Under the pieces are notes generated by a model. The model did not search any database, was not told the origin of the DNA, and saw nothing but the letters and a program-made list of their open reading frames with translations. DNA of 64,000 bases from positions 182,493,681-182,557,680 of the forward strand of contig CM030366.1 in assembly GCA_017893485.1 (NCBI GenBank). Direction: 5' to 3'. A program made the translations under genes and the position numbers. This document shows positions 1 through 64,000 of this stretch, in pieces (position 1 is the stretch's first letter; each line of letters starts with the position of its first letter). The DNA comes from Hemerocallis citrina. Its lineage: Eukaryota; Streptophyta; Magnoliopsida; Asparagales; Asphodelaceae.

Positions 1-97
1 AATGGACGAGACCGGGTACCATGCGATCGAGCTGTTCGATCCTGTGAGACGTGAGGCAATGTGTGATGAGATCAAAGGGTTTATATATGCTGATTAG
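1..97 (+). CDS. C-terminal fragment of an unidentified host gene (runs in from the left edge)
   Basis: One frame is open from base 2 to a TAG at 95-97. The residues have a mixed, acidic, non-repetitive composition (for example DETGYHAIELFDP) and end in GFIYAD, which looks like a real protein C-terminus rather than chance. It is followed by AT-rich DNA and an AATAAA at 169-174, as expected downstream of a stop codon. I do not recognise the family, and only about 31 residues are visible. It could be chance, but codon usage and the downstream signal favour a true gene end. Confidence 0.4.
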   Translation, partial: MDETGYHAIELFDPVRREAMCDEIKGFIYAD

Positions 98-1170
98 ATA
101 AACAAACCCCTTAGCTACATTTTTCTTCTTCTTCTCTTTTCCTACTGCTTGTTTGATATTTGGGATTTAATAAAGAGAGATTCATCCAGTTGAGATGTTT
201 ATTTCGATGAGTGCTGTGACTGATTGGAATCAAAGATTGTTCATTTCGGCCTGTCCTATATAATAATGCTCACCTGCAGTACCTGCAGTATTCTGATTTG
301 TGCAACTATATTATTTTGTGTAAGAATCACATCCGTTTATTGGGTGCTTGCATGATTTTACTATTTTTTGGTGATTGGTTGAATATATACGAATTTTGTT
401 AACAACATGTATACATATCCATACATAATGTTACACCAATTAGATTAAGCATTACTCCTATATGATTGCAGTAATGACATAATAATTAATTTAAATTAGA
501 CTTAAACTAATTTGTTACTACTACTACACCGAGAGAGATGGAGCTCACATACTAGTATTGCAAAAGTTTTTCACATGGGTTACACCTCCATGGGTTTAGT
601 AGTACCAAATAGTGAACAAATAGTAGTACACTTAGCATTTTTCTTACTGATAGAAAAAGTTCAAAGGGCGGAAAGAAAACACACAAAAAGGCAATCTGAC
701 AGTGATTCCAAAGCCAAAGAGGAGGTACGATATCTGTTCTCTAAAAGTGGCAATAAGTAGAGCAGAGGTTGGGACTAAGTGGAGGTTAAAGTGTGAATGA
801 TCATCAATCCACTAATGACCCTATAAGTTATTAAGTGGCTAATTCTCAACTTTACATTCTTTATCGGGTTTCCTTTACCTTATCATTTTTAGTGAGCAAG
901 GGTTAGCATAGAGGGGATCCGATCGATTGGTTCCTTTGTATATATGAATCTGATCAGGACTTTCAAAGTTCCAATATCCATCTACAGTCCTAGTGAGCCA
1001 AAAATTAATGGTCTTAGTCATTGGCTACTGCCAGGCGGCTGATACATTTGTCAATCAATTAATGATCATGATTAATATTAAAAGTGGGTGATCGATAAAA
1101 TTTTGTAAAACTATTGAATTCATGGATCTTTCTTTTTTTCCTTCCACAAAAAACAAAGAAGATGACTATA
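98..1170. other. Intergenic DNA with a possible polyadenylation signal
   Basis: AATAAA at 169-174 lies 72 bases after the stop at 95-97 and could be the poly(A) signal of that gene. The rest is AT-rich with no domain-bearing frame. An 82-codon frame at 512-760 shows no recognisable motif. Confidence 0.4.
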
Positions 1171-1332
1171 CATACATGAGTTTTTATTCTAAACATACAT
1201 TATAAATGTATTGGGACCCATTTCTTACTAAAAGACAAGGTTAAAAACCTTGTTAAAAAACCTTGTCTTTTAATAAGAAGTGGGTCCCAATACATTTATA
1301 ATGTATATTTGGGGGGTAAAAACTCATGTATG
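1171..1332. mobile_element. Foldback (MITE-like) element
   Basis: The 162-bp segment is a nearly perfect palindrome. Its arms start CATACATGAG and end CTCATGTATG, and carry the matched blocks ATTATAAATGTATTGGGACC and AAAAGACAAGGTT. The arms (about 75 bp each) differ by only a few bases plus a short insertion (TTCTAAA against CCCCCCAAA). There is no coding capacity. The flanks show only an uncertain TA repeat, so the superfamily is not assigned. Confidence 0.6.
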
Positions 1333-1379
1333 TCTAGCATTTTGCAAATTACAATTTGAATCCATATTACTTTTGATAA

Positions 1380-2027
1380 GAGCATATGTAGTCGTTAAGA
1401 CTCAAAATTTTCATATTTGGGGTTTAGAAATAGGAATTTTGAGTTGGATGTGTAGTTGTTGAAACCTAAAATTTCGTCGAAAAGTGGATGATAACAAATA
1501 TCTTGAATCTCAGTCATTGATTATAAAAATAAAAAATTTTTTGAGTCCAACACAGACAGGATTAAAAAAAAATTGTACGCAAGTTACACATAACAATTCC
1601 TATAGGTAGATTCCATCTCAACCCTTGATCAAACAATTTGGATCAATCTGAAACTTAAAGTTCAAGGACGAAAAAACATCTTCGGTCCATTCCCCCCCTT
1701 TTTTTAATAATTGGACGAAATATTTTCTGGCATCCGACGCCTTTTTTTTTCTTTTTTTTTTAGAGAACGGACGTAAGATCATCTTGCTCAATACCCTCCT
1801 TTTTTTATCAAACGAAAGATCATCTTTCGTTCGTTCAAAAAAATTTAAAACGGACGAGAGATAATCTTTCGATTCCTATATTTGAAGAATTCTTAAATCT
1901 CTTCTCAAATATAGGGTGCTACTGTTTCTCAAATTCTATTTTTTTTCAAATATAGGGAACGACTACAGCAGTTATTTCTCCAAAATTTTCAGAATTTCCA
2001 AATTTAAACAACGGACTACAAATGCTC
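1380..2027. mobile_element. PIF/Harbinger (Tourist)-type MITE, copy 1
   Basis: It starts GAGCATATGTAGTCGTT and ends with the reverse complement of GAGCATTTGTAGTCCGTT, flanked by TAA on the left and TGA on the right (a 3-bp TSD with one change). The interior repeats GGACGAAAGATCATCTTTCG-like palindromic units that also occur in the copies at 13135-13911 and 45693-46163. No transposase is encoded. A 3-bp target duplication and a GAGCAT-type terminus fit Tourist elements of the PIF/Harbinger superfamily. Confidence 0.65.
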
Positions 2028-2652
2028 TGAAGCCTAGCTTTTAGGTTTTGCTAGAACACAGTTTAGTAAAAACCCTCATGCTAGTAACAGATAAAACTAA
2101 GAAGATATTTTGTTCAAAAACAATATTAGATATGGTGCTGCATTAATTCTGTAAGACCATTAATTTTGAATTTAATTTCTCAGATGGTTTCTGTGATAGC
2201 TAGGCAGATGATATCTGTAGGTTGATGTTACAAATATGAAATATCGGCCTCATTGTGCATTATTAAGATGATGCCAATGATGAGGATGATGGCTGTCAAA
2301 TTGGCCAATTATAGTTCATCCCGTCACGACCAGGTCAATTTTTCAGATATTGAGCAAGCAAGACTGTGAAGCTATATATGCACGAGGCACGACGGTTTTT
2401 ATTGATATTTACGCAACTTGCAAGTATGACTCTACCGTCGTAAATGTGCCACATGTAAGAATACGAGAGGAGGCAACAGCTATCCCCCCATACATTTTCC
2501 TTCATGGAGTAGGTAAAGATAATAGAAAAAAGAGAAGAAAAAAAAAGGAAAAAAGGAAGATGACAATGAAGATATTAAGAAAATAGCTAGGAAATAACTT
2601 CATATAGGAAACTATAGAAAGTACCTCACCCATTAAATGAAGGCTCTTCTCA
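2028..2652. other. Intergenic, no gene seen
   Basis: This stretch is AT-rich. A frame at 2350-2586 ends in a run of Lys/Arg that only reflects a purine-rich tract (about 2518-2590) and is not supported as a gene. Confidence 0.5.
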
Positions 2653-3191
2653 GAGCATCCACAGTCGAGTTTGCTATTTTTTCATTTAATCCATATTATA
2701 GCAAAGTCATCTCTTTGCTATTTATTCATTTTTGACAATTTCGTTATTGAAGATTGCTATATATAAGAGGTAATTTGAGAAAATGGATATTATGGAGGAC
2801 CGAACTCTAAAGTCCGTCTCAAATATATGTTTTTTTAAAATTTTATCGGACGGATCAATCAGTTCCATTCCAAATAAAAAATACTTTTTTTAAAAATTTT
2901 GAAACCCAGACCTTGGGTGGATCACTTGGGTGGATCACTGAGATCCGTCCCACTCAATTTTTTTTGTTTTTTTTAAAACTTTTTTTAATTATTAAAATTA
3001 ATAAAATATTCAAATTAATCATAAAAAAATGCACATAATTTTTTTGTTCCTGCGGACGGAACTTAGAGTTTCGTCCGATCAAATTTTTTTTATTGCTATA
3101 TTATAGCATTTCACTACTGTAGCTATCGTCCGATTGCTACAGGTATAATATACATTTTGCTATTTTTTACCAATCACGATCGTGAATGCTC
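2653..3191. mobile_element. PIF/Harbinger (Tourist)-type MITE, copy 2
   Basis: Left end GAGCATCCACAGTCGAG and right end (reverse complement) GAGCATTCACGATCGTG form the terminal inverted repeat, followed inward on both sides by TTGCTATTTTTT or its complement. The 3-bp direct repeat TCA flanks both ends (2650-2652 and 3192-3194). The interior is AT-rich with GGACGGA/TCCGTC motifs. It is non-autonomous, 539 bp long, and diverged from copies 1, 3 and 4. Confidence 0.65.
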
Positions 3192-3437
3192 TCAAGAAGG
3201 GGATATGAATCCATATTCTCAAGTAGTCTGTTTTAATTTTGTGAAGAGATCACAAATGCAAATTTATTTTGACACTGAAGTCTTAGCTAGCTAGCTTAAT
3301 TTTTGACGCTCGAACTTGTGACTTGCCTATCAGACCCCATCCTGAAGTTGATCGTTAGTAGAAGGCTGCATGGCTATTTGCTAACCGTGCTTCATTCATA
3401 ACACGTACCTTCATCTCTTTCTTGTTGTTGTAAACAT

Positions 3438-4909
3438 TATTGCATGACCGAAATCCCAGTTTCATCAAGGATCGCTTTATTCTTGATAGTGTAGTTTCGG
3501 CCCAGGAAATCATTTCCCACTGTCACAGATCTCGCTCAGAGGGCATTCTACTCAAGCTTGACTTCCAAAAAGTTTACGATAATGTTAATTGGGATTTCCT
3601 CCTTGACATCCTTACTTACCGGGGTTTTGGTCCCAAATGGATAGCTTGGATTAAATCCAGCCTATACTCTGGGACCTCTTCTATCATTATCAACGGTTCG
3701 GAGGGTCACAAGTTCAAAATTAAATGTGGTCTCCGTCAGGGAGACCCCCTTTCCTCTCTTCTTTTTGCCCTCGTAGCCGACGTGTTTAGCAAGCTCCTTA
3801 GGAATGCTTGGAACCTGCAAATGATCGAGGGTCTCAGATCTTCCCCCCACTTTGAGGGGGTTCTCAACCTACAATATGCAGATGACACTATCATCTTTTC
3901 CAAACCGAACGTCCACTCCCTACGCAACCTTAAACTTCTTCTCTACTGCTTCGAAATGGCATCAGGCTTAACCATCAATTTCCAAAAATCCTCTGTCCTA
4001 TGGCTGAGCGGTTCCCAAACCGCCAGGTTGAGGTATCCAATTTCTTTAATTGCCCTATCGCTTGCTTTCCGATTTCCTACTTGGGCATCCCCCTGAGATG
4101 GGGCAAGTTGCTCAAAGCTGACTGGTTCCCGCTTATTGATAAAGTGGAATCTAGGCTCACTGTTTGGTCCGGTAAAGTTCTTTCCCATGGAGGCAAGTTG
4201 ATCCTTATTAACTCTGTGCTTTCGGCCATGCCTCTTTACCTGATGTCATTTTATTTCATCCCCTCCTGGGTGATCAAGAGGATTGATCAAATCAGGAGTA
4301 ATTTTCTCTGGACTGGGTTTCCTCCTTTAAACCTAGTTCGCACCTTGCCCATTGAAAATTGATTTGCACCTCCAAAGAAGAAGGGGGTCTCGGTGTTTTG
4401 GATCTTAGGGACCATAACATTGCCCTCTTAAGTAAATGGCCGTGGAGATTCCATAATCTCGATCATTTACCCTGGATTCGATGCATCAAAAATTATCGAT
4501 CCTCGTCTTCCAACTGGTGGGATTTCCCCCTGATAGTTTTTCGCCACGCCTCCCCTTTCTGGAAAGGGGTTTGGAAGGCGTCTATCGCCTTCCATTGTAG
4601 CATCTCTCGTACCTGTTCTGACGGATCTACAGCAAAATTTTGGTCTGACTTGTGGATCGGTAACACCAAACTTTCATCTGCGTACCCTTCTTTATTTCGC
4701 TTAGCTGCTAACCTGTCAGCTACGGTGGCGGATTCTTTCATCGTCATTGACAATGCTAGACATTGGATCATCCCTTTCGTGCTCGATCTCCCCCCGTCTC
4801 TCTCAGAGGATTTTAACGATCTCATAAACTCCCTCAATAGCTACGCGTGGTATCCTAATGAGGGAATCTCTTGGCGCTGGTCGTCAGCAGGCATTTTTTC
4901 TGTTAGATC
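3438..4909 (+). pseudogene. LINE (non-LTR retrotransposon) reverse transcriptase, 5' truncated, part 1
   Basis: This is the 3' half of a plant L1-type ORF2. The reverse transcriptase motifs appear in order: SFIKDRFILDS, LKLDFQKVYDNVNW, GLRQGDPLSSLLF and the catalytic LQYADDTIIF, followed by YLGIPLRWGK and the post-RT region LVTVWSGK-like to GGLGVLDLRDHN. Homology begins abruptly at about 3438, so the element is 5' truncated and lacks ORF1, the endonuclease and the N-terminal RT. The reading frame shifts near 4000 and again near 4355, so no functional protein can be made. A copia element interrupts it at 4909/4910; the coding sequence resumes at 10280. It is a dead copy. Confidence 0.9.
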
Positions 4910-5419
4910 TGTTGTGCGGAATACAAACTAACCAACAATCAAACGAGAGAAACAGCGAGAAAAACAGAAAAACAAGCAACACAAGAACACAAGATTTAAT
5001 GTGGTTCGGCAAAACACATGCCTACATCCACGGGGCGGTTGGGGTTTCTTCTTGCTATAATCAACGATGGGCAAAACAAAGTTTACAAGAGATGACGGCT
5101 GCAAAATCCGAAAAGAGGTCTCTAATTTCGTCTCTCTTAATTACAAAACCCTAACGGGTCGTATTTATAGGGAAACTATTGGGCCTTTCGAAATGGGCCT
5201 ATTCTGGATCCAAAACCCGCCGACAGTCGACTGGTCGAATTACCAGTCGACTGGTACTTCCTTCGGGACAGTCGACTGCTGCTGCTGTATCTTTAGTCTT
5301 TGAAACTTCTCTCTGGACAGTCGCCTGATCCTCCAACCCAGTCGACTGATATACTGGAACTTTCATTTGCTGCAGATACTCCAAAACAATCTGAACCAGA
5401 ATCGAGCCATTATCCTACA
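4910..5419 (-). repeat. Copia LTR (3' LTR in element sense)
   Basis: The 510-bp repeat begins TGTTGTGCGG and ends CATTATCCTACA on the plus strand. It contains a TATA-like box on the minus strand (5162-5170, reads CTATAAATA) and four exact copies of the palindrome CAGTCGACTG (5224, 5244, 5269, 5339) in the U3 part. It lacks a 12-bp unit present in the other LTR. Confidence 0.95.
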
Positions 5420-5656
5420 ATCTCCACCTTGGCGAGATCTTCCAAGTATCCATCAATCTCCACCTTGGCGAAATCTTCCAAATAGCCCAAGCAATCTCCA
5501 AAAATACTCCAAACAAATGCTCATCACCAATTGTAACAAAAACAAACTCCACCTTAGTATGATATCACATACTAACCAAACCAATAGCAAAGCACTATCC
5601 CAACCGCCCATGCCAAATTATCAAACATGCAAAATATTAGCCAGGTTCATGCAATG
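5420..5656 (-). other. Copia 3' untranslated region with duplicated polypurine tract
   Basis: On the minus strand the sequence AAGGTGGAGAT lies directly before the 3' LTR and serves as the polypurine tract. The surrounding motif ATCTCCACCTTGGCGA (plus strand) is present twice, at 5420 and about 5457, and a shorter CTCCACCTTA lies at about 5548. Extra copies of this tract are common in plant copia elements and could give secondary priming sites. Confidence 0.7.
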
Positions 5657-8600
5657 CTAGAACTTGGCTGCCCCAACAACTTTGGTCAACATATCAGCAG
5701 GATTATCAGCTGTTCCAATCTTCACCAAATGAATATCACCATCCTTTATCAAATCACGCACAAAGTGATAACGAACATCAATATGTTTGGTCCTCGAATG
5801 ATGAACTTGGTTCTTCGCTAAATGAATAGCACTCTGACTGTCACAGTGTACCTCCACCTTCTCCCGAAGAATTCCCAAGCTCTTCAAAAGTCCATGAATC
5901 CAAATAGCTTCCTTCATGGCCTCAGCAACTGCCATGTATTCAGCCTCAGTAGTAGACAACGCTACAGTGGACTGTAAATTGGACCTCCAACTTATAGGTA
6001 CTCTAGCCATAGTAAACAAATAGCCTGTAGTAGACCGCCTCTTATCTAGATCACCTGCATAGTCAGAATCAACATAACTAACCAATAACCTGCTAATATT
6101 GTCATCCCTTTCAAACTTCAAACCCACATCTGTGGTGCCACTTATGTACCTCAAAATCCATTTAGCTGCTTGCCAATGCTCTTTACCTGGATCATGCATA
6201 TATCGACTAACCATACTCACCGCCTGAGAGATGTCTGGTCGAGTACAAACCATGGCATACATCAAACTGCCAACCACACTAGTATAAGGTACATTAGCCA
6301 TATACTGTCTCTCTTCATCTGTACTTGGAGACTGAGAAGCACTAATTCTGAAATGAGTGGCTAAGGGTGTACTGACTGGTTTAGTTTTCTCATCTATACC
6401 AAACCGTTTCAGCACCTTCAAAAGATATTGTTTCTGTGTCAAACTCACTATACCCTTTGCTCTGTCTCTAGTTATCTCCATCCCAAGTATCTTCTTGGCT
6501 TCACCAAGATCCTTCATCTCGAATTCAGAACTCAGCTGATTCTTCAAATTTTGAATCTCCTTAGCATTTCTAGAGGCAATCAACATGTCATCCACATATA
6601 ATAACAAATATATGAAAGAACCATTCTGCAACTTCCTGAAGTAGACACAATGATCATACTCACTTCTGGAATATCCCTGCACTTTCATAAACTGATCAAA
6701 CCTCAAATACCACTGCCTTGGAGATTGCTTCAATCCATAGAGAGACTTCTTCAACCTGCAAACACAATTTTCCTTCCCAGCTGTCTTAAACCCATCTGGC
6801 TGCAACATATAAATTTCTTCATCTAGATCCCCATGCAAGAACGCAGTCTTCACATCCATCTGTGTCAATTCAAGATCAAACTGTGCTACCAATGCCAACA
6901 AAATCCGAATAGAAGGATGCTTCACAACTGGAGAGAACACTTCATTATAGTCAATACCTTCCTGTTGAGCATACCCCTTTGCAACGAGTCTAGCCTTGAA
7001 CCGAACACTGCCTTTTGGACCTTCTTTCTTCGTATACACCCACTTGCAACCAATTACTTTCTTCCCCTTTGGTAGTTGCACTAGATCCCAAGTCTGATTC
7101 TTATGAAGAGAGTTCATCTCTTCATCCATAGCAACTTTCCAATCTGTATTTTCAGAACTTCTAGTAGCTTCTTTGAAGTTGGAGGGAACTTCATCATCCA
7201 CAATGGGAAGAGCAAATGCAACTGTGTCTGTAAAGCGAGATGGTCGTTTGATATCTCTTCTTTGCCTTCATGCTGCAATTGATTCTTCGTGCTAGGGAGG
7301 GTTAGGAACTTCTTCCTCATCCTCAGTATCAACCACATCATCTTTATTTTGGGCAGGATTTTCAACTGAAAGCTTTTCTAACTCCACCTGTTGGAGAACT
7401 CTCCAATTCTGTTGCTGCTGTCGATCACCAGTCGACTGTCCCGAGCTTCTGCTGCTCACCTGTTGGAGAACTTTCCCACTATTCTGCTGCTCACCAGCCG
7501 ACTGTTCTCGACCACCAGTCGACTGTCCCGAGCCTATCATGTTGGTCTCATCAAAGGTCACATCCCTGCTGATTACTAACTTTTTCTGTTCTGGACACCA
7601 CAACCTGTAACCTTTGATACCAGTACTAAAACCAACAAATATAGCCTTTTTGGCTCTTGCATCAAGTTTAGTTTCAGTTACATGAAAATAAGCAGGACAA
7701 CCAAATACATGCAAAAAACTATAATCAGATGCAGGTTTACCACTCCATACCTCAATAGGCGTTTTGCCTTCAAGTGCTGCTGATGGTAAACAGTTGACAA
7801 TGTGGCTTGCATATATAACAGCTTCTGCCCAAAATGTCTTCTTCAATCCAGACTGTGCTAACATACATCTCACCTTCTCAAGTAAGGTTCTGTTCATCCT
7901 TTCTGCAACCCCATTTTGCTGTGGAGTCTTCCTAACTGTGAAGTGCCTCTGGATCCCTTCATCTTCACACAATTTCAGAAACGGATCATTCTTGTATTCC
8001 CCTCCATTATCTGACCTCAGAACCTTAATCTTCCTACCAGTCTGATTTTCAACTTTCTTCTTCCAACTTGTGAACAATGTCAAAACTTCATCTTTGTGCT
8101 TCATGGTATATACCCAAACTCGTCTGGAGTAATCATCAACAAAAGTAACAAACCAGTGTCTACCACTCATAGAAGGTGTCTGCGTAGGTCCCCAAACATC
8201 CGTGTGCACATAATCGAGGATACCCTTTGTCTGATGTACAGCTGTACCAAATTTCACCATAGTTTGCTTACCCAAAACACAATGTTCACAAAATTCCAAC
8301 TTGCACCCTTTAGCATCTTTAAGCAACCCTTGCTTCACAAGCCCCTGCAAGGCCTTTTCTCCTGCATGCCCGAGTCGCATATGCCACAACCTAGTAGAGT
8401 CGGGAACAACCTGTTTAGGCCTTTCAGTTACACTGGCAGCCTGACCCAAATATGTTTTTCCCTGCAAGAAAAACAAGTTCCTTTTTCTTTGCCCTTTCAT
8501 CACCACGAGTGATCCGCTAGTCACCTTCAGAATGCCACCTTTACTAGCAAATTTCAATCCACTGGCCTCCAAAGCACCAAGTGAAATCAAATTCTTTTTC

Positions 8601-9721
8601 AAATCTGGAACATACCATACATCTGAAAGCTCTCTAATAAGACCATCGTGCATTAGCAATTCAATCTTCCCGATTCCTACCTTCTTACAAGGTGCATCAT
8701 TCCCCATCAAAACTACACCACCATCCATATACTCCAAAGAAGTAAACCACTCCTTTTTCCAAGACATATGATAGGAGGCTGCTGTATCAAGAAACCATAC
8801 TTCTTGATAAAGTGAGGGACTAGAAGCAAGTGCAAAAGAAAAATCCTCGCCACTATCTAAATTATCAACAGTCACATTTGCAGTCGAATTTTCCTTATTT
8901 CGTAGCTTTGGACAATCCTTTTTCCAATGCCCCCTTTCATGACAGAAAGCACATTCATCTTTGGTCGGTATTTTTCTGTCCTTAGAAACTCCTCTCGATT
9001 TGGAACGAGATTTGTTTCCCTTTTTCCCAGATTTGGACTCAGATCTGGTCTCAGTCCTGCCCCTTACAATCAATACTTCAGAAGTTTCTCTATCAACCAT
9101 TTTATCCCTTCTCCTAGTTTCATTATTCAACAAAGCATTTGCAACATCTTCATATTTCACAGTATCCTTTCCATATATTAAAGTTGTTGCTAAATGATCA
9201 TAACTTTCGGGTAATGAATTCAACAGAATTAGGGCTTTATCTTCATCTTTAATTTGCTCATCCAAATTTAACAAATCAGCCAATAATTTATTAAATGATT
9301 CAACATGAGCATTCATAGACATACCTTCTGTATAGGTGAAGCGAAAAAGTCTCTTCTTTAAATACAGCCGATTCTCCAAACTTTTCCTCATGTATTTGTC
9401 TTCGAGTTTCTTCCACAACACCGCAGCAATGGTATCCCTCATCAAGTCGTACTTCTGAGCCTTCGCAATAAAGAGACGAATAGTCCCACACGCAACTCGA
9501 TTCAACTTCTTCCAATCTGCTTCGGACATATCCTTTGGTTTTTCTTTCTCCAAAGCAACATCTTGTTCTTGTTGAACAAGAACATCCAACACCTCACATT
9601 GCCACATCCCGAAATTATTTGTCCCATCAAATTTTTCAACTTCAAATTTTGCGTTGTGAATCGTTGTTCTGGACGAACTTGATCCCACAACATCCTTGGT
9701 TGCATCTGCATCACTCGCCAT
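5657..9721 (-). pseudogene. Copia gag-pol polyprotein, interrupted between integrase and RT
   Basis: The frame opens with ATG at 9721, 22 bases after the primer site. The first 809 codons hold gag, a zinc knuckle CAFCHERGHWKKDC (residues 257-270), protease WFLDTAASYHMS (Asp312), and integrase with H447/H452, C478/C481 and D508, D571, E607 (D,D35E). The second block (7201-5657, 514 codons, same frame) holds RT with [12 protein letters not shown] and YVDD (residues 202-205) and RNase H with DSDYAGD, TEAEYMA and ADMLTK. Between them, in the same frame, are a TAG at 7294-7292 and a TGA at 7270-7268. The neighbouring frame stays open across this gap, so small compensating insertions are likely. 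All catalytic residues are present; only the hinge is broken. Confidence 0.92.
7388..7540 (-). repeat. Internal duplication in the copia integrase-RT hinge
   Basis: CTGTTGGAGAACT followed by CTGCTG and CACCAGTCGACTGTCCCGAG occurs twice in this stretch. In the protein it gives two GQSTG motifs within a Gln/Ser-rich linker (near the C-terminal end of the first 809 codons). The same CAGTCGACTG palindrome is amplified in the LTRs. Confidence 0.7.
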
Positions 9722-9743
9722 CTCCCTCTAGGTCGAACCAACA

Positions 9744-9755
9744 GCTCTGATACCA
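9744..9755 (-). promoter_or_regulatory. Copia primer binding site (tRNA-iMet)
   Basis: Plus strand GCTCTGATACCA; the minus strand reads TGGTATCAGAGC, the exact complement of the 3' end of plant initiator methionine tRNA. It lies two bases inside the 5' LTR (element sense). Confidence 0.95.
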
Positions 9756-9757
9756 CT

Positions 9758-10279
9758 TGTTGTGCGGAATACAAACTAACCAACAATCAAATGAGAGAAA
9801 CAGCGAGAAAAACAGAAAAACAAGTAACACAAGAACACAAGATTTAATGTGGTTCGGCAAAACACATGCCTACATCCACGGGGCGGTTGGGGTTTCTTCT
9901 TGCTATAATCAACGATGGGCAAAACAAAGTTTACAAGAGATGACGGCTGCAAAATCCGAAAAGAGGTCTCTAATTTCGTCTCTCTTAATTACAAAACCCT
10001 AACGGGTCGTATTTATAGGGAAACTATTGGGCCTTTCGAAATGGGCCTATTCTGGATCCGAAACCCGCCGACAGTCGACTGGTCGAATTACCAGTCGACT
10101 GGTACTTCCTTCGGGACAGTCGACTGATCAGTCGACTGCTGCTGCTGTATCTTTAGTCTTTGAAACTTCTCTCTGGACAGTCGCCTGATCTTCCAACCCA
10201 GTCGACTGATATACTGGAACTTTCATTTGCTGCAGATACTCCAAAACAATCTGAACCAGAATCGAGCCATTATCCTACA
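9758..10279 (-). repeat. Copia LTR (5' LTR in element sense)
   Basis: The 522-bp LTR has the same ends as 4910-5419. The TATA-like box on the minus strand lies at 10010-10018, so transcription should start near 9980 and read leftward. It carries five exact CAGTCGACTG palindromes, the extra one within the 12-bp insertion ATCAGTCGACTG. Confidence 0.95.
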
Positions 10280-10651
10280 AGATCTTTTTACCATTTCCTT
10301 AATTCTAGAGGTATTCGATCGTCGACCGCGCATTTTATCTGGGACTCCTGTGCCCCTTTTAAGGTGAAAATCACCTCGTGGCTCGCGTTTAATAACAAAC
10401 TACTGACCGTTGAGGTTCTTAACAAAAGGAATTTGGCTTGGGGGTAGCTTTGCCTGTTGTGCAATCAGCAATCGGAAGACGGTAACCATCTCTTCATTCA
10501 GTACCCCGTCATCCTCCCTCTGTGGAAGATTTGCACTTTGGCATGGGATACTGGTTCGATTCCCCCCTTATTAGCCTCCTGTTGGTCTTGTACGCCCTCG
10601 AACGTGATGTTTCGAAGCGCGTGGATGTTATCGATTCATACAATCATTTGA
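10280..10651 (+). pseudogene. LINE ORF2 C-terminus, part 2 (zf-RVT-like region)
   Basis: If the copia element is removed the LINE frame runs straight on: FSVRS continues into YHFLNSRGIR, then HFIWDSCAPFKVKITSWLAFN. This is the zf-RVT region found at the end of plant LINE ORF2. An in-frame TAG lies at 10445-10447. The expected zinc ligands follow (CLLCNQQSEDGNHLFIQ) but the last cysteine is replaced by Tyr. It confirms that copia inserted into an existing LINE. Confidence 0.85.
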
Positions 10652-12131
10652 ATCATTTGGAAGGAAAGGAACAACAGGTTGTTCCAGCATCGATGCATTT
10701 CGATCGCGTCTATGATTGATGAACTCTTACTTCTCTTTAAGCTCTGGGCTTCGAGCCCAAATTTCAAAGCCAGTGCTTCTCTGGCTTATCAAAAATTAAA
10801 TGACTCCGTTCTTTGTCTTAGCAATCTTCATGCTTTATAGCCGCTGGATTGTAGTACTTTTGTGCTCACTATTTTCTTTTCCTCTTCTCTATTTCGCTCG
10901 CAGGTTAGATCTCCCCGTTAGGGAGCTGCAGGCTGTTCTGGACTCGATCTTTTGCTGCTCCTGACTCTCACCCTTTTGGACCCTCTGGGCTTTTGTTTAA
11001 GTGGCTGTTAAGATGTTTTGAGTCGCAAATGTGGTTTGTTTTGGATGGGATGCTTGTGGTCAGGTTTATTTTCTTTGCCTGTTATGTTGGTAACTACTGG
11101 TCTCTAACTTTTGTCTCTGATGACTCTTTAACTATAGCTGGCTGGACGGCTGGGTTGTGCTTCCATGCACCCTTCCCTTGTTGTGTTGGCTGTCGGCCAG
11201 TTTGATTAGTAATTATTGCCATTATCTTTCTGTGGCCGCTGTTGTCTTTGGCTATTGGTTTGGGTTATGATGCATGTTTTAAGTGTATGTTTTTATCATC
11301 CCTTCGAACTGTGTTTTCCTTCTTCCTCTCTTTTGTATTGGGATGATGTTCTCTGTATTTCTTTTCGATGCTGTTGTCTGGAGGTTAGTTTCTTGCGAGA
11401 TACTTCGCGGTATATCTTTTGTTCCACTGCGCTTATTGAGCAATGCTATTGGAGGTGGTGGTCCTGTGGATTTCTGATAGGGAAGAGGACTTGCTTTTTC
11501 CAGCGTTTTTGCTCCCGAACCTTACCGCAGGTCCATGAACCTTATCTGACTGCTGTTGGTGCATGTTATCTTCATATATGTATGGGGTTTGTAATGGTTT
11601 GGGAGAGGGCTGGCTGTTGCCCTTCCCTCTGTTTTAGTTATGGACTGGACTTTACTGTAGGGGCCCGGTCATGCGATCGCATCCCTACTCCAGTTTCTTT
11701 TGTTGTTCGTTCTTCGGCAGCGATCTTTTCTTCCAGGGAGCCTGCTCCTTTGGGTTGACCTCAGTCACCGTGATTTCAGTTGCGAGACTTCTCCCGTGTT
11801 TTCTTCTTGAGTGATGCCGCGTAGGGAGTGCCCGGTGCGCGCTCTCTTTCCGGTCTCAGGCTAGGCCAGCTGATCCACCTCGAGGAGCCCGTTCCAATCG
11901 CTGGAGCCCTATTCTACTCCCGCTGAAGCCGCTTCTTGGATCTCTTATGTTTAGCGCTATTTTTGTTTATATGTTTAGGCATGGTTTTGACGTTTTTTGC
12001 TCCATTCTCTTTATTAGGTCTTTTCTCGGCTTTTTTGTTTTACTTCTGGTAAAACCCCTCTTGTAATGTTAATTATTATTTATTGATTGTCAGGCTGGAG
12101 TCGATTGACTCTATCCGTTTCATCAAAAAAA
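10652..12131 (+). mobile_element. LINE 3' untranslated region and A-rich tail
   Basis: About 1.5 kb of T-rich sequence follows the ORF2 remains and ends ATCCGTTTCATCAAAAAAA (12114-12132), a typical plant LINE terminus with a short A tail. Open frames here (for example 11216-11758) are Cys/Phe-rich by base composition and show no domain. I could not identify a convincing target-site duplication. Confidence 0.6.
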
Positions 12132-12568
12132 TTAATCATTTTCATTGTAAGATTCGTGGTACAGTTGTTACTATGTGTTTGTGTGCTGCGGGGTTAGGAT
12201 CTTTAAGTAATTAAGTGGTTTTATCTCCATCTGTTTTCTTAACTCATTAAGGTCAATTATTATTGATTCATTGGGAACAAATTAGACTTAGGAAAAAGAT
12301 AAATATACGCATGGTACATGTTAATTATCTAGTATACAAACCTTAAACTTGACTATGATTAAACTGTTCGAAAGCTATCTTTTATATACAATAGTTCTTC
12401 ATTTTTTTGTGATGAATACAAAACTGAAAGCAGTTAAGTCACCATTAATCTTGCACTAATTCTAGTTGATATGGTACAAATCGTTAGAGTAGTACATGTT
12501 TTTTTAGAGATACAAGGAGAAAGGAGATTGTAGTAACTAAGATAGTATAATAAAAGTAGTGTGTACAG

Positions 12569-12647
<79 letters not shown>

Positions 12648-12885
12648 TTATTGAAAAAGTAGTACACATTCATTATAATTTTTTTTTACATAGAGACTAC
12701 ATTTAACGAAGTTTCTTATTATCGCAAAAAGAGTCTTTTTTTCAAGCTAAGATTTTTGTAAGGGTTTTTAATATTGGGTGAAACAAAGTCGTGAAAGATG
12801 AAAAGTCGGTATCACTTGGGTGCTTTCTATTTTATGAAAAAACCATATAATATGAAATAAAATTTTCAGTTTGAGTGTTTGCAAT
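12132..12885. other. AT-rich intergenic DNA with a (TA)37 microsatellite
   Basis: An uninterrupted AT/TA dinucleotide run spans 12572-12645 (74 bp). The rest is AT-rich with no coding or transposon signal that I can support. Confidence 0.8.
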
Positions 12886-14021
12886 AAAATTTGTTGTCTT
12901 TTGGTCTATGTATTACTTGAAGTCCGACTACCTACTTAAAACTTTTTTTTATAGAAAAGACTTGACTAAATTAAGGGACTGCATCATTAATTCCTTGCAA
13001 ATAACTGTTAAAGACTCGATTAAATTAAGCTTGTTAAAGAAAAGTGTTGATTATAGTTAGCTTTGCAAGCAACGCAAGCGTGATATGAATTTTATAATGT
13101 GAAAAATATAAGGTATCGCCTTAGCGTTTGGTAAGAGAATCTCTAGTCGTTCATTTCTAAATTTTGGGTATTTGGCTTTTGGAAATAGAAAATATGAGTA
13201 CGCGCTGCAGTCGTTGAAAGCTAAAATATAGCCGGACGAGAGATTATCACTCGTCCCAATTTTTTTTTGAATTTTTTTTTAACACTAAAAGACAAAAAAA
13301 TAAAAAAAATAAAAAAAAATATTGGCCAGATCCCTGGACGAGAGATTAGTACTCGTCCATTAAGAATGACGAGGTATAATCATTCGTCCCAATTTTTTTT
13401 TTCTTAATTTTTTTTTATGCACTAAAAGACCAAAAAAAAAAATATTGGAAAAATCCCTGGACGAGAGATTATCGCTCGTCCATTAAGAATGACGAGGTAT
13501 AATAGTCCGTCCCAAATTTTTTATAAAATTTTTTTTTTTTAAGCACTAAAAGACAAAACAAAAACAGGAAAAAAAAATTTGGAAAAATCCTTGGGACGAG
13601 AGATTATGCTTCGTCCATTAAGATTGACGATGTATAATCGTCCGTCCCTGCTTTTTTTTTATTTAATCCTTCGTCCGAACTCGATTTTTGTACGTCTCAC
13701 CTACGAGACGAAATTTAATCTTTCGTCAATTCTGACGGACGAAAGATAATAGTTCGTTAGCTATATTTTGCATTTGGCCAGATCGTCTGCTATATTTGGC
13801 AAGGCACTATTCATCGTACTGCCAAATTTTGGGTATTTGGACGACGAGTGCAGCTCCTTTTTTCCAAATTTTTGCAAAATTTGGGTATTTAGCCCACGAC
13901 TACAAATGCTCTAATCCAAAGTTATCATTAAACATTTTCTAAAAGTACATTATGCACATTTCTCTCTCGGGTAACTTAACCAATTCTATTGAATCCGAAT
14001 AATTAAATTACTCCTTTGTCG
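12886..14021. repeat. Long direct repeat, copy A (interrupted by a MITE)
   Basis: Bases 12886-13134 plus 13912-14021 match 15729-16082 almost end to end (about 13 substitutions and a few short indels over 354 bp by hand count). Copy A stops exactly where the T-rich 3' tail of the minus-strand LINE starts, and copy B starts exactly at the LINE's truncated 5' end. The two copies therefore flank the LINE like a target-site duplication of exceptional length. Confidence 0.85.
13135..13911. mobile_element. PIF/Harbinger (Tourist)-type MITE, copy 3
   Basis: Left end GAGAATCTCTAGTCGTT and right end (reverse complement) GAGCATTTGTAGTCGTG are flanked by TAA on both sides (13132-13134 and 13912-13914). 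The paralogous sequence at about 15975 has one TAA and no insertion, so the boundaries are proven by an empty site. The interior holds about four degenerate units (13232-13660) of roughly 115 bp, each with GGACGAGAGATTAT, TCGTCCATTAAGA and a partner CGTCCC. Confidence 0.85.
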
Positions 14022-15728
14022 GGGTTTTTTTTTTTGAAATAAAAGGCAAGAGAGTTGCCCCAGATTCTCATAAATAAGTTCAATCCATTACATGAAATAC
14101 AATCGAAATGCATAAACTGAAACTACTCAAAAGTCTCACAAACAACTGCTAAATAAGATTCACAACATAATTACTACAAAAGCCAAAAATCTTCCTTACT
14201 CAACCAAGAGTAAGATGTTAACAGGTGATCCCTTCATTACTCAACCAAGAGTAAGATGTTAACAGGTGATCCCTTCAGTTATTGCCGAATTCATGCCTCA
14301 CATTAGTATTAGAGAATGTGCTTTCTTCCTCACCCCTAGTAAGGACAACCACGAAGACGTGAGAGAGAGAATTTTATACATCATTTGAACAAAATTAGAA
14401 GAATGATTTCTAAAGTAGACATCGTTCCTATCCAGCCAAATGATCTATAAAGAAGCAGCGACAATACAATCCTACTCCCTTCGACGTCCCAACACCAAAT
14501 CTCTAAACCTGACACGCCAAAGCCCCAAATATTTTTACTATGTACACACTCGAGAAAAAGGTGGCAAATAGTCTCAATCCCGCTCCCGCATCTCGGACAT
14601 GCGACGACGGTGATTAACCCTCTCTTAGAGAGGTTTTCTCTAGTTAAAATCGCATCCTTAGATACCAACCAAAGGAAAGCCCAGACTTTGTGAGGGGCAC
14701 ACGTATTCCCAATTACTCTATTCACACTACATCTAATTTCCCTATCACAGAGAACTGAGTAAATGGCTTTTACCGAAAACTTGCTGTTTGGATTACTGGG
14801 CAAACCCCTCTCATCCTGTTGGTTACTCAAAACAATAGAGTTATTTCCAAGCCAGGTATAGATTGGGAGAAGGCTGATATGGACATTATCATTACTCATA
14901 GGTAATAACCTAATGTGCCACGAGAATCGAGCCCAATAGTCTGCCACCAATGCCACTTTATTGAAGGCTCTCGCATAAATCTCGGGAAATAATGATGCCG
15001 ACGTATTGGGACCAGCCCACGCGTCGAGCTAAAATCTCGTGTTTTTCCCATTTCCCACCCTACTCGGGGAATGACAGTGGAAGATATCTCCCACCCTATC
15101 AATTCCTCTCCAAATTGGGAAAATACCTCTACGATGTTGTCCCCCCAATTTGAATCGTCTATGTCTTCTATATCTAAACAAGATGTAGCCCTGGGCAGGG
15201 GTATGGCGGGAATGAATTTTCCACCATCATTTGCATAAAAGAGCTTTGTTCATATGACCAAGATTTAAAACTCCCAAACCACCAAACTCTTTTTTCCGAC
15301 AAACTACGCTCCACCTGACTAGTGGAAGGCTCTTACAATCGTCTCGACTACCCTTCCATAAGAAATCTCTATGAATTCTATCAATCTCATTGATAACCCA
15401 AGCGGGGAATTCATAAATTGACATTCAATATATCGGGAGATTAAACAGAACAACGTTAATCAGAGTGATTCTGCCTCCAAGCGAAAGATGTTTCCTCTTC
15501 CATCTGGGAAGCCGTTTCCGAATTCTCTCTATAAGAATCATCCAATCATTCTGCTTGAGTTTACCGGGGTGCAAGGGGACTCCTAAGTACTTAATGAGAA
15601 ACTTTCCGACTTTACAATCCAGAATGCTAGCAAGAAAAATCGTAGCCACCTCATCACATCTACCTAGATCAATGAGGTAGCTCTTATCGTAATTGACTTT
15701 TAATCCACACCACGCCTCAAAGAAGACC
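14022..15728 (-). pseudogene. 5'-truncated LINE, minus strand
   Basis: Read on the minus strand, 15728 to 14022 encodes the end of a LINE ORF2: GLKVNYDKS, FLIKYLGVPLHPGK, WKRKHLSLGGRITLIN, then FGGLGVLNLGHMNKALL and a zf-RVT module CPRCGSGIETICHLFLEC (C-x2-C-x7-H-x4-C intact). It is broken into frames 15730-15425, 15424-15227 and 14956-14381. The 3' end is a plus-strand poly(T) at about 14026-14036. It belongs to a different LINE family from 3438-12131, judging by sequence and 3' end. Confidence 0.85.
14196..14278. repeat. 41-bp tandem duplication in the LINE 3' UTR
   Basis: The unit TTACTCAACCAAGAGTAAGA followed by TGTTAACAGGTGATCCCTTCA is present twice in tandem with no visible difference. 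Confidence 0.85.
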
Positions 15729-16082
15729 AAAATTTATTGTCTTTTGGTCTATGTATTACTTAAAGTCCGACTACCTACTTAAATTTTTTTTATAGAAAAG
15801 ACCTGACTAAATTAAGGGATTGCATCATTAATTACTTGCAAATAACTGTTAAAGACTTGATTAAATTAAGCTTATTAAAGAAAAGTGTGTTGATTAGAGT
15901 TAGCTTTGCAAGCAACGCAAGCGTGATGAATTTTATAATGTGAAAAATATAAGGTATCGCCTTAGCGTTCGGTAATCCAAAGTTATTATTAAACATTTTC
16001 TAAAAGTACATTATGCACATTTCTCTCTCGGGTAAGTTAACCAATTTTATTGAATCCGAATAATTAAATTACTCCTTTGTCG
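15729..16082. repeat. Long direct repeat, copy B (empty MITE site)
   Basis: This 354-bp paralogue of copy A starts AAAATTTATTGTC and ends CTCCTTTGTCG. At the position where copy A carries the 777-bp MITE it reads GGTAATCCAAAG with a single TAA. That shows the MITE came after the duplication. Confidence 0.85.
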
Positions 16083-16268
16083 TTATCCCTTCAAATTTAA
16101 ACTATTCATTCTTCTCCTTTATTCAACTCTACCCGTTTCTACCAAAATTTGATGCACCTCTGATGATTCTCTACCGGAAATTGCAACTCTCTTCTCACTG
16201 GTTTGCTCTCTCACAATTACACATATGCGAATGATGGTGAAGAAGGAGAATCATGACAGTTGAGAGAG

Positions 16269-16800
16269 ACTCATCGCTAATATTATAATAGGAGAAGGCC
16301 TTAGTGTCATTTGTCAATCTACCGACATGTACATTGCACGTACATAATTAATATGAAGGAGGTCTTAGGTTCAAGTCATCACTACGTCAAATTTTTTACT
16401 TTAATTTTTTTTTTAATATTAAACATGAATCACAAGTGTAAATTACTATCCATTCATCTATCTATAATATAATATATTTACTTACTATTTAATGGAATAG
16501 TTTGTCACAAATAAATAATTTTTAATATATTTTTGTCACAAAAGAAACACCACTTTCGTCACCAAACAAATATGTGCATCACACGTGCAACTCCAAATCT
16601 ATTTTCAACACGTGCATCGCAAGTACACATCAAAGTTTTTTCCTTCTTAATTTTTATAAAAATACATGTATCGGCCCGTTCAGCTTCATTTTTCAAAATT
16701 ATAACATTCATCGCACGTACTAATTACTGTTGATTTACGTGTATCACACGTTTAACTCTAACTCTTTATCAAAACGTGCATCACACATGAAAAATACTAC
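16269..16800 (+). mobile_element. Degenerate Helitron-like sequence with multiple terminal hairpins
   Basis: The start TCATCGCTAATATTATAATA followed by GGAGAAGGCCTTAGTGTCAT matches the 5' parts at 17414 and about 43170. Downstream are at least five copies of a CGTGYATCRCACG-type hairpin (about 16574, 16610, 16707, 16737, 16773). The one at 16737-16751 is a perfect ACGTGT-ATC-ACACGT stem-loop. Such hairpins normally sit just before a Helitron CTAG 3' end. None here is followed by a clean CTAG, so this is a decayed cluster. Confidence 0.45.
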
Positions 16801-17413
16801 TGAATTTGAATGAGAAAAACATCTGGATAGATGCATTGATGTTTCTGTATTACTATGCAATCCATTTGAAAATTAGCGGGGAAAAAAAATTACAATCCAT
16901 TTGATGGATCAAGCTTTCCCCATTGAAACTCCTGTTGGTTTTCCTTATTTACATTATTGAAACTAGTGTTACCTTGTACAAACTGCACATTCTAAAATAG
17001 TTTTGAGGGACTAATAAAATTTATAGAACTTCAAAAAAATATAAGAGAATTAGGAGAAACTTATGAATATCATTCATACCGTAATTATTAAAATCTTCAT
17101 TATCATCCTTACATAAGCAGATAGTTTAGAGAATCACTGTCAACCATAATGTTATATAATTGAATATTACTAAAGCTGATTGGGGGAGGAGGGAGGGGGG
17201 GAGTAGGGATGGGGGTAGGTTTGGGAAGAGTCGTGAAATTTTGTGAGGTTGCAAAAATAAGAGAGGAAGATACTATGTTTGAGGGATTTAGTTTTTTATT
17301 TGGTTTTTTATTTTAAATCATGTGCAGTACACTTATTAATTAAATATGAATCTCTATTTTTATTCTCATTTTTCTATTTCAAAATAGAAAAAAGAGAGAT
17401 TTCTAAATATATA
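16801..17413. other. AT-rich intergenic DNA with a G-rich tract
   Basis: I see no gene. A G-run cluster at about 17182-17225 (GGGGGAGGAGGGAGGGGGGG, then GGG and GGGGG) meets the G-quadruplex pattern on the plus strand. Confidence 0.5.
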
Positions 17414-17555
17414 TCTCAACTACTATAATGGGAGAAGGCCTTAGTGTAATTTGTCCTTAACCCAACCCGTGTAACGTACGTGCTGGTAGATTTTTTTTTT
17501 TGCCCTTTTCATTTTCTCAATTTTTTCCACGTGCACAGCACGTGTATAATACTAG
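17414..17555 (+). mobile_element. 142-bp mini-Helitron
   Basis: It starts TCTCAACTACTATAATGGGA after an A (17413) and ends ATACTAG before a T (17556), the A/T target preference of Helitrons. A perfect hairpin CACGTGC-ACA-GCACGTG (17528-17544) lies 7 bases before the terminal CTAG (17552-17555). There are no terminal inverted repeats and no target duplication, and it has no coding capacity. Confidence 0.75.
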
Positions 17556-18489
17556 TATAATATATGTTGAAAAGGATTTGAAAAATATTTGGTAAATAAG
17601 TTAGCTGGTTTGGTAAATAAAAGAATTGAAATGTGAATGGTAGGTGGGGTCCACACGTGAAGGTAAACAACACAAGTCTGTGTGTGTTCTCTGATGGCCT
17701 AGGTGACGTGGCATTGTGTTGGGCCCACCTGCAAAAGTTGTTGCGGAAGAGTAGAAAGTAGAGGTAAGAATATAGTTCCACATCGGCAAATAATTTGAAT
17801 AAAATAATATATAAATAATATAATCTATGATCAAGACTCATCAATTTGGTTAAACCATTTTTTAAGAGGCAGTATGTGGTAGGCAATTGTAGTACATAAT
17901 ATTTAATTTATCTTCTAAATTGTATAAATTGTTGTTGTATAATCTATATAATAAATTACAAAGAAAGCTATCAAGTGGCTCTCATTCAATTTTCTTCAAA
18001 ATCAATGGCCAAGATCTAACCTCACAATACATATTTTCCCGTCCAAAATTTTAAACCCCACAAATTTAAAATCCACACACACACACTCTCTTTCTTTCCC
18101 AAAATACCCACCCGGTCTCTCTCTTTCTCACTCCGTCTCTCTCACTGACTCACTCTCTCCTTATCTCTTACCGCTCTCTCTATCTCCCCGCTCTCTCTCA
18201 CTGTCTCCCCGCTCTCTCTCACTCTCCCCGCTCTCTGTCACTGTCTCCCTCCCCCCACCTCCGGCGCCTTTTCAGCGCCCCCCCACCTCTAGTCGCCAAC
18301 CCCCTGGTCCTCCCTTCCGTTGTTTGCAATCAGCGACCAACCCCGACGCCATCCAAACACCGAACCCCTCACCGTCACAGACGCCTCTTCAGCGCCCCTC
18401 CAACTCCGGTGCCTTTTCAGCGCCAACCCCGACGCCATCCAACCACCGAACTCTTCACCGTCACCAACCACCGATTTCACCATCTCAGG
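17556..18489 (+). promoter_or_regulatory. Possible promoter and leader of a host gene disrupted by a Tat-like element
   Basis: After AT-rich DNA, 18060-18250 is a long pyrimidine tract rich in CTCTCT, the composition of plant 5' leaders. From 18250 the sequence turns GC-rich with a partly duplicated segment (CGACGCCATCCAA at about 18346 and 18431). It ends CACCATCTCAGG at the insertion point. On the far side of the element (32769) it continues TATACTAGG, so the pre-insertion sequence CAG/GTATAC looks like a splice donor. The following exon is not identified. Confidence 0.35.
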
Positions 18490-19083
18490 TATTGCCGCTA
18501 AATTTGGTGTGGGGGCAAACAGATAGTATTTGTGGATTCTTAGGAAAACTGAATAGCAAACCTGTATACCTGTTCCGTCGGAGTTTGACGCTGACTCCTG
18601 CCGTACACCTGCAAAAAGTGCGAGACACCGAGGTTGTTCCCGGTGACGCACCCTCCGACGCTCAAGTCAGTAATCAGGGAAGATTATGAAAGAGCGCAAA
18701 AACTGGCAAAAGATTGATTACCTCTCAATGGAGATGGATGGGGGGTATTTATAGGCGCCGCTGGGATCAGATTAGGAATGTAATCCCCCTGTGGTTAGAT
18801 AAGGAATGTAATCCCTAATCCCCAGTGAAGGGATAGATATGAATCAGGGCCGTTGATTAGGATTTAACCAGAAACCCTAATTCTATCCCTTCTGGACCGG
18901 GTTTGTTGCGGGTTGAAACCCGCACCCAGTTGAGGTGGATCCGTTTGCGGGTGGGTCTTCGGGGAAGATAACCAGTATCCGCTTCAGACCCGTTGGTAGG
19001 TGAAATTACCGTTTTACCCCTAGGCTTCAAGATTCGTGCCCAATTTGGGCGGTTCCGATTTAACCCGATTTTTAGCCATATCA
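18490..19083 (-). repeat. Element 1 LTR (3' LTR in element sense)
   Basis: The 594-bp LTR runs from TATTGCCGCTAAATTT to TTTTTAGCCATATCA on the plus strand. The purine-rich PPT on the minus strand (CTTTAGGAGTGGGGGGCTCC, plus strand 19084-19103) abuts its inner end. A TATA-like box (TATTTATAG on plus, TATAAATA on minus) lies in the middle. Confidence 0.95.
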
Positions 19084-19379
19084 GGAGCCCCCCACTCCTA
19101 AAGACTGAGTTTGATCAGCCTTTGGGGAGTAGTTTAACTGTTTTAATGGCTAGTGGAGTTGTATCGGAGTCCAAATGGAGGGTTTTGAACCTCGAAGGGG
19201 GTAGTGTGGTGATTTTTGAAGCTGTAAGCTGCTCTTGAGCTTCTTCGGACATCCGGCGATTTTTATCTATTTTTCCGGATTATTTGTTTAGTTTTGCGAT
19301 GCGTTAACCAGTCATTCGGGGTCTTATCAACACATTCTAGGTAATAATTGTTCATTCAGGGGCTCAAAAATATTCTCCT

Positions 19380-19500
19380 GAATTTATAATTATTTTCTAG
19401 AATTTGTTGCTAATTTTTCCAAATTTTTAGTAATTTTTTCGCAATTTTTAAATAAATAAAACAATTAAAATAAATAAAAACTAATTTTTAATACCGATTT
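19380..19500. repeat. AT-rich spacer inside element 1
   Basis: A run of imperfect AATTTTT/AATAAATAA units lies between the PPT and the tandem arrays. A matching AT-rich block occurs in the same relative position in element 3 (57661-57920). Confidence 0.6.
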
Positions 19501-19559
19501 ATGGCGTGGTGCGATCTGGGCCCTTGATCAGCGCCGAGCGCGTTTTTCTGGGCGATCAG

Positions 19560-21190
19560 ACGACCCGCGCTCCTCGGCAGATAGTTTCTTTGTATACGAG
19601 GGTCGGTTCCTCGTCCCTTCGGCTCGGCGGGTCGGCACATGGCTCGGAATCAGCCGAACTACGTGGCGTGATCTTTGACGTCCATCTCAGCGCGTATCCC
19701 CAAAAAATGCTATCTTGTCGTTTAGTGAACGTGGCAAGATCTGAGCCGTCCATCATGACGTGCGCGTTTTTTGACATGATCCGACGGCTGAGGAGGGTCG
19801 GCAGATTTTTTCTCCATATACGAGGGTCGGTTCCTCGTCCCCTCGGCTTGGCAGATCAGCATGTAGTTCAGAATCAGCTGAACCACGTGGCGTGATCCAG
19901 TACACCCATCTCAGCGCGTATCCCCAAAAAATGCTATCTTGTCGTTTAGTGAACGTGGCAAGATCTGAGCCGTCCATCATGACGAGCGCGTTTTTTGACA
20001 AGATCCGACGGTTGAGGAGGGTCGGCGGATTTTTTCTCCATATACGAGTGTCGGTTCCTCGTCCCCTCGGCTCGGCAGATTGGCATGTAGTTCGGAATCA
20101 GCCGAGGTATGGAGTTGGCTGCTTTGAAAAGTCTTGGCTCTAGAGCATCGTGCCCTCCGGTTCAGTAGCTCGGCTGCTCAGCCAGGCTGTTCAGTAGCTC
20201 GGCTAGGCAGACCAGTGGCGGGAGGCTCGGAATGTACACGTGGTCGGATCTTGAGCGTCCATCATTGCGTGGATCACGAGGATTGGGTTCAGATCACGAG
20301 AAAACGTTATCTTGTCGTTTTGTGAGCTTGGCGCAATCTGAACTGTCCGTCGTGTCTTAACACGAATTTTGGAGAGATCCGACGGTGATTTGGCCTCGGA
20401 ATAATTTTTCTCCATATATGAGGGTCGGTTCCTCGTCCCCTCGGCTCGGAAGCTTGGTGCTAATAGCTGAGGTATGGAGTTGGACGTTTTGAAGCATCCT
20501 GGATTTGAAGCGTCGTCGCCCTCCGGCTCGGCAGCTCGGCTGCTTAGCCAGGCCGTTCGGTAGCTCGGCTAGGCGAACCGATGGCACGCAGCTATACGTG
20601 GTCAGATCTGGAGCGTCCATCATTGCGTGAATCACGAGGGCTGGGTTTAGATCTCGAGAAAACGTTATTTTGTCGATTTTTGTGAGCTTGGCGCAATCTG
20701 AACCGTCTGTCGTGTCTTGACACGAATTTTGGAGAGACCCGACGGTGATTTGGCCTCGGAAGAATTTTTCTTCATATCTGAGGGTCGGTTCCTCGTCCCC
20801 TCGGCACGGAAGCTTGGTGCTAATAGCTGAGGTATGGAGTTGGACGTTTTGAAGCATCCTGGATTTGAAGCGTCGTCGCCCTCCGGCTCGGCAGCTCGGC
20901 TGCTTAGCCAGGCCATTCGGTAGCTCGGCTAGGCGAACTGATGGCACGCAGCTTGGAAGGTAAACGTGGTCAGATCTGGAGCGTCCATCATTGCGTGAAT
21001 CACGATGGCTGGGTTCAGATCACGAGAAAACATTATTTTGTCGTTTTGTGAGCGTGGCACAATCTGAACCGTTTGTCGTGTCTTGACACGAATTTTGGAG
21101 AGATCCGACGGTGATTTGGCCTCGGAAGGATTTTTCTCCATATATGAGGGTCGGTTCCTCGTCCCCTCGGCTCGGCAGCTCGGTGTTGAA
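19560..21190. repeat. Tandem array B of element 1 (units of about 224 and 360 bp)
   Basis: Two related unit types occur. The left part (19560-20100) repeats a unit of about 224 bp with TATACGAGGGTCGGTTCCTC, CGTATCCCCAAAAAATGC and GAACGTGGCAAGATCTGAGC. The right part (20130-21190) repeats a unit of about 360 bp three times with GGTTCCTCGTCCCCTCGG, GAAAACGTTAT and CCGACGGTGATTTGGCCTCG. Each unit carries ACGT-core motifs. A diverged relative lies at about 24900-25135. The long minus-strand frames inside (for example 20947-20357) are by-products of the repeats. Confidence 0.8.
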
Positions 21191-21382
21191 GCAGACTCAG
21201 TAGCTCGGCTGCTTAACCAGATTGTTCGGTAGGTCGGCTAGGCGAACCGGTGGCCGAGTTGTGGACTTGAGCGCTTTGTGGAGTTTTTGTTGTGAAACTG
21301 AAACTGCGACTTTCCGCTTTGGCGCTTTGGCTTCTTAGCGGGCTTTTAAGTTCCCAAGGAGGCCCAAACGTCGCAATGGGGT

Positions 21383-21607
21383 TATAAGTTCTTACTCCCC
21401 CACCCCCAAGCTCATTTCTCACTTTTCACTCCAAGCTTTCACTTTTACTCTCTGTGCTCTCTGCTAGCGGCAATTTTTGCTCCAAGGCAATTGCGTTAGC
21501 TGTCACGTGGGCCAGGCGATTTCCGGCGAGCTTATTCCGACCGTAAACGTCACTTCAAGCTCACGTCACTTCAAGGTCAGTCTACTTTCCTTAGCTTTTT
21601 TATAGAG
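21383..21607 (+). promoter_or_regulatory. Putative promoter and leader of the element 1 antisense gene
   Basis: TATAAG at 21383-21388 is followed by a CT-rich leader (CTCATTTCTCACTTTTCACT) and the ATG at 21608. The same arrangement, with a better TATA box, precedes the orthologous gene in element 2 at 60439. Confidence 0.45.
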
Positions 21608-23785
21608 ATGTCAAGGGTGAACTCGGGGAGTGAGGCCTCGTCCTCGGGCGATAGTGGTGCCGAGGAGAGGAGGCAGATGGAGATCCGAAGGAAGGGGAAG
21701 CAAGTAGCCGAGCCGTCTGTGGCCAAGGTGAGGAAGGAGAAGAAGAAGAGGAGGGTAGTGGCCCAATCTCCTGTGGTCGAGGTGATTGTGGAGAATCCAA
21801 GACAAGCCCCTGAGATGGGTCGATACCCTTGTGTACTGTCCAGGCACGCTGGGGTTAGGCAGTACGAGGGCAACCTCATGAAGAAGGCGATCCTCGGTCA
21901 GTCGGAAGTTTACGAAGAGAACAACCCAGTTTTGACTACCGAGGCGGACGAGATTGGGTCGGTGCTATCCGAGAGGGACCTGCTCCGGATCAGAAAAGGG
22001 TTCGCCATCCCTCCGGAGTACAAGCTAATTCTCCCCGGCCCTGCACCGACCCAATTCATGCTGAACACAATTCATGCTGAACGACTGCCTTGCACCGACC
22101 CAATTCATGCTGAACACATGGCGCCATGTGAACGCCTTCCTGCTGCAGTGCCGCAACGCCGAGGTCGAGCCGGATCTGATGGTCTTCCGAAGCATGTATC
22201 GGATAAACCGGATGCACAAGACCGAACATCGATACTACCTGGCGCCGAGGAAAGGCGTTCGGATTATAGAAAACTCGGACTCGATCAAAGGCTGGAAGGA
22301 GAAGTTCTTCATATTGAGGGAGCCATCGATGTTGCAAGTTCCGAGCCGATGGAAAGTAGAGGTGCCAAAGTTCGCGAGGGCCGACCCGGAACTGACTGCG
22401 GCCGAGGAGGAAATGGCGAGGAAGATCGTGGCCCTCCCGATGTTGAGTTGGAGGGAGATGACCGAGGAGGTGCTATACGGGTCAGGCCTTAGTCCGATCG
22501 ACCCGAGTACGCTCCTGACATCTTTTTTTTTTTAAAGTCTTTAGCTCGTTTCACTAACTTTCAATTTGCTTGATGTCCGACGCAGAGGCGCCGAAGATGG
22601 ATTTTTTGGCCATGATGAACGAGAGGGGTAAGGTCACCGATGGGAGGAAGAGGAAGAGGCCGAGCACAACTGCTTCGTCAGTCCGGCCCCCTAAGGTTGC
22701 TTCGACCATTACTCCGCCTCCCCTGGTTGCTGAGGTCCCCTCGTCAACAGTGGTGGTTGTCGAAGAGCCCTCGGCTCCTGTCGCTTCTACCCCGGTCGGT
22801 GAGGCCTTCGACGTCTCTGCGGCGTTGTCGCTTGAGGCTCCGCCACTGACTGCTCAGGCCGAGGTAATCTTGATCGAGCAGCACAAGCAGCTGTTCGTTC
22901 CCAACTGGCGGGTCAAAAATCATGATGGGTTCCTCGGGAACTCGCAGATATCGATGCAGGTCATCAAACACCTGGCAACCCCGAAAGATCGAGCCGCGCT
23001 GAAGGCGGGGACGGTCAGGGACGACACCTATGAGGTTGCTCGGTCGCTCGTATCGGTAAGTTTCTCTTGAGAATTTCTTTTATGTCTGTCATTCGGCCCT
23101 TATCTTGTGCTCACCATTGCTTTGTTTTGGCAGGCCACTTGTCACTTCAACCATCTCCTTGAAGTGTTCGCCGAACAGGAGAAGGAGTTGAAGGCCGCCA
23201 GTGATAAAGACAGGGCGGACAAGATGAAGGCGGTTCGGCAGCTCGAAGCAGTGCAGAGGCGAGCCGAGGGCTTAGAGGTCCAGGTTGCCGATCTTGTGGC
23301 TGACCTGGAGCGAGTAAAGGGGCGGCTCACTGAGGAGTCTGCCAAAGCCGCCAAGGCTGCCGAGGAGCTGGCGACGACAGCCAAGGCTCTGGCCGAGGTG
23401 AAGGCGGAGAAGGAGGCCTTGGCAACGAAGATCAAGGCCGAGGTCGAGGCCGAGGCGAAGAAGCACATGGCCTCGAACATGGAGAAGTCCTACCAGAGGG
23501 CGCTTGACCACATTCAGGACCTGCGTCCCCGGCTTCGAGCGGGTCGGCTACAGGCTGTGGCCCGGGTCCGCATCAGACGGCGAGGAGGGGGAAGGAGAAG
23601 AGGAGGAAGGTGACGAGGGAGAGGGCGACGGAGACGAGGAGGTGGTCGCCGATGTAGTGGTGACAAACCCCCAGGCCAGGGCGAGAAATGAGGGGCCGTC
23701 CGGTGAAGCGCCTGTGGTCGAGCCGATGACGCAGGCCCCTGATCTTCTCGTCGTCTTTTTTTTTGTTTTCCTTTCAAAAATATAA
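21608..23785 (+). pseudogene. Element 1 antisense gene 1 (Transposase_28-like), spliced, mutated
   Basis: This lies on the strand opposite gag-pol. Exon 1 (21608-22506) has a Ser/Lys-rich N-terminus, then FAIPPEYKLILPGP and, after a disruption, VNAFLLQCRNAEVEP, YRINRMHKTEHRYYL and SIKGWKEKFF. These resemble the plant family annotated as putative gypsy type transposon (Pfam Transposase_28). At about 22037-22110 part of the domain is deleted and a short segment duplicated, shifting the frame. Intron 1 is 22507-22585 and intron 2 is 23056-23133; both keep phase with element 2. Exon 3 from 23134 is an Ala/Glu/Lys coiled coil that shifts frame near 23520 before an acidic tail ending at 23785. Function unknown. 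Confidence 0.7.
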
Positions 23786-23903
23786 CGCCTTTTTGTGGAC
23801 TGGCCACCGCTTCTTCTCTTTATGAATGAAAATTTTATTTCAAATTTGTCCAAGTGTTTGGGTCGGTGTATAGTCTCCCAATTGTGACGTTCTTGTATTT
23901 CAG

Positions 23904-24617
23904 ATCCTCGATCATGCCCCCAATACCGTAGCGGCTCGACGTCGTGCCGAGCTGTTTAAGCAATCTCGCGAGGCTCGACTCGAGGGTGAGATCGAGCTGA
24001 TTCGAAGAATGTCGTTCAACGTAGAGAAGAAGTACAGTGAGCTTCTGGCCGAGGTTCATCACCTACGGATAGTCGAGGAGGAGTTCTTGATGAAGGAGGA
24101 GGAGCTAGCTTCGGTGCGGGCCGAGCGAGACGAGCTCGCGAGGAAGGTCGAACAGCTGCAGAGGGTCACGGTTGACAAGAGCATCGAGGTGACTAACTTA
24201 CGTCGTATTATATCCGACAGCGCTGAGTACCCCGGTTCGGCAAAACTCCCTCGATTCAAGATGGTTAAGGACGACACTCTGAAGGATAGGATCGTTGAGC
24301 TCGAGGAGGAGGTGGCTCGACTGAAGCCTCAGCCTGTGAGGGCTAATGTCCGCAGCATTTCTCGCACTCGCGAGGAGAGAGAACGGGGGATCACCTTTTA
24401 CGAGCTAGCGACTCGTGGCCAAGTTATTGGTCGGACAGCAGCCGACGCACAAAGCGGAGTAGCCGTTAGCTCGAGTGGAACCTCGGTCGGAGCCACCGTT
24501 AGGATTAGTGGCGAGGGGGCTTCGCAGTTCGTCGGCCTAGAGACTAGCTCGGAGATAAAAAGATGGAAACCCCAATTGTCTCTTAATCGGAACGTCCCTG
24601 TCCCGAGGAGGCACTGA
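23904..24617 (+). CDS. Element 1 antisense gene 2, coiled-coil protein
   Basis: The frame is open from a splice-acceptor-like TTGTATTTCAG (ends 23903) to the stop at 24615-24617, 237 codons; the first ATG is at 24009. The N-terminal half is a heptad-rich coiled coil (LLAEVHHL to LARKVEQLQ, then VDKSIEVTNLRR). The C-terminal half has a conserved TREERERGITFYELATR motif, a Ser/Gly stretch and a basic tail. It matches 62981-63892 in element 2 along most of its length, which argues for selection or recent common origin. AATAAA at 24730-24735 could end the transcript. I do not recognise a named family. Confidence 0.6.
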   Translation: MLDHAPNTVAARRRAELFKQSREARLEGEIELIRRMSFNVEKKYSELLAEVHHLRIVEEEFLMKEEELASVRAERDELARKVEQLQRVTVDKSIEVTNLRRIISDSAEYPGSAKLPRFKMVKDDTLKDRIVELEEEVARLKPQPVRANVRSISRTREERERGITFYELATRGQVIGRTAADAQSGVAVSSSGTSVGATVRISGEGASQFVGLETSSEIKRWKPQLSLNRNVPVPRRH

Positions 24618-25150
24618 ACGAGTTGCATCGTGCCTTTTACTTCTCCTTGTTGTAATGACATTGCTTGTAAATTTGTCAAGTCGTTTTTTCGCTGTAACTC
24701 TTTGCCTTGTAAATTTATCACTTTGTTTCAATAAAATTGATGTTGCTTTGCTCTTGTTGTGCCGTAGTTGCCCTACTCGAACCATAAGGACCCCTAGTTA
24801 TCTTCTTCGAGTGTTTTAGCTGCGGAACTTTAGTTTTTTGCTCGAAGCATACCGAGGCGACTGTGCGCTTCCGAGGTGCGATAGCTCGGACATCAAATTT
24901 AGCCTACGTGGCAACATCTAGACGGTTGATCATGATCGTGGTACGTATCACGAGGTGAGAGACACGAGTTCCAAGGAAACACTATCTTGTCGTTTTGTGG
25001 ACACGTGGCACGATCTAATCCGCTGATCAAGTCCTAGCACGCATTTTGAGATGATCTAACGATGAAATTTGTTCGGCGGAATTTTTCTCCGTATGTGGGG
25101 GTCGGTCCCTCGTCCGCTCGGCTCGGGTTATATGGGTTAGCGCAATCGAG
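24618..25150. other. 3' flank of the antisense genes and a lone array B relative
   Basis: AATAAA at 24730 is the likely poly(A) signal of antisense gene 2. From about 24900 the sequence resembles array B (CACTATCTTGTCGTTTTGTG, ACACGTGGCACGATCTAATC, then GGTCGGTCCCTCGTCCGCTC). No other gene is seen. Confidence 0.55.
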
Positions 25151-25154
25151 CCGA

Positions 25155-26200
25155 ACTCTGGACTCCGAACCACCGTTAGAGTTGCTCGACGGTTGTGGGA
25201 GCAGTTCCGAACGGCGACCTACTTCTAGCTTGCTTACGAGCGAACTTGCGAAGTAGGATCAAACCGAGTGTTGGACTCCGAACCATCGGTAGAGTTGTTC
25301 AACGGTTGTGGGAGAAGTTCCGAACGGCAACCTACTTCTAGCTCGTTTACGAGCGAACTTGCGAAGTAGGATCGAGCCGAGTGTTGGACTCCGAACCATC
25401 GGTAGAGTTGTTCAACGGTTGTGGGAACAGTTCCGAACGGTGACCTACTTCTAGCTCGCTTACGAGCGAACTTGCGAAGTAGGATCGAGCCGAGTGTTGG
25501 ACTCCGAACCATCGGTAGAGTTGTTCAACGGTTGTGGGAGCAGTTCCGAACGGTGACCTACTTCTAGCTCGTTTACGAGCGAACTTGCAAAGTAGGATCG
25601 AGCCAAGTGTTGGACTCCGAACCATCGGTAGAGTTGTTCAATGGTTGTGGGAGCAGTTCCGAACGACGACCTACTTCTAGCTCGCTTACGAGCGAACTTG
25701 CGAAGTAGGATCGAGCCGAGTGTTGGACTCCGAATCATCAGTAGAGTTGTTCAACGGTTGTGGGAGCCGTTCCGAACGGCGACCTACTTCTACCTCGCTT
25801 ACGAGCGAACTTGCGAAGTAGGATCGAGCCGAGTGTTGGACCCCGAACCATCGGTAGAGTTGTTCAACGGTTGTGGGAGCAGTTCCGAACGGCGACCTGC
25901 TTCTAGCTCGCTTACGAGCGAACTTGCGAAGTAGGATCGAGCCGAGTGTTGGATTCCAAACCATCGGTAGAGTTGTTCAACGGTTGTGGGAGCAGTTCTG
26001 AACGGCGACCTACTTCTATCTCGCTTACGAGCGAACTTGCGAAGTAGGATCGAGCCGAGTGTTGGACTCCGAACCATCGGTAGAGTTGTTCAACGGTTGT
26101 GGGAGCAGTTCCGAATGGCGACCTACTTCTAGCTCGCTTACGAGCGAACTTGCGAAGTAGGATCGAGCCGAGTGTTGGACTCCGAACCATCGGTAGAGTG
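25155..26200. repeat. Tandem array A of element 1, 113-bp unit, about 9 copies
   Basis: The unit contains CGGTAGAGTTGTTCAACGGT, GGGAGCAGTTCCGAACGGCG and TTACGAGCGAACTTGCGAAG. The spacing is a constant 113 bp, and copies differ at only a few positions. Because 113 is not a multiple of 3, overlapping minus-strand frames of 92 codons recur every 113 bases; these are not genes. The array lies between the end of pol and the 3' end of the antisense genes. Element 3 has the reverse-complement version. Confidence 0.92.
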
Positions 26201-26374
26201 AAGAGTGAAGGTAGAGAGATGTAAGCACTTTTTACAAGTAAAATATGAAAAAAATTTCTTTATTGATGACTAATGGCCGGCTGCTTCTAAAGTTGCGAGC
26301 CGTTATTACAAGAGAAAAATAAAAGAAAATCATTACAAGTAATTGGAGAGGAACGGTTCGACATCTCGAAATAC

Positions 26375-27823
26375 TTAGAGAGGCATTGGTGCTCTTTCTT
26401 GGTATTTTAAGAGATGGTCGGCATTCCAAGTCCTGGGGATCTCCTTGCCTTCGAGATCTTCTAGTCTGTATGTGCCGGGACGGACTACTTTGGCAATCTT
26501 GTAAGGTCCCTCCCAATTTGGGGCTAATTTGCTCTTCTGACCTGGGAATGAGATGGCCAACTTTTTGAGGACCAGGTCCCCTTCTTTGAGGTCCGTAGGG
26601 CAGACTCTCTTGTTGTATGCCAACTCGATCCTTCTTCGGTAGCTTTGTTGACGAAGGGCAGCTCTTGTTCGGATCTCATCTATCAGGTTTAGACTTGCCC
26701 GGAGCTCTCTGGCGTTTTGCTCTTCTTCATAAGCTATTAGACGAGGAGAGGGTATTTCGACTTCTAGGGGGATGATGGCCTCGGACCCATAGGTGAGATT
26801 AAATGGGCTCTCTCCTGTGGGGGTCCGTTTTGTGGTGCGGTAGTTCCACAGCACGTTGGGAAGCTGATCGACCCATAAGCCTTTGAAACACTTATCTAAC
26901 CTCTTCTTAATGCCGGAGAGGATCTGTCGGTTAGCATTTTCGGCTTGGCCATTTGACTGGGGATGAGAAACGGAGGAGAACCGGTGTTGGATGGCAAGGT
27001 CTTCGCATAGAGCTCGGAAGGCAGTCCCGGTGAACTGTGTTCCGTTGTCTGTTATCAGGACCTTAGGGACGCCGAATCGGCAGATCACGCTCTTCCAAAA
27101 GAACTGAATAACCTTGTTCTCGGTGATCACGCTCTTCCATTTCGAGAAGTAGTCGATCGCCACGACTAAGAATTTGAACTGTCTGGGAGCTTGTGGAAAT
27201 GGCCCTAGTAAATCCATCCCCCACATTGCAAAGGGGATCGGACTTGATAGGGAAGTGAGTGGAGCTTGTAGGAGGCGTCGGATGTCGGAGTACTTCTGAC
27301 AGGAGCTGCATTGCCGAACGTGCCGTTCGGCGTCTCGTAGGAGAGTGGGCCAGAAATATCCGTAATTCAACACTTTGCGCGCTAGAGCTCTGGACCCCGA
27401 ATGTGCCCCGCCGATGCCCTCATGAAGTACTTGCAGGGTGTAGTCGGCTTGCCCAGGGGAGAGGCATCTCAGGTAAGGCCGGCCGTCTACCTGTGTGAAG
27501 GAGCGTTTATATAGGATACCTCTGATTAGTGTGTAACGCTCAGCTCGGGTTCTCACTCTTCGAGCTTCCTTGAGATCCTCGAGGAGGAGTCCATCCCTTA
27601 AGAATTCGACGATGGGTTTCATCCAGTTGTCTTCGAGCAGGACAGGCAGCGACTCCATAGAGTCGGGAGTTTCGTCCTCTATACTCGGCTTCAGCAGGAC
27701 CTCTATCAAGACGGTCTGCTCGAGACCTTGAAGGGAGGAAGAGGCTAGTTTGGAGAGGGCATCAGCTTGAGCATTTTCTTTCCGGGGTATGCATTGGATG
27801 AAGGCTTCTTCAAACAGTGCCAT
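26375..27823 (-). pseudogene. Element 1 integrase
   Basis: There are 482 open codons. The N-terminus is the tail of RNase H/connection (ADALSKLASS). The zinc-binding HHCC is H134, H141, C172, C175. The catalytic triad is D204 (WGMDLLGPF), D259 (TDNGTQF) and E295 (NGQAE), with the canonical 35-residue spacing. The C-terminal GPF-like segment NWEGPYKI and TWNADHLL follow. The catalytic core lacks several residues after YFSKW, where a GGAAGAGCGTGATC motif is repeated on either side, suggesting a small deletion. The frame is separated from RNase H by a frameshift at about 27845, so it cannot be made as a normal polyprotein. Confidence 0.9.
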
Positions 27824-27840
27824 GAGGCTCCTGACCTTTG

Positions 27841-28392
27841 CTAATATTTAACCATCCTGTCATCACGCGCTTCATATTCGCCGAGGACCTGATTCACGAC
27901 GAGTTGAGAGTCGCTAAAGATCCTGAGGCATCGCGCTCCTGCGTTGCGAGCCATTCCAAGGCCAGCTATGAGTGCCTCGTATTCTGCTTCGTTGTTAGAG
28001 GCCTTGAAATTGATACGGAGGGAGTATTGGAGGATGAAATCATCTGGGCCTGCCAGAATGACCCCTGCCCCGCTTCCCTCATTGCAGGAGGATCCGTCCA
28101 CATAAACCGACCAGACGGGTGGTCCCTTCACTGTTTGGCTGGACTCGGGGATGGTACTTTCAACTATGAATTCCGCTAAGGCCTGAGCCTTGATCGCGGT
28201 CTGAGGCTGATAAGTTATATCGTGCTGGCTCAGCTCGATAGACCACTTCATAAGGCGACCCGAGGTCTCTGGCTTGTGGAGGACCTGTTTCAGCGGTTGG
28301 TCAGTAAGAACGACCACCGAATGGGACTGAAAGTACGGGTGAAGCTTTCTCGCGGCCATCACCAGGGCATAAGCCATCTTTTCTATCTTCGG
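27841..28392 (-). pseudogene. Element 1 RNase H domain
   Basis: Minus-strand frame 28377-27841 contains the RT-connection region (LTDQPLKQVLHKPE) and an RNase H domain with WSVYVDGSS, NNEAEYEALIAGL and IFSDSQLVVNQV. A TAA at 28395-28393 separates it from RT in the same frame. The frame ends in an early TAG at 27843-27841, explained by loss of one base at about 27845 relative to the integrase frame. Confidence 0.9.
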
Positions 28393-29502
28393 TTAGCGGA
28401 TTTCGGCATCCCGAAGTACTTTGCTCACATAGTAAATGGGCTTTTGAGCCCGGTCTTCTTCCCTTACTAAAACGGCACTGAGAGTCTGTTCGGAGGCTGC
28501 CAGGTAGAGGTAGAGGGGTTCTCCAGGAATTGGTTTGCTGAGGAGAGGAGGATTGACGAGGTAAGCCTTGAGCTGGTCGAAGGACTCCTGTTGCTGTTGT
28601 CCCCATTCAAAACCTTTAGCCCCCCTAAGGGCCTTGAAGAAGGGGAGGCATTTCTCTCCGGACTTCGAGAGAAAATGCCCTATGGCGGCCAAGCGGCCTG
28701 TTAACCTCTGAACTTCCTTAACATTCTTGGAAGGGGCCATGTCTAATATGGCCTTGATTTTCTCAGGATTTGCTTCAATTCCTCGTTGGCTAACCATGAA
28801 GCCGAGGAATTTTCCTGACGAGACACCGAACGCACATTTGTTCGGATTGAGTCTCATGTTGTACTTTCTCAGAACATCAAATGCCTCTTGGAGGTCGGTT
28901 ACATGATCGGGACCTCGGATGCTTTTTACAAGCATGTCATCAACATATACTTCCATATTGCGGCCAATTTGAGCTTGGAAAACCTTGTTGACGAGGCGTT
29001 GGTATGTGGCTCCTGCATTCTTCAAACCGAAGGGCATGACCCTGTAGCAATAGAGGCCCTGGTCGGTCACGAATGAGGTCTTCGGGATATCCGGGGGGAA
29101 CATCCGAATCTGGTTGTAGCCTGAGAAGGCGTCCATAAAACTGAGGAGCTCATGTCCCGAGGTGGCGTCAATCAGAGTGTTAATACTTGGAAGAGGAAAG
29201 GGATCCTTGGGGCAAGCCTTGTTGAGATCGGTAAAATCGATACAAATTCTCCAGGTCCCATTGGACTTCTTCACCATTACTACATTCGACAGCTACTCAG
29301 GATAGTTCACCTCTTGTATGAACCAGGCCTTCAAGAGCTTGTCCACCTCCTCTTTTATAGCTAGCTGGCGCTCGGGGGCGAACTTGCGCCTCTTCTGTTG
29401 AACCGGTTTGGACCCGGGAATAACGCTGAGGTGGTGGACCAAGAGCTCTTCGAAAATTCCGGGCATGTCTGCAGTTGACCAAGCAAAGAGGTCTCAGTTC
29501 CT
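28393..29502 (-). pseudogene. Element 1 reverse transcriptase
   Basis: The main open part is 29277-28393. Motifs are WRICIDFTDLNKACPKD, FMDAFSGYNQI (Asp49), YRVMPFGLKNAGATYQ and YVDDMLV (Asp113/Asp114), then the thumb and connection to RNase H. Upstream, 29502-29278 is in the same frame ([20 protein letters not shown] region) but contains stops, including one just before the main open part. The catalytic aspartates are intact. Codons and motifs are typical Ty3/gypsy RT. Confidence 0.92.
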
Positions 29503-30245
29503 TTAGATGCACTGTACAATGTCCGAGCATAGGGCGGACGGGAGGGTCTTGCTAACAAAGAACTTTCGAGTTGGATCCTGCTCAGAGAAGAGCACTTCCT
29601 CCAATTCGTCCACCGGCTCGGACGTCGGTCGGGCAGCATCTTGGGGGATTTCTAGAGTTTCTAAGGAGAGGACTGGACCGAGGGTAGAGGTCATGTAGCA
29701 CTTGTGGGCTGTTTCCTGATTGCCTTTCACCTCCCCTACTCCGGCCCGAGTTGGAAACTTCATTTTGAGGTGATAGGCAGAGGGGACGGCTTCGAGGGCA
29801 GCTAGGCCGGGCCGACCCAATATGACGTTGTAGGCTGCAGGGACATCTACGACCATGAAGTCCATCGGCTCCGTTCGGGTGGTAGGAGTTTGGCCAGCGG
29901 TTACATCGAGGGTGATCACCCCTTCGATAGTCACTGGTACTCCCGTGAACCCATGGAGTGTGTAGCCGGTGGGCTTGAGTCTATCTCGGGAGAGTTTGAG
30001 GCCTTTGAAAGCGGCGAGGAAGAGGATGTTAACGGAGCTGCCATGTCCACTAGGATCCTCTCCACTTTGAAGTTTGCCATGTGGAGACTAATAACGAGTG
30101 CGTCACAATGGGGCATTCGGACACCCTCGAGGTCTTCATCTGAGAATGTGACGGGCACTCCGAGGCCCTTAGGAGGAGGGTTGGCGCGAACCGAGTTGAC
30201 TTCTCTTATAAATGCCTTTCGAGAGGAGTTTGAGGAGCCCCCCAT
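29503..30245 (-). pseudogene. Element 1 protease region, frameshifted at the active site
   Basis: The frame 30245-29931 leads to FKVERILVD, where the retropepsin motif should follow, but a one-base change near 30043 throws the frame off (MAAPLTSS). The next frame continues with GSSVNILFLAAFKGLKLS and then 29934-29503 with FMVVDVPAAYNVILGRPGL. The protease fold is recognisable on both sides of the shift, but no continuous active site can be translated. Confidence 0.85.
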
Positions 30246-30350
30246 TGGGCCCCCATGAATGAGGTGCAGGACACGCTCCTCCTCAAAGTCGGGCGTTTCA
30301 TCGCGTTCCGGACGCTTATTAGCCCCCCGAGGCGGGGGAGGAAGTTCGGC

Positions 30351-32114
30351 TCAGTCCTTTCTTACAAACCTGGTCAGCTGCCCCCTCTGGATGAGGGCTT
30401 CTATCTCATTCTTCAGGGCCCGACAATCATTGGTGTCGTGGCCGTGGTCCCGATGATAACGGCACCACTTCTCTTTATCCCTTTTCTTGGCAGGAGTGTT
30501 CATCCTCGAAGCAGGAGGTATGATCCCTTCCTTCTCAACTTCCATTAGAATGGTAGAGACATTAGTGGTGAGGGGAGTAAACTTCTCGAATCTGGGGGGA
30601 GGTCAGCGCTGGCCGGCATTATCCTTCTGGAGCTTCTTGGCTCCTTCCTCTTCTGTTCCCTTTCTCTTAAACCCAGAGGAAGACCCCTCCAAGTTGGGGC
30701 GGTGCTCGGCTTCTTCGGCCCGAATGTACTTTTCACTTCGGAGGAGGAGGTCAGAGAAGTTCTGTGGGGGCTTCTTGGCAAGGGAGGAGCGGAGGTTGGA
30801 ATTGAGGACATTGGATTGAAATGCTGCTGCAGCGACCGACTGGTCGAGGGATGCTATGGACCTGGCTTCAGCTGTGAACCTCTTCATATAGTCTCTCAAC
30901 TTCTCACCCTTCTTCTGGTGGAGGTACAGTAGCGAGATGCTGGTCTTCTCAGTTCTACGGCTACTTACAAAATGGGTGACGAAGAGGGTCTCGAATTGCT
31001 CGAAGGAGAATATTGAGGATGGGGCGAGGCGAGAGTACCATTCTCGAGTCGAATCTTTGAGAGTTGCGGGTAAGGTTTTACAGAGCAGAGCATCGGAAGC
31101 TTGATGGATGAGCATTAGGGTCTTGAAGCTCTCGATGTGATCGACGGGGTCAGTTTCCCCAGAGTAGGTCTCAAATTGAGGAGGCTTGAAGCCGATTGGT
31201 ACAGGTGCATCCATTATGGTTCGGGAAAAAGGAGGTCTGCTAGGACGAAGGGTCCTTCCTCTAAGTTCTTCTTCTCAGTCTAACTGACCCAAGCGCCTCT
31301 CCATCTCATGGAGACGGCGGTACACAACGTCGTCCCTTCGACGGTAATCAGCCGAGCCTCTAGACTCGTCTTCGTACGAGAGAGAGCAGGGGCTACGACG
31401 ACGGTAGCTCCTGGAGCGGCGAGGACTTTGCACATGCCGGGAGTTGTTGGGAGCTGGAGGAGGAGATGGGGACCGTCGGCGAGGACTTCGGACCGGAGGA
31501 GGAGAGGGGATCTTGGGTGCATTGGTGTTAGGACGGAGATTGAGAGCTTGTAGGACGGTCGCTTGGAACTGCTGGAACTCGGCACGGGTGATGGGTGCCT
31601 CATCATTCCTAGGCTGTTGCCGACCTGTGGGGGAGTGTGGCCTTCTTCTGTAATGCTTGGGGGACTCTCTTCGCCCCCTTCGGGTAAGGGACCTTCTGTA
31701 TTCTCGGCGGTGAAGAGACCGCTCATCCGGACGGTGTTGGCGGGAGGTTCCCTCTCGGGCCCGCTTTTCATCCAGATGGCGGCGAAGATCCTCATCCTTC
31801 TGCCGATTGAGGACGGTGTGGTGGTGATCGGAAGCTCGGGGATGGTGAGAGGCCATAGAGTCCGAAAAGGCATTATGGATGGAGACGTGGTCCGGATGGA
31901 GAGGCTGTTTTTGCAGATTGGGACCTTTGGTAGGCTGTTGGTTCTGAGGAGCAGGCGGGCCCTGTTGGATTGGGACCTCCGCCTGAGGAAGAAGTTGTCC
32001 CTGCTGTTGAGCGGGTTGAGGGGGAACTTCTTGTTGCTGATCGGGGTTGGGTCCTTTGTTGGACCCTCTGGATCTAACTTTCCTAGGAGGCATGGCTGGG
32101 GAAGATCTGTCCAA
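30351..32114 (-). pseudogene. Element 1 gag, with in-frame stops
   Basis: All parts share one frame. 32114-31278 encodes a Pro/Gln-rich then Arg/Ser-rich N-terminus. 31274-30606 holds the retrotransposon gag domain (FETYSGETDPVDHIESF, STREWYSRL, LRDYMKRF). 30602-30354 holds the nucleocapsid-like CRYHRDHGHDTNDC and ALIQRGQLTRFV. TGA codons interrupt at 31277-31275, 30605-30603 and 30353-30351, each consistent with single-base change. The start ATG at 32114 lies 31 bases inside the primer site. Confidence 0.88.
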
Positions 32115-32144
32115 CAGGAAGAGGGGAGGTTGCTATTCGTTAGT

Positions 32145-32162
32145 TTCCCACAGACGGCGCCA
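32145..32162 (-). promoter_or_regulatory. Element 1 primer binding site
   Basis: The minus strand reads TGGCGCCGTCTGTGGGAA, starting with the TGG expected opposite a tRNA CCA end, three bases inside the 5' LTR. I cannot name the tRNA with certainty without a search. Confidence 0.8.
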
Positions 32163-32165
32163 ATC

Positions 32166-32763
32166 TGTTGGCGCTAAATTTTGTGTGGGGGCAAACAGAT
32201 AGTATTTGTGGATTCTTAGGAAAACTGAATAGCAAACCTGTATACCTGTTCCGTCGGAGTTTGACGCTGACTCCTGCTGTACACCTGCAAAAAGTGCGAG
32301 ACACCGGGGTTGTTCCCGGCGACGCACCCTCCGACGCTCAAGTCAGTAATCAGGGAAGATTATGAAAGAGCGCAAAAACTGGCAAAAGATTGATTACCTG
32401 TCAATGGAGATGGATGGGGGGTATTTATAGGAGCCGCTGGGATCAGATTAGGAATGTAATCCCCCTGTGGTTAGATAAGGAATGTAATCCCTAATCCCCA
32501 GTGAAGGAATAGATATGAATCAGGGCCGTTGATTAGGATTTAACCAGAAACCCTAATTTTATCCCTTCTGGACCGGGTTTGCTGCGGGTTGAAACCCGCA
32601 CCCAGTTGAGGTGGATCTGTTTGCGGGTAGGTGGGTGTTCGGGGAAGATAACCAGTACCCGCTTCAGACCCGTTGGTAGGTGAAATTACCGTTTTACCCC
32701 TAGGCTTCAAGATTCGTGCCCAATTTGGGCGGTTCCAATTTAACCCGATTTTTAGCCATATCA
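32166..32763 (-). repeat. Element 1 LTR (5' LTR in element sense)
   Basis: The 598-bp LTR starts TGTTGGCGCTAAATTTTG and ends TTTTTAGCCATATCA on plus. TATTTATAG at 32422-32430 gives a minus-strand TATA box, so element transcription should start near 32395 and run leftward into gag. Confidence 0.95.
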
Positions 32764-32768
32764 TCAGG

Positions 32769-35096
32769 TATACTAGGTTTGGGGTTTACAAATTTCCTCT
32801 TTTCTTTCAAATTGTCAAATTGGTCTTTTTTTCCACCGATTTCACCATCTCAGGTCTTTTCAAATTGTCAAATTTCCTCCTTTCAATTTGCTGAAAAATC
32901 ATTCAGTTCTAGAATGAGTGAATGAGTGAATGAATTAGTCTCTGATATAATGGATTAGTCTCTATTATAATGGATTAGCCTCTGTTATGAGTTCTTGAGT
33001 GAGTGAATCAAATTGGTCTTGCTGAAAATTCGTTAAGTTACAATTAAGCAATTAAGTAATGAATGAGTGAATGAATCATTGAGTTCTAGAATGAGTGAAT
33101 GAGTGAATGAATTATCTCTGTTATGTTCAATGAATGAGTGAATGAATCACTGAGTTCTAGAAATTTTCTTTTCGGTGGATTGAACAAGGCATCTATGCAT
33201 ATTAATTCTAGCAGCGGTGGCCAAATAATAAAACTTAATTTTGAAGTTTGATCTGTTTTTTCTTAGGCTGATGTATAAACTGAAATCTCATTTTTCCAAT
33301 AGTCATAAATTGACTTTTTGGTTTGATCATAGACTTTTTGCGAACATGATACAACCATACCTTTTTGGGTTGAAGTTCAGAAAATATTACAATGCACGCT
33401 TGGGAGTCATGTCAGGCTCTGCTTTGTAAGCAAGTAGGTGGTTTGTTTGGTTTCAATGAGACGATTAGCTGGAAACTCATATCATTATGTAAGAGGTTTA
33501 AGTTTAACACAACTATTGTCAATCAAGACACAAGACACAGTACATAAGAGGCATGGAGAAATCCTGTTTTAAGTTGTGGTTGGATGTTCTCTAATTGACC
33601 TCACTGATGCTATTTGAAGTAATGTTACTGGCCAAGTAATGCTACATGAATTTTCATATGAAACTGTGATATTGATATGATCAGTTAAAACTTTTAACAG
33701 CTTTTAGAAACTACTTGCATTTACCCTTCCATATTAACATTTTTGTTAAAAATTGTGCTCTAATGCTAAAACAAAATTTTGTGCTTGGGGGCTGCGTCGA
33801 CTTGCTCATTTTATGTATGCTATTTTTGTACACTCTAAAATTTCTGCATGAATGTAGAGGTCTGAGCTGTATTATTGCCAATCCCCTTTCCCTACGTGAA
33901 AAGATGTTAGATAGCTCACCGGTCTATCTCCTTTCCCTTTATGATATTGACACTTTTATATGCTTCGTGATTTACACACTTTTATATGAAAATAATTAAC
34001 TTCCAGATGTAGTTAGTAGTTAGTAGTTACACACAAATTAAAAATGAAAAATAAGTTTATACATTGGTACTTTCATAGGTTTTTACCGTTTTGTAAAGCC
34101 TAATTGTCATATTTATGGATTTGTGTAAATCTTTTATCCTCAAGCTTACTTGCACTATTGACAACTGTGCAACATTCAGAACCTTAATATGCAAATTTTG
34201 ATTTTATTTGCAAACAAATTATAAATGAAAATAGCTCTATGGAACACCCCCTACAAATGTTTTGGTCATCATATTTTTTTTTTAAAAAATTTAAGGGTGT
34301 GTGTCAGATAGCTCACCCGCACTATTGACAACTGTGTGTCTCACGCCGATCTTTTTCTTTTGATCATACACCCGAAGCCCCTTCACTCTCTCTTTCTCTC
34401 ACTCACTCTCAAATCCAAGAGAACCATCACAAATTTTGAGGCAAAAGTTTATAAGGTAATTTATGTTTAATTTCATCAATTTTAGTATCAATTTTGTTAG
34501 GGTTTCTGCTTTTTATCATCAATTAGTCCAAGAAGCTTCATCCTTAATTTATGGTTGAAAACCCTAAAATCTCACATACATTTGGCGTTTTGGGTTAAAA
34601 AGAGGAATTATTGTAGGGTTTAGGTTAATTGAGAAGGTAATTTATATAGGGAAAGATTAGGGGGACAGTTTTGTTTGTTTTTTGTAGGTTTAGTAACTTC
34701 CAAATATGTCTCCTAATACACCTATTACATGTCAATTTGAATAAGCCAACTTTTGTAAGAGGAGCGACAATACGATTACATATGATGTAGCTCCAAAAAC
34801 AATGCCCTACAAGATAGAGCAAAGATTAGAGATAGACCTAAACGGATTTGGAACAATGCAGTTAAGAAGCACATAATGGGTGTTAATTTATCAGAGGAGC
34901 AAACCTTAATATTAGATATTTTGGGTGAGTAATGGCAAATAACACTCATTTTTAGGCCGCCCACTAAAACATAAAAAATTATCTATCACTTCGTTCGGCA
35001 AGACAAAGGAAGTATCAAAGAACATCATCTACGTAACGTTAACTAAGATTAACTTATGCACACGAACCAAATTTGTCAAAAATATACCATATTTAA
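32769..35096. other. AT-rich DNA with GAATGAGT repeats, no gene seen
   Basis: 32833-32854 repeats the 22 bp CCACCGATTTCACCATCTCAGG that also precedes the element at 18468-18489. From about 32914 to 33165 the words GAATGAGTGAATGA and TTGAGTTCTAGAAT recur as a degenerate microsatellite. A CT-rich leader-like stretch lies at 34380-34420. At 34828-34930 a short minus-free frame (RPKRIWNNAVKKHIMGVNLS) faintly resembles the end of an RTE-type LINE, but this is weak. Confidence 0.45.
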
Positions 35097-35310
35097 TTGA
35101 CTGGAATGTATGAGTGAATATTCTAATTGTAGGATATTGGTACTGTACTGCATAACTTTTGTCAGATGTTGAGAATATCTGAATATGTTTGTGAAATTGA
35201 GCAAATATCAAGGTATCGTATCAAATGAAAAGATATATCCTAAATGTGATTTAAATTATCGATACTTATATGTATAATAATGATCATACACATGAAATTT
35301 ACATGCAATC
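35097..35310. repeat. 214-bp dispersed repeat with an exon-like core, copy 1
   Basis: It matches 37216-37429 with about 6 differences. The core is bounded by a splice-acceptor-like CTAATTGTAG and a donor-like ATCAAG/GTATC and stays open in one frame (DIGTV, then HNFCQMLRISEY) in both copies. Copy 1 lies just before the DEMETER-like exons and copy 2 just before the MADS-like exons. The encoded 27 residues are not recognised. Confidence 0.6.
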
Positions 35311-35338
35311 TTAATCCTTTTATTATTCATCTATGAAG

Positions 35339-35854
35339 GTACCCCATACTAGAGACAATTCAGAAGTACCTATGGCCTCGGTTGTGCATGCTTGATCAGC
35401 CCACGTTGTATGTACACTCTAACCTTACTTCGAATAAGCTACTCATTCCTATAGATATACTGCTAAAATATAAAAATAAAGATAATTATACATGTGAACC
35501 ATTATTTACCTCTTGCTTTGTTATTCCACATTAATGAAACACAATGGCCTTTGCTATATTTGATGCCAAAAAAGAAAGATCGTCATTTAACTTGAAGAAT
35601 CTTTTTTTTTGCTTTCTTCGTAGGTATGAGCTACACTACCAGTTAATTACATTTGGAAAGGTATGCTATTGCTCAATGAGTTGATTATGCGTATATATCT
35701 TTAAGCGATCATGTACTGTTTGCTTCACCTAGAAACTGATATAAGTGTGTGCAATGAATTTATTCCTGTAGGTTTTCTGTGCAAAGAGCAAGCCAAATTG
35801 CAATTACTGCCCGATGAGAGGAGAGTGCAAACACTTTGCAAGTGCATATGCTAG
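35339..35854 (+). pseudogene. DEMETER/ROS1-like DNA glycosylase fragment (three exons)
   Basis: Three short exons with canonical splice sites encode consecutive parts of a plant 5-methylcytosine DNA glycosylase. Exon 35339-35407 gives YPILETIQKYLWPRLC; exon 35624-35660 gives YELHYQLITFGK; exon 35772-35854 gives VFCAKSKPNCNYCPMRGEC and KHFASAYAR. The last contains the [4Fe-4S] cluster motif C-x6-C-x2-C-x5-C that follows the HhH-GPD domain in DME/ROS1 proteins. Phases join correctly across both introns (first donor GTATGT, acceptor CGTAG). The catalytic Lys/Asp domain and the rest of the protein are absent on both sides, so this is a gene fragment, possibly captured by a transposon, and not a working glycosylase. 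Confidence 0.82.
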
Positions 35855-37215
35855 GTAAATTACTTGATAATTCACAAGAATATGGCATATAAAAATGCCT
35901 TGCTCAATTTCTATTGCATATTACTGAAAGAGAGGAGGCTCCTTCGTATATTAAAAGTGAATGAAAAGCATATCAGGAGTCAGGACATGTATGAGAGAAT
36001 GAATGTTACTGATAGTAAGCTAAAATCAATTTCATAATGTATTTGTTCATCTGAAGTAATGCTGCTGCTATTTATAACGAAATTAATAGTGGGAAAAAAC
36101 TAAGATCAGTTATCTTCCATGGGGTTGACTCTATCTCCAATTGGTAACATAGTAGGAACTATTTCATTGTATTTTGGTTCACTTTACATGTATATTTAGA
36201 TGCACCTTAGCAGTTTTGTTTTTACCTCTTATTGAGGACCTTGTACTTCTCTTTCATTTCTCTCAGTGAATGAGGGGTAATCTATTCTCTGGCTGTTCAG
36301 TTTCTCAAGTAAAAACAAAGAAAGATTAGATCAGGATTGCTTTGAGAGATTGAAGAGTTACTGATACAAAACTAAAGATAATCATATTCTAATTTTATTG
36401 CCTAACTTAAACAATGTCACTACGATTCTAATGTCACTTATGCACAAATTATTATCAGTAACTTTCAACAATCAACACGGCTAACCACCAAACTTTTGTA
36501 TCAATGCAGTGAACTCACTCAAGGGTGACACCATTGAGGACTTATTAAAAATAAAGATAAGTACATACTTTGCACGTAAACTTCTGTAAATTTTTCTACA
36601 CACTAATTTTTGTTTGCAAGGCATACCAAGAGAATAACATGCAACCAAATTGAAGAGTGCAATCATGAATTACTGAGAGCACAACAAGTAAAGATTTAAG
36701 GGTACAATAGTTGTGATCGTCGTGCACAACTCCAGCGCACAACTCCAAATCACGATCTGCATTGCTTAATAGCAGTCGGATGAGAAATACATGTCAAAAC
36801 AAGCAAACATCCTGTAGATGCAGACCATTATGATTTGTGAAAGGCGGAAAATGAGTAGGGGACAAGTACTCGAGCTGTAGATGCATTATGCATTATGAAT
36901 CATACGAAATAAAAGATTAATACCAAGATTTAAAATAATAATAAATACAATAAAAACTTAAATGTGGTGGATGTGACTGAGACCAATTTCATTATCCCTG
37001 AACTTGCAAATGAAATCTAACATAATAAACTCAAATCTAACATAATAATGGGAAATGTCTATATAGTATAAAGTTGCTGTATTAAGTTGTGGGCAATTTG
37101 TGCTTGAATGGTAAAGTAGCTACATTTGAGTTTAATTTTTGTTGTTTTCACTTGGAGGAAGATCTCTGTCATGAATTTTTGTTTGTTTGTGCCTATTGTG
37201 ATTAAGATTATTACT
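35855..37215. other. AT-rich DNA, no gene seen
   Basis: No further glycosylase exon could be recognised. A short exon-like stretch at about 36512-36550 follows ATGCAG but is not supported by homology. Confidence 0.5.
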
Positions 37216-37429
37216 TTGACTGGAATGTATGAGTGAATATTCTAATTGTAGGATATTGGTACTGTACCGCATAACTTTTGTCAGATGTTGAGAATATCTG
37301 AATATCTTTGTGAAATTGAGCAAATATCAAGGTATCATATCAAATGAAAAGATATATCCTAAATGTGATTTAAATTGTTGATACTTATATGTATAATTAT
37401 GATCATACACATGAAATTTACATGCAATC
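37216..37429. repeat. 214-bp dispersed repeat with an exon-like core, copy 2
   Basis: Copy 2 starts TTGACTGGAATGTATGAG and ends CATACACATGAAATTTACAT plus GCAATC, and shows about 97% identity by eye to 35097-35310. Confidence 0.6.
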
Positions 37430-37603
37430 AAATCCACTACGGAAGCATATTAGAAAATTACTTGCAATCAAATCCACTAAATTACTTAACAGGTAAAGCA
37501 TATATCTATGACAGAAATGTTTATTTTTGGTATCATAGTCGATTATTTCACATTAAATACAACTTAATTAGTTGTACTAAGTTGATCTATATGTTATTTT
37601 GAA

Positions 37604-38552
37604 GTGGAAACATCCTCACTGTTAAAAAGGTTGGAAAATGAAGTTGCACGCTTTGTGTGCTTCACAAAATGCAAGGAAGGTATTTTCTCAAAGGCCAGCG
37701 AGCTTGCCATGCTTTGTGGGGCTGAAGTGGCTGTTATGATTAAGTCCCTTACCAGTTGTCCCTATTCATTTGGTAGCCTATCAGTTAATCCAGTAGCAGA
37801 TAGGTTTCTCTCTTTTGGTTTGTTTCATCCTGCCACCAACGAGCATCACCGCTCGAGTGTGATCCAGGGCTTGAATAATCATTGCATGGAGCTCTATAAT
37901 CAAATGGATACTGTAAAACAACAGAAGGAGATGGTTGATAAAAAATTGGAAGAGATTATGGAAGACAATCGACATGCTCAAATGGTTGAAAACATTGATT
38001 ACCTCAATCTCCTGTAGCTTAAAGAGTTGGAAATGTCTATTTATGATTTCCAAAAGAGGTTCCTTAATATCGTTAAGCATTTGGCTGGAGGGTCTTCTTC
38101 TTCTTTTTCAAACAGAAGTAATGTACATTTCAGAATTATTTGATTACAAGATTTGTAGGTTCTTTTAATAGCATTGATTCAAAGTATATTATTGATTTTT
38201 ATTTTTTTTGTTGTTGCACTGAATTTAGATGTGGCAGTGAACCCTATAATGGTGCCATACCTACACACATCTGGATCAGGAAGTAGTAACACTTATTCAA
38301 TTGGTAATATGTTGGTTAAGTATTTTTTAATTTTTACATAGCTTTATCAGATATTACTCAACTTTTTATTTGTTAAGCGTATGATATTAACTTTGATGCC
38401 TGTATATAGCAGTGAATCCATCTGTTTTGATCTTGAATGAGTTTGGAGCATATCAGAATGGCACTGGTCGTAACAAAAGAAATCACAATCACCCTCAAAA
38501 GAAGAACTATGGGTATGCACAATGGTTTGTTGTTAAAGACTTAAAGTTCTGA
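37604..38552 (+). pseudogene. Type I (M-alpha, AGL62-like) MADS-box gene fragment
   Basis: Exon 1 encodes KRLENEVARFVCFTKCKEGI, FSKASELAMLCGAEVAVMIK and PYSFGSLSVNPVADRFL, the MADS domain and following segment of type I M-alpha factors. It lacks the first residues and an ATG. A coiled-coil-like C-terminal region follows, with an in-frame TAG at 38015-38017 before ELEMSIYDFQKRFL. Two further exon-like blocks, 38229-38303 and 38410-38552, join in phase across a GT-AG intron and encode VAVNPIMVPYLHTSGSG and VNPSVLILNEFGAYQNG ending KNYGYAQWF. MADS factors bind CArG-box DNA and M-alpha members act mainly in endosperm and gametophytes. The missing start and the stop make this copy a pseudogene. 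Confidence 0.8.
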
Positions 38553-40656
38553 TAACATGTTTTCATAGTGAAACCTAATCACTATCAAAGGTATCATGTT
38601 AAAGACTTAAAGTTCACTTGCCATACCCTTTTACGTGTAAAACAGATAATAATAGCACACAAAGAAAGGAAAAAAATATGGAAAACTTCTACTACCTTTG
38701 TCAATGTTAGTATTCATACCAAGTCACATGCAAAAAGGCTGTACATTCTACCTAAATGGTTGAGACACTAGGAGGCCAGTGTTTAGGATTTCCCCAGTCA
38801 TCAAGGGGGCCAGTGTAGTAGATATCACAAACACTGGCCTCCTTGATGGTTGCGTACATTATTTCAAAATTTTATTATACAGTTTTACTTTAGTCTCTAT
38901 CTAAAGTTTAATTTTGGACGATAAAGTTTTGGTCATTTCAAATTTTATAGGTGTTTCCGCCATTGATTTCGATGAGGGAGGATTCATGATTTAGCGAAGT
39001 CACCAACTCGCAGGATTCCGAGGTATGTTGTTTCTTCATTTTGAAAATGATTAGTTGAATGTTGATGAGTTAGATTTGGAGATCAAGTTAGTAGGTTGTT
39101 CAACAGTGCATTGTGTTGTACAATTTTTTCGTAATACTTTGTAGAAGTTGATTCATTCTTTCTTTGTCTGTGATGAGTTAGATTTATTACATAGAAGTTG
39201 AATATATAAATTGATTAGTTTTTTGATGAATTGAATACAAAAGTTGAATAATTGAATACAGAAGTTGAATATAGAAGATGAGTTAGATTTCAAATAATTG
39301 TGTTCTAGAAGTTGAATACATAAGTTCAATACAAAAGTTTATGTCCATATTGATAGTAGTTTCATATTCAACCAAAAATTATGAATGTTATACCTTTAGT
39401 TATGATCAAACTTAGTCGATATAGTCAAGAAGATGTCACTTTATGTTGCGTTTTATTTGTTAAAGAAATCAAGAATAGCTTCTACATAAACAAATTAACA
39501 ATTTGCCATCCTGAGATTCTTAACCAGTCTAATCAAATTTGCAGTGCAAATGTTGTATGAGAATCCAAAAGAATACAGTGGAATTGAAGTGATGCTGAAA
39601 TTTTAATTGCAAGTTACAGAAATTGTGATTAACATGAATAATTGAAGTGGAGATGATAGAAATCTGAGACTGAGAGTTTGTGTTCATGCCTGATGAAGAT
39701 CATTCGTAAATTATGCCGATTTCTTTAGGTGTACAAGTTTTGATCGTATTTTTCTACTCCTACCAGAAGATTGTTTGAGCTCAATAACAAATATTGTTTA
39801 TCCTGAAGTTCTTTTATAGTTATTTTAGAAAATACAGGTACTTTTGATTAAAATACAAGTTACAAATTTATGATTGGGATTATATTTCAATAAACTTTTT
39901 TCATACTCTAGCTAATGAACCTTACTTGAAAATACTCAAACTTTTTATTCAGTTAGGTGATCTCCATAAACTCAAGTCACCAATATTTATTAATGATTCT
40001 AAGCTTAATAATAACTATTTGCTAATTCGTTAATTAGGAGACTTCAGATAGAAATTTTTTCTCTAAATAGTATTATGGATGATCCACAAACTATTAAATT
40101 TCACCAACCACAATTAAGAAATGCATCTACCAAACTGTGCAAGAGCTACTATTCCTATACTCTCAGCACATCCTCTCAAGTATACAGTGTCTTCCTTTGC
40201 ATCTGTAAGGATAACTACAGATAATCTTATTAACTATATATTTAAGTATGCATGGCAACAATGATCTTAACAGTTAGTATTTTGGGAGATGATGTATAAC
40301 AATGATCTTATAAGAAAAGTATATACAATAGTAGTTATTAAAAAAATTCTTAAAATATGAATGACAATTAGTATCTTATCAGGGCCTTTAGTGTAATCAT
40401 CCGTTTATCAATTCAGACTACACAGTTACACTACTCATAAGTGACTTTTTAAAGTGGAGTTGTAACATATATGTTTCAATCTGTAACAGATTAACTTCTT
40501 TACTTATTTCATAAAGATGGATATTAAATATAACTACAGTTTTTCTAGCTAAAAAATTAAATATAACTATGGTTATCTTAAACACAAGCATATATATTGA
40601 ACACAATATAATTTGTATATTAGCTAGGTAGAATAAACAATAGGTTGTCACTCTTA
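38553..40656. other. AT-rich DNA with a hairpin, no gene seen
   Basis: 38771-38848 contains overlapping inverted repeats: GGAGGCCAGTGTTT (38771-38784) pairs with 38829-38842, and CATCAAGGGGGCCAGTGT pairs with ACACTGGCCTCCTTGATG with one mismatch. An 18-base word TGTTAAAGACTTAAAGTTC recurs at about 38530 and 38588. No coding gene is supported. Confidence 0.5.
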
Positions 40657-42941
40657 TCCTATATAATGAAATGAATCTCTCTTAATTTTTCTACAAGATG
40701 ACGCTAAATTTCCAACTATATAGCAATTGGAGTTGCAATAACAAACAATTATTGTAGCAATAACAAACAATTGGACTTGCTATCAAACAAGTATCACCCT
40801 TCCTATTATTTGATGGCAAACATTAAATCAATAATGAGCCAGCAAACACTTCAAATCAATTAACTTATCAGTAATGACATATTGACACCATATATAAGAA
40901 GAAAAAAATAGAAAGGGTCGTTAATTAACTTATTATTTTTTCTTTAATGAAACAAGATGAAAAAAATTAAAAAACCAATTATATATGATAGACTTACCTC
41001 ACCAAAATTTTTTTTCATTGTTATTTTACTTTTGTATGACTTTCGTATTTGAACTTTAATAGAACTGGGATGCAGCTGACATGGACCTCAAATTTATAAA
41101 TGCAACTACATTGATCAATTGGGGTTGCAATAAGGTAAATTGATATTTACTATAACTACACCCTATGTTAACCGTTAATTGCTGCTAATTTAATGTTTTT
41201 TCTTTTTTTTTCAGATTGTCGTCTACACTCAGAACCGTTATGTACATATTGACAGTTTAACTTTTGGTAGGGTGATGAAGAACATGTTTGGTTCAAGGCA
41301 TTGTTGTGTTTGAAAGGTAATGGTTTCAAAATTCTCACTATTATTTTCAAACTTTTATTGTTTTAATTGTTTATTGTAAACTCTTACTATTTGATTCAAA
41401 ACTCTTAGTGTTTTTTTAGGCTCACTGTTTGGTCCCATTTTTGAAGACTTCAACCATTGTATTCTCCTACAACCCTGTAATTTTTTTTGTCATTCGGTTA
41501 GCTGGTGTATATTATGGTGGAGGATGTAATAGTTGTAATACTTGTAATATTTAGCATTTTGGGAGATGATGTAAGTATCTGTATATAATGATGATATAAT
41601 ATAGTTATGTTAATACCCTGTACCCGCAATTTTGTGGAGTATTAGGTTCTGTGTTTGGTTTTTGAAAGGTTTTTCGAAGGTTTTTCAAAAAATCCATTAC
41701 ATTTTCAAACGGATTTTTGGTTTTTATTTTGTATCTTGCATTATATTTTAATTTTTTACCCCCAGAGCCTTATATATATGATGCCTATGTGATGTTGCTT
41801 GGTTTCGCCTAGGGAGGATTGATATTTATTGCCTGTGATGTCATATTTTTAATTATTAGCAGAATTCCGTAAGGAATTGCAGTAAAAGGGCTAATATTTT
41901 AGGTGAGACTCTGTCAAAATTTTTACTAAATTTTCTAAAATCTATTATGTTTTCAAACGATATCTTGATTTTTATTTTTTATCTTAGTCATATGAAGATT
42001 TTTCTTCCCCAGAGCCCTATATATATGATGCCTGTGTGATGTTGCTTGGATTGGCCTTGGGAGGATTTATATTTATTGCCTGTGATGTTAAATTTTTAAT
42101 TGTGAGCAGAATTTCGTAAGGAATTGCAGTAAAATGGCTAACATTTTAGGGGAGGTGCTGTCGAATTTTTTGCAAAATTTCCTAAAATCTTTTATGATTC
42201 CAAACGATATCTTGGTCTTTTATTTTATATCTTTAGTCATATGAAGATTTTTTTCCCCAGAGCCCTATATATATGATGGATGTGTGATGTGGCTTGGATT
42301 GGGCTGGGGAGGATTCAATTTGACTGCCTGTGATGTTAATTTTTTTAATTTTAAGTAGAATTCCGTAAGGAATTGCTCTAAAAGGAATAATATTTCAGGA
42401 AAGATTTTGTCGAAATTTTTACTACAATCCTGCCCGTAAAATTTTAGAGAAAACTGTCGAAATTTTTACTGAACAACTTAATTAATTAATCATTCTTCAC
42501 GATAACGTGCCGTAGGAAACAATTTAAATGTGTCGTCTTAGAAAACTATTAGGAAGAAATATAATTTCAAAGGAGGCCTGTATAGAGTTGATGATTGTAT
42601 TAGAAAGGTGGTTGTATTTGTTTACATTCAGGTTTTTTTTTCCTGTCATGGTGCATATTTTTAATTGATATTGTCACATTTCTTGACAAAAATCTAGCTT
42701 TTTTAAGAATTGGATAAGTCAATATTTAGATTTTTAAGGGCAATAAAGATAAATTCCTAAAAAACTAAAACATTTTAACGAATAATTGTTAAAGAGGTAT
42801 AAAGAGGGATATTGAATAATTTTTGATCTTAGCATGTACAATGCATAAATTTATATGCAGTTCACCCAACCAAATAACTCCAACTAAATTTGTATGCAGT
42901 TCCGAATACGTGCCGTAGGCACGTGCCACGGGCATAACTAG
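40657..42941 (+). mobile_element. Candidate non-autonomous Helitron with internal tandem repeats
   Basis: The 3' end is convincing: CCGTAGGCACGTGCCACGG can fold as a hairpin and is followed by GCATAACTAG (CTAG 42938-42941) then T. A plausible 5' end is TCCTATATAATGAAATGAAT after an A at 40656. It contains a three-copy tandem array (41690-42440) and two exon-like blocks in phase across an intron (41063-41134 and 41215-41313, INWGC then IVVYTQNRYVHIDSLTFG) of unknown origin. No Rep/helicase is present. The 5' boundary is less certain than the 3' one. Confidence 0.5.
41690..42440. repeat. Tandem repeat, about 247-bp unit, three copies
   Basis: The landmark AGAGCC(C/T)TATATATATGATG recurs at 41764, 42011 and 42259, giving periods of 247 and 248. 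GAATTCCGTAAGGAATTGC and TTTTCAAACGATATCTTG recur at the same spacing. Confidence 0.85.
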
Positions 42942-43154
42942 TCAATCAATATATTATATATATTATATATATCCATATATATTATACTATTTTTTTGAAA
43001 TTACGGCGTGTTACATTTAGTCTCATTTTTAGTGTTCTTGTTGGATATTGTGGTTACCCTTAAAAAATAAACAACAAAAATAAGTATAAGTAGAGGCCCT
43101 TTTGCACATGTCCCATATATACTAATGGATTAGGGTTGAAAGTTTCATCTCTTT

Positions 43155-43508
43155 ATCTCTGATCTCTAATCTCTAATATTATAATTGGAGAAGACCTTAG
43201 CGTCATTTGTAAATCTATCAACACAAAATTATCTCTAATCTTTAATATTATAATGGGCAAAGGAATCAGTGTCATTTATAAATTTATCAACGCGTGTGAC
43301 GCACATACATAACTAATATGAAGGAGGTTATAGGTTCGAGTCCTCAGTACATCAAAGTTTTTATTTTTAAAAAAAATATTAAGATGTACATTGTCCGTAC
43401 ATAACTAATATATAAGAGGTTTCAGGTTCAATGCTAAACTACGTCGAAATTTTTACTTTTAAAATATATATATTTATTAAGACGTGTATTACACATGTAA
43501 ATTACTAG
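43155..43508 (+). mobile_element. Mini-Helitron (possibly two overlapping copies)
   Basis: Two 5'-end-like sequences occur, TCTCTAATATTATAATTGGA (about 43172) and TCTTTAATATTATAATGGGC (about 43236), both related to 16269 and 17414. The 3' end has ACGTGT-ATT-ACACATGT followed by AAATTACTAG (CTAG 43505-43508) and T. Internal duplicated words (CGTACATAACTAATAT) support a nested or tandem origin. Confidence 0.5.
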
Positions 43509-44430
43509 TTTATATAAACCATGTTACCATGATCAACTTTGAAGTCGATCCATGTGATGTGGGTAAATTGTCATCAGGCTTCCAAAATGAGAATAATAGA
43601 GGTAGTTCGACTCATCATTTTGGTATCTAAGAACCCAAAAAATATTCGCACGACACACATGAGCGTGTTTCCTTAAGAATTGATTGATTGGCCACACAAC
43701 ACACATGAGGGTGTTTCCTTAAACATTGATTGATTGGCCACATCACATTCGGTAGGCCGTGCTCTACTACTTACCAAATCAATCTTGAATAAAAGTTGTT
43801 TTTTTTTTTTAATCGTAAAAGGTTGACAATTCCCCCCCTCCCCCCGTTTCATTAAAAAAATTAACAAAATAAACAACCAAAAATAAGACTTATGAAGTTC
43901 AGATCCCAACAGGCTGGGTTCTGAAATTCATACACCCCAACCAACAAATAAAAATATAACGAAATCTAGTCATACTGATCGGTCACTCCCGCCAGAACAA
44001 CTTTCTCGTGCCAATTTGGACTCACTCTCTCACTCAGTCCCTCGCTTGTACGCCGTTTATCCTCTTCAACTATCGTGCACTCTCCTTCGTCGCCCCCAGC
44101 AGTGACCCATACGACAAGCGTAAGCACCATATTAGAGACCCCGCAGGCACTCCACCAATCTGACAACTTCATGTCAAGATTGAGTCCTCGTTCTCATCCC
44201 CTCGCTTCACCCTCGATGACTCTCACCGCAACCTCGCAACGAGGGTAGACGTCGCACCTGACCCCTGCGAGCCCTCTGACATGAAAGAACCAAAGGCACC
44301 CCTCACTTTAACTAACCAAGGTCAAAGTAGAACCCAAACTATAAAATTGTCCGGCAATCGTCGCCTACACCAACTAGGATACATTTTGTTGCTACTTGTA
44401 AGTCGGTTGTAATTTGGATATAAGGGACAA
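43509..44430. other. Low-complexity intergenic DNA with a short tandem duplication
   Basis: A unit of about 46 bp (CACACATGAG, GTGTTTCCTTAA, TTGATTGATTGGCCACA) occurs twice between 43650 and 43745. A minus-strand frame at 44172-43966 has no recognisable domain. Confidence 0.5.
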
Positions 44431-44432
44431 AT

Positions 44433-45005
44433 TTGGATCTTAGGGACTCCACCGCGTCAACTCAAATTTCAAAACTCAATTTGAAATTCAAATCCCCCCT
44501 ACCGCAACACTCCCAAATCAGAAATCTCCCTCCCCCTACTGTCTCCCTGACCTCTCCTACATACCTCCACGACAGCCCCGACTACCCCGTAGTTCGTCGC
44601 TCACCGCTCCACGCTGGTGCTAGGCAGCACTTCTGCCACCAGTTCGACGCCACCTATCCGAGCACCGCTGCATCTGGGTCGCCATCCCCGATGACGCCAG
44701 CCCCAGTCAGCTCATCCCACAACCACAGTCACGAACGACGAACTACACCCCGCGCGGCACCTTCGGCCCCGCCAAAGATGCGGCGTTCTCGACCATCGCC
44801 ATCGCATCCGACCATCACAGCGTTCTCGACCATCCGACCATCCGCCCATCGCGGTGCACTCGACCATCACTGCCGACCATCCGATGATAGCGGCATTATC
44901 GACCATCGCACCCGACCATCCAATCATCGCGGCGTTCTCGACCATCCTTGCGATCTGCATCACCATCCGACCATCGCCGTCGATGAAACCCGATGAAATC
45001 AGTCG
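44433..45005. repeat. GC-rich segment with a degenerate GACCATC minisatellite
   Basis: From about 44785 to 44975 the words GCGTTCTCGACCATC and CATCCGACCATC recur in variable order. The plus-strand frame 44433-44996 is Pro/Ser/His-rich and follows from this composition; it has no domain. I would not call it a gene. Confidence 0.5.
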
Positions 45006-45093
45006 CAAGCCTCCCATCACAGAACCTCCCTGTGGGGCGACCATCGAAGAAATCCTTTCCATATGGCAAGAAATTGGCCATGAAGTTAGTCGA

Positions 45094-45165
45094 CTTCAAG
45101 AAGATAGCAGAAGCCGACCATCATTCCAAGAACTGCTTGAACGCTTAAAAGATTTACAGAGGCAA
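45094..45165 (+). pseudogene. Exon fragment of a Raf-like protein kinase C-terminus
   Basis: The frame encodes EDSRSRPSFQELLERLKDLQ then RQ, ending at a GT donor (CAA/GTACTC at 45165/45166). RPxFQELxxxLxxLQRQ is the end of the kinase domain and start of the tail in plant Raf-like MAPKKKs. No other kinase subdomain is present nearby, so this is an isolated captured or leftover exon. Confidence 0.5.
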
Positions 45166-45189
45166 GTACTCTATCCAGTCCCACCTAGT

Positions 45190-45510
45190 ATCTTATAACT
45201 GAATTTATCAAGAAGATAGCATGTTCCAAACACTATAGTCCCAGTATCAAAAGTCAGAATCAATAAGATACATTAACCATCAAGTATCTTATAACTGAAA
45301 TTATCAAGAAGATAGCATATTTCAAACTCTATGGTCGTTATCAAGAAGATACCGGAGGTGAAGGTATTGATTCTGACTTTTGATACTGGGATTAAGGGGG
45401 GGTGTAAACCCGTCGACCGTCTCCCAAGCTCAGATCTAGAGTTTGGGTTTTTGGTTTTTGAATTTTTTAGGGGAGATCTTCTCTCTCTAGATTTTCTATA
45501 GAGAGAGAAG
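45190..45510. repeat. Cluster of direct and inverted repeats with hairpins
   Basis: TATCTTATAACTGAA...ATCAAGAAGATAGCAT occurs at about 45190 and 45286. A perfect 27-bp inverted repeat joins 45239-45265 with 45365-45391 (TCCCAGTATCAAAAGTCAGA and onward). A 12-bp perfect stem CTTCTCTCTCTA/TAGAGAGAGAAG lies at 45478-45510. The whole could be part of an LTR or foldback element; I cannot assign it. Confidence 0.6.
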
Positions 45511-45692
45511 CTCCTTTTTTGAATGTTATGCTACTTTGAATAAAAATTGTTGTCTGCCGTTTTGAGCTTATTACTTCGATCGCTTTAAGTGTGACGCACT
45601 GACATGCCATCAACTCTAGAACTACAAAATTATTCAAAACGTGTATTAGATGCTGTATTTCCTGGCCAGAAAAGTTTTGTAGTAATTTTTTA

Positions 45693-46163
45693 GAGCATTT
45701 GTAGTTGTTGGGTTTTTTTTAAATACCAAAATGTACAAAATTTGAGTAAAAAAGCTCAAAATTTGGGTACGAGAGGAACAGTAATTTTCTATATTTCAGA
45801 AGCGAAATAGAAATTTGAAAATTATAAGAAACGAGAGATGAAATTTCTTCCGTTGTAAAATTTGGGGCGAAAGTGTCTCGGATGAAATATGAAATTTTGT
45901 CCGATGTAATTTTTCTAAATTGTTTTTTTAATCGAACAGAAGATCATTGTTAGTCTGTTCAAAGTTAGAGTTTAAGATTTTAATTATGATTTAATTATTT
46001 TTCTAAATCCCCACAAGTGTGTTAGATAAAATATCATATATTGTCCGTTTTTTTAAATAATAAATATCCAAATTTTGGGTTCGACGACTATGAAAACAAC
46101 CTCAAACTTCTGTTTTTATGTGGAAAATACCCAAATTTTGAGTTAGAACAACTACAGGTGCTC
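45693..46163. mobile_element. PIF/Harbinger (Tourist)-type MITE, copy 4
   Basis: Left end GAGCATTTGTAGTTGTTGGG and right end (reverse complement) GAGCACCTGTAGTTGTTC are flanked by TTA on both sides (45690-45692, 46164-46166). Inner parts include TACCCAAATTTTGAG and CGGATGAAATATGAAATTTT. At 471 bp it is the shortest of the four copies. Confidence 0.75.
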
Positions 46164-46166
46164 TTA

Positions 46167-47018
46167 GGGATGAATAAAGTTGTATTGGATTAACCAAAAA
46201 AGCAATGTCTTGTTTGGTTGTACTTTTGTTCTGGTTGTAGGATTTTGTAATAGGCTCAGTAATCTGAGTATGTTTTATTAATCTCTTATTAAGGAAACAG
46301 AATGGCCAGATTCCACTTTTTCTTCACACAGAAAAAAAAAAAAAATAAAAGTCTTGTTTGGTTATTTGTTACTCATAGTTGAAGAAACAAATATGGAAAG
46401 TTGAATTTGAATTTCAGAAATAACAGAGATTTTAATTAAATAAAAAACATTAGCACGTTACATGTGAGGGATGATGGTGGAAATTTATACACTGAGCATG
46501 TTTACCCCCAAAAAATAGAATTGGGCAAATGTCAACTGACGTCCCCTACTTTCAAAATAATCATGAAAAATCTTTATTAATGTTTATTTTCATTTTTTAC
46601 ACTTTTCGTCTTAATTTTGGCGAAAGTACTATTTTCATTTATTTCATTTTATTTTATTTACTTATTATTTTTTTTTTTTGAAGGAGTTGGCGAAGGAGAG
46701 GAGGCATTTTTGCCCAAAATTAAATCATAGTGGAGTTTAAGTAATGAAAATATGCGTTGGAGGTTTCTTGAATTTTTATTTTATTTTATTTTATTTTTTT
46801 TGTGTGTGTGGAAATGATATTTATGTTTATTAATTTTTTCCCAATATTATTCACCCAATATACCCTCTCCTTCATTCTCCACCTCGACCACCACCACCAT
46901 CACCAAACTGACATGAACGTCAGAAGGCCTTATTGTTTGAGAATTAAGCGTAGCAGGAACAGACTATAGAGAAGCAATAACATATCACAACAAATTAATT
47001 AAGAAAGTAGACCAAACC
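46167..47018. other. AT-rich intergenic DNA, no gene seen
   Basis: Poly(T)/poly(A) runs and a TTTTATTTTA repeat at about 46780 are present. From about 46925 the sequence may be the outer part of a diverged LTR that continues past the hAT MITE. Confidence 0.5.
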
Positions 47019-47399
47019 TAGGGCCGGCCTTGAGTTCACGAAGGCCCGAGGTGAACTCCTGAAATGAGGCCCCATACATTAAAAAAATATGTATATAAAA
47101 AATTTACAGATTGTTTAAGGCAAAATATACAAAATATATATCATCCAATAATACGTTTAAACTACTCTAAAGCCCAAACCCAAATTCAATCAAGTCCAAA
47201 CCGAAATACTTTTTAAAAAAATTGTAAAGACCCAAAAATTATTTTTTGGGGCCCCCTAATAACACTGTAATTTTATTTTACGCGCAATACACGTACCTAT
47301 ATTTACAAGGGAAATAAAAATTTGGGGCCTCTAAAATTGCAAAAAATATGGGGACCCGAGGCGGCCGCCTCCCCTGCCTCAAGGTGGGGGTCGGCCCTG
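47019..47399. mobile_element. hAT-type MITE
   Basis: The ends TAGGGCCGGCCTTGAG and, on the other strand, CAGGGCCGACCCCCACC form terminal inverted repeats. They are flanked by the 8-bp direct repeat ACCAAACC (47011-47018) / ACTAAACC (47400-47407), one mismatch. An 8-bp TSD and a CAGGGCCGGCC-like terminus are characteristic of hAT elements. It has no transposase; the interior is AT-rich with GGCCC blocks near both ends. Confidence 0.8.
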
Positions 47400-47407
47400 A
47401 CTAAACC

Positions 47408-48060
47408 AAGCACAAAAATTACACAATTTTGTCTAGGGTGGAGAAATAATCATGATATTATTCAACTATACAAGATACAAGAATTACAATCACTCTCACC
47501 AAAAACCTATTTATCTCTTAAGCCTCGCTAGAAGATATTCTACTGTTTACAATGAAAAACTCTCAGATGAAGTACGCCACAATGGAGGCCATTACATTGA
47601 TATATAGAGATGTAGAGAACCCCTAGTTTGTAGTCTTGATACAATAACCGTCTGATACACCCTGAAGAGATAGACACACGATAGGAGTCATACGATCTAA
47701 CTTAGAGAACAAACTGGACTCAAACAATTCCCCCAAGAAACATGCCCAATAAGTTTTCTGTCATTGGTTGTGGTCGACTGCTTTGGACTTGGGCAAGTCA
47801 ATGAGCCCCTATGATAATTGCGGTTGACTGCTTCCAAGAGCAGTCATCTGGTACCAAATCCTACACAGCTTGCACAACTTTTTTTTTCATATTCGCTTCG
47901 AACATCTTCTCGCGGCACTGTTTTCACTTTACATTGAACGGTACCTTAGTATGTAAGATATAAACACAACACTTATGCCGGCCTGGAATAAATTCCAGCA
48001 TTTGATTTCACTAAAGTGGTGCCTTAAGCCTATTTTGGTTCTGGCTTTGCGAGAGCAGTG
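47408..48060 (-). repeat. Possible diverged copia LTR
   Basis: The layout resembles the copia LTR at 4910: AATTACAATCACTCTC near one side, a TATATAGAG box at 47611 and GGTCGACTGCTTTGG plus a GTTGACTGC at the other. Boundaries and direction are uncertain and there is no internal copia coding sequence next to it. Confidence 0.25.
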
Positions 48061-48289
48061 TTGTTCTCTATATATGGAACTGGGCTAGAATATGTAATTA
48101 TCTATTATATTTTTCACATAAAGAATGATTATATAAAATAAAATGCCTTTATAACGATAGTTTATTCATAATTAATGTAATCATATCCAGAAAACTATAA
48201 TAGTATCTTTATGTTTTTAGCATATTAGTCACTTAGTTAATTTGCATTTTATGTTCTATATCCATGTCCCTTTTCCTTTTTTCTGATAA

Positions 48290-48576
48290 TCAAAAGACGT
48301 TAAGGTTAACCCCTAGGATGAACGACACCTCTAGCGTCATTGGTTACACTAGATGAAAACCGGGGGGAATGCAACATCGTAATTTACGAAAATAACAAAT
48401 TCCTGAATCGAAAATCGACCATTATTAAGCATATGGTCAGCAGCGAAGTTGCATTCTCCAAAAACATGTCGAATGCCCAGAGAGCACTGATGTCATCCAA
48501 CATCTCCAACATCTTCACAATATCCCTACAAATAGTATCAACTATATCTCCATTGTATCCCTACAATATACTCATA
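48290..48576 (-). pseudogene. LINE RNase H C-terminal scrap
   Basis: On the minus strand, 48468-48418 reads HVFGECNFAADHMLNNG, matching the H-x-R/G-E-x-N-x-x-AD-x-L pattern near the end of plant LINE RNase H domains, followed by a short tail with PP. It is cut at 48576 by the end of a Helitron. Confidence 0.55.
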
Positions 48577-51245
48577 CTAGTATAATGTACGTACGATGCA
48601 CGCGTACAAAAAATATGTATACTAAATAGCCTATGACAGTGGGTGACTACTCGTAATAACTCACAATTTTAAAATTCCACAAATGCAAGGCATCAAAAAT
48701 TAATATCAGAAGGTAATGCTAAATGGAAAAAAAAAAAGTATATGCTAGAGCCTTGCAATCAAAAATTAAAGCATACGCTGCATGAGGATCCTTCTCGAAT
48801 TTGACCATCTGAGAAGCATTTATGATTTGGTTCAATATGTCATCCTTTATAGCCTAACCAGTCAGCACAATTAGTAACAAAAAAAAAAAAAACAGTCATA
48901 TACAAAAGAACAATAGATGATGATATGTTATTGAAATGTACCTCCTTTGAATCTTCAACTGTTAGGTATGTGGGGTGGCCGTATTCCACCTTTTCCCTCA
49001 AAAAAAAAAAACTGTTAGGCATGTGCTTACTGCAGATAAACATATCTGGTGCATGCCTTGTCTCAGTAAACTACAAGCAAACCTGCAAACGGATGCAATC
49101 ACTCTGATTGAGTATTATTATTAAAACAATTGCCAACACCGAAACTGAGAAATTATATCATCCCATGTAAACTCACTTAAATTTTAACACCAAAGTAGAG
49201 AAAGTCAAGATAAGAATAGGACATGAAAGGTATAATATTCAAAATTTCGGCATTCTAACATTTGCATAACAGTACACAATAAATTTAACGCTAATGCAAG
49301 ATACGCCACAACTTTAACATCTGAATCGAGCCCTAGATTAATTTGTATCAGTCGTACTATGATTCAATAAAATATGAGCGAGATATTTCGAGCATTCAGC
49401 ATTTAGAGGTTAGAATTAAGTAGAGCAAGTAGCAAAACTCCAACAAAGAATTAAAAAAAAAGATTGACCCTAATTCTAACAACATTACACTCAATCAGAA
49501 CCTACACTACTAAAGATCTAAAATATTTCTCAAATATTATATTTATTAATAAGATCTGTTGTGTCGGATATGTATCTGATACACCTACGATATGACCCAA
49601 CTTCCATAAAAGGAGCGGCCATGCTCAATTAATGAGTTGAGAGATATAGTTCATCGAAATATTGAAACCAAAGGAAGTGAGCTCAGACCACTTACTATAT
49701 CACAGCAAGCTTTGAATTTGATCAGCATTTCTGGTATCCTCCAGATATAATAACCTGTCAGAAACAAAGACAAAACTTAGCTGATAGGTCATTTTCCCTT
49801 TTCTAAGTGATAGATGGAAGATACATGGACTTTGAAGAACTATTTATTGTGAATCCATCACTATCTAATTGATAATTAACTTGTTTCCATGACAACAACA
49901 ATCAGCAACATCAGATTCTGTGCAAATATGAAAATATGATAATCTCAATCCTAAATATTAATTTATTAAAGCTGAAGACTTTCCATTTGTACTAAGTAAA
50001 TTAAATTATGCATCGTCTGGGTCTATATGTAACTGGAAAACAAAATTAAGTTTGTACTACTAACAATAGATGTTTCTAGGAAAGTTGATAGTATCTACAA
50101 TTCAGATGCCATACTAAAATTAAAAGAAAGTGTTGTTTAAAAAATAAACAACAATACACATTCCCCTCATCTATAAAGTAAACTTACTTGCCATCCAGCA
50201 GCTATAAGAAACTCAACTTACTAAATTCTTTTCACCAAGAGCATATAACTATCAGACTCCATATGCCTCTAATTGCTTAGTAACAGGTTTTAATCCATAG
50301 GCATCTAATTGTTTACTAACAATTGAATAGTCAAATAAAAAAAGTTAAGCTAATTGTGTCAAGAGGACGCAAAAACCAATCAGATAACACGAACTCCTAA
50401 TCGTAACAATATTTTTTCAAACATAATTCTGTGTTAGAAATTAGATAAAACTTACATTCCTCGTCGTTGACATTAGCACCCCCACTCCCCTCATCTTCTC
50501 CCTCCCCATGCTGCACACCCACCCATGGCACCTCCACACTCTGCTCCGCCACTGCATCCTCCCATACCCTCCTCCTCGCATCCACTCTCGGCACCTCATA
50601 CGACCCACCAAAACTATAATACGGCACACTAACAGGCCCCGAATACCCATACTTATACGAACTCGTATGCATCACTTCCCAGTACTGACTCCCCTACACA
50701 AATCACACACACACATGAACTATAAAAATCAAGAAAACTTAACCAAATCAAGAGCTTTAAAGATCTAGAGTTAGAGCATCAGAATGGCTCGAAAAGGGAT
50801 TCGAATCTGACCTCGGAAAGCGGGCAATCTCAGAGCGGAGACGGCGATCCGTACAATGCGGGGGTCACGCGACGCGATGGAGGAGGCCTAGAGGGCAGAG
50901 TAGGTGTTGGCGAAGTCGGGAGAGGGGGGGGGTCGCGGCGATCAAACTACGCAAGGGAGGAGGGTTCGAGGGCGGAGCGGGGGCAAGAGGAATCGGCGTG
51001 GGGATGAGGAGAGAGAGAGGTATTGGGGATTTTGAGAGAGAGGGGGAGGAATCGACGGGATGGGGGTATTTTTTTTAGAGGAGAGCTTGATTTGAGGAAA
51101 ATTACGGTTGTGACCTTTTTTTGTGCAGGGATCAGGGGTGAAATTTGACAGAATTAACCCTACATTATTTTTTAGGTTTTTATGTTTATGAGGGCATGAT
51201 AGTAAAAAGCTGCCAAAATAGGGCTTTGCTTAATAATAGTATAGA
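48577..51245 (-). mobile_element. 2.7-kb non-autonomous Helitron with captured gene sequence
   Basis: On the minus strand it begins TCTATACTATTATTAAGCAA (51245 leftward) after an A and ends ATACTAG (48580-48577) before a T. A CGTGC-ATC-GTACG hairpin with one G:T pair lies just before the end. The 5' part holds a CT-rich leader and GC-rich coding-like sequence (51060-50760), and further left an exon at 50693-50456. No Rep/helicase gene is present. The 5' sequence matches the common terminus of plant Helitrons. Confidence 0.75.
50456..50693 (-). pseudogene. Captured exon of unidentified gene in the Helitron
   Basis: Minus strand: acceptor TTTGTGTAG, then an open 79-codon exon (YWEVMHTSSYKYGYSGPVSV, YYSFGGSYEVPRVDARRRVW, PWVGVQHGEGEDEG), then donor GAAT/GTAAGT. 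The composition is that of a real plant exon. I do not recognise the family. Upstream lies a GC-rich leader within the same Helitron, which suggests the first exons of one gene were captured together. Confidence 0.5.
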
Positions 51246-51453
51246 TGTTTTTTTTTTTTTTCTTGGTAGGATACTCATAATTTTCTTGGGATAGCTATTA
51301 CAGATATAATTCTTCTCAATCTTATTAAAGGTGATGTGAGAGAGTCAGCTAGAGTTCTAAGTATTTTCCTTGTGTTGCTACTTATTTTGGTATGGAAGCA
51401 AACTGATAGTGAGTTAATATTTGATGGAAACTACAAAAAATCTGATATTTGAT
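51246..51453 (+). other. Exon-like open frame of unknown origin
   Basis: After a poly(T) tract and TTGGTAG (acceptor-like), a frame of about 60 codons is open to a TGA at 51451-51453. It contains a hydrophobic segment (VLSIFLVLLLILVW). It ends next to the start of the diverged LTR at 51454. It could be a gene fragment or chance. Confidence 0.25.
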
Positions 51454-51990
51454 TGTTGCCGTGAAAAGTGGTTAGAGCTCCTGAAAGTGGATCTGGATCA
51501 TTGATTGAACACCGTGATCTAGATCCGACGGTTGCTGACACTACCGATGGACCTTAGAAAAAGCCTGAAACATCGGGGGTGGCCCCGACGACAGACCCTC
51601 TAACGTTCAAGTCAGAACTAGAGAGAGAAATGGTAGATTACCTTCTGACTGAGAAGGGAGAGGGTATTTATAGGCCTAAGAAACAGAACAGTAAATTGAT
51701 ATGAATCTATTAGATTGACTATTCTTTATCTCCTATTCGAATCTCCTACTCAAGAGATAAGCTCTCTTGTTTGGGAATAAGAGATTTGACTAACAACATT
51801 CATGGACTAGGTCTCTCTTAGTTGGCCTGACCTGTCACTTTTATGGGCTTGAAAAGAGGCCCATATTTTGAGGAAGAGTCTAAAAAAAATACGGACTTGT
51901 TAAAGATGTCTGTTATGACTAATATGCATGTAGAAACTTTAAGATCTGTCCTAGAATTGTACGGTTTTGATTTGCTGCGATTTTTACCAT
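51454..51990 (-). repeat. Diverged Tat-like LTR, truncated
   Basis: It starts TGTTGCCGTGAAAAG and shares the order of landmarks with the LTRs of elements 1 and 2: CCCCGACGACAGACCCTCTA, ACGTTCAAGTCAGAA, GATTACCTTCTGAC, GGGTATTTATAGG (TATA on minus). No internal region adjoins it. The right end merges into AT-rich DNA before the (TA)n at 52026. Confidence 0.6.
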
Positions 51991-52023
51991 CATCAACTTG
52001 TAAAAAAAAATTCTTCTATTTTA

Positions 52024-52540
<517 letters not shown>

Positions 52541-52764
52541 AAAAACTTCGGTTGAGCACTACTCTAGTGCTCACCGCGTGAACACTAGGCCTTCGGACGT
52601 TCATATCGAAAATCCGAACCGTTCACATTGATCTACACATCTAAATTAGTCTAAATATGTAAAATCAAATCATTTGAAATTCATTTGCCCATCCATCATG
52701 TGAATATAAAAACAATGATTTTCAGTCATACAATTTTGTAACACTTCAATGAATGGACAAGGAA
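52541..52764. mobile_element. Second, half copy of the microsatellite-associated foldback family
   Basis: AACTTCGGTTGAGCACTACT directly after the (TA)n repeats the left half of the core, with GAACCGTTCACATTG, CATTTGCCCATCCATCATG and TTTTCAGTCATACAATTTTG in the same order. It stops near 52764, where element 3 begins. Confidence 0.65.
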
Positions 52765-52774
52765 GGGCTAGCTA

Positions 52775-52963
52775 CTCCGCGCTCCCCCTAGAATGAATAC
52801 CTCTGGCAAGAAGAGGAACAAGGATAAGTGGTGCCGCTTTCACAAGGACCACGGCTACGACACGGATGATTGCCGGGCTCTCAAGGAGGAGATCAAAGAA
52901 CTTATACAGTGGGGACACCTGACCAAGTTCGTCCAAAAAGATGGGGTCGAGCTTCCTCCGTGA
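52775..52963 (+). pseudogene. Gag C-terminal fragment of element 3
   Basis: The frame encodes KDKWCRFHKDHGYDTDDCRA, IKELIQWGHLTKFVQKDG and ends at a TGA (52961-52963). It is the same nucleocapsid-like segment as in element 1 (30545-30354). The following 53000-53200 contains gag-like tail sequence and an AATAAA at about 53198. Confidence 0.85.
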
Positions 52964-53259
52964 GGAGCCTACAAACGAACAGAGAGACCCGCCGAGCTTG
53001 AAGACTCAGAACCTGGGGCCGTCTTCCACCGCATCCAAGGAGGTCCAATGGAGGGAGAACCTAGCTCCTCCCAAGAGGTCTTCACCTTATCGTAGAAGTA
53101 GGATCTTGATTTTCGATAAGGCCGATGTTTGTAACTCGACCAATAACATGTAATAATGGCTCGCCCTTTTGAAGCGGCCACTTAGTTTATCTCAATAAAA
53201 CTTTATATTTTTTTATTGAAAATTATTGCTCTTGCTTCATCTCTATCTCTCCGAGTCAC

Positions 53260-55600
53260 ATCTACGACTCGTTAAATGGTGAGTTCAGAGTCCAACTTCT
53301 CCTACATGGCTGCTCCCACAACTTACTAAGCTCAAAAAACTAGTTTGGGGTCCAACACTTGGTTCGACGTTGCTTTAGCCGCTTGCAAACAAGCAAGGGC
53401 GGGGCAGCTCACCATTCGGAATTGCTTCTACAACTCGTTAACCCCCTCTAATAATAAGTTCGAAGTCCAAAACTTGGTTCGATTCCTTTTCAACTACTCT
53501 CTTACAAGCGGGTAAAAAGTGGTTCGACATTCGGAATTGCTCCCACAACTCTTGAATCTTTTAAACGACGAGTTCGGAGTTCAACACTTGGCTCGACTCC
53601 GCTTCGACTAATTGCTCATAAGCGAGTAAGAAGTGGTTCGCCATTCGGAACTGTTCCCACAACTGTTGATTCTCTCACTTAAACAACAAGTTCGGAGCTC
53701 AACCCTCCCATAGAGTTGCTCCTCAAACTCAAACTCGTCTCCCAAGACAGCTCTCTTCTAGAGCCAAGCTTTTCGTTCTGCTCGCCTCCAAAGCGGACCT
53801 CTTCTCGACGAGTTCGGAGCACAACTCTCTCCTAGAGTTGCTCCTCAAACTTGTCTCCCATATGGTTATCTCCTAGAGCCAAACTCTTCGCTCCGCTCGC
53901 CTCCAAAGCGGATCTCTTCTCAACTAGTTCGGAGCACAACTCTCTCCTAGAGTTGCTCCTCAAACTTGTCTCCCAAATGGCTCTCTCCTAGAGCCAAGCC
54001 CTTCATCCCACTCTTCTCCCGAGCGGGCCTCTTCTAAGCAAGTTCGGAGCTCAAAACTCTCCCTTAGAGTTACTCCTCAAACTTGTCTCCCAAATGGCTC
54101 TCTCCTAGAGCCAAGCACTTCGCTCCGCTCGCCTCCAAAGCGGACCTCTTCTAAGCGAGTTCGGAGCTCAAAACTCTCCCCTAGAGTTGCTTCTCAAACT
54201 CGTTTTCCAAACGGCTCTCTCCTAGAGCCAGGCTCTTCGCTCCGCTCGCCTCCAAAGCGGACCACTTTTCAACGATTTTAGAGCACAACTCTCTCCTAGA
54301 GTTGCTCCTCAAACTCATCTCCTGAATGGCTCTCTCCTAGAGCCTTGTGACGTTCTTCACCTCACTCGCCTCCCGAATGGGCCTCTTCTAAGCGAGTTCG
54401 GAGCTCAAAACTCTCCTCTAGAGTTGCTCCTCAAACTCGTCTTCCAAACGGCCCTCTCCTAGAGCCAAGCGCTTCGCTCCGCTCGCCTCCAAAGCGGACC
54501 TCTTCTCAACGAGTTCGGAGCACAACTCTCTCCTAGAGTTTTCCCTCAAACTTGTCTCCTATATGGCTCTCTCCTAGAGCCAAACTCTTCGCTCCGCTCG
54601 CCTCCAAAGCGAACCTCTTCTCAACGAGTTCAGAGCACAACTCTCTCCTAGAGTTGCTCCTCAAACTTGTCTCCCATATGGTTCTCTCCTAGAGCCAAAC
54701 TCTTCGCTCCGCTCACCTCCAAAGCGGACCTATTCTCAACTAGTTCGGAGCACAACTCTCTCTTAGAGTTTCTTCTCAAACTTGTCTCCCAAATGGCTCT
54801 CTCCTAGAGCCAAGCCCTTCATCCCACTCATCTCCCGAGCGGGCCTCTTCTAAGCGAGTTCGGAGCTCAAAACTCTCCCCTAGAGTTGCTCCTCAAACTC
54901 GTCTCCCAAATGGCTCTCTCCTAGAGCCAAGCTCTTCGCTCCGCTCGCCTCCAAAGCGGACCTCTTCTAAGCGAGTTCGGAGCTCAAAACTCTTCCCTAG
55001 AGTTGCTCCTCAAACTCATCTCTCAAATGGATCTCTCCTAGAGCCAGGCTCTTCGCTCCACTCGCCTCGAAAGCGGATCTCTTCTCAATGAGTTCGGAGC
55101 ACAACTCTCTCCTAGAGTTGCTCCTCAAACTCGTCTCCTGAATGGCTCTTTCCTAGAGCCTTGTGACGTTCTTCACCTCACTCTCCTCCCGAGTGGACCT
55201 CTTCTAAGCGAGTTCGGAGCTCAAAACTCTCTCCTAGAGTTGCTCCTCAAACTCGTCTCCCAAACGGCCCTCTCCTAGAGCCAAGCCCTTCGCTCCGCTC
55301 GCCTCCAAAGCGGACCTCTTCTCGACGAGTTCGGAGCACAACTCTCTCCTAGAGTTGCCCCTCAAACTTGTCTCCCATATGACTCTCTCCTAGAGCCAAA
55401 CTCTTCGCTCCGCTCGCCTCCAAAGCGAACCTCTTCTCAACTAGTTCGGAGCACAACTCTCTCCTAGAGTTGCCCCTCAAACTTGTTTCCCAAATTGCTC
55501 TCTCCTAGAGCCAAGCCCTTCGTTCCACTCGTCTCCCGAGCGGGCCTCTTCTAACCGAGTTCGGAGCTCAAAACTCTCCCCTAGAGTTGCTCCTTGCACT
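53260..55600. repeat. Tandem array of element 3, units of about 115-117 bp, roughly 16-19 copies
   Basis: Landmarks AGTTCGGAGC, CTCTCTCCTAGAGTTGCTCC, CAAACTTGTCTCCCA, CTCCTAGAGCCAA and CGCTCCGCTCGCCTCCAAAG recur every 114-117 bp. The first three to four units (53280-53690) are the reverse complement of array A of element 1 (TTCGGAACTGTTCCCACAAC, TAAGCGAGTAAGAAGTGG), and later units are more diverged. Both arrays lie just after the coding region. Confidence 0.9.
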
Positions 55601-56429
55601 CACCTCTAAGAATGGATCTTCCCATGGCTCTTACGTGGATCTTCCTAGCCCATCTTCTTCGCCCCTAGGAGTGGAGCTCCTATTCGAAGATTCTGAAGAC
55701 CAAAACACTCCTCAAGACAAAGATGTTGCGGGACTATTTTGACCATGAAGAAGGGTGATTCTTCAACCCATTTCTGAAGAGAACTTGTAGACCTCCGAGT
55801 TAGCTTCAAAACGAGGGGTCGCACGCCCCAATCGGATCTCTGTAGCACCGGAAAAGTGGATCGCAACACAGCTGTGCCGAGCTACCGAGGTGCCCATTCG
55901 GAGAAAGATGCCCCCGAGCCACAGCGTCGAGCTACCGAGCTACAACGCCGAGCTACCGGGGCACCGACCTCCGTATTGGAGAAAAAACGCCTCCGAGCTC
56001 CTTGGACCGTCAGATCATCCAAATGTTCGTGCCAATGGCTGATGGATGGCTCAGATTTTGCCACGTGTCCACAAAATGACAAGATCACGTTTTCTCATGA
56101 TCTGGGCCTCTTGCCTTGTGATTCGCGCCATGATCGTGATCAACTGTCCAAATGGAGTTCGGTAGCTCGGATCTGATATCCGAAATCCGAGCTACTGAGC
56201 TACCGAACTGCAAAATGGCAAAAAAAATTACATCAAAATTTGTGCTCAATCGTGATCAACGGTTCAGATTCACTGAACAAACAACAGCCACCAAAACAAG
56301 AAGAAGAGAGTTAGGGGTTAACGGGTCGGGTCGGAACCCGTTCGGACCCAAACCCAAACCGAACCAACCCTTCCCACGTCACCTTCTTCTTCTCCGAGTA
56401 CCCACCAAAACCAGAAAAGCGGAAAACCC
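55601..56429. other. Element 3 interior: array B relative and unassigned sequence
   Basis: CCGAGCTACCGAGCTAC, GGCACCGACCTCCGTATTGG, TTTTGCCACGTGTCCACAAA and AAGATCACGTTTTCTCATGA correspond to array B of element 1 in reverse orientation. From 56280 the sequence resembles a gene leader (repeated CCCGTTCGGACCCAAACCC). No domain is recognised. Confidence 0.5.
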
Positions 56430-57350
56430 AATGTCTCCTCCCAAAAGCCTCGATGTCGACCACTCCATCTCCTTCGTCGAGCCGTCTCGGAGCTCCAATT
56501 CACCAAGCTCCAACCACCATTAAGCACCGGTGCCCCCCCTCCATCAGCAAGCACCTCGTCGAGCTCGCCTCCCCCTCCGTCGAGCTTTGAAGCTGAGCTC
56601 CTCCATTCGATTTTGTCGAGCTCCAGTGGCGAGCTCCCATTCTCCGACGTCGAGCTCCATCAAGGCCATCGCCATTCCTTGCCGCCATACACCGAGGAAC
56701 CCATGTTGACCTCCCTCGCCATCTGCGAGCTCTCCACGAGCTCCGACTCTTCGATGAAGCTCAAGCAACCAACGAGCTCCATCAAGCTCCTCACCCCCTC
56801 CTTCGCGTCAAAAACACCTTCGATGAGTTCCGAGGTCGACCTCCCACGTTAACCGAGCTTCTTCTCCATGGCTCCATCAAGCTCCGAGCTCCGCCATGGC
56901 CGAACCCAATGCCATCGCCAGCTCCAATGAAGAGCTCGAGCATCTCGAGCTCCTCCTTCATCGATCCCCGAGCTCGGCACCACCCTGCCAACGTCGAGCT
57001 TCGAAGCTCCGTTGCCAAGCTCCGGCTCCGCTCTCTCGAGCTCGAAAGCTTCGAGCTCATCACTTCCTCGCTGAACCTCTTCGAGCTCCCCTTACCGAGC
57101 TCTCTCCATTACCAACTCCAAGCTCCGTCGAAGTTCGAGCTTCTCTCCCATGGCTCCGTCGAGCTCCACCCTTCGCGAGCTCCCCTCACCGAACCCATCA
57201 GGCCGAGCCTCACGATTGCCTTCGACGAAGCTTCAGTTGACCTCCATCTCCCATGGCTTCGTCGAGCTCTCCCCATCGCCGAGGTCGACTCCTCCTGTCG
57301 AAGAGACTCCATCGCCGAGCTCTCTTTTGCCGAGCTTCACGACGAGACGA
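56430..57350. repeat. GAGCTC-rich low-complexity block in element 3
   Basis: CGAGCTCC and AAGCTCCGAGCTCC-type words recur throughout in irregular spacing. Several frames are open for 80-180 codons on both strands (for example 56909-57463) and are rich in Ser, Leu, Glu and Pro. It occupies the place where element 1 carries antisense genes. No protein family is recognisable. Confidence 0.6.
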
Positions 57351-57660
57351 AGAAGAAAAAGAAAAAGAAAAGGCAGAGGATGGGAAGGAAAAGAAACAGA
57401 GAAAGAGGAGAGAATAGAGCAAAAAAAAAAAGCCACGTGGCGTCACCTCCAATGTTCGGCTAGATCCGAGGACGGGTGCCGAGCTATCGGGGCACCGACC
57501 TCCACATGTGGAGAAAAATGCTACCAAGCCACGTGATCCGTCGATCGTCTCAAAATTCGCACCACGACACGATCGACGTCTAGAAACGAGCCACGTGTTC
57601 AGAGAATGTTCCGCTTTGCGATGCACGCCATCTCGACGTCCAGAAATGCACCACGTGTCC

Positions 57661-57950
57661 AGGTAATATTTAATTAATTAATTAATTTATTTATTTGAAT
57701 TAATTATTTAAAAAAACTTAAAAATTAGTTAAAAATCGAAAAAATTAATTAAAAAATTCTAAAAATAATTATTAATTAGGAAAATTATTTTAAAATTCTG
57801 AAAATAATAATTATTAAATTAGAATAATTAATTAAAATTTTCGATAATTAATTATTTAATTCAGAAAATGAATAAAAAATTCAAAAAAATAGGAAAAATC
57901 TGGAAAATCCACAAAAAATTCAGAAAATTCTGAGGATATTTTTGGGCATT
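57661..57950. repeat. AT-rich block near the 3' end of element 3
   Basis: AATTAATTAATTTATTTATT and related words occur in the same position relative to the LTR as 19380-19500 in element 1, reverse-complemented. Confidence 0.6.
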
Positions 57951-58092
57951 TTACAAACCCAGAATAACACCGTTACAGTTCGAGTAAGATCTGAACTCCC
58001 TTAAGAACACCGATAAAATCTCGTACGCCATTAGAACAACAAAACTACTCCTCAAAGACTGTAGAACTCGGTCTCCAGGAGTGGGGGGCTCG

Positions 58093-58655
58093 TGATATGG
58101 CTAAAAATGGGATTATATCGGGACCATTCGAATCGGACACGAATCTTAAAACTCAGGGGATAAAACGGTAATTTCACCTACAAACGGGTCTGAAATGGGA
58201 ACTGAGTCTTTCTTCAAAGCCCAATAACCCATAAAATGGATCTGTCTTACTGGGTACGGGTCCCAACCCGTCACAAACCAGTTCAGAAGGATAAAGAAGA
58301 ATTCAGATTCATAATTATCCCTAAGAAGTGATCTTAACCGCTTCTATCCATTCACACCGGGAAGTAGAGATATGTTCTTATCTCGAAACGGATCCCTAAG
58401 GCGACTATAAAAATCCCTCTCCCCCCGCTATAAGAAGGTAATCAATCTTTTTCCAATTAAAGCTCTTTCTTAATCATTCTGATTATTGACAAGAGCGTCG
58501 GAGGGTGCGTCGCCGGGATCCATCTTGGTGTTTCGCACTTTTTGCAGGTCAACGACAGCGGCAAAAAATCAGTCAATACATTGGTGAAGGTCAACAGGCC
58601 AACAGGTTTGCTTTATTGTTTTCTCCAAGAATCCACAAATTCATCTGTTTGCTCC
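58093..58655 (+). repeat. Element 3 3' LTR, truncated at its end by an insertion
   Basis: It starts TGATATGGCTAAAAATGGG (the reverse complement of the LTR ends of elements 1 and 2), has a TATA box ACTATAAAAAT at about 58403 and CTTTTTGCAGGTCAACGAC, and stops at CATCTGTTTGCTCC. The expected final bases of about 20-25 nt (ending GGCAACA in relatives) are absent. Confidence 0.85.
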
Positions 58656-59278
58656 TGTTGCCGCTAAATTTGGTGTGGGGGCAAACAGATAGAACTTGTG
58701 GATTCTTGGGGAAACTGAATAGAAAGACCTGCGTACCTGTTCCCTGGGGCGTCGTCCGTCGCTCCCGCCGTGCACCTGCAAAAAGTGCGAGACACCGGGG
58801 TTGTTCCCGGCGACGCACCCTCCGACGCTCAAGTCAGTAACCTAGGAAGACTCTGAATGAGCACAAAAACTGGTGAAGAGTTGATTACCTCTTAATGGAG
58901 ATGGATGGGGGGTATTTATAGGCGTCTTAGGGAACAGATTAGGAATGTAATCCCCGTGATCTGATAAGGAATATTCTCCTTGTAAACAGATTAGGAATGT
59001 AATCCTTAATTCCCAGTGGAGGGATAGGGATGAATCAGGGCCGTTGATTAGGACCTAATCAGGGGCCTTAATTCTATCCCTCTGATCGGGCTCTATTGCT
59101 GGTTGAGACCCGCGCCCAATTGAAGCGGGTTCGTTTGTGGGTTACTGGGTCTTTATCGGAGAGACCTAGTACCCATTTCAGACCCTATTTGTGGGTGGAA
59201 TTTCCGTTTTACCCCTGGGCTTCAAGATTCGTGCCCGATTTGGACGGTTCCGATTAATCCCCATTTTTAGCCATATCA
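58656..59278 (-). repeat. Element 2 LTR (3' LTR in element sense)
   Basis: This 623-bp LTR is clearly homologous to those of element 1, with an additional segment near 58960-59010 (CTTGTAAACAGATTAGGAAT). TATTTATAG at 58913-58921 gives a minus-strand TATA box. Confidence 0.92.
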
Positions 59279-59844
59279 CGAGCCCCCCACTCCTAAAGGC
59301 TGAGCTTGATCGGCCTTTGAGGAGTAGTTTTAGCTGTTTTAATGGCTGGCGGAGTTGTATCGGAGCCCAAATGGAAGGTTTTGAATCTTGAAGGAGGTAG
59401 TTTGGTGATTTTTCAAGCGGATTGAACTCTGAGTCGCTCCTGAGCTCTTATGGTCATGTGGTGTTCTTGCAGGGATACCCTATTAACCTCGCGAAGTGTC
59501 AATTCGTCGTTCGGGGTTCTTAGAAGATTGCTCTCAGCAATAATTGCTTGTTCGGGGACGAGAAGGTGCTCCCTATCTTCACAATTGCTTTGCAGGAGTT
59601 CTTCCTTGATTTCCCAAATTTTTAATTATTTTTCCGAGATTTCTTGGCAAATGGTTCGACCTTTTTCATTCGTTGAGGGGGACATGTGCTCGTATCATGC
59701 TTCCGACCCCTTCTACAGCTCGCTGACTAGGGGACCGAGGTCTGTAGGCGGTTCGGCTCGTCTTTCCGAAGAGGGAGGAGAGTTCGGCATGGTTATGAGT
59801 GCCGAGAGGGAGTTCGACATGATCCGAGGTCCCATCTTTCCCCG

Positions 59845-60195
59845 TAATAGGGTCGGTGCCAAGAACGCTCGGCAGCTGGTGCCGAACTCAATTTTTCCCC
59901 ATAACAGGGTCGGTGTCACGAACGCTCGGCAGCTGGTGCCGAACTCAATTTTTCCCCTATAACAGGGTCGGTGTCACGAACGCTCGGCAGTGGGTGCCGA
60001 ACGTGACTTTTTCCCTATAACAGGGTCGGTGTCACGAATGCTCGGCAGTGAGTGCCGAACGTGACTTTTTCCCCATAACAGGGTCGGTGTCACGAATGCT
60101 CGGCAGTGAGTGCCAAACGTGACTTTTTCCCCATAACAGGGTCGGTGTCACGAATGCTCGGCGGTGGGTGCCGAACTCCCAGACTTGTCGTTTTT
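59845..60195. repeat. Tandem array of element 2, 58-bp unit, six copies
   Basis: GGGTCGG starts at 59850, 59907, 59965, 60023, 60081 and 60139. The unit is CATAACAGGGTCGGTGTCAC, GAAYGCTCGGCAG, GTGCCGAACGTGACTTTTTC. Each late unit carries an AACGTGAC (ACGT core). Confidence 0.92.
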
Positions 60196-60438
60196 TTGGG
60201 GGTTTGTCTTTTCTATGCGCCATTTGAACCCCTGACACCTCTGACAATTCTGACAACCCTGACAGATGGGACGTTCATTAATTGCAGTGACCCCTGGGTT
60301 TCCATCAGATGGAGTGCGCATTAAATTCAACTCATGATTCGTTGTAGTTATCGAGGTGACGATTGGGATCGCTCCGCCGCTTGGTTTAGATGGGCCGGTC
60401 GTACGGGCCCATTAGCCTCGTGGTGCGTGTCCCTCTTC

Positions 60439-60588
60439 TATAAATCCTCCCCCCTCCTTCTCATTTCTCATTTCTTCTCTCATTTGCTCAGGCGTTCTCT
60501 TGTGTCTCAGGCGAGTTTTCCGGTGACCGGTGTTTGACTCAAGCGAGGTTTTTCGGCGGCTCTTTCTTTTCAAGGTAATTTATAAATT
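60439..60588 (+). promoter_or_regulatory. Promoter and leader of the element 2 antisense gene
   Basis: CTATAAATCC (TATAAAT at 60439-60445) is followed by a CT-rich leader (CCCCCCTCCTTCTCATTTCT) and by ATG at 60589. Transcription would start near 60470. The 58-bp array ends about 240 bp upstream. The layout is that of a normal plant core promoter. Confidence 0.6.
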
Positions 60589-62707
60589 ATGTCTGTAGCT
60601 TCTGTCTCAGATGAAGTCTCTTGGTCCGAGCCCTCCCTTGAAGGCGTCAAGGCCTCGAGTCCGAATCCACCCAAGGGGAAGGTGTTCGGCAAGGATTCCA
60701 TCGTCGTGGATCCGAAGAGGATGGGGGAGTTCGGACAGCTACCAGGTCCGCTGACAGGGCTGCACAGGGTCAGGGAGCTCCCGAAGGACCAGGCCGAGCA
60801 GATCGTCCATGGGAGGGAGAGGTCCTTCGAGGAGAACGAAGCGAGGGAGACGACGGAGGCGGACGACGCGGCATCGATCCTGCGCGAGGAGGAACTGGCT
60901 GCGATCCGGGACTCTTTTTTCATCCCGGAGGAGTACGAAATCATGCTGCCGGGCCCCGGGGTTAGGGCTAATTCGCCGCTGCCAGTGACCATGTGTTGCT
61001 GGCCGGTCGATGCCTTTATCGCCGGTGCTCGGCTGCCTCTCCACGCGTTCGTCGTTACTGTGGTGAGCTGGTACGGGGTCTGCCCCATTCAGCTCATGCC
61101 GAACGCGTGGCGAGTGATTAATGGCTTCGTTCTCCACTGTCAGGCCGCAGGGATCGAGCCGCAGCTGAACGTGCTTCGGACGATATACCGGCTCCACCAA
61201 GGGAACAAGTCGGAGTACCGGTATTATCTGACTCCGAGGCACGGCGGCAGGCTCGTCGTCTGCCCCGACTCTATCAAGCACTGGCGAGAGAAGTGGGTCG
61301 TCATGCGGAGTCGAGAAGCATGGCCGATCCCCACAAATTGGGCAGAAGGGGTGCCCAAGAGGGCGACGGCGCTGCCGAGGCTTACGGTAGAGGAAGAAGC
61401 GGCGGTCCGGACCCTCCTCGACCGGCCGAAGTACGATTGGAAGGATTTGACGGAGGACGTTCTCTACAAGGGAGGGCTCTGCCGCGTAGATCCTAGTACG
61501 CGGCTTCTCGCCAAGTTCTTTTTTCCGTACTTGCTGCCTTGTTTTTCTTTTGTGCTAATCATTTTTTGCTTTTGATGCAGAATCCATGGACTACGAGGCG
61601 GTGTTGGCGCTCAGGGCGGGGCTCGCCAGTAAGGCGCCGAGGAAGCGCAAGAGGGTTGCGTCGAAGCTGCCCTCGACCTCGAAGGTGCCGAGGATTGCGG
61701 CCCCCGACCAGGTGGTGGAGGTTGCTGACGACCCGGTCGTCACCGTGGCGAGGCCTTCGACTCCTGCACCTGTGGGGGATTTCCCCATTGCCGCCGCGCT
61801 CGCCATGCCGACCCCGCCGCTGACCGTAGCAGGCGAGGAGCTCCTGACGGAGGAGCACAAGCGGATCCACATTCCGGACTGGCAGGTCCGGAGGCACGAT
61901 GGGTTCCTCGGGAACTCGTTGGCGAGCATGCAGGCCGTCAAGCATCTCGCCACCCCGAAGGACCGCGCCGCCATGGACGCGGGGAGGGAAGGCGATGACG
62001 TGATCGAGATCGCTCGTTCGGCGGTATCGGTAAGTTCCGAGTTCGCTTTGTTCGTTTCATCCCTTTGAATCACAAAATTTTTCTAACTCTCTGAGTTCTT
62101 CTTCTTTCCTTTGTAGATCGTCGTCCATTTCGGTCACCTCACCGAGAGGCTGACCGCCCTCGAGAAGGAGTTGAAGCAGGAGTCCGACCAGGCTCGGAAC
62201 GAGAAGGCTCGGATGTCGAACCAGCTCGACAAACTCCTGGTCGAGCATGAGGGTCGGTCTGCGAGGATCCAGCACCTCGAGGCCGAAGTGAAGAGGCTGG
62301 AGGACGAGCTGCGTCGGGAGAAGGAGGGGTCGGCCAACCGGTTGGTCGAGGCCGAGGCCAAGCAGGCGGCGGCCGTGAAGGAGGCGGAGGACGCCACCTT
62401 GAAGAAGGCCCAGGGGTACCTCGCGCAGAACATGGCGAAGGCCTTCGCCACTGCCCTCGACCGGGTGCGAGAGGCATACCCCGGGGTGGACGTCTCGGGA
62501 TGGCGACTCTTCCCCGGGCACGTCGAGGGCTTCGACCCCGAGTCCGAAGGGGAAGAGGAGGAGGAGGAGGAGGGCGACGCTGATGCCGACGCCGGGGTTA
62601 CTGGCGAGGTCCCGAGCACCACGACCACTCCGTTGGCGGCGGCGTCTCCTTCGGCGAAGTCGACTCCTACTCCGCCTCGTCGCCCGGGGAAAGAGGTCGG
62701 GCACTGA
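60589..62707 (+). CDS. Element 2 antisense gene 1: Transposase_28-like protein, three exons, 648 codons
   Basis: Exons 60589-61495, 61581-62029 and 62117-62707 have GT-AG introns (85 and 87 nt) and join in phase to one open frame. Exon 1 carries FFIPEEYEIMLPGPG, WPVDAFIAGARLPLHAFVV, LMPNAWRVINGFVLHC, YRYYLTPRHGGRL and SIKHWREKWVV, which resemble the plant family called putative gypsy type transposon (Transposase_28). Exon 2 has a Lys/Arg-rich start (RKRKRVASK) and FLGNSLASMQAVKHLATPKD. Exon 3 is a long coiled coil with an acidic tail (ESEGEEEEEEEGD). The basic segment could be a nuclear signal. It lies opposite to gag-pol. Biochemical role unknown; a chromatin or silencing function is only a guess. 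Confidence 0.75.
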
Positions 62708-62977
62708 ATCCGCCTTTCGTTTTGTTGTTTTTGATTTTGTTTTCTTTTTTTGTCTTTCCTTTCGATCTTTGTAATGCCTAATAGCGGACTGGCCACCGCT
62801 TTTTGTGACGTTTAATGAAAGGAAAATTTCTTGCAAGTGTCGATGTTCGGAGGTTTTTGTGTTACGCATTTTCTTTTGCCGAACTGTCTCCTTTTGTTTC
62901 TAGAGATGAGAATTTTTCCAAGTGTGGCGCTTCGGCCATGTTCGGCGTTTGTGCTTACTATTCTGATCTCTTTGCAG
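62708..62977 (+). terminator. 3' flank of antisense gene 1 and acceptor of gene 2
   Basis: GCGGACTGGCCACCGCTTTTT (positions near 62783) and AATGAAA (62812) are conserved at 23790-23830 in element 1 (GGACTGGCCACCGCTT, AATGAAAATTTT), so they likely form the 3' end of gene 1. TCTTTGCAG at 62969-62977 is a good splice acceptor for gene 2. Alternatively the interval is an intron joining both parts in one transcript. Confidence 0.4.
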
Positions 62978-62980
62978 CTT

Positions 62981-63892
62981 ATGGTGATTGCCCAAGACGT
63001 CGAGCTTGCTCGCCCGGACGAGGAAGTTCCAGCCGAGGCCGGCCTAGGGGCGACAAGGCTGTGTCTGGCTAGGTGTAGAGAGAAACTTTACGAGGTCGAG
63101 CTCAGATTGCGCCGAGCTGAAAGCGAGAGGAGGCATCTCCAGCTCGTCCTTGGACGGCGAGACATCGAGATTCGTCGTTTGGAAAGCAGAATCGCCGAGC
63201 TTATACCCGAAGGTGAACATTTGCCAACTGATTTCAGTAATGAGATTCGAGTTCAGTGCATTCGTCATAACTTGTCCAAAATAACAGCGGAGAAGGACGA
63301 GTTGCTTTCCGAGATACAGCATCTGCAGTCCGTAGAGGCGAAGCTCCGGAGTGAGGGCGAGGGGCTGACGGCCGAGGTGGCCAAGTTGACGACTGAACGA
63401 GTCGAGTTGACTGCCGAAGTCGAAGCGCTCAAGAGGGCGACGGTGGATAAAAGCATCGAGGTCACCCACCTTCGGCGCCTCGTCGCTAGTCGTTCGGGAG
63501 TGCCGGACTCCGCGATACCCCCACGTTTCGAAGTCGACGTCAAAGACGACTCGTTGCGGGACAGGATCTCGGAGTTGGAGGCAGAAGTGGCCCGTCTGAA
63601 GCCACATTCAGGGCCGATCAACGTTCGAAGCACGTCATGCACTCGCGCTGAGAGTGAGCGGGGCATTACCTTCTATGAGATGGCGACCCGTCAGCGGATT
63701 GGCCAACCAAGCCCGGGTGACGCGCAGAGCTCGGTGGCAATCTCCTCGAGCGGGGCGTCCGTCGGCGTAGCTACCAGGAGCGGTGCCGAGGATACGTCCC
63801 AGTTTGCCGGCTTGGGGTCGCGCTCTGGGGACAAGCGTCGTCACTCTCGAGTGTCCTTGAAGCGGAACGCTCCAGCTCCGAAGAAGCGCTGA
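62981..63892 (+). CDS. Element 2 antisense gene 2: coiled-coil protein, 303 codons
   Basis: ATG 62981 lies three bases after the acceptor-like TTTGCAG. The protein is a long heptad-repeat coiled coil (LYEVELRLRRAESERRHLQL; EIRRLESRIAEL; LLSEIQHLQSVEAKLRSEGE; VDKSIEVTHLRRLV). A conserved C-terminal part has DRISELEAEVARLKP, ESERGITFYEMATRQ, a Ser-rich linker and a basic end (LKRNAPAPKKR). It matches 23904-24617 in element 1 but is longer at its N-terminus. The conserved blocks outside the coiled coil suggest a real protein. No enzyme motif is seen. It may start further upstream in a spliced exon. Confidence 0.65.
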   Translation: MVIAQDVELARPDEEVPAEAGLGATRLCLARCREKLYEVELRLRRAESERRHLQLVLGRRDIEIRRLESRIAELIPEGEHLPTDFSNEIRVQCIRHNLSKITAEKDELLSEIQHLQSVEAKLRSEGEGLTAEVAKLTTERVELTAEVEALKRATVDKSIEVTHLRRLVASRSGVPDSAIPPRFEVDVKDDSLRDRISELEAEVARLKPHSGPINVRSTSCTRAESERGITFYEMATRQRIGQPSPGDAQSSVAISSSGASVGVATRSGAEDTSQFAGLGSRSGDKRRHSRVSLKRNAPAPKKR

Positions 63893-64000
63893 AGTGGTCG
63901 ATTCTGCGAGTTCTTTGCTTTTCTTGTTTTTCGCTAAGTGTAATAAGTCGGCATTGTAACTTTTCTCTGATGAGTTGTGCATCTACTGTGTTTGCCTTTG
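63893..64000. other. 3' flank of antisense gene 2
   Basis: T-rich sequence without a further frame; the expected arrays and pol of element 2 lie beyond the window. Confidence 0.5.

Follow-up and report, generated by a model that had tools for sequence, protein, structure and literature searches.

Two Retand-type (Tat clade) Ty3/gypsy retrotransposons in a 64,000-nucleotide stretch of Hemerocallis citrina DNA (the window) carry, antisense to gag-pol, a coding module that is almost certainly under purifying selection. The module is probably an accessory of these elements in a spliced form with two products: a three-exon gene with a Transposase_28 (TRP28) domain, termed gene 1, and a conserved coding exon behind it, termed gene 2. 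A preliminary description had placed two plus-strand coding units with GT-AG introns, antisense to gag-pol, between the 3′ LTR and integrase; coordinates, strand and order are all borne out (Table 1). It had also stated that element 2 repeats the order, intron positions and phases of element 1, and the gene 1 introns do match (phase 1 and phase 0) despite residue identities of only 33%–51% between the exons.

Table 1. Features of the two elements and their antisense modules (positions in the window; a slash marks the exon/intron junction).
Feature	Positions	Strand	Evidence or remark
Element 1, 3′ LTR	18493..19083	-	578/596 identical when aligned with the other LTR; TG...CA ends
Element 1, TATA-like box of antisense unit	21382..21388	+	by eye
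Element 1, leader 5′ splice site AAG/GTCAGT	21576..21577	+	best of 140 GT sites (4.22; runner-up the exon-2 donor, 4.12)
Element 1, gene 1 exon 1	21608..22506	+	frame broken, TRP28 domain partly lost; TRP28 half-match 17.2 bits, under the 26.2 cut-off
Element 1, intron 1	22507..22585	+	79 nt, GT-AG
Element 1, gene 1 exon 2	22586..23055	+	RKRKR motif; 51% identity with element 2
Element 1, intron 2	23056..23133	+	78 nt, GTAAGT...GGCAG; donor second of 140 GT, acceptor first of 207 AG
Element 1, gene 1 exon 3	23134..23785	+	coiled-coil-like, acidic tail, frame change near 23530
Element 1, conserved spacer block GGACTGGCCACCGCTT	23797..23812	+	identical in elements 1 and 2
Element 1, gene 2 exon	23904..24617	+	237 codons open from acceptor, first in-frame ATG 24009; dN/dS 0.13 vs element 2
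Element 1, AATAAA downstream of gene 2	24730..24735	+	read from sequence
Element 1, gag-pol ORFs (INT, RNase H and second RNase H, RT, protease-region ORF, gag)	26378..31274	-	Pfam rve, Integrase_H2C2, RVT_1, RT_RNaseH, RVT_3, Retrotrans_gag
Element 1, 5′ LTR	32169..32763	-	same LTR alignment and end inspection
Element 2, TATA-like box TTCTATAAATCC	60436..60447	+	all 12 positions identical in 20/21 copies; remaining copy without the last base
Element 2, leader 5′ splice site AAG/GTAATT	60575..60576	+	best of 141 GT sites (6.35; runner-up 4.12)
Element 2, gene 1 exon 1	60589..61495	+	Transposase_28 domain; PF04195 E=2.2e-13, 50.6 bits, cut-off 26.2
Element 2, intron 1	61496..61580	+	85 nt; GT/AG kept in family copies
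Element 2, gene 1 exon 2	61581..62029	+	NLS-like APRKRKRVAS
Element 2, intron 2	62030..62116	+	87 nt; GT/AG kept in family copies; splice-site scores
Element 2, gene 1 exon 3	62117..62707	+	coiled-coil-like, acidic tail, stop
Element 2, conserved spacer block TTGTAATGCCTAATAGCGGACTGGCCACCGCTTT, possible 3′-end region of gene 1	62768..62801	+	2/34 positions variable vs 85/263 across spacer 62708-62970
Element 2, gene 2 exon	62978..63892	+	ATG 62981, 303 aa; acceptor 62976-62977 in 21/21 copies

Element 1 is flanked outside its LTRs by TCAGGTAT on each side, an 8-bp repeat; the usual length of such a flanking repeat (TSD) is 5 bp. A candidate PBS, TTGGCGCCGTCTGTGGG, adjoins the 5′ LTR. Pfam places RT_RNaseH and then RVT_3/RNase_H at positions 27844–28392, ahead of the integrase, i.e. 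a second (archaeal-type) RNase H is present, and the protease-region open reading frame (29506–30087) gave no Pfam match. As a rule, Retand elements have an additional RNase H after the first one and ahead of integrase, a feature shared with Ogre (PMC6317226, available text). A further mark of Retand, an antisense TRP28 open reading frame between pol and the 3′ LTR, is present in element 2 (50.6 bits, cut-off 26.2). Tandem repeats comprise a 113-bp array at 25.0–26.3 kb, larger repeats at 19.5–21.2 kb, and a ~101-bp array in L029. No antisense module was detected beside a third LTR that adjoins element 2.

The gene 1 product of element 2 is 648 aa long and has Transposase_28 (PF04195) at residues 140–203, above the curated cut-off. 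Gene 1 of element 1 is broken: about 40 residues are lost together with a frame change near 22045–22090, and there is a second frame change near 23530. An NLS-like K/R-K-R-K-R motif is found in 20/21 copies of the element 2 family and as RKRKR in element 1. The GC content is 0.61–0.67 in the gene 1 exons and 0.37–0.41 in the introns. A structure model of exon 1 has a pLDDT of 36.5 and is too poor for use.

Conservation was assessed in 21 copies of the element 2 family, i.e. the window copy and 20 of 130 listed loci, which were chosen by gene-2 protein similarity. The predicted GT and AG are intact at every site in all 21. There are 8 indel events in 1947 nt of gene 1 exons versus 21 in 172 nt of introns (Fisher p 9e-18); as few exon indels are multiples of three (3/8, and 5/21 in introns), the keeping of the frame is visible in indel density and not in indel lengths. 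The introns vary from 83 to 90 nt and from 84 to 99 nt and cover all three phases. From this pattern the gene 1 introns are very probably real. Reading of exon 1 through to a stop near 61575 was considered and rejected: in the exon-1 frame past GTACG, shared variants in intron 1 are 10 nonsynonymous to 1 synonymous. The singletons there, at 6 to 9 (pN/pS 0.19), count against this.

In the annotated frame of gene 1, the lowest of the six, pN/pS is 0.13 for shared variants and 0.39 for singletons, and gene 1 is open through its own stop in 14/21 copies. Between elements 1 and 2, dN/dS is 0.20–0.46 for pieces of gene 1, 0.13 for gene 2 and 0.02–0.06 for pieces of pol, so that a value near 1 is found neither across the antisense pieces (0.13–0.46) nor in the shared variants of the 21 copies. 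The earlier claim of a functional accessory module, not decay, thus holds for the module, which is under selection, while element 1's own gene 1 is broken. Residue identity between the two elements is 33%–51% for the antisense proteins and 87%–95% for the pol pieces, at a pol synonymous distance of ~1.1–1.4. Recombinational swapping of the cassette was considered and dropped: since synonymous divergence is near saturation in both antisense and pol sequences, faster protein evolution suffices to account for the identity gap, and a swap may nonetheless have taken place.

Antisense transcripts can act as RNA, e.g. as a source of dsRNA with the genomic RNA, and this has been raised for these elements (Vicient and Casacuberta 2020, PMC7264820); the open reading frames would then be incidental. 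Such a role is largely refuted and very improbable here, for the frame-specific selection on gene 1, together with the much lower indel density in exons than in introns, indicates that a protein is needed. A cassette captured from the host or from another transposon and now decaying is just as improbable. It would agree with the broken gene 1 of element 1 and with the third LTR, where no module was detected, but the module lies at the same place in two elements as far apart as their pol synonymous distance, and gene 1 is open in two thirds of the copies of one family (14/21). Decay of the entire module is thereby refuted, although it may have been captured in the distant past.

Gene 2 is a single exon behind the third conserved acceptor and has a basic end. 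In element 2 its ATG sits 3 nt past the acceptor and is kept in 21/21 copies (chosen, as noted, by gene-2 similarity). Shared pN/pS in this family is 0.75 before the acceptor and 0.04 after it, the latter value being biased low because of that choice of copies. The 150 nt upstream of the acceptor were considered as a coding start of gene 2, a reading dropped in view of their shared pN/pS of 0.75–0.80. The model of the protein, made from an alignment of 2 sequences, has two long helices (18–74 and 85–171) with a pLDDT mostly of 85–97 per 10-residue block. The match to Pfam bZIP_1 is sub-threshold (12.2 bits vs a cut-off of 27.6). The preliminary description named this second protein as the coiled-coil one; by a crude heptad count gene 1 too has a coiled-coil-like exon. 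As for the two-gene cassette it proposed, the second coding exon is conserved, but it may or may not be a gene in its own right: it could be reached by either of two splice routes or be transcribed from its own promoter.

Splice sites were scored with an approximate plant matrix. The top-scoring 5′ splice site of the region falls, in each element, shortly before the gene 1 start codon, and the exon-2 donor (GTAAGT) is the second best; in element 1 the leader donor is only slightly ahead (4.22 vs 4.12). In element 2 the region of the leader site (60572–60588) has 0/17 variable positions in the 21 copies, compared with 27/102 at 60470–60571. The three predicted acceptors are the top three among the 184 AG sites of element 2. 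Among the 207 of element 1 they come 10th, 1st and 3rd, and two AG sites outside the prediction there (at 21605 and 22544, second and fourth) score above the intron-1 acceptor. The intron-1 donor GTACGC is weak by score (ranks 42/140 and 29/141 in elements 1 and 2).

The leader donor before the gene 1 start, taken with the acceptor 3 nt before the gene 2 ATG in element 2, suggests that one antisense promoter serves both genes by alternative splicing. An internal TATA promoter of the element would give an antisense pre-mRNA. Transcripts left unspliced at the leader 5′ splice site would express gene 1 from exons 1-2-3, with a 3′ end near the conserved spacer block; in those spliced from the leader to the third acceptor, gene 1 would be skipped and gene 2 read from the ATG behind that acceptor. 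This sharing of a leader is quite possible and is put forward tentatively. Element 1 has no in-frame ATG near the gene-2 acceptor (the first is at 24009), a poor fit to the leader route in that copy.

Gene 2 could instead be an alternative last exon of gene 1, reached by joining the exon-2 donor to the gene-2 acceptor, which would make one gene with two C-termini and a TRP28 protein with another coiled-coil end. The phases agree in both elements, phase 0 being that of the exon 2 end and also that of the gene-2 exon, the donor concerned has the high rank given above, and element 1 has an open frame from the acceptor onward without an ATG nearby. However, chance would give a single phase match in about a third of cases, the ATG kept in the element 2 copies (with their selection for gene-2 similarity) would be needless in a fusion exon, and the strongest donor, upstream of the gene 1 ATG, would be left without a partner; this route is rather unlikely. 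It is unlikely that gene 2 is fully separate, transcribed from a spacer promoter of its own and having a 5′-UTR intron. Gene 1 apparently has a 3′ end of its own (the spacer holds the conserved block as well as AATGAAA-like signals), and element 2 offers a fair spacer donor, GAG/GTTTTT at 62853 (rank 3/141), but by eye no TATA-like box is common to the spacers of both elements. The best spacer donors of element 1, at 23895 and 23854, score 0.22 and -0.14, and their distance to the gene-2 acceptor is too short for a plant intron.

Alternative splicing from a shared leader would be part of an antisense splicing programme resembling that of retroviruses, in which one internal promoter and a strong leader 5′ splice site, set closely ahead of the first start codon, allow the making of either a spliced, DNA-binding TRP28 protein or, with that gene skipped entirely, a coiled-coil partner, and in which the introns are shielded from loss. 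As a whole this picture, drawn from sequence, is possible but open to doubt. By established splicing rules and the strand of the module, the introns are antisense to gag-pol and the sense genomic RNA has no usable splice sites there, and therefore they would survive each round of reverse transcription. The antisense placement thus suggests a way for a retroelement to keep introns through RNA-based replication. With exact exon borders in a multi-copy family, vague antisense open reading frames become two expressible proteins with junctions to seek in RNA reads, and a search for antisense and spliced transcripts has been called for (Vicient and Casacuberta 2020, PMC7264820).

In a protein database of 5.8 billion sequences, gene 1 had no match among 7995 candidates scored and gene 2 none among 7401 candidates. 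The integrase, used as a control, had 719 matches among 7994 scored, and those named by organism among the 120 listed are plants. Plant proteins are thus present in that database, and the null results for genes 1 and 2 may reflect the sensitivity of a word-based search and mean little. Viral contigs gave no match for three queries. Solved structures gave no sequence match to exon 1 at E<=1, and for the gene-2 model only generic coiled coils and helical proteins among the matches listed, none at E<=0.001.

The gene 1 protein may be a nuclear, DNA-binding, self-associating regulator and the gene 2 protein its coiled-coil partner; together they would tune the element's own transcription or a nuclear step, by analogy with retroviral antisense and accessory proteins. 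The nuclear regulator role has about an even chance of being correct. HBZ of HTLV-1 is an antisense, spliced, nuclear coiled-coil (bZIP) regulator encoded by the 3′ part of a retroelement, with its promoter in the 3′ LTR. The likeness to the present module is in working only and no homology is claimed; the candidate promoter here is inside the element, unlike that of HBZ.

SMC-like matches are common for coiled coils. The antisense ORF2 of PvRetro13, with an SMC domain (PMC7264820), is comparable by description, as an antisense SMC-type protein located between pol and the 3′ LTR. Grande gene23 of maize (PMC7264820), also compared by description, is an accessory gene placed antisense in the 3′ part of the internal region with a promoter upstream, and its protein is nuclear, a feature of gene23; it is described as a single gene. 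Ogre has a functional gag-pro/pol intron in a Tat-clade element (PMC6317226, available text), which is part of the sense coding region and is removed from only a subset of transcripts, whereas the introns here are antisense.

The antisense TRP28 gene is an already known hallmark of Retand; its splicing and partner gene are poorly described. A literature search found no description of the introns of this gene or of gene 2, and the word "intron" is absent from the main text of Vicient 2025 (PMC11963269). The preliminary description was right that Tat elements have an antisense gene, but not in treating it as an extra of some elements: according to the available text of that survey, TRP28 antisense open reading frames are near-universal among recently active Retand clusters, only 2 of 63 lacking them. 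In an earlier survey no more than 23% of Retand elements had Transposase_28 (PMC6317226, available text). The same portion of Vicient 2025 gives 104 antisense open reading frames, 57 with TRP28; antisense open reading frames beyond TRP28 are thus on record, and surveys based on open reading frames are unable to join exons. The present genes resemble the Retand TRP28 open reading frames, as the available text of PMC11963269 describes them, in place (pol to 3′ LTR), strand relation, domain and a long region between pol and the 3′ LTR with tandem arrays, and differ from them in having three exons and two introns, followed by a second conserved exon.

The same two plus-strand units, antisense to gag-pol, lie in the same order between the 3′ LTR and integrase of elements 1 and 2, two related Retand-type retrotransposons. 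This arrangement, claimed in the preliminary description, is borne out by both sequences. Gene 1 of element 2 encodes 648 aa in three exons and displays a Transposase_28 (TRP28) domain (E = 2.2e-13, 50.6 bits, cut-off 26.2). It has an NLS-like cluster, whose K/R-K-R-K-R core is retained in 20 of 21 copies of the element 2 family. Exon 3 is coiled-coil-like by a crude heptad count, and the C-terminal tail is acidic. Exon 1 of element 1 lacks about 40 residues of the TRP28 region and shows a short duplication, CCGACCCAATTCATGCTGAACA, at this place. Gene 2 consists of one exon (303 aa counted from the ATG in element 2). Its predicted structure, from an alignment of two sequences only, has helices at positions 18–74 and 85–171 and a low-confidence tail with a basic end. 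Against solved structures, the model had no match at E ≤ 0.001 among those listed; all were generic coiled coils or helical proteins.

Both gene 1 introns have an identical place and phase in the two elements, as had also been proposed; element 1 has lengths of 79 and 78 nt, element 2 of 85 and 87 nt. For comparison, 20 further copies of the element 2 family were taken from the same genome, chosen from 130 places scored out of 36057 first-look candidates in a search by gene 2 similarity; gene 1 played no part in the choice. The predicted GT and AG are intact at every site in all 21 copies, the window copy included. GC content is 0.37–0.41 in the introns versus 0.61–0.67 in the gene 1 exons. 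There are 21 indel events per 172 intron bases versus 8 per 1947 exon bases (p = 9e-18), with lengths a multiple of three in 5/21 and 3/8 respectively; thus indel density differs and indel length does not. Intron lengths among copies cover all phases, so that read-through would disrupt the frame from copy to copy. When the exon 1 frame is continued beyond the intron 1 donor, shared variants are 10 non-synonymous and 1 synonymous, and singletons 6 and 9. Judged from these variants, selection on exon 1 stops at the donor. The donor sequence, GTACG, is without variation among copies and its score is poor (rank 42/140 in element 1 and 29/141 in element 2); we regard it as weak and possibly regulated.

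Variants shared among the 21 copies in gene 1 are 39 non-synonymous and 96 synonymous (pN/pS 0.13), and singletons are 157 and 130 (pN/pS 0.39). The four stop gains by point variants are all singletons. This is the pattern left when a lineage is under selection while active and its copies decay once inserted. Gene 1 stays open up to its own stop in 14 copies and not in the other 7. Gene 2 is open in 19/21, with a shared pN/pS of 0.04 that is biased low because copies were chosen by gene 2 similarity; 14 of the 130 scored places contain a stop. The comparison of elements 1 and 2 is free of this bias and gives gene 2 a dN/dS of 0.13, with synonymous sites near saturation. The values are 0.20–0.46 for gene 1 pieces versus 0.02–0.06 for pol pieces, in keeping with the earlier suggestion of a functional module; dN is 0.44–0.72 for the antisense proteins versus 0.03–0.07 for pol. 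By these estimates the antisense proteins are selected, yet their non-synonymous change is at least six times faster than that of pol.

Splice sites were scored with an approximate plant matrix. In both elements the best 5′ splice site of the region is shortly upstream of the gene 1 ATG (termed the leader donor), leading in element 1 by a small margin only. No position from the element 2 donor to the ATG (60572–60588) varies in the 21 copies, and 27 of 102 bases upstream do. The acceptor before gene 2 is the third best AG among 207 in element 1 and 184 in element 2, where an ATG 3 nt after it is kept in 21/21 copies. Joining of the leader donor to this acceptor would give a retrovirus-like choice between the gene 1 and gene 2 proteins. 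Alternatively, exon 2 of gene 1 may be joined to gene 2; this join keeps the phase in both elements, and no in-frame ATG lies near the acceptor of element 1; both points count against the leader route. In the spacer between the genes, one block of element 2 has only 2 of 34 positions variable and may be part of the gene 1 3′ end. This block, which element 1 shares, is nearly invariant, with TGGCCA inside GCGG...CCGC (GTGG...CCGC in element 1), and its RNA could form a small hairpin.

Positions of features in the window
Feature	Position	Strand	Remark
Element 1 LTRs	18493–19083 and 32169–32763	−	578/596 aligned bases identical
Element 1 direct flanks	18485–18492 and 32764–32771		TCAGGTAT, 8 bp
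Repeat of element 1 target	32833–32858		26 bp, 25/26 identical
Exon 1 duplication, element 1	22040–22110	+	
Leader donor, element 1	21576	+	rank 1/140
Leader donor, element 2	60575	+	rank 1/141
Spacer block, element 1	23797–23812		
Spacer block, element 2	62768–62801		
Element 2	from 58.66 kb	−	extends beyond window end
Third LTR	58027–58655	+	about 70% like element 1 LTR
Copia-type element	4910–10280		RVT_2, Retrotran_gag_2, integrase
Its LTR-like repeats	4910–5420 and 9758–10280		97%
Other reverse-transcriptase element fragments	14381–14953; 3440–4093		zf-RVT; RVT_1

Element 1 has TG...CA termini and identical flanks of 8 bp, versus the usual 5 bp; a stretch of its target recurs nearby. Domain matches in its pol follow the order RT, RNase H, second RNase H, integrase. 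According to the 2019 survey (PMC6317226), Retand-like and Ogre-like Tat elements are expected to show this order, and element 1 fits it by its domain matches. Pol pieces of element 2, read in genomic locus L029, have 87%–95% protein identity to those of element 1. The RT of element 2 carries a frame change there; thus that copy is not intact. The LTR and adjoining internal stretch (18492–19222 versus 58658–59418) are 82% identical, unlike the pol synonymous sites, which differ at about 60%. The two LTRs look exchanged, or unusually constrained. A third LTR directly adjoins that of element 2, head to head, beside a tandem array (52500–58000 region). No gene 1, gene 2 or pol was detectable at 52.5–58.7 kb (tblastn, best E value 0.36), and the third LTR apparently belongs to a relative without the module, or to a truncated one. 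A copia-type element and other fragments are also present in the window.

The antisense TRP28 gene is already known. According to Vicient (2025; PMC11963269), every PRARE has antisense coding regions, and TRP28 occurs in 97% of clusters; the 63 clusters have 104 antisense ORFs, 72 with known domains and 57 with TRP28, and Smc-type and similar matches occur in others. A lower figure, Transposase_28 in 23% of Retand elements, comes from the different sample of the 2019 survey (PMC6317226). Introns in an antisense TRP28 gene were not recognized among the literature matches listed, from a text collection with few subscription papers. Their antisense strand accounts for the persistence of such introns, since splicing of the sense RNA, the template for reverse transcription, cannot take them out. 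Because TRP28 is predicted to bind DNA (Vicient 2025) and is accompanied by an NLS-like motif and coiled coils, we infer that the module would be a nuclear regulator acting on its own element. Gene23 of Grande is described by Vicient and Casacuberta (2020; PMC7264820) as nuclear and having its own promoter, and a search for antisense and spliced transcripts is urged there.
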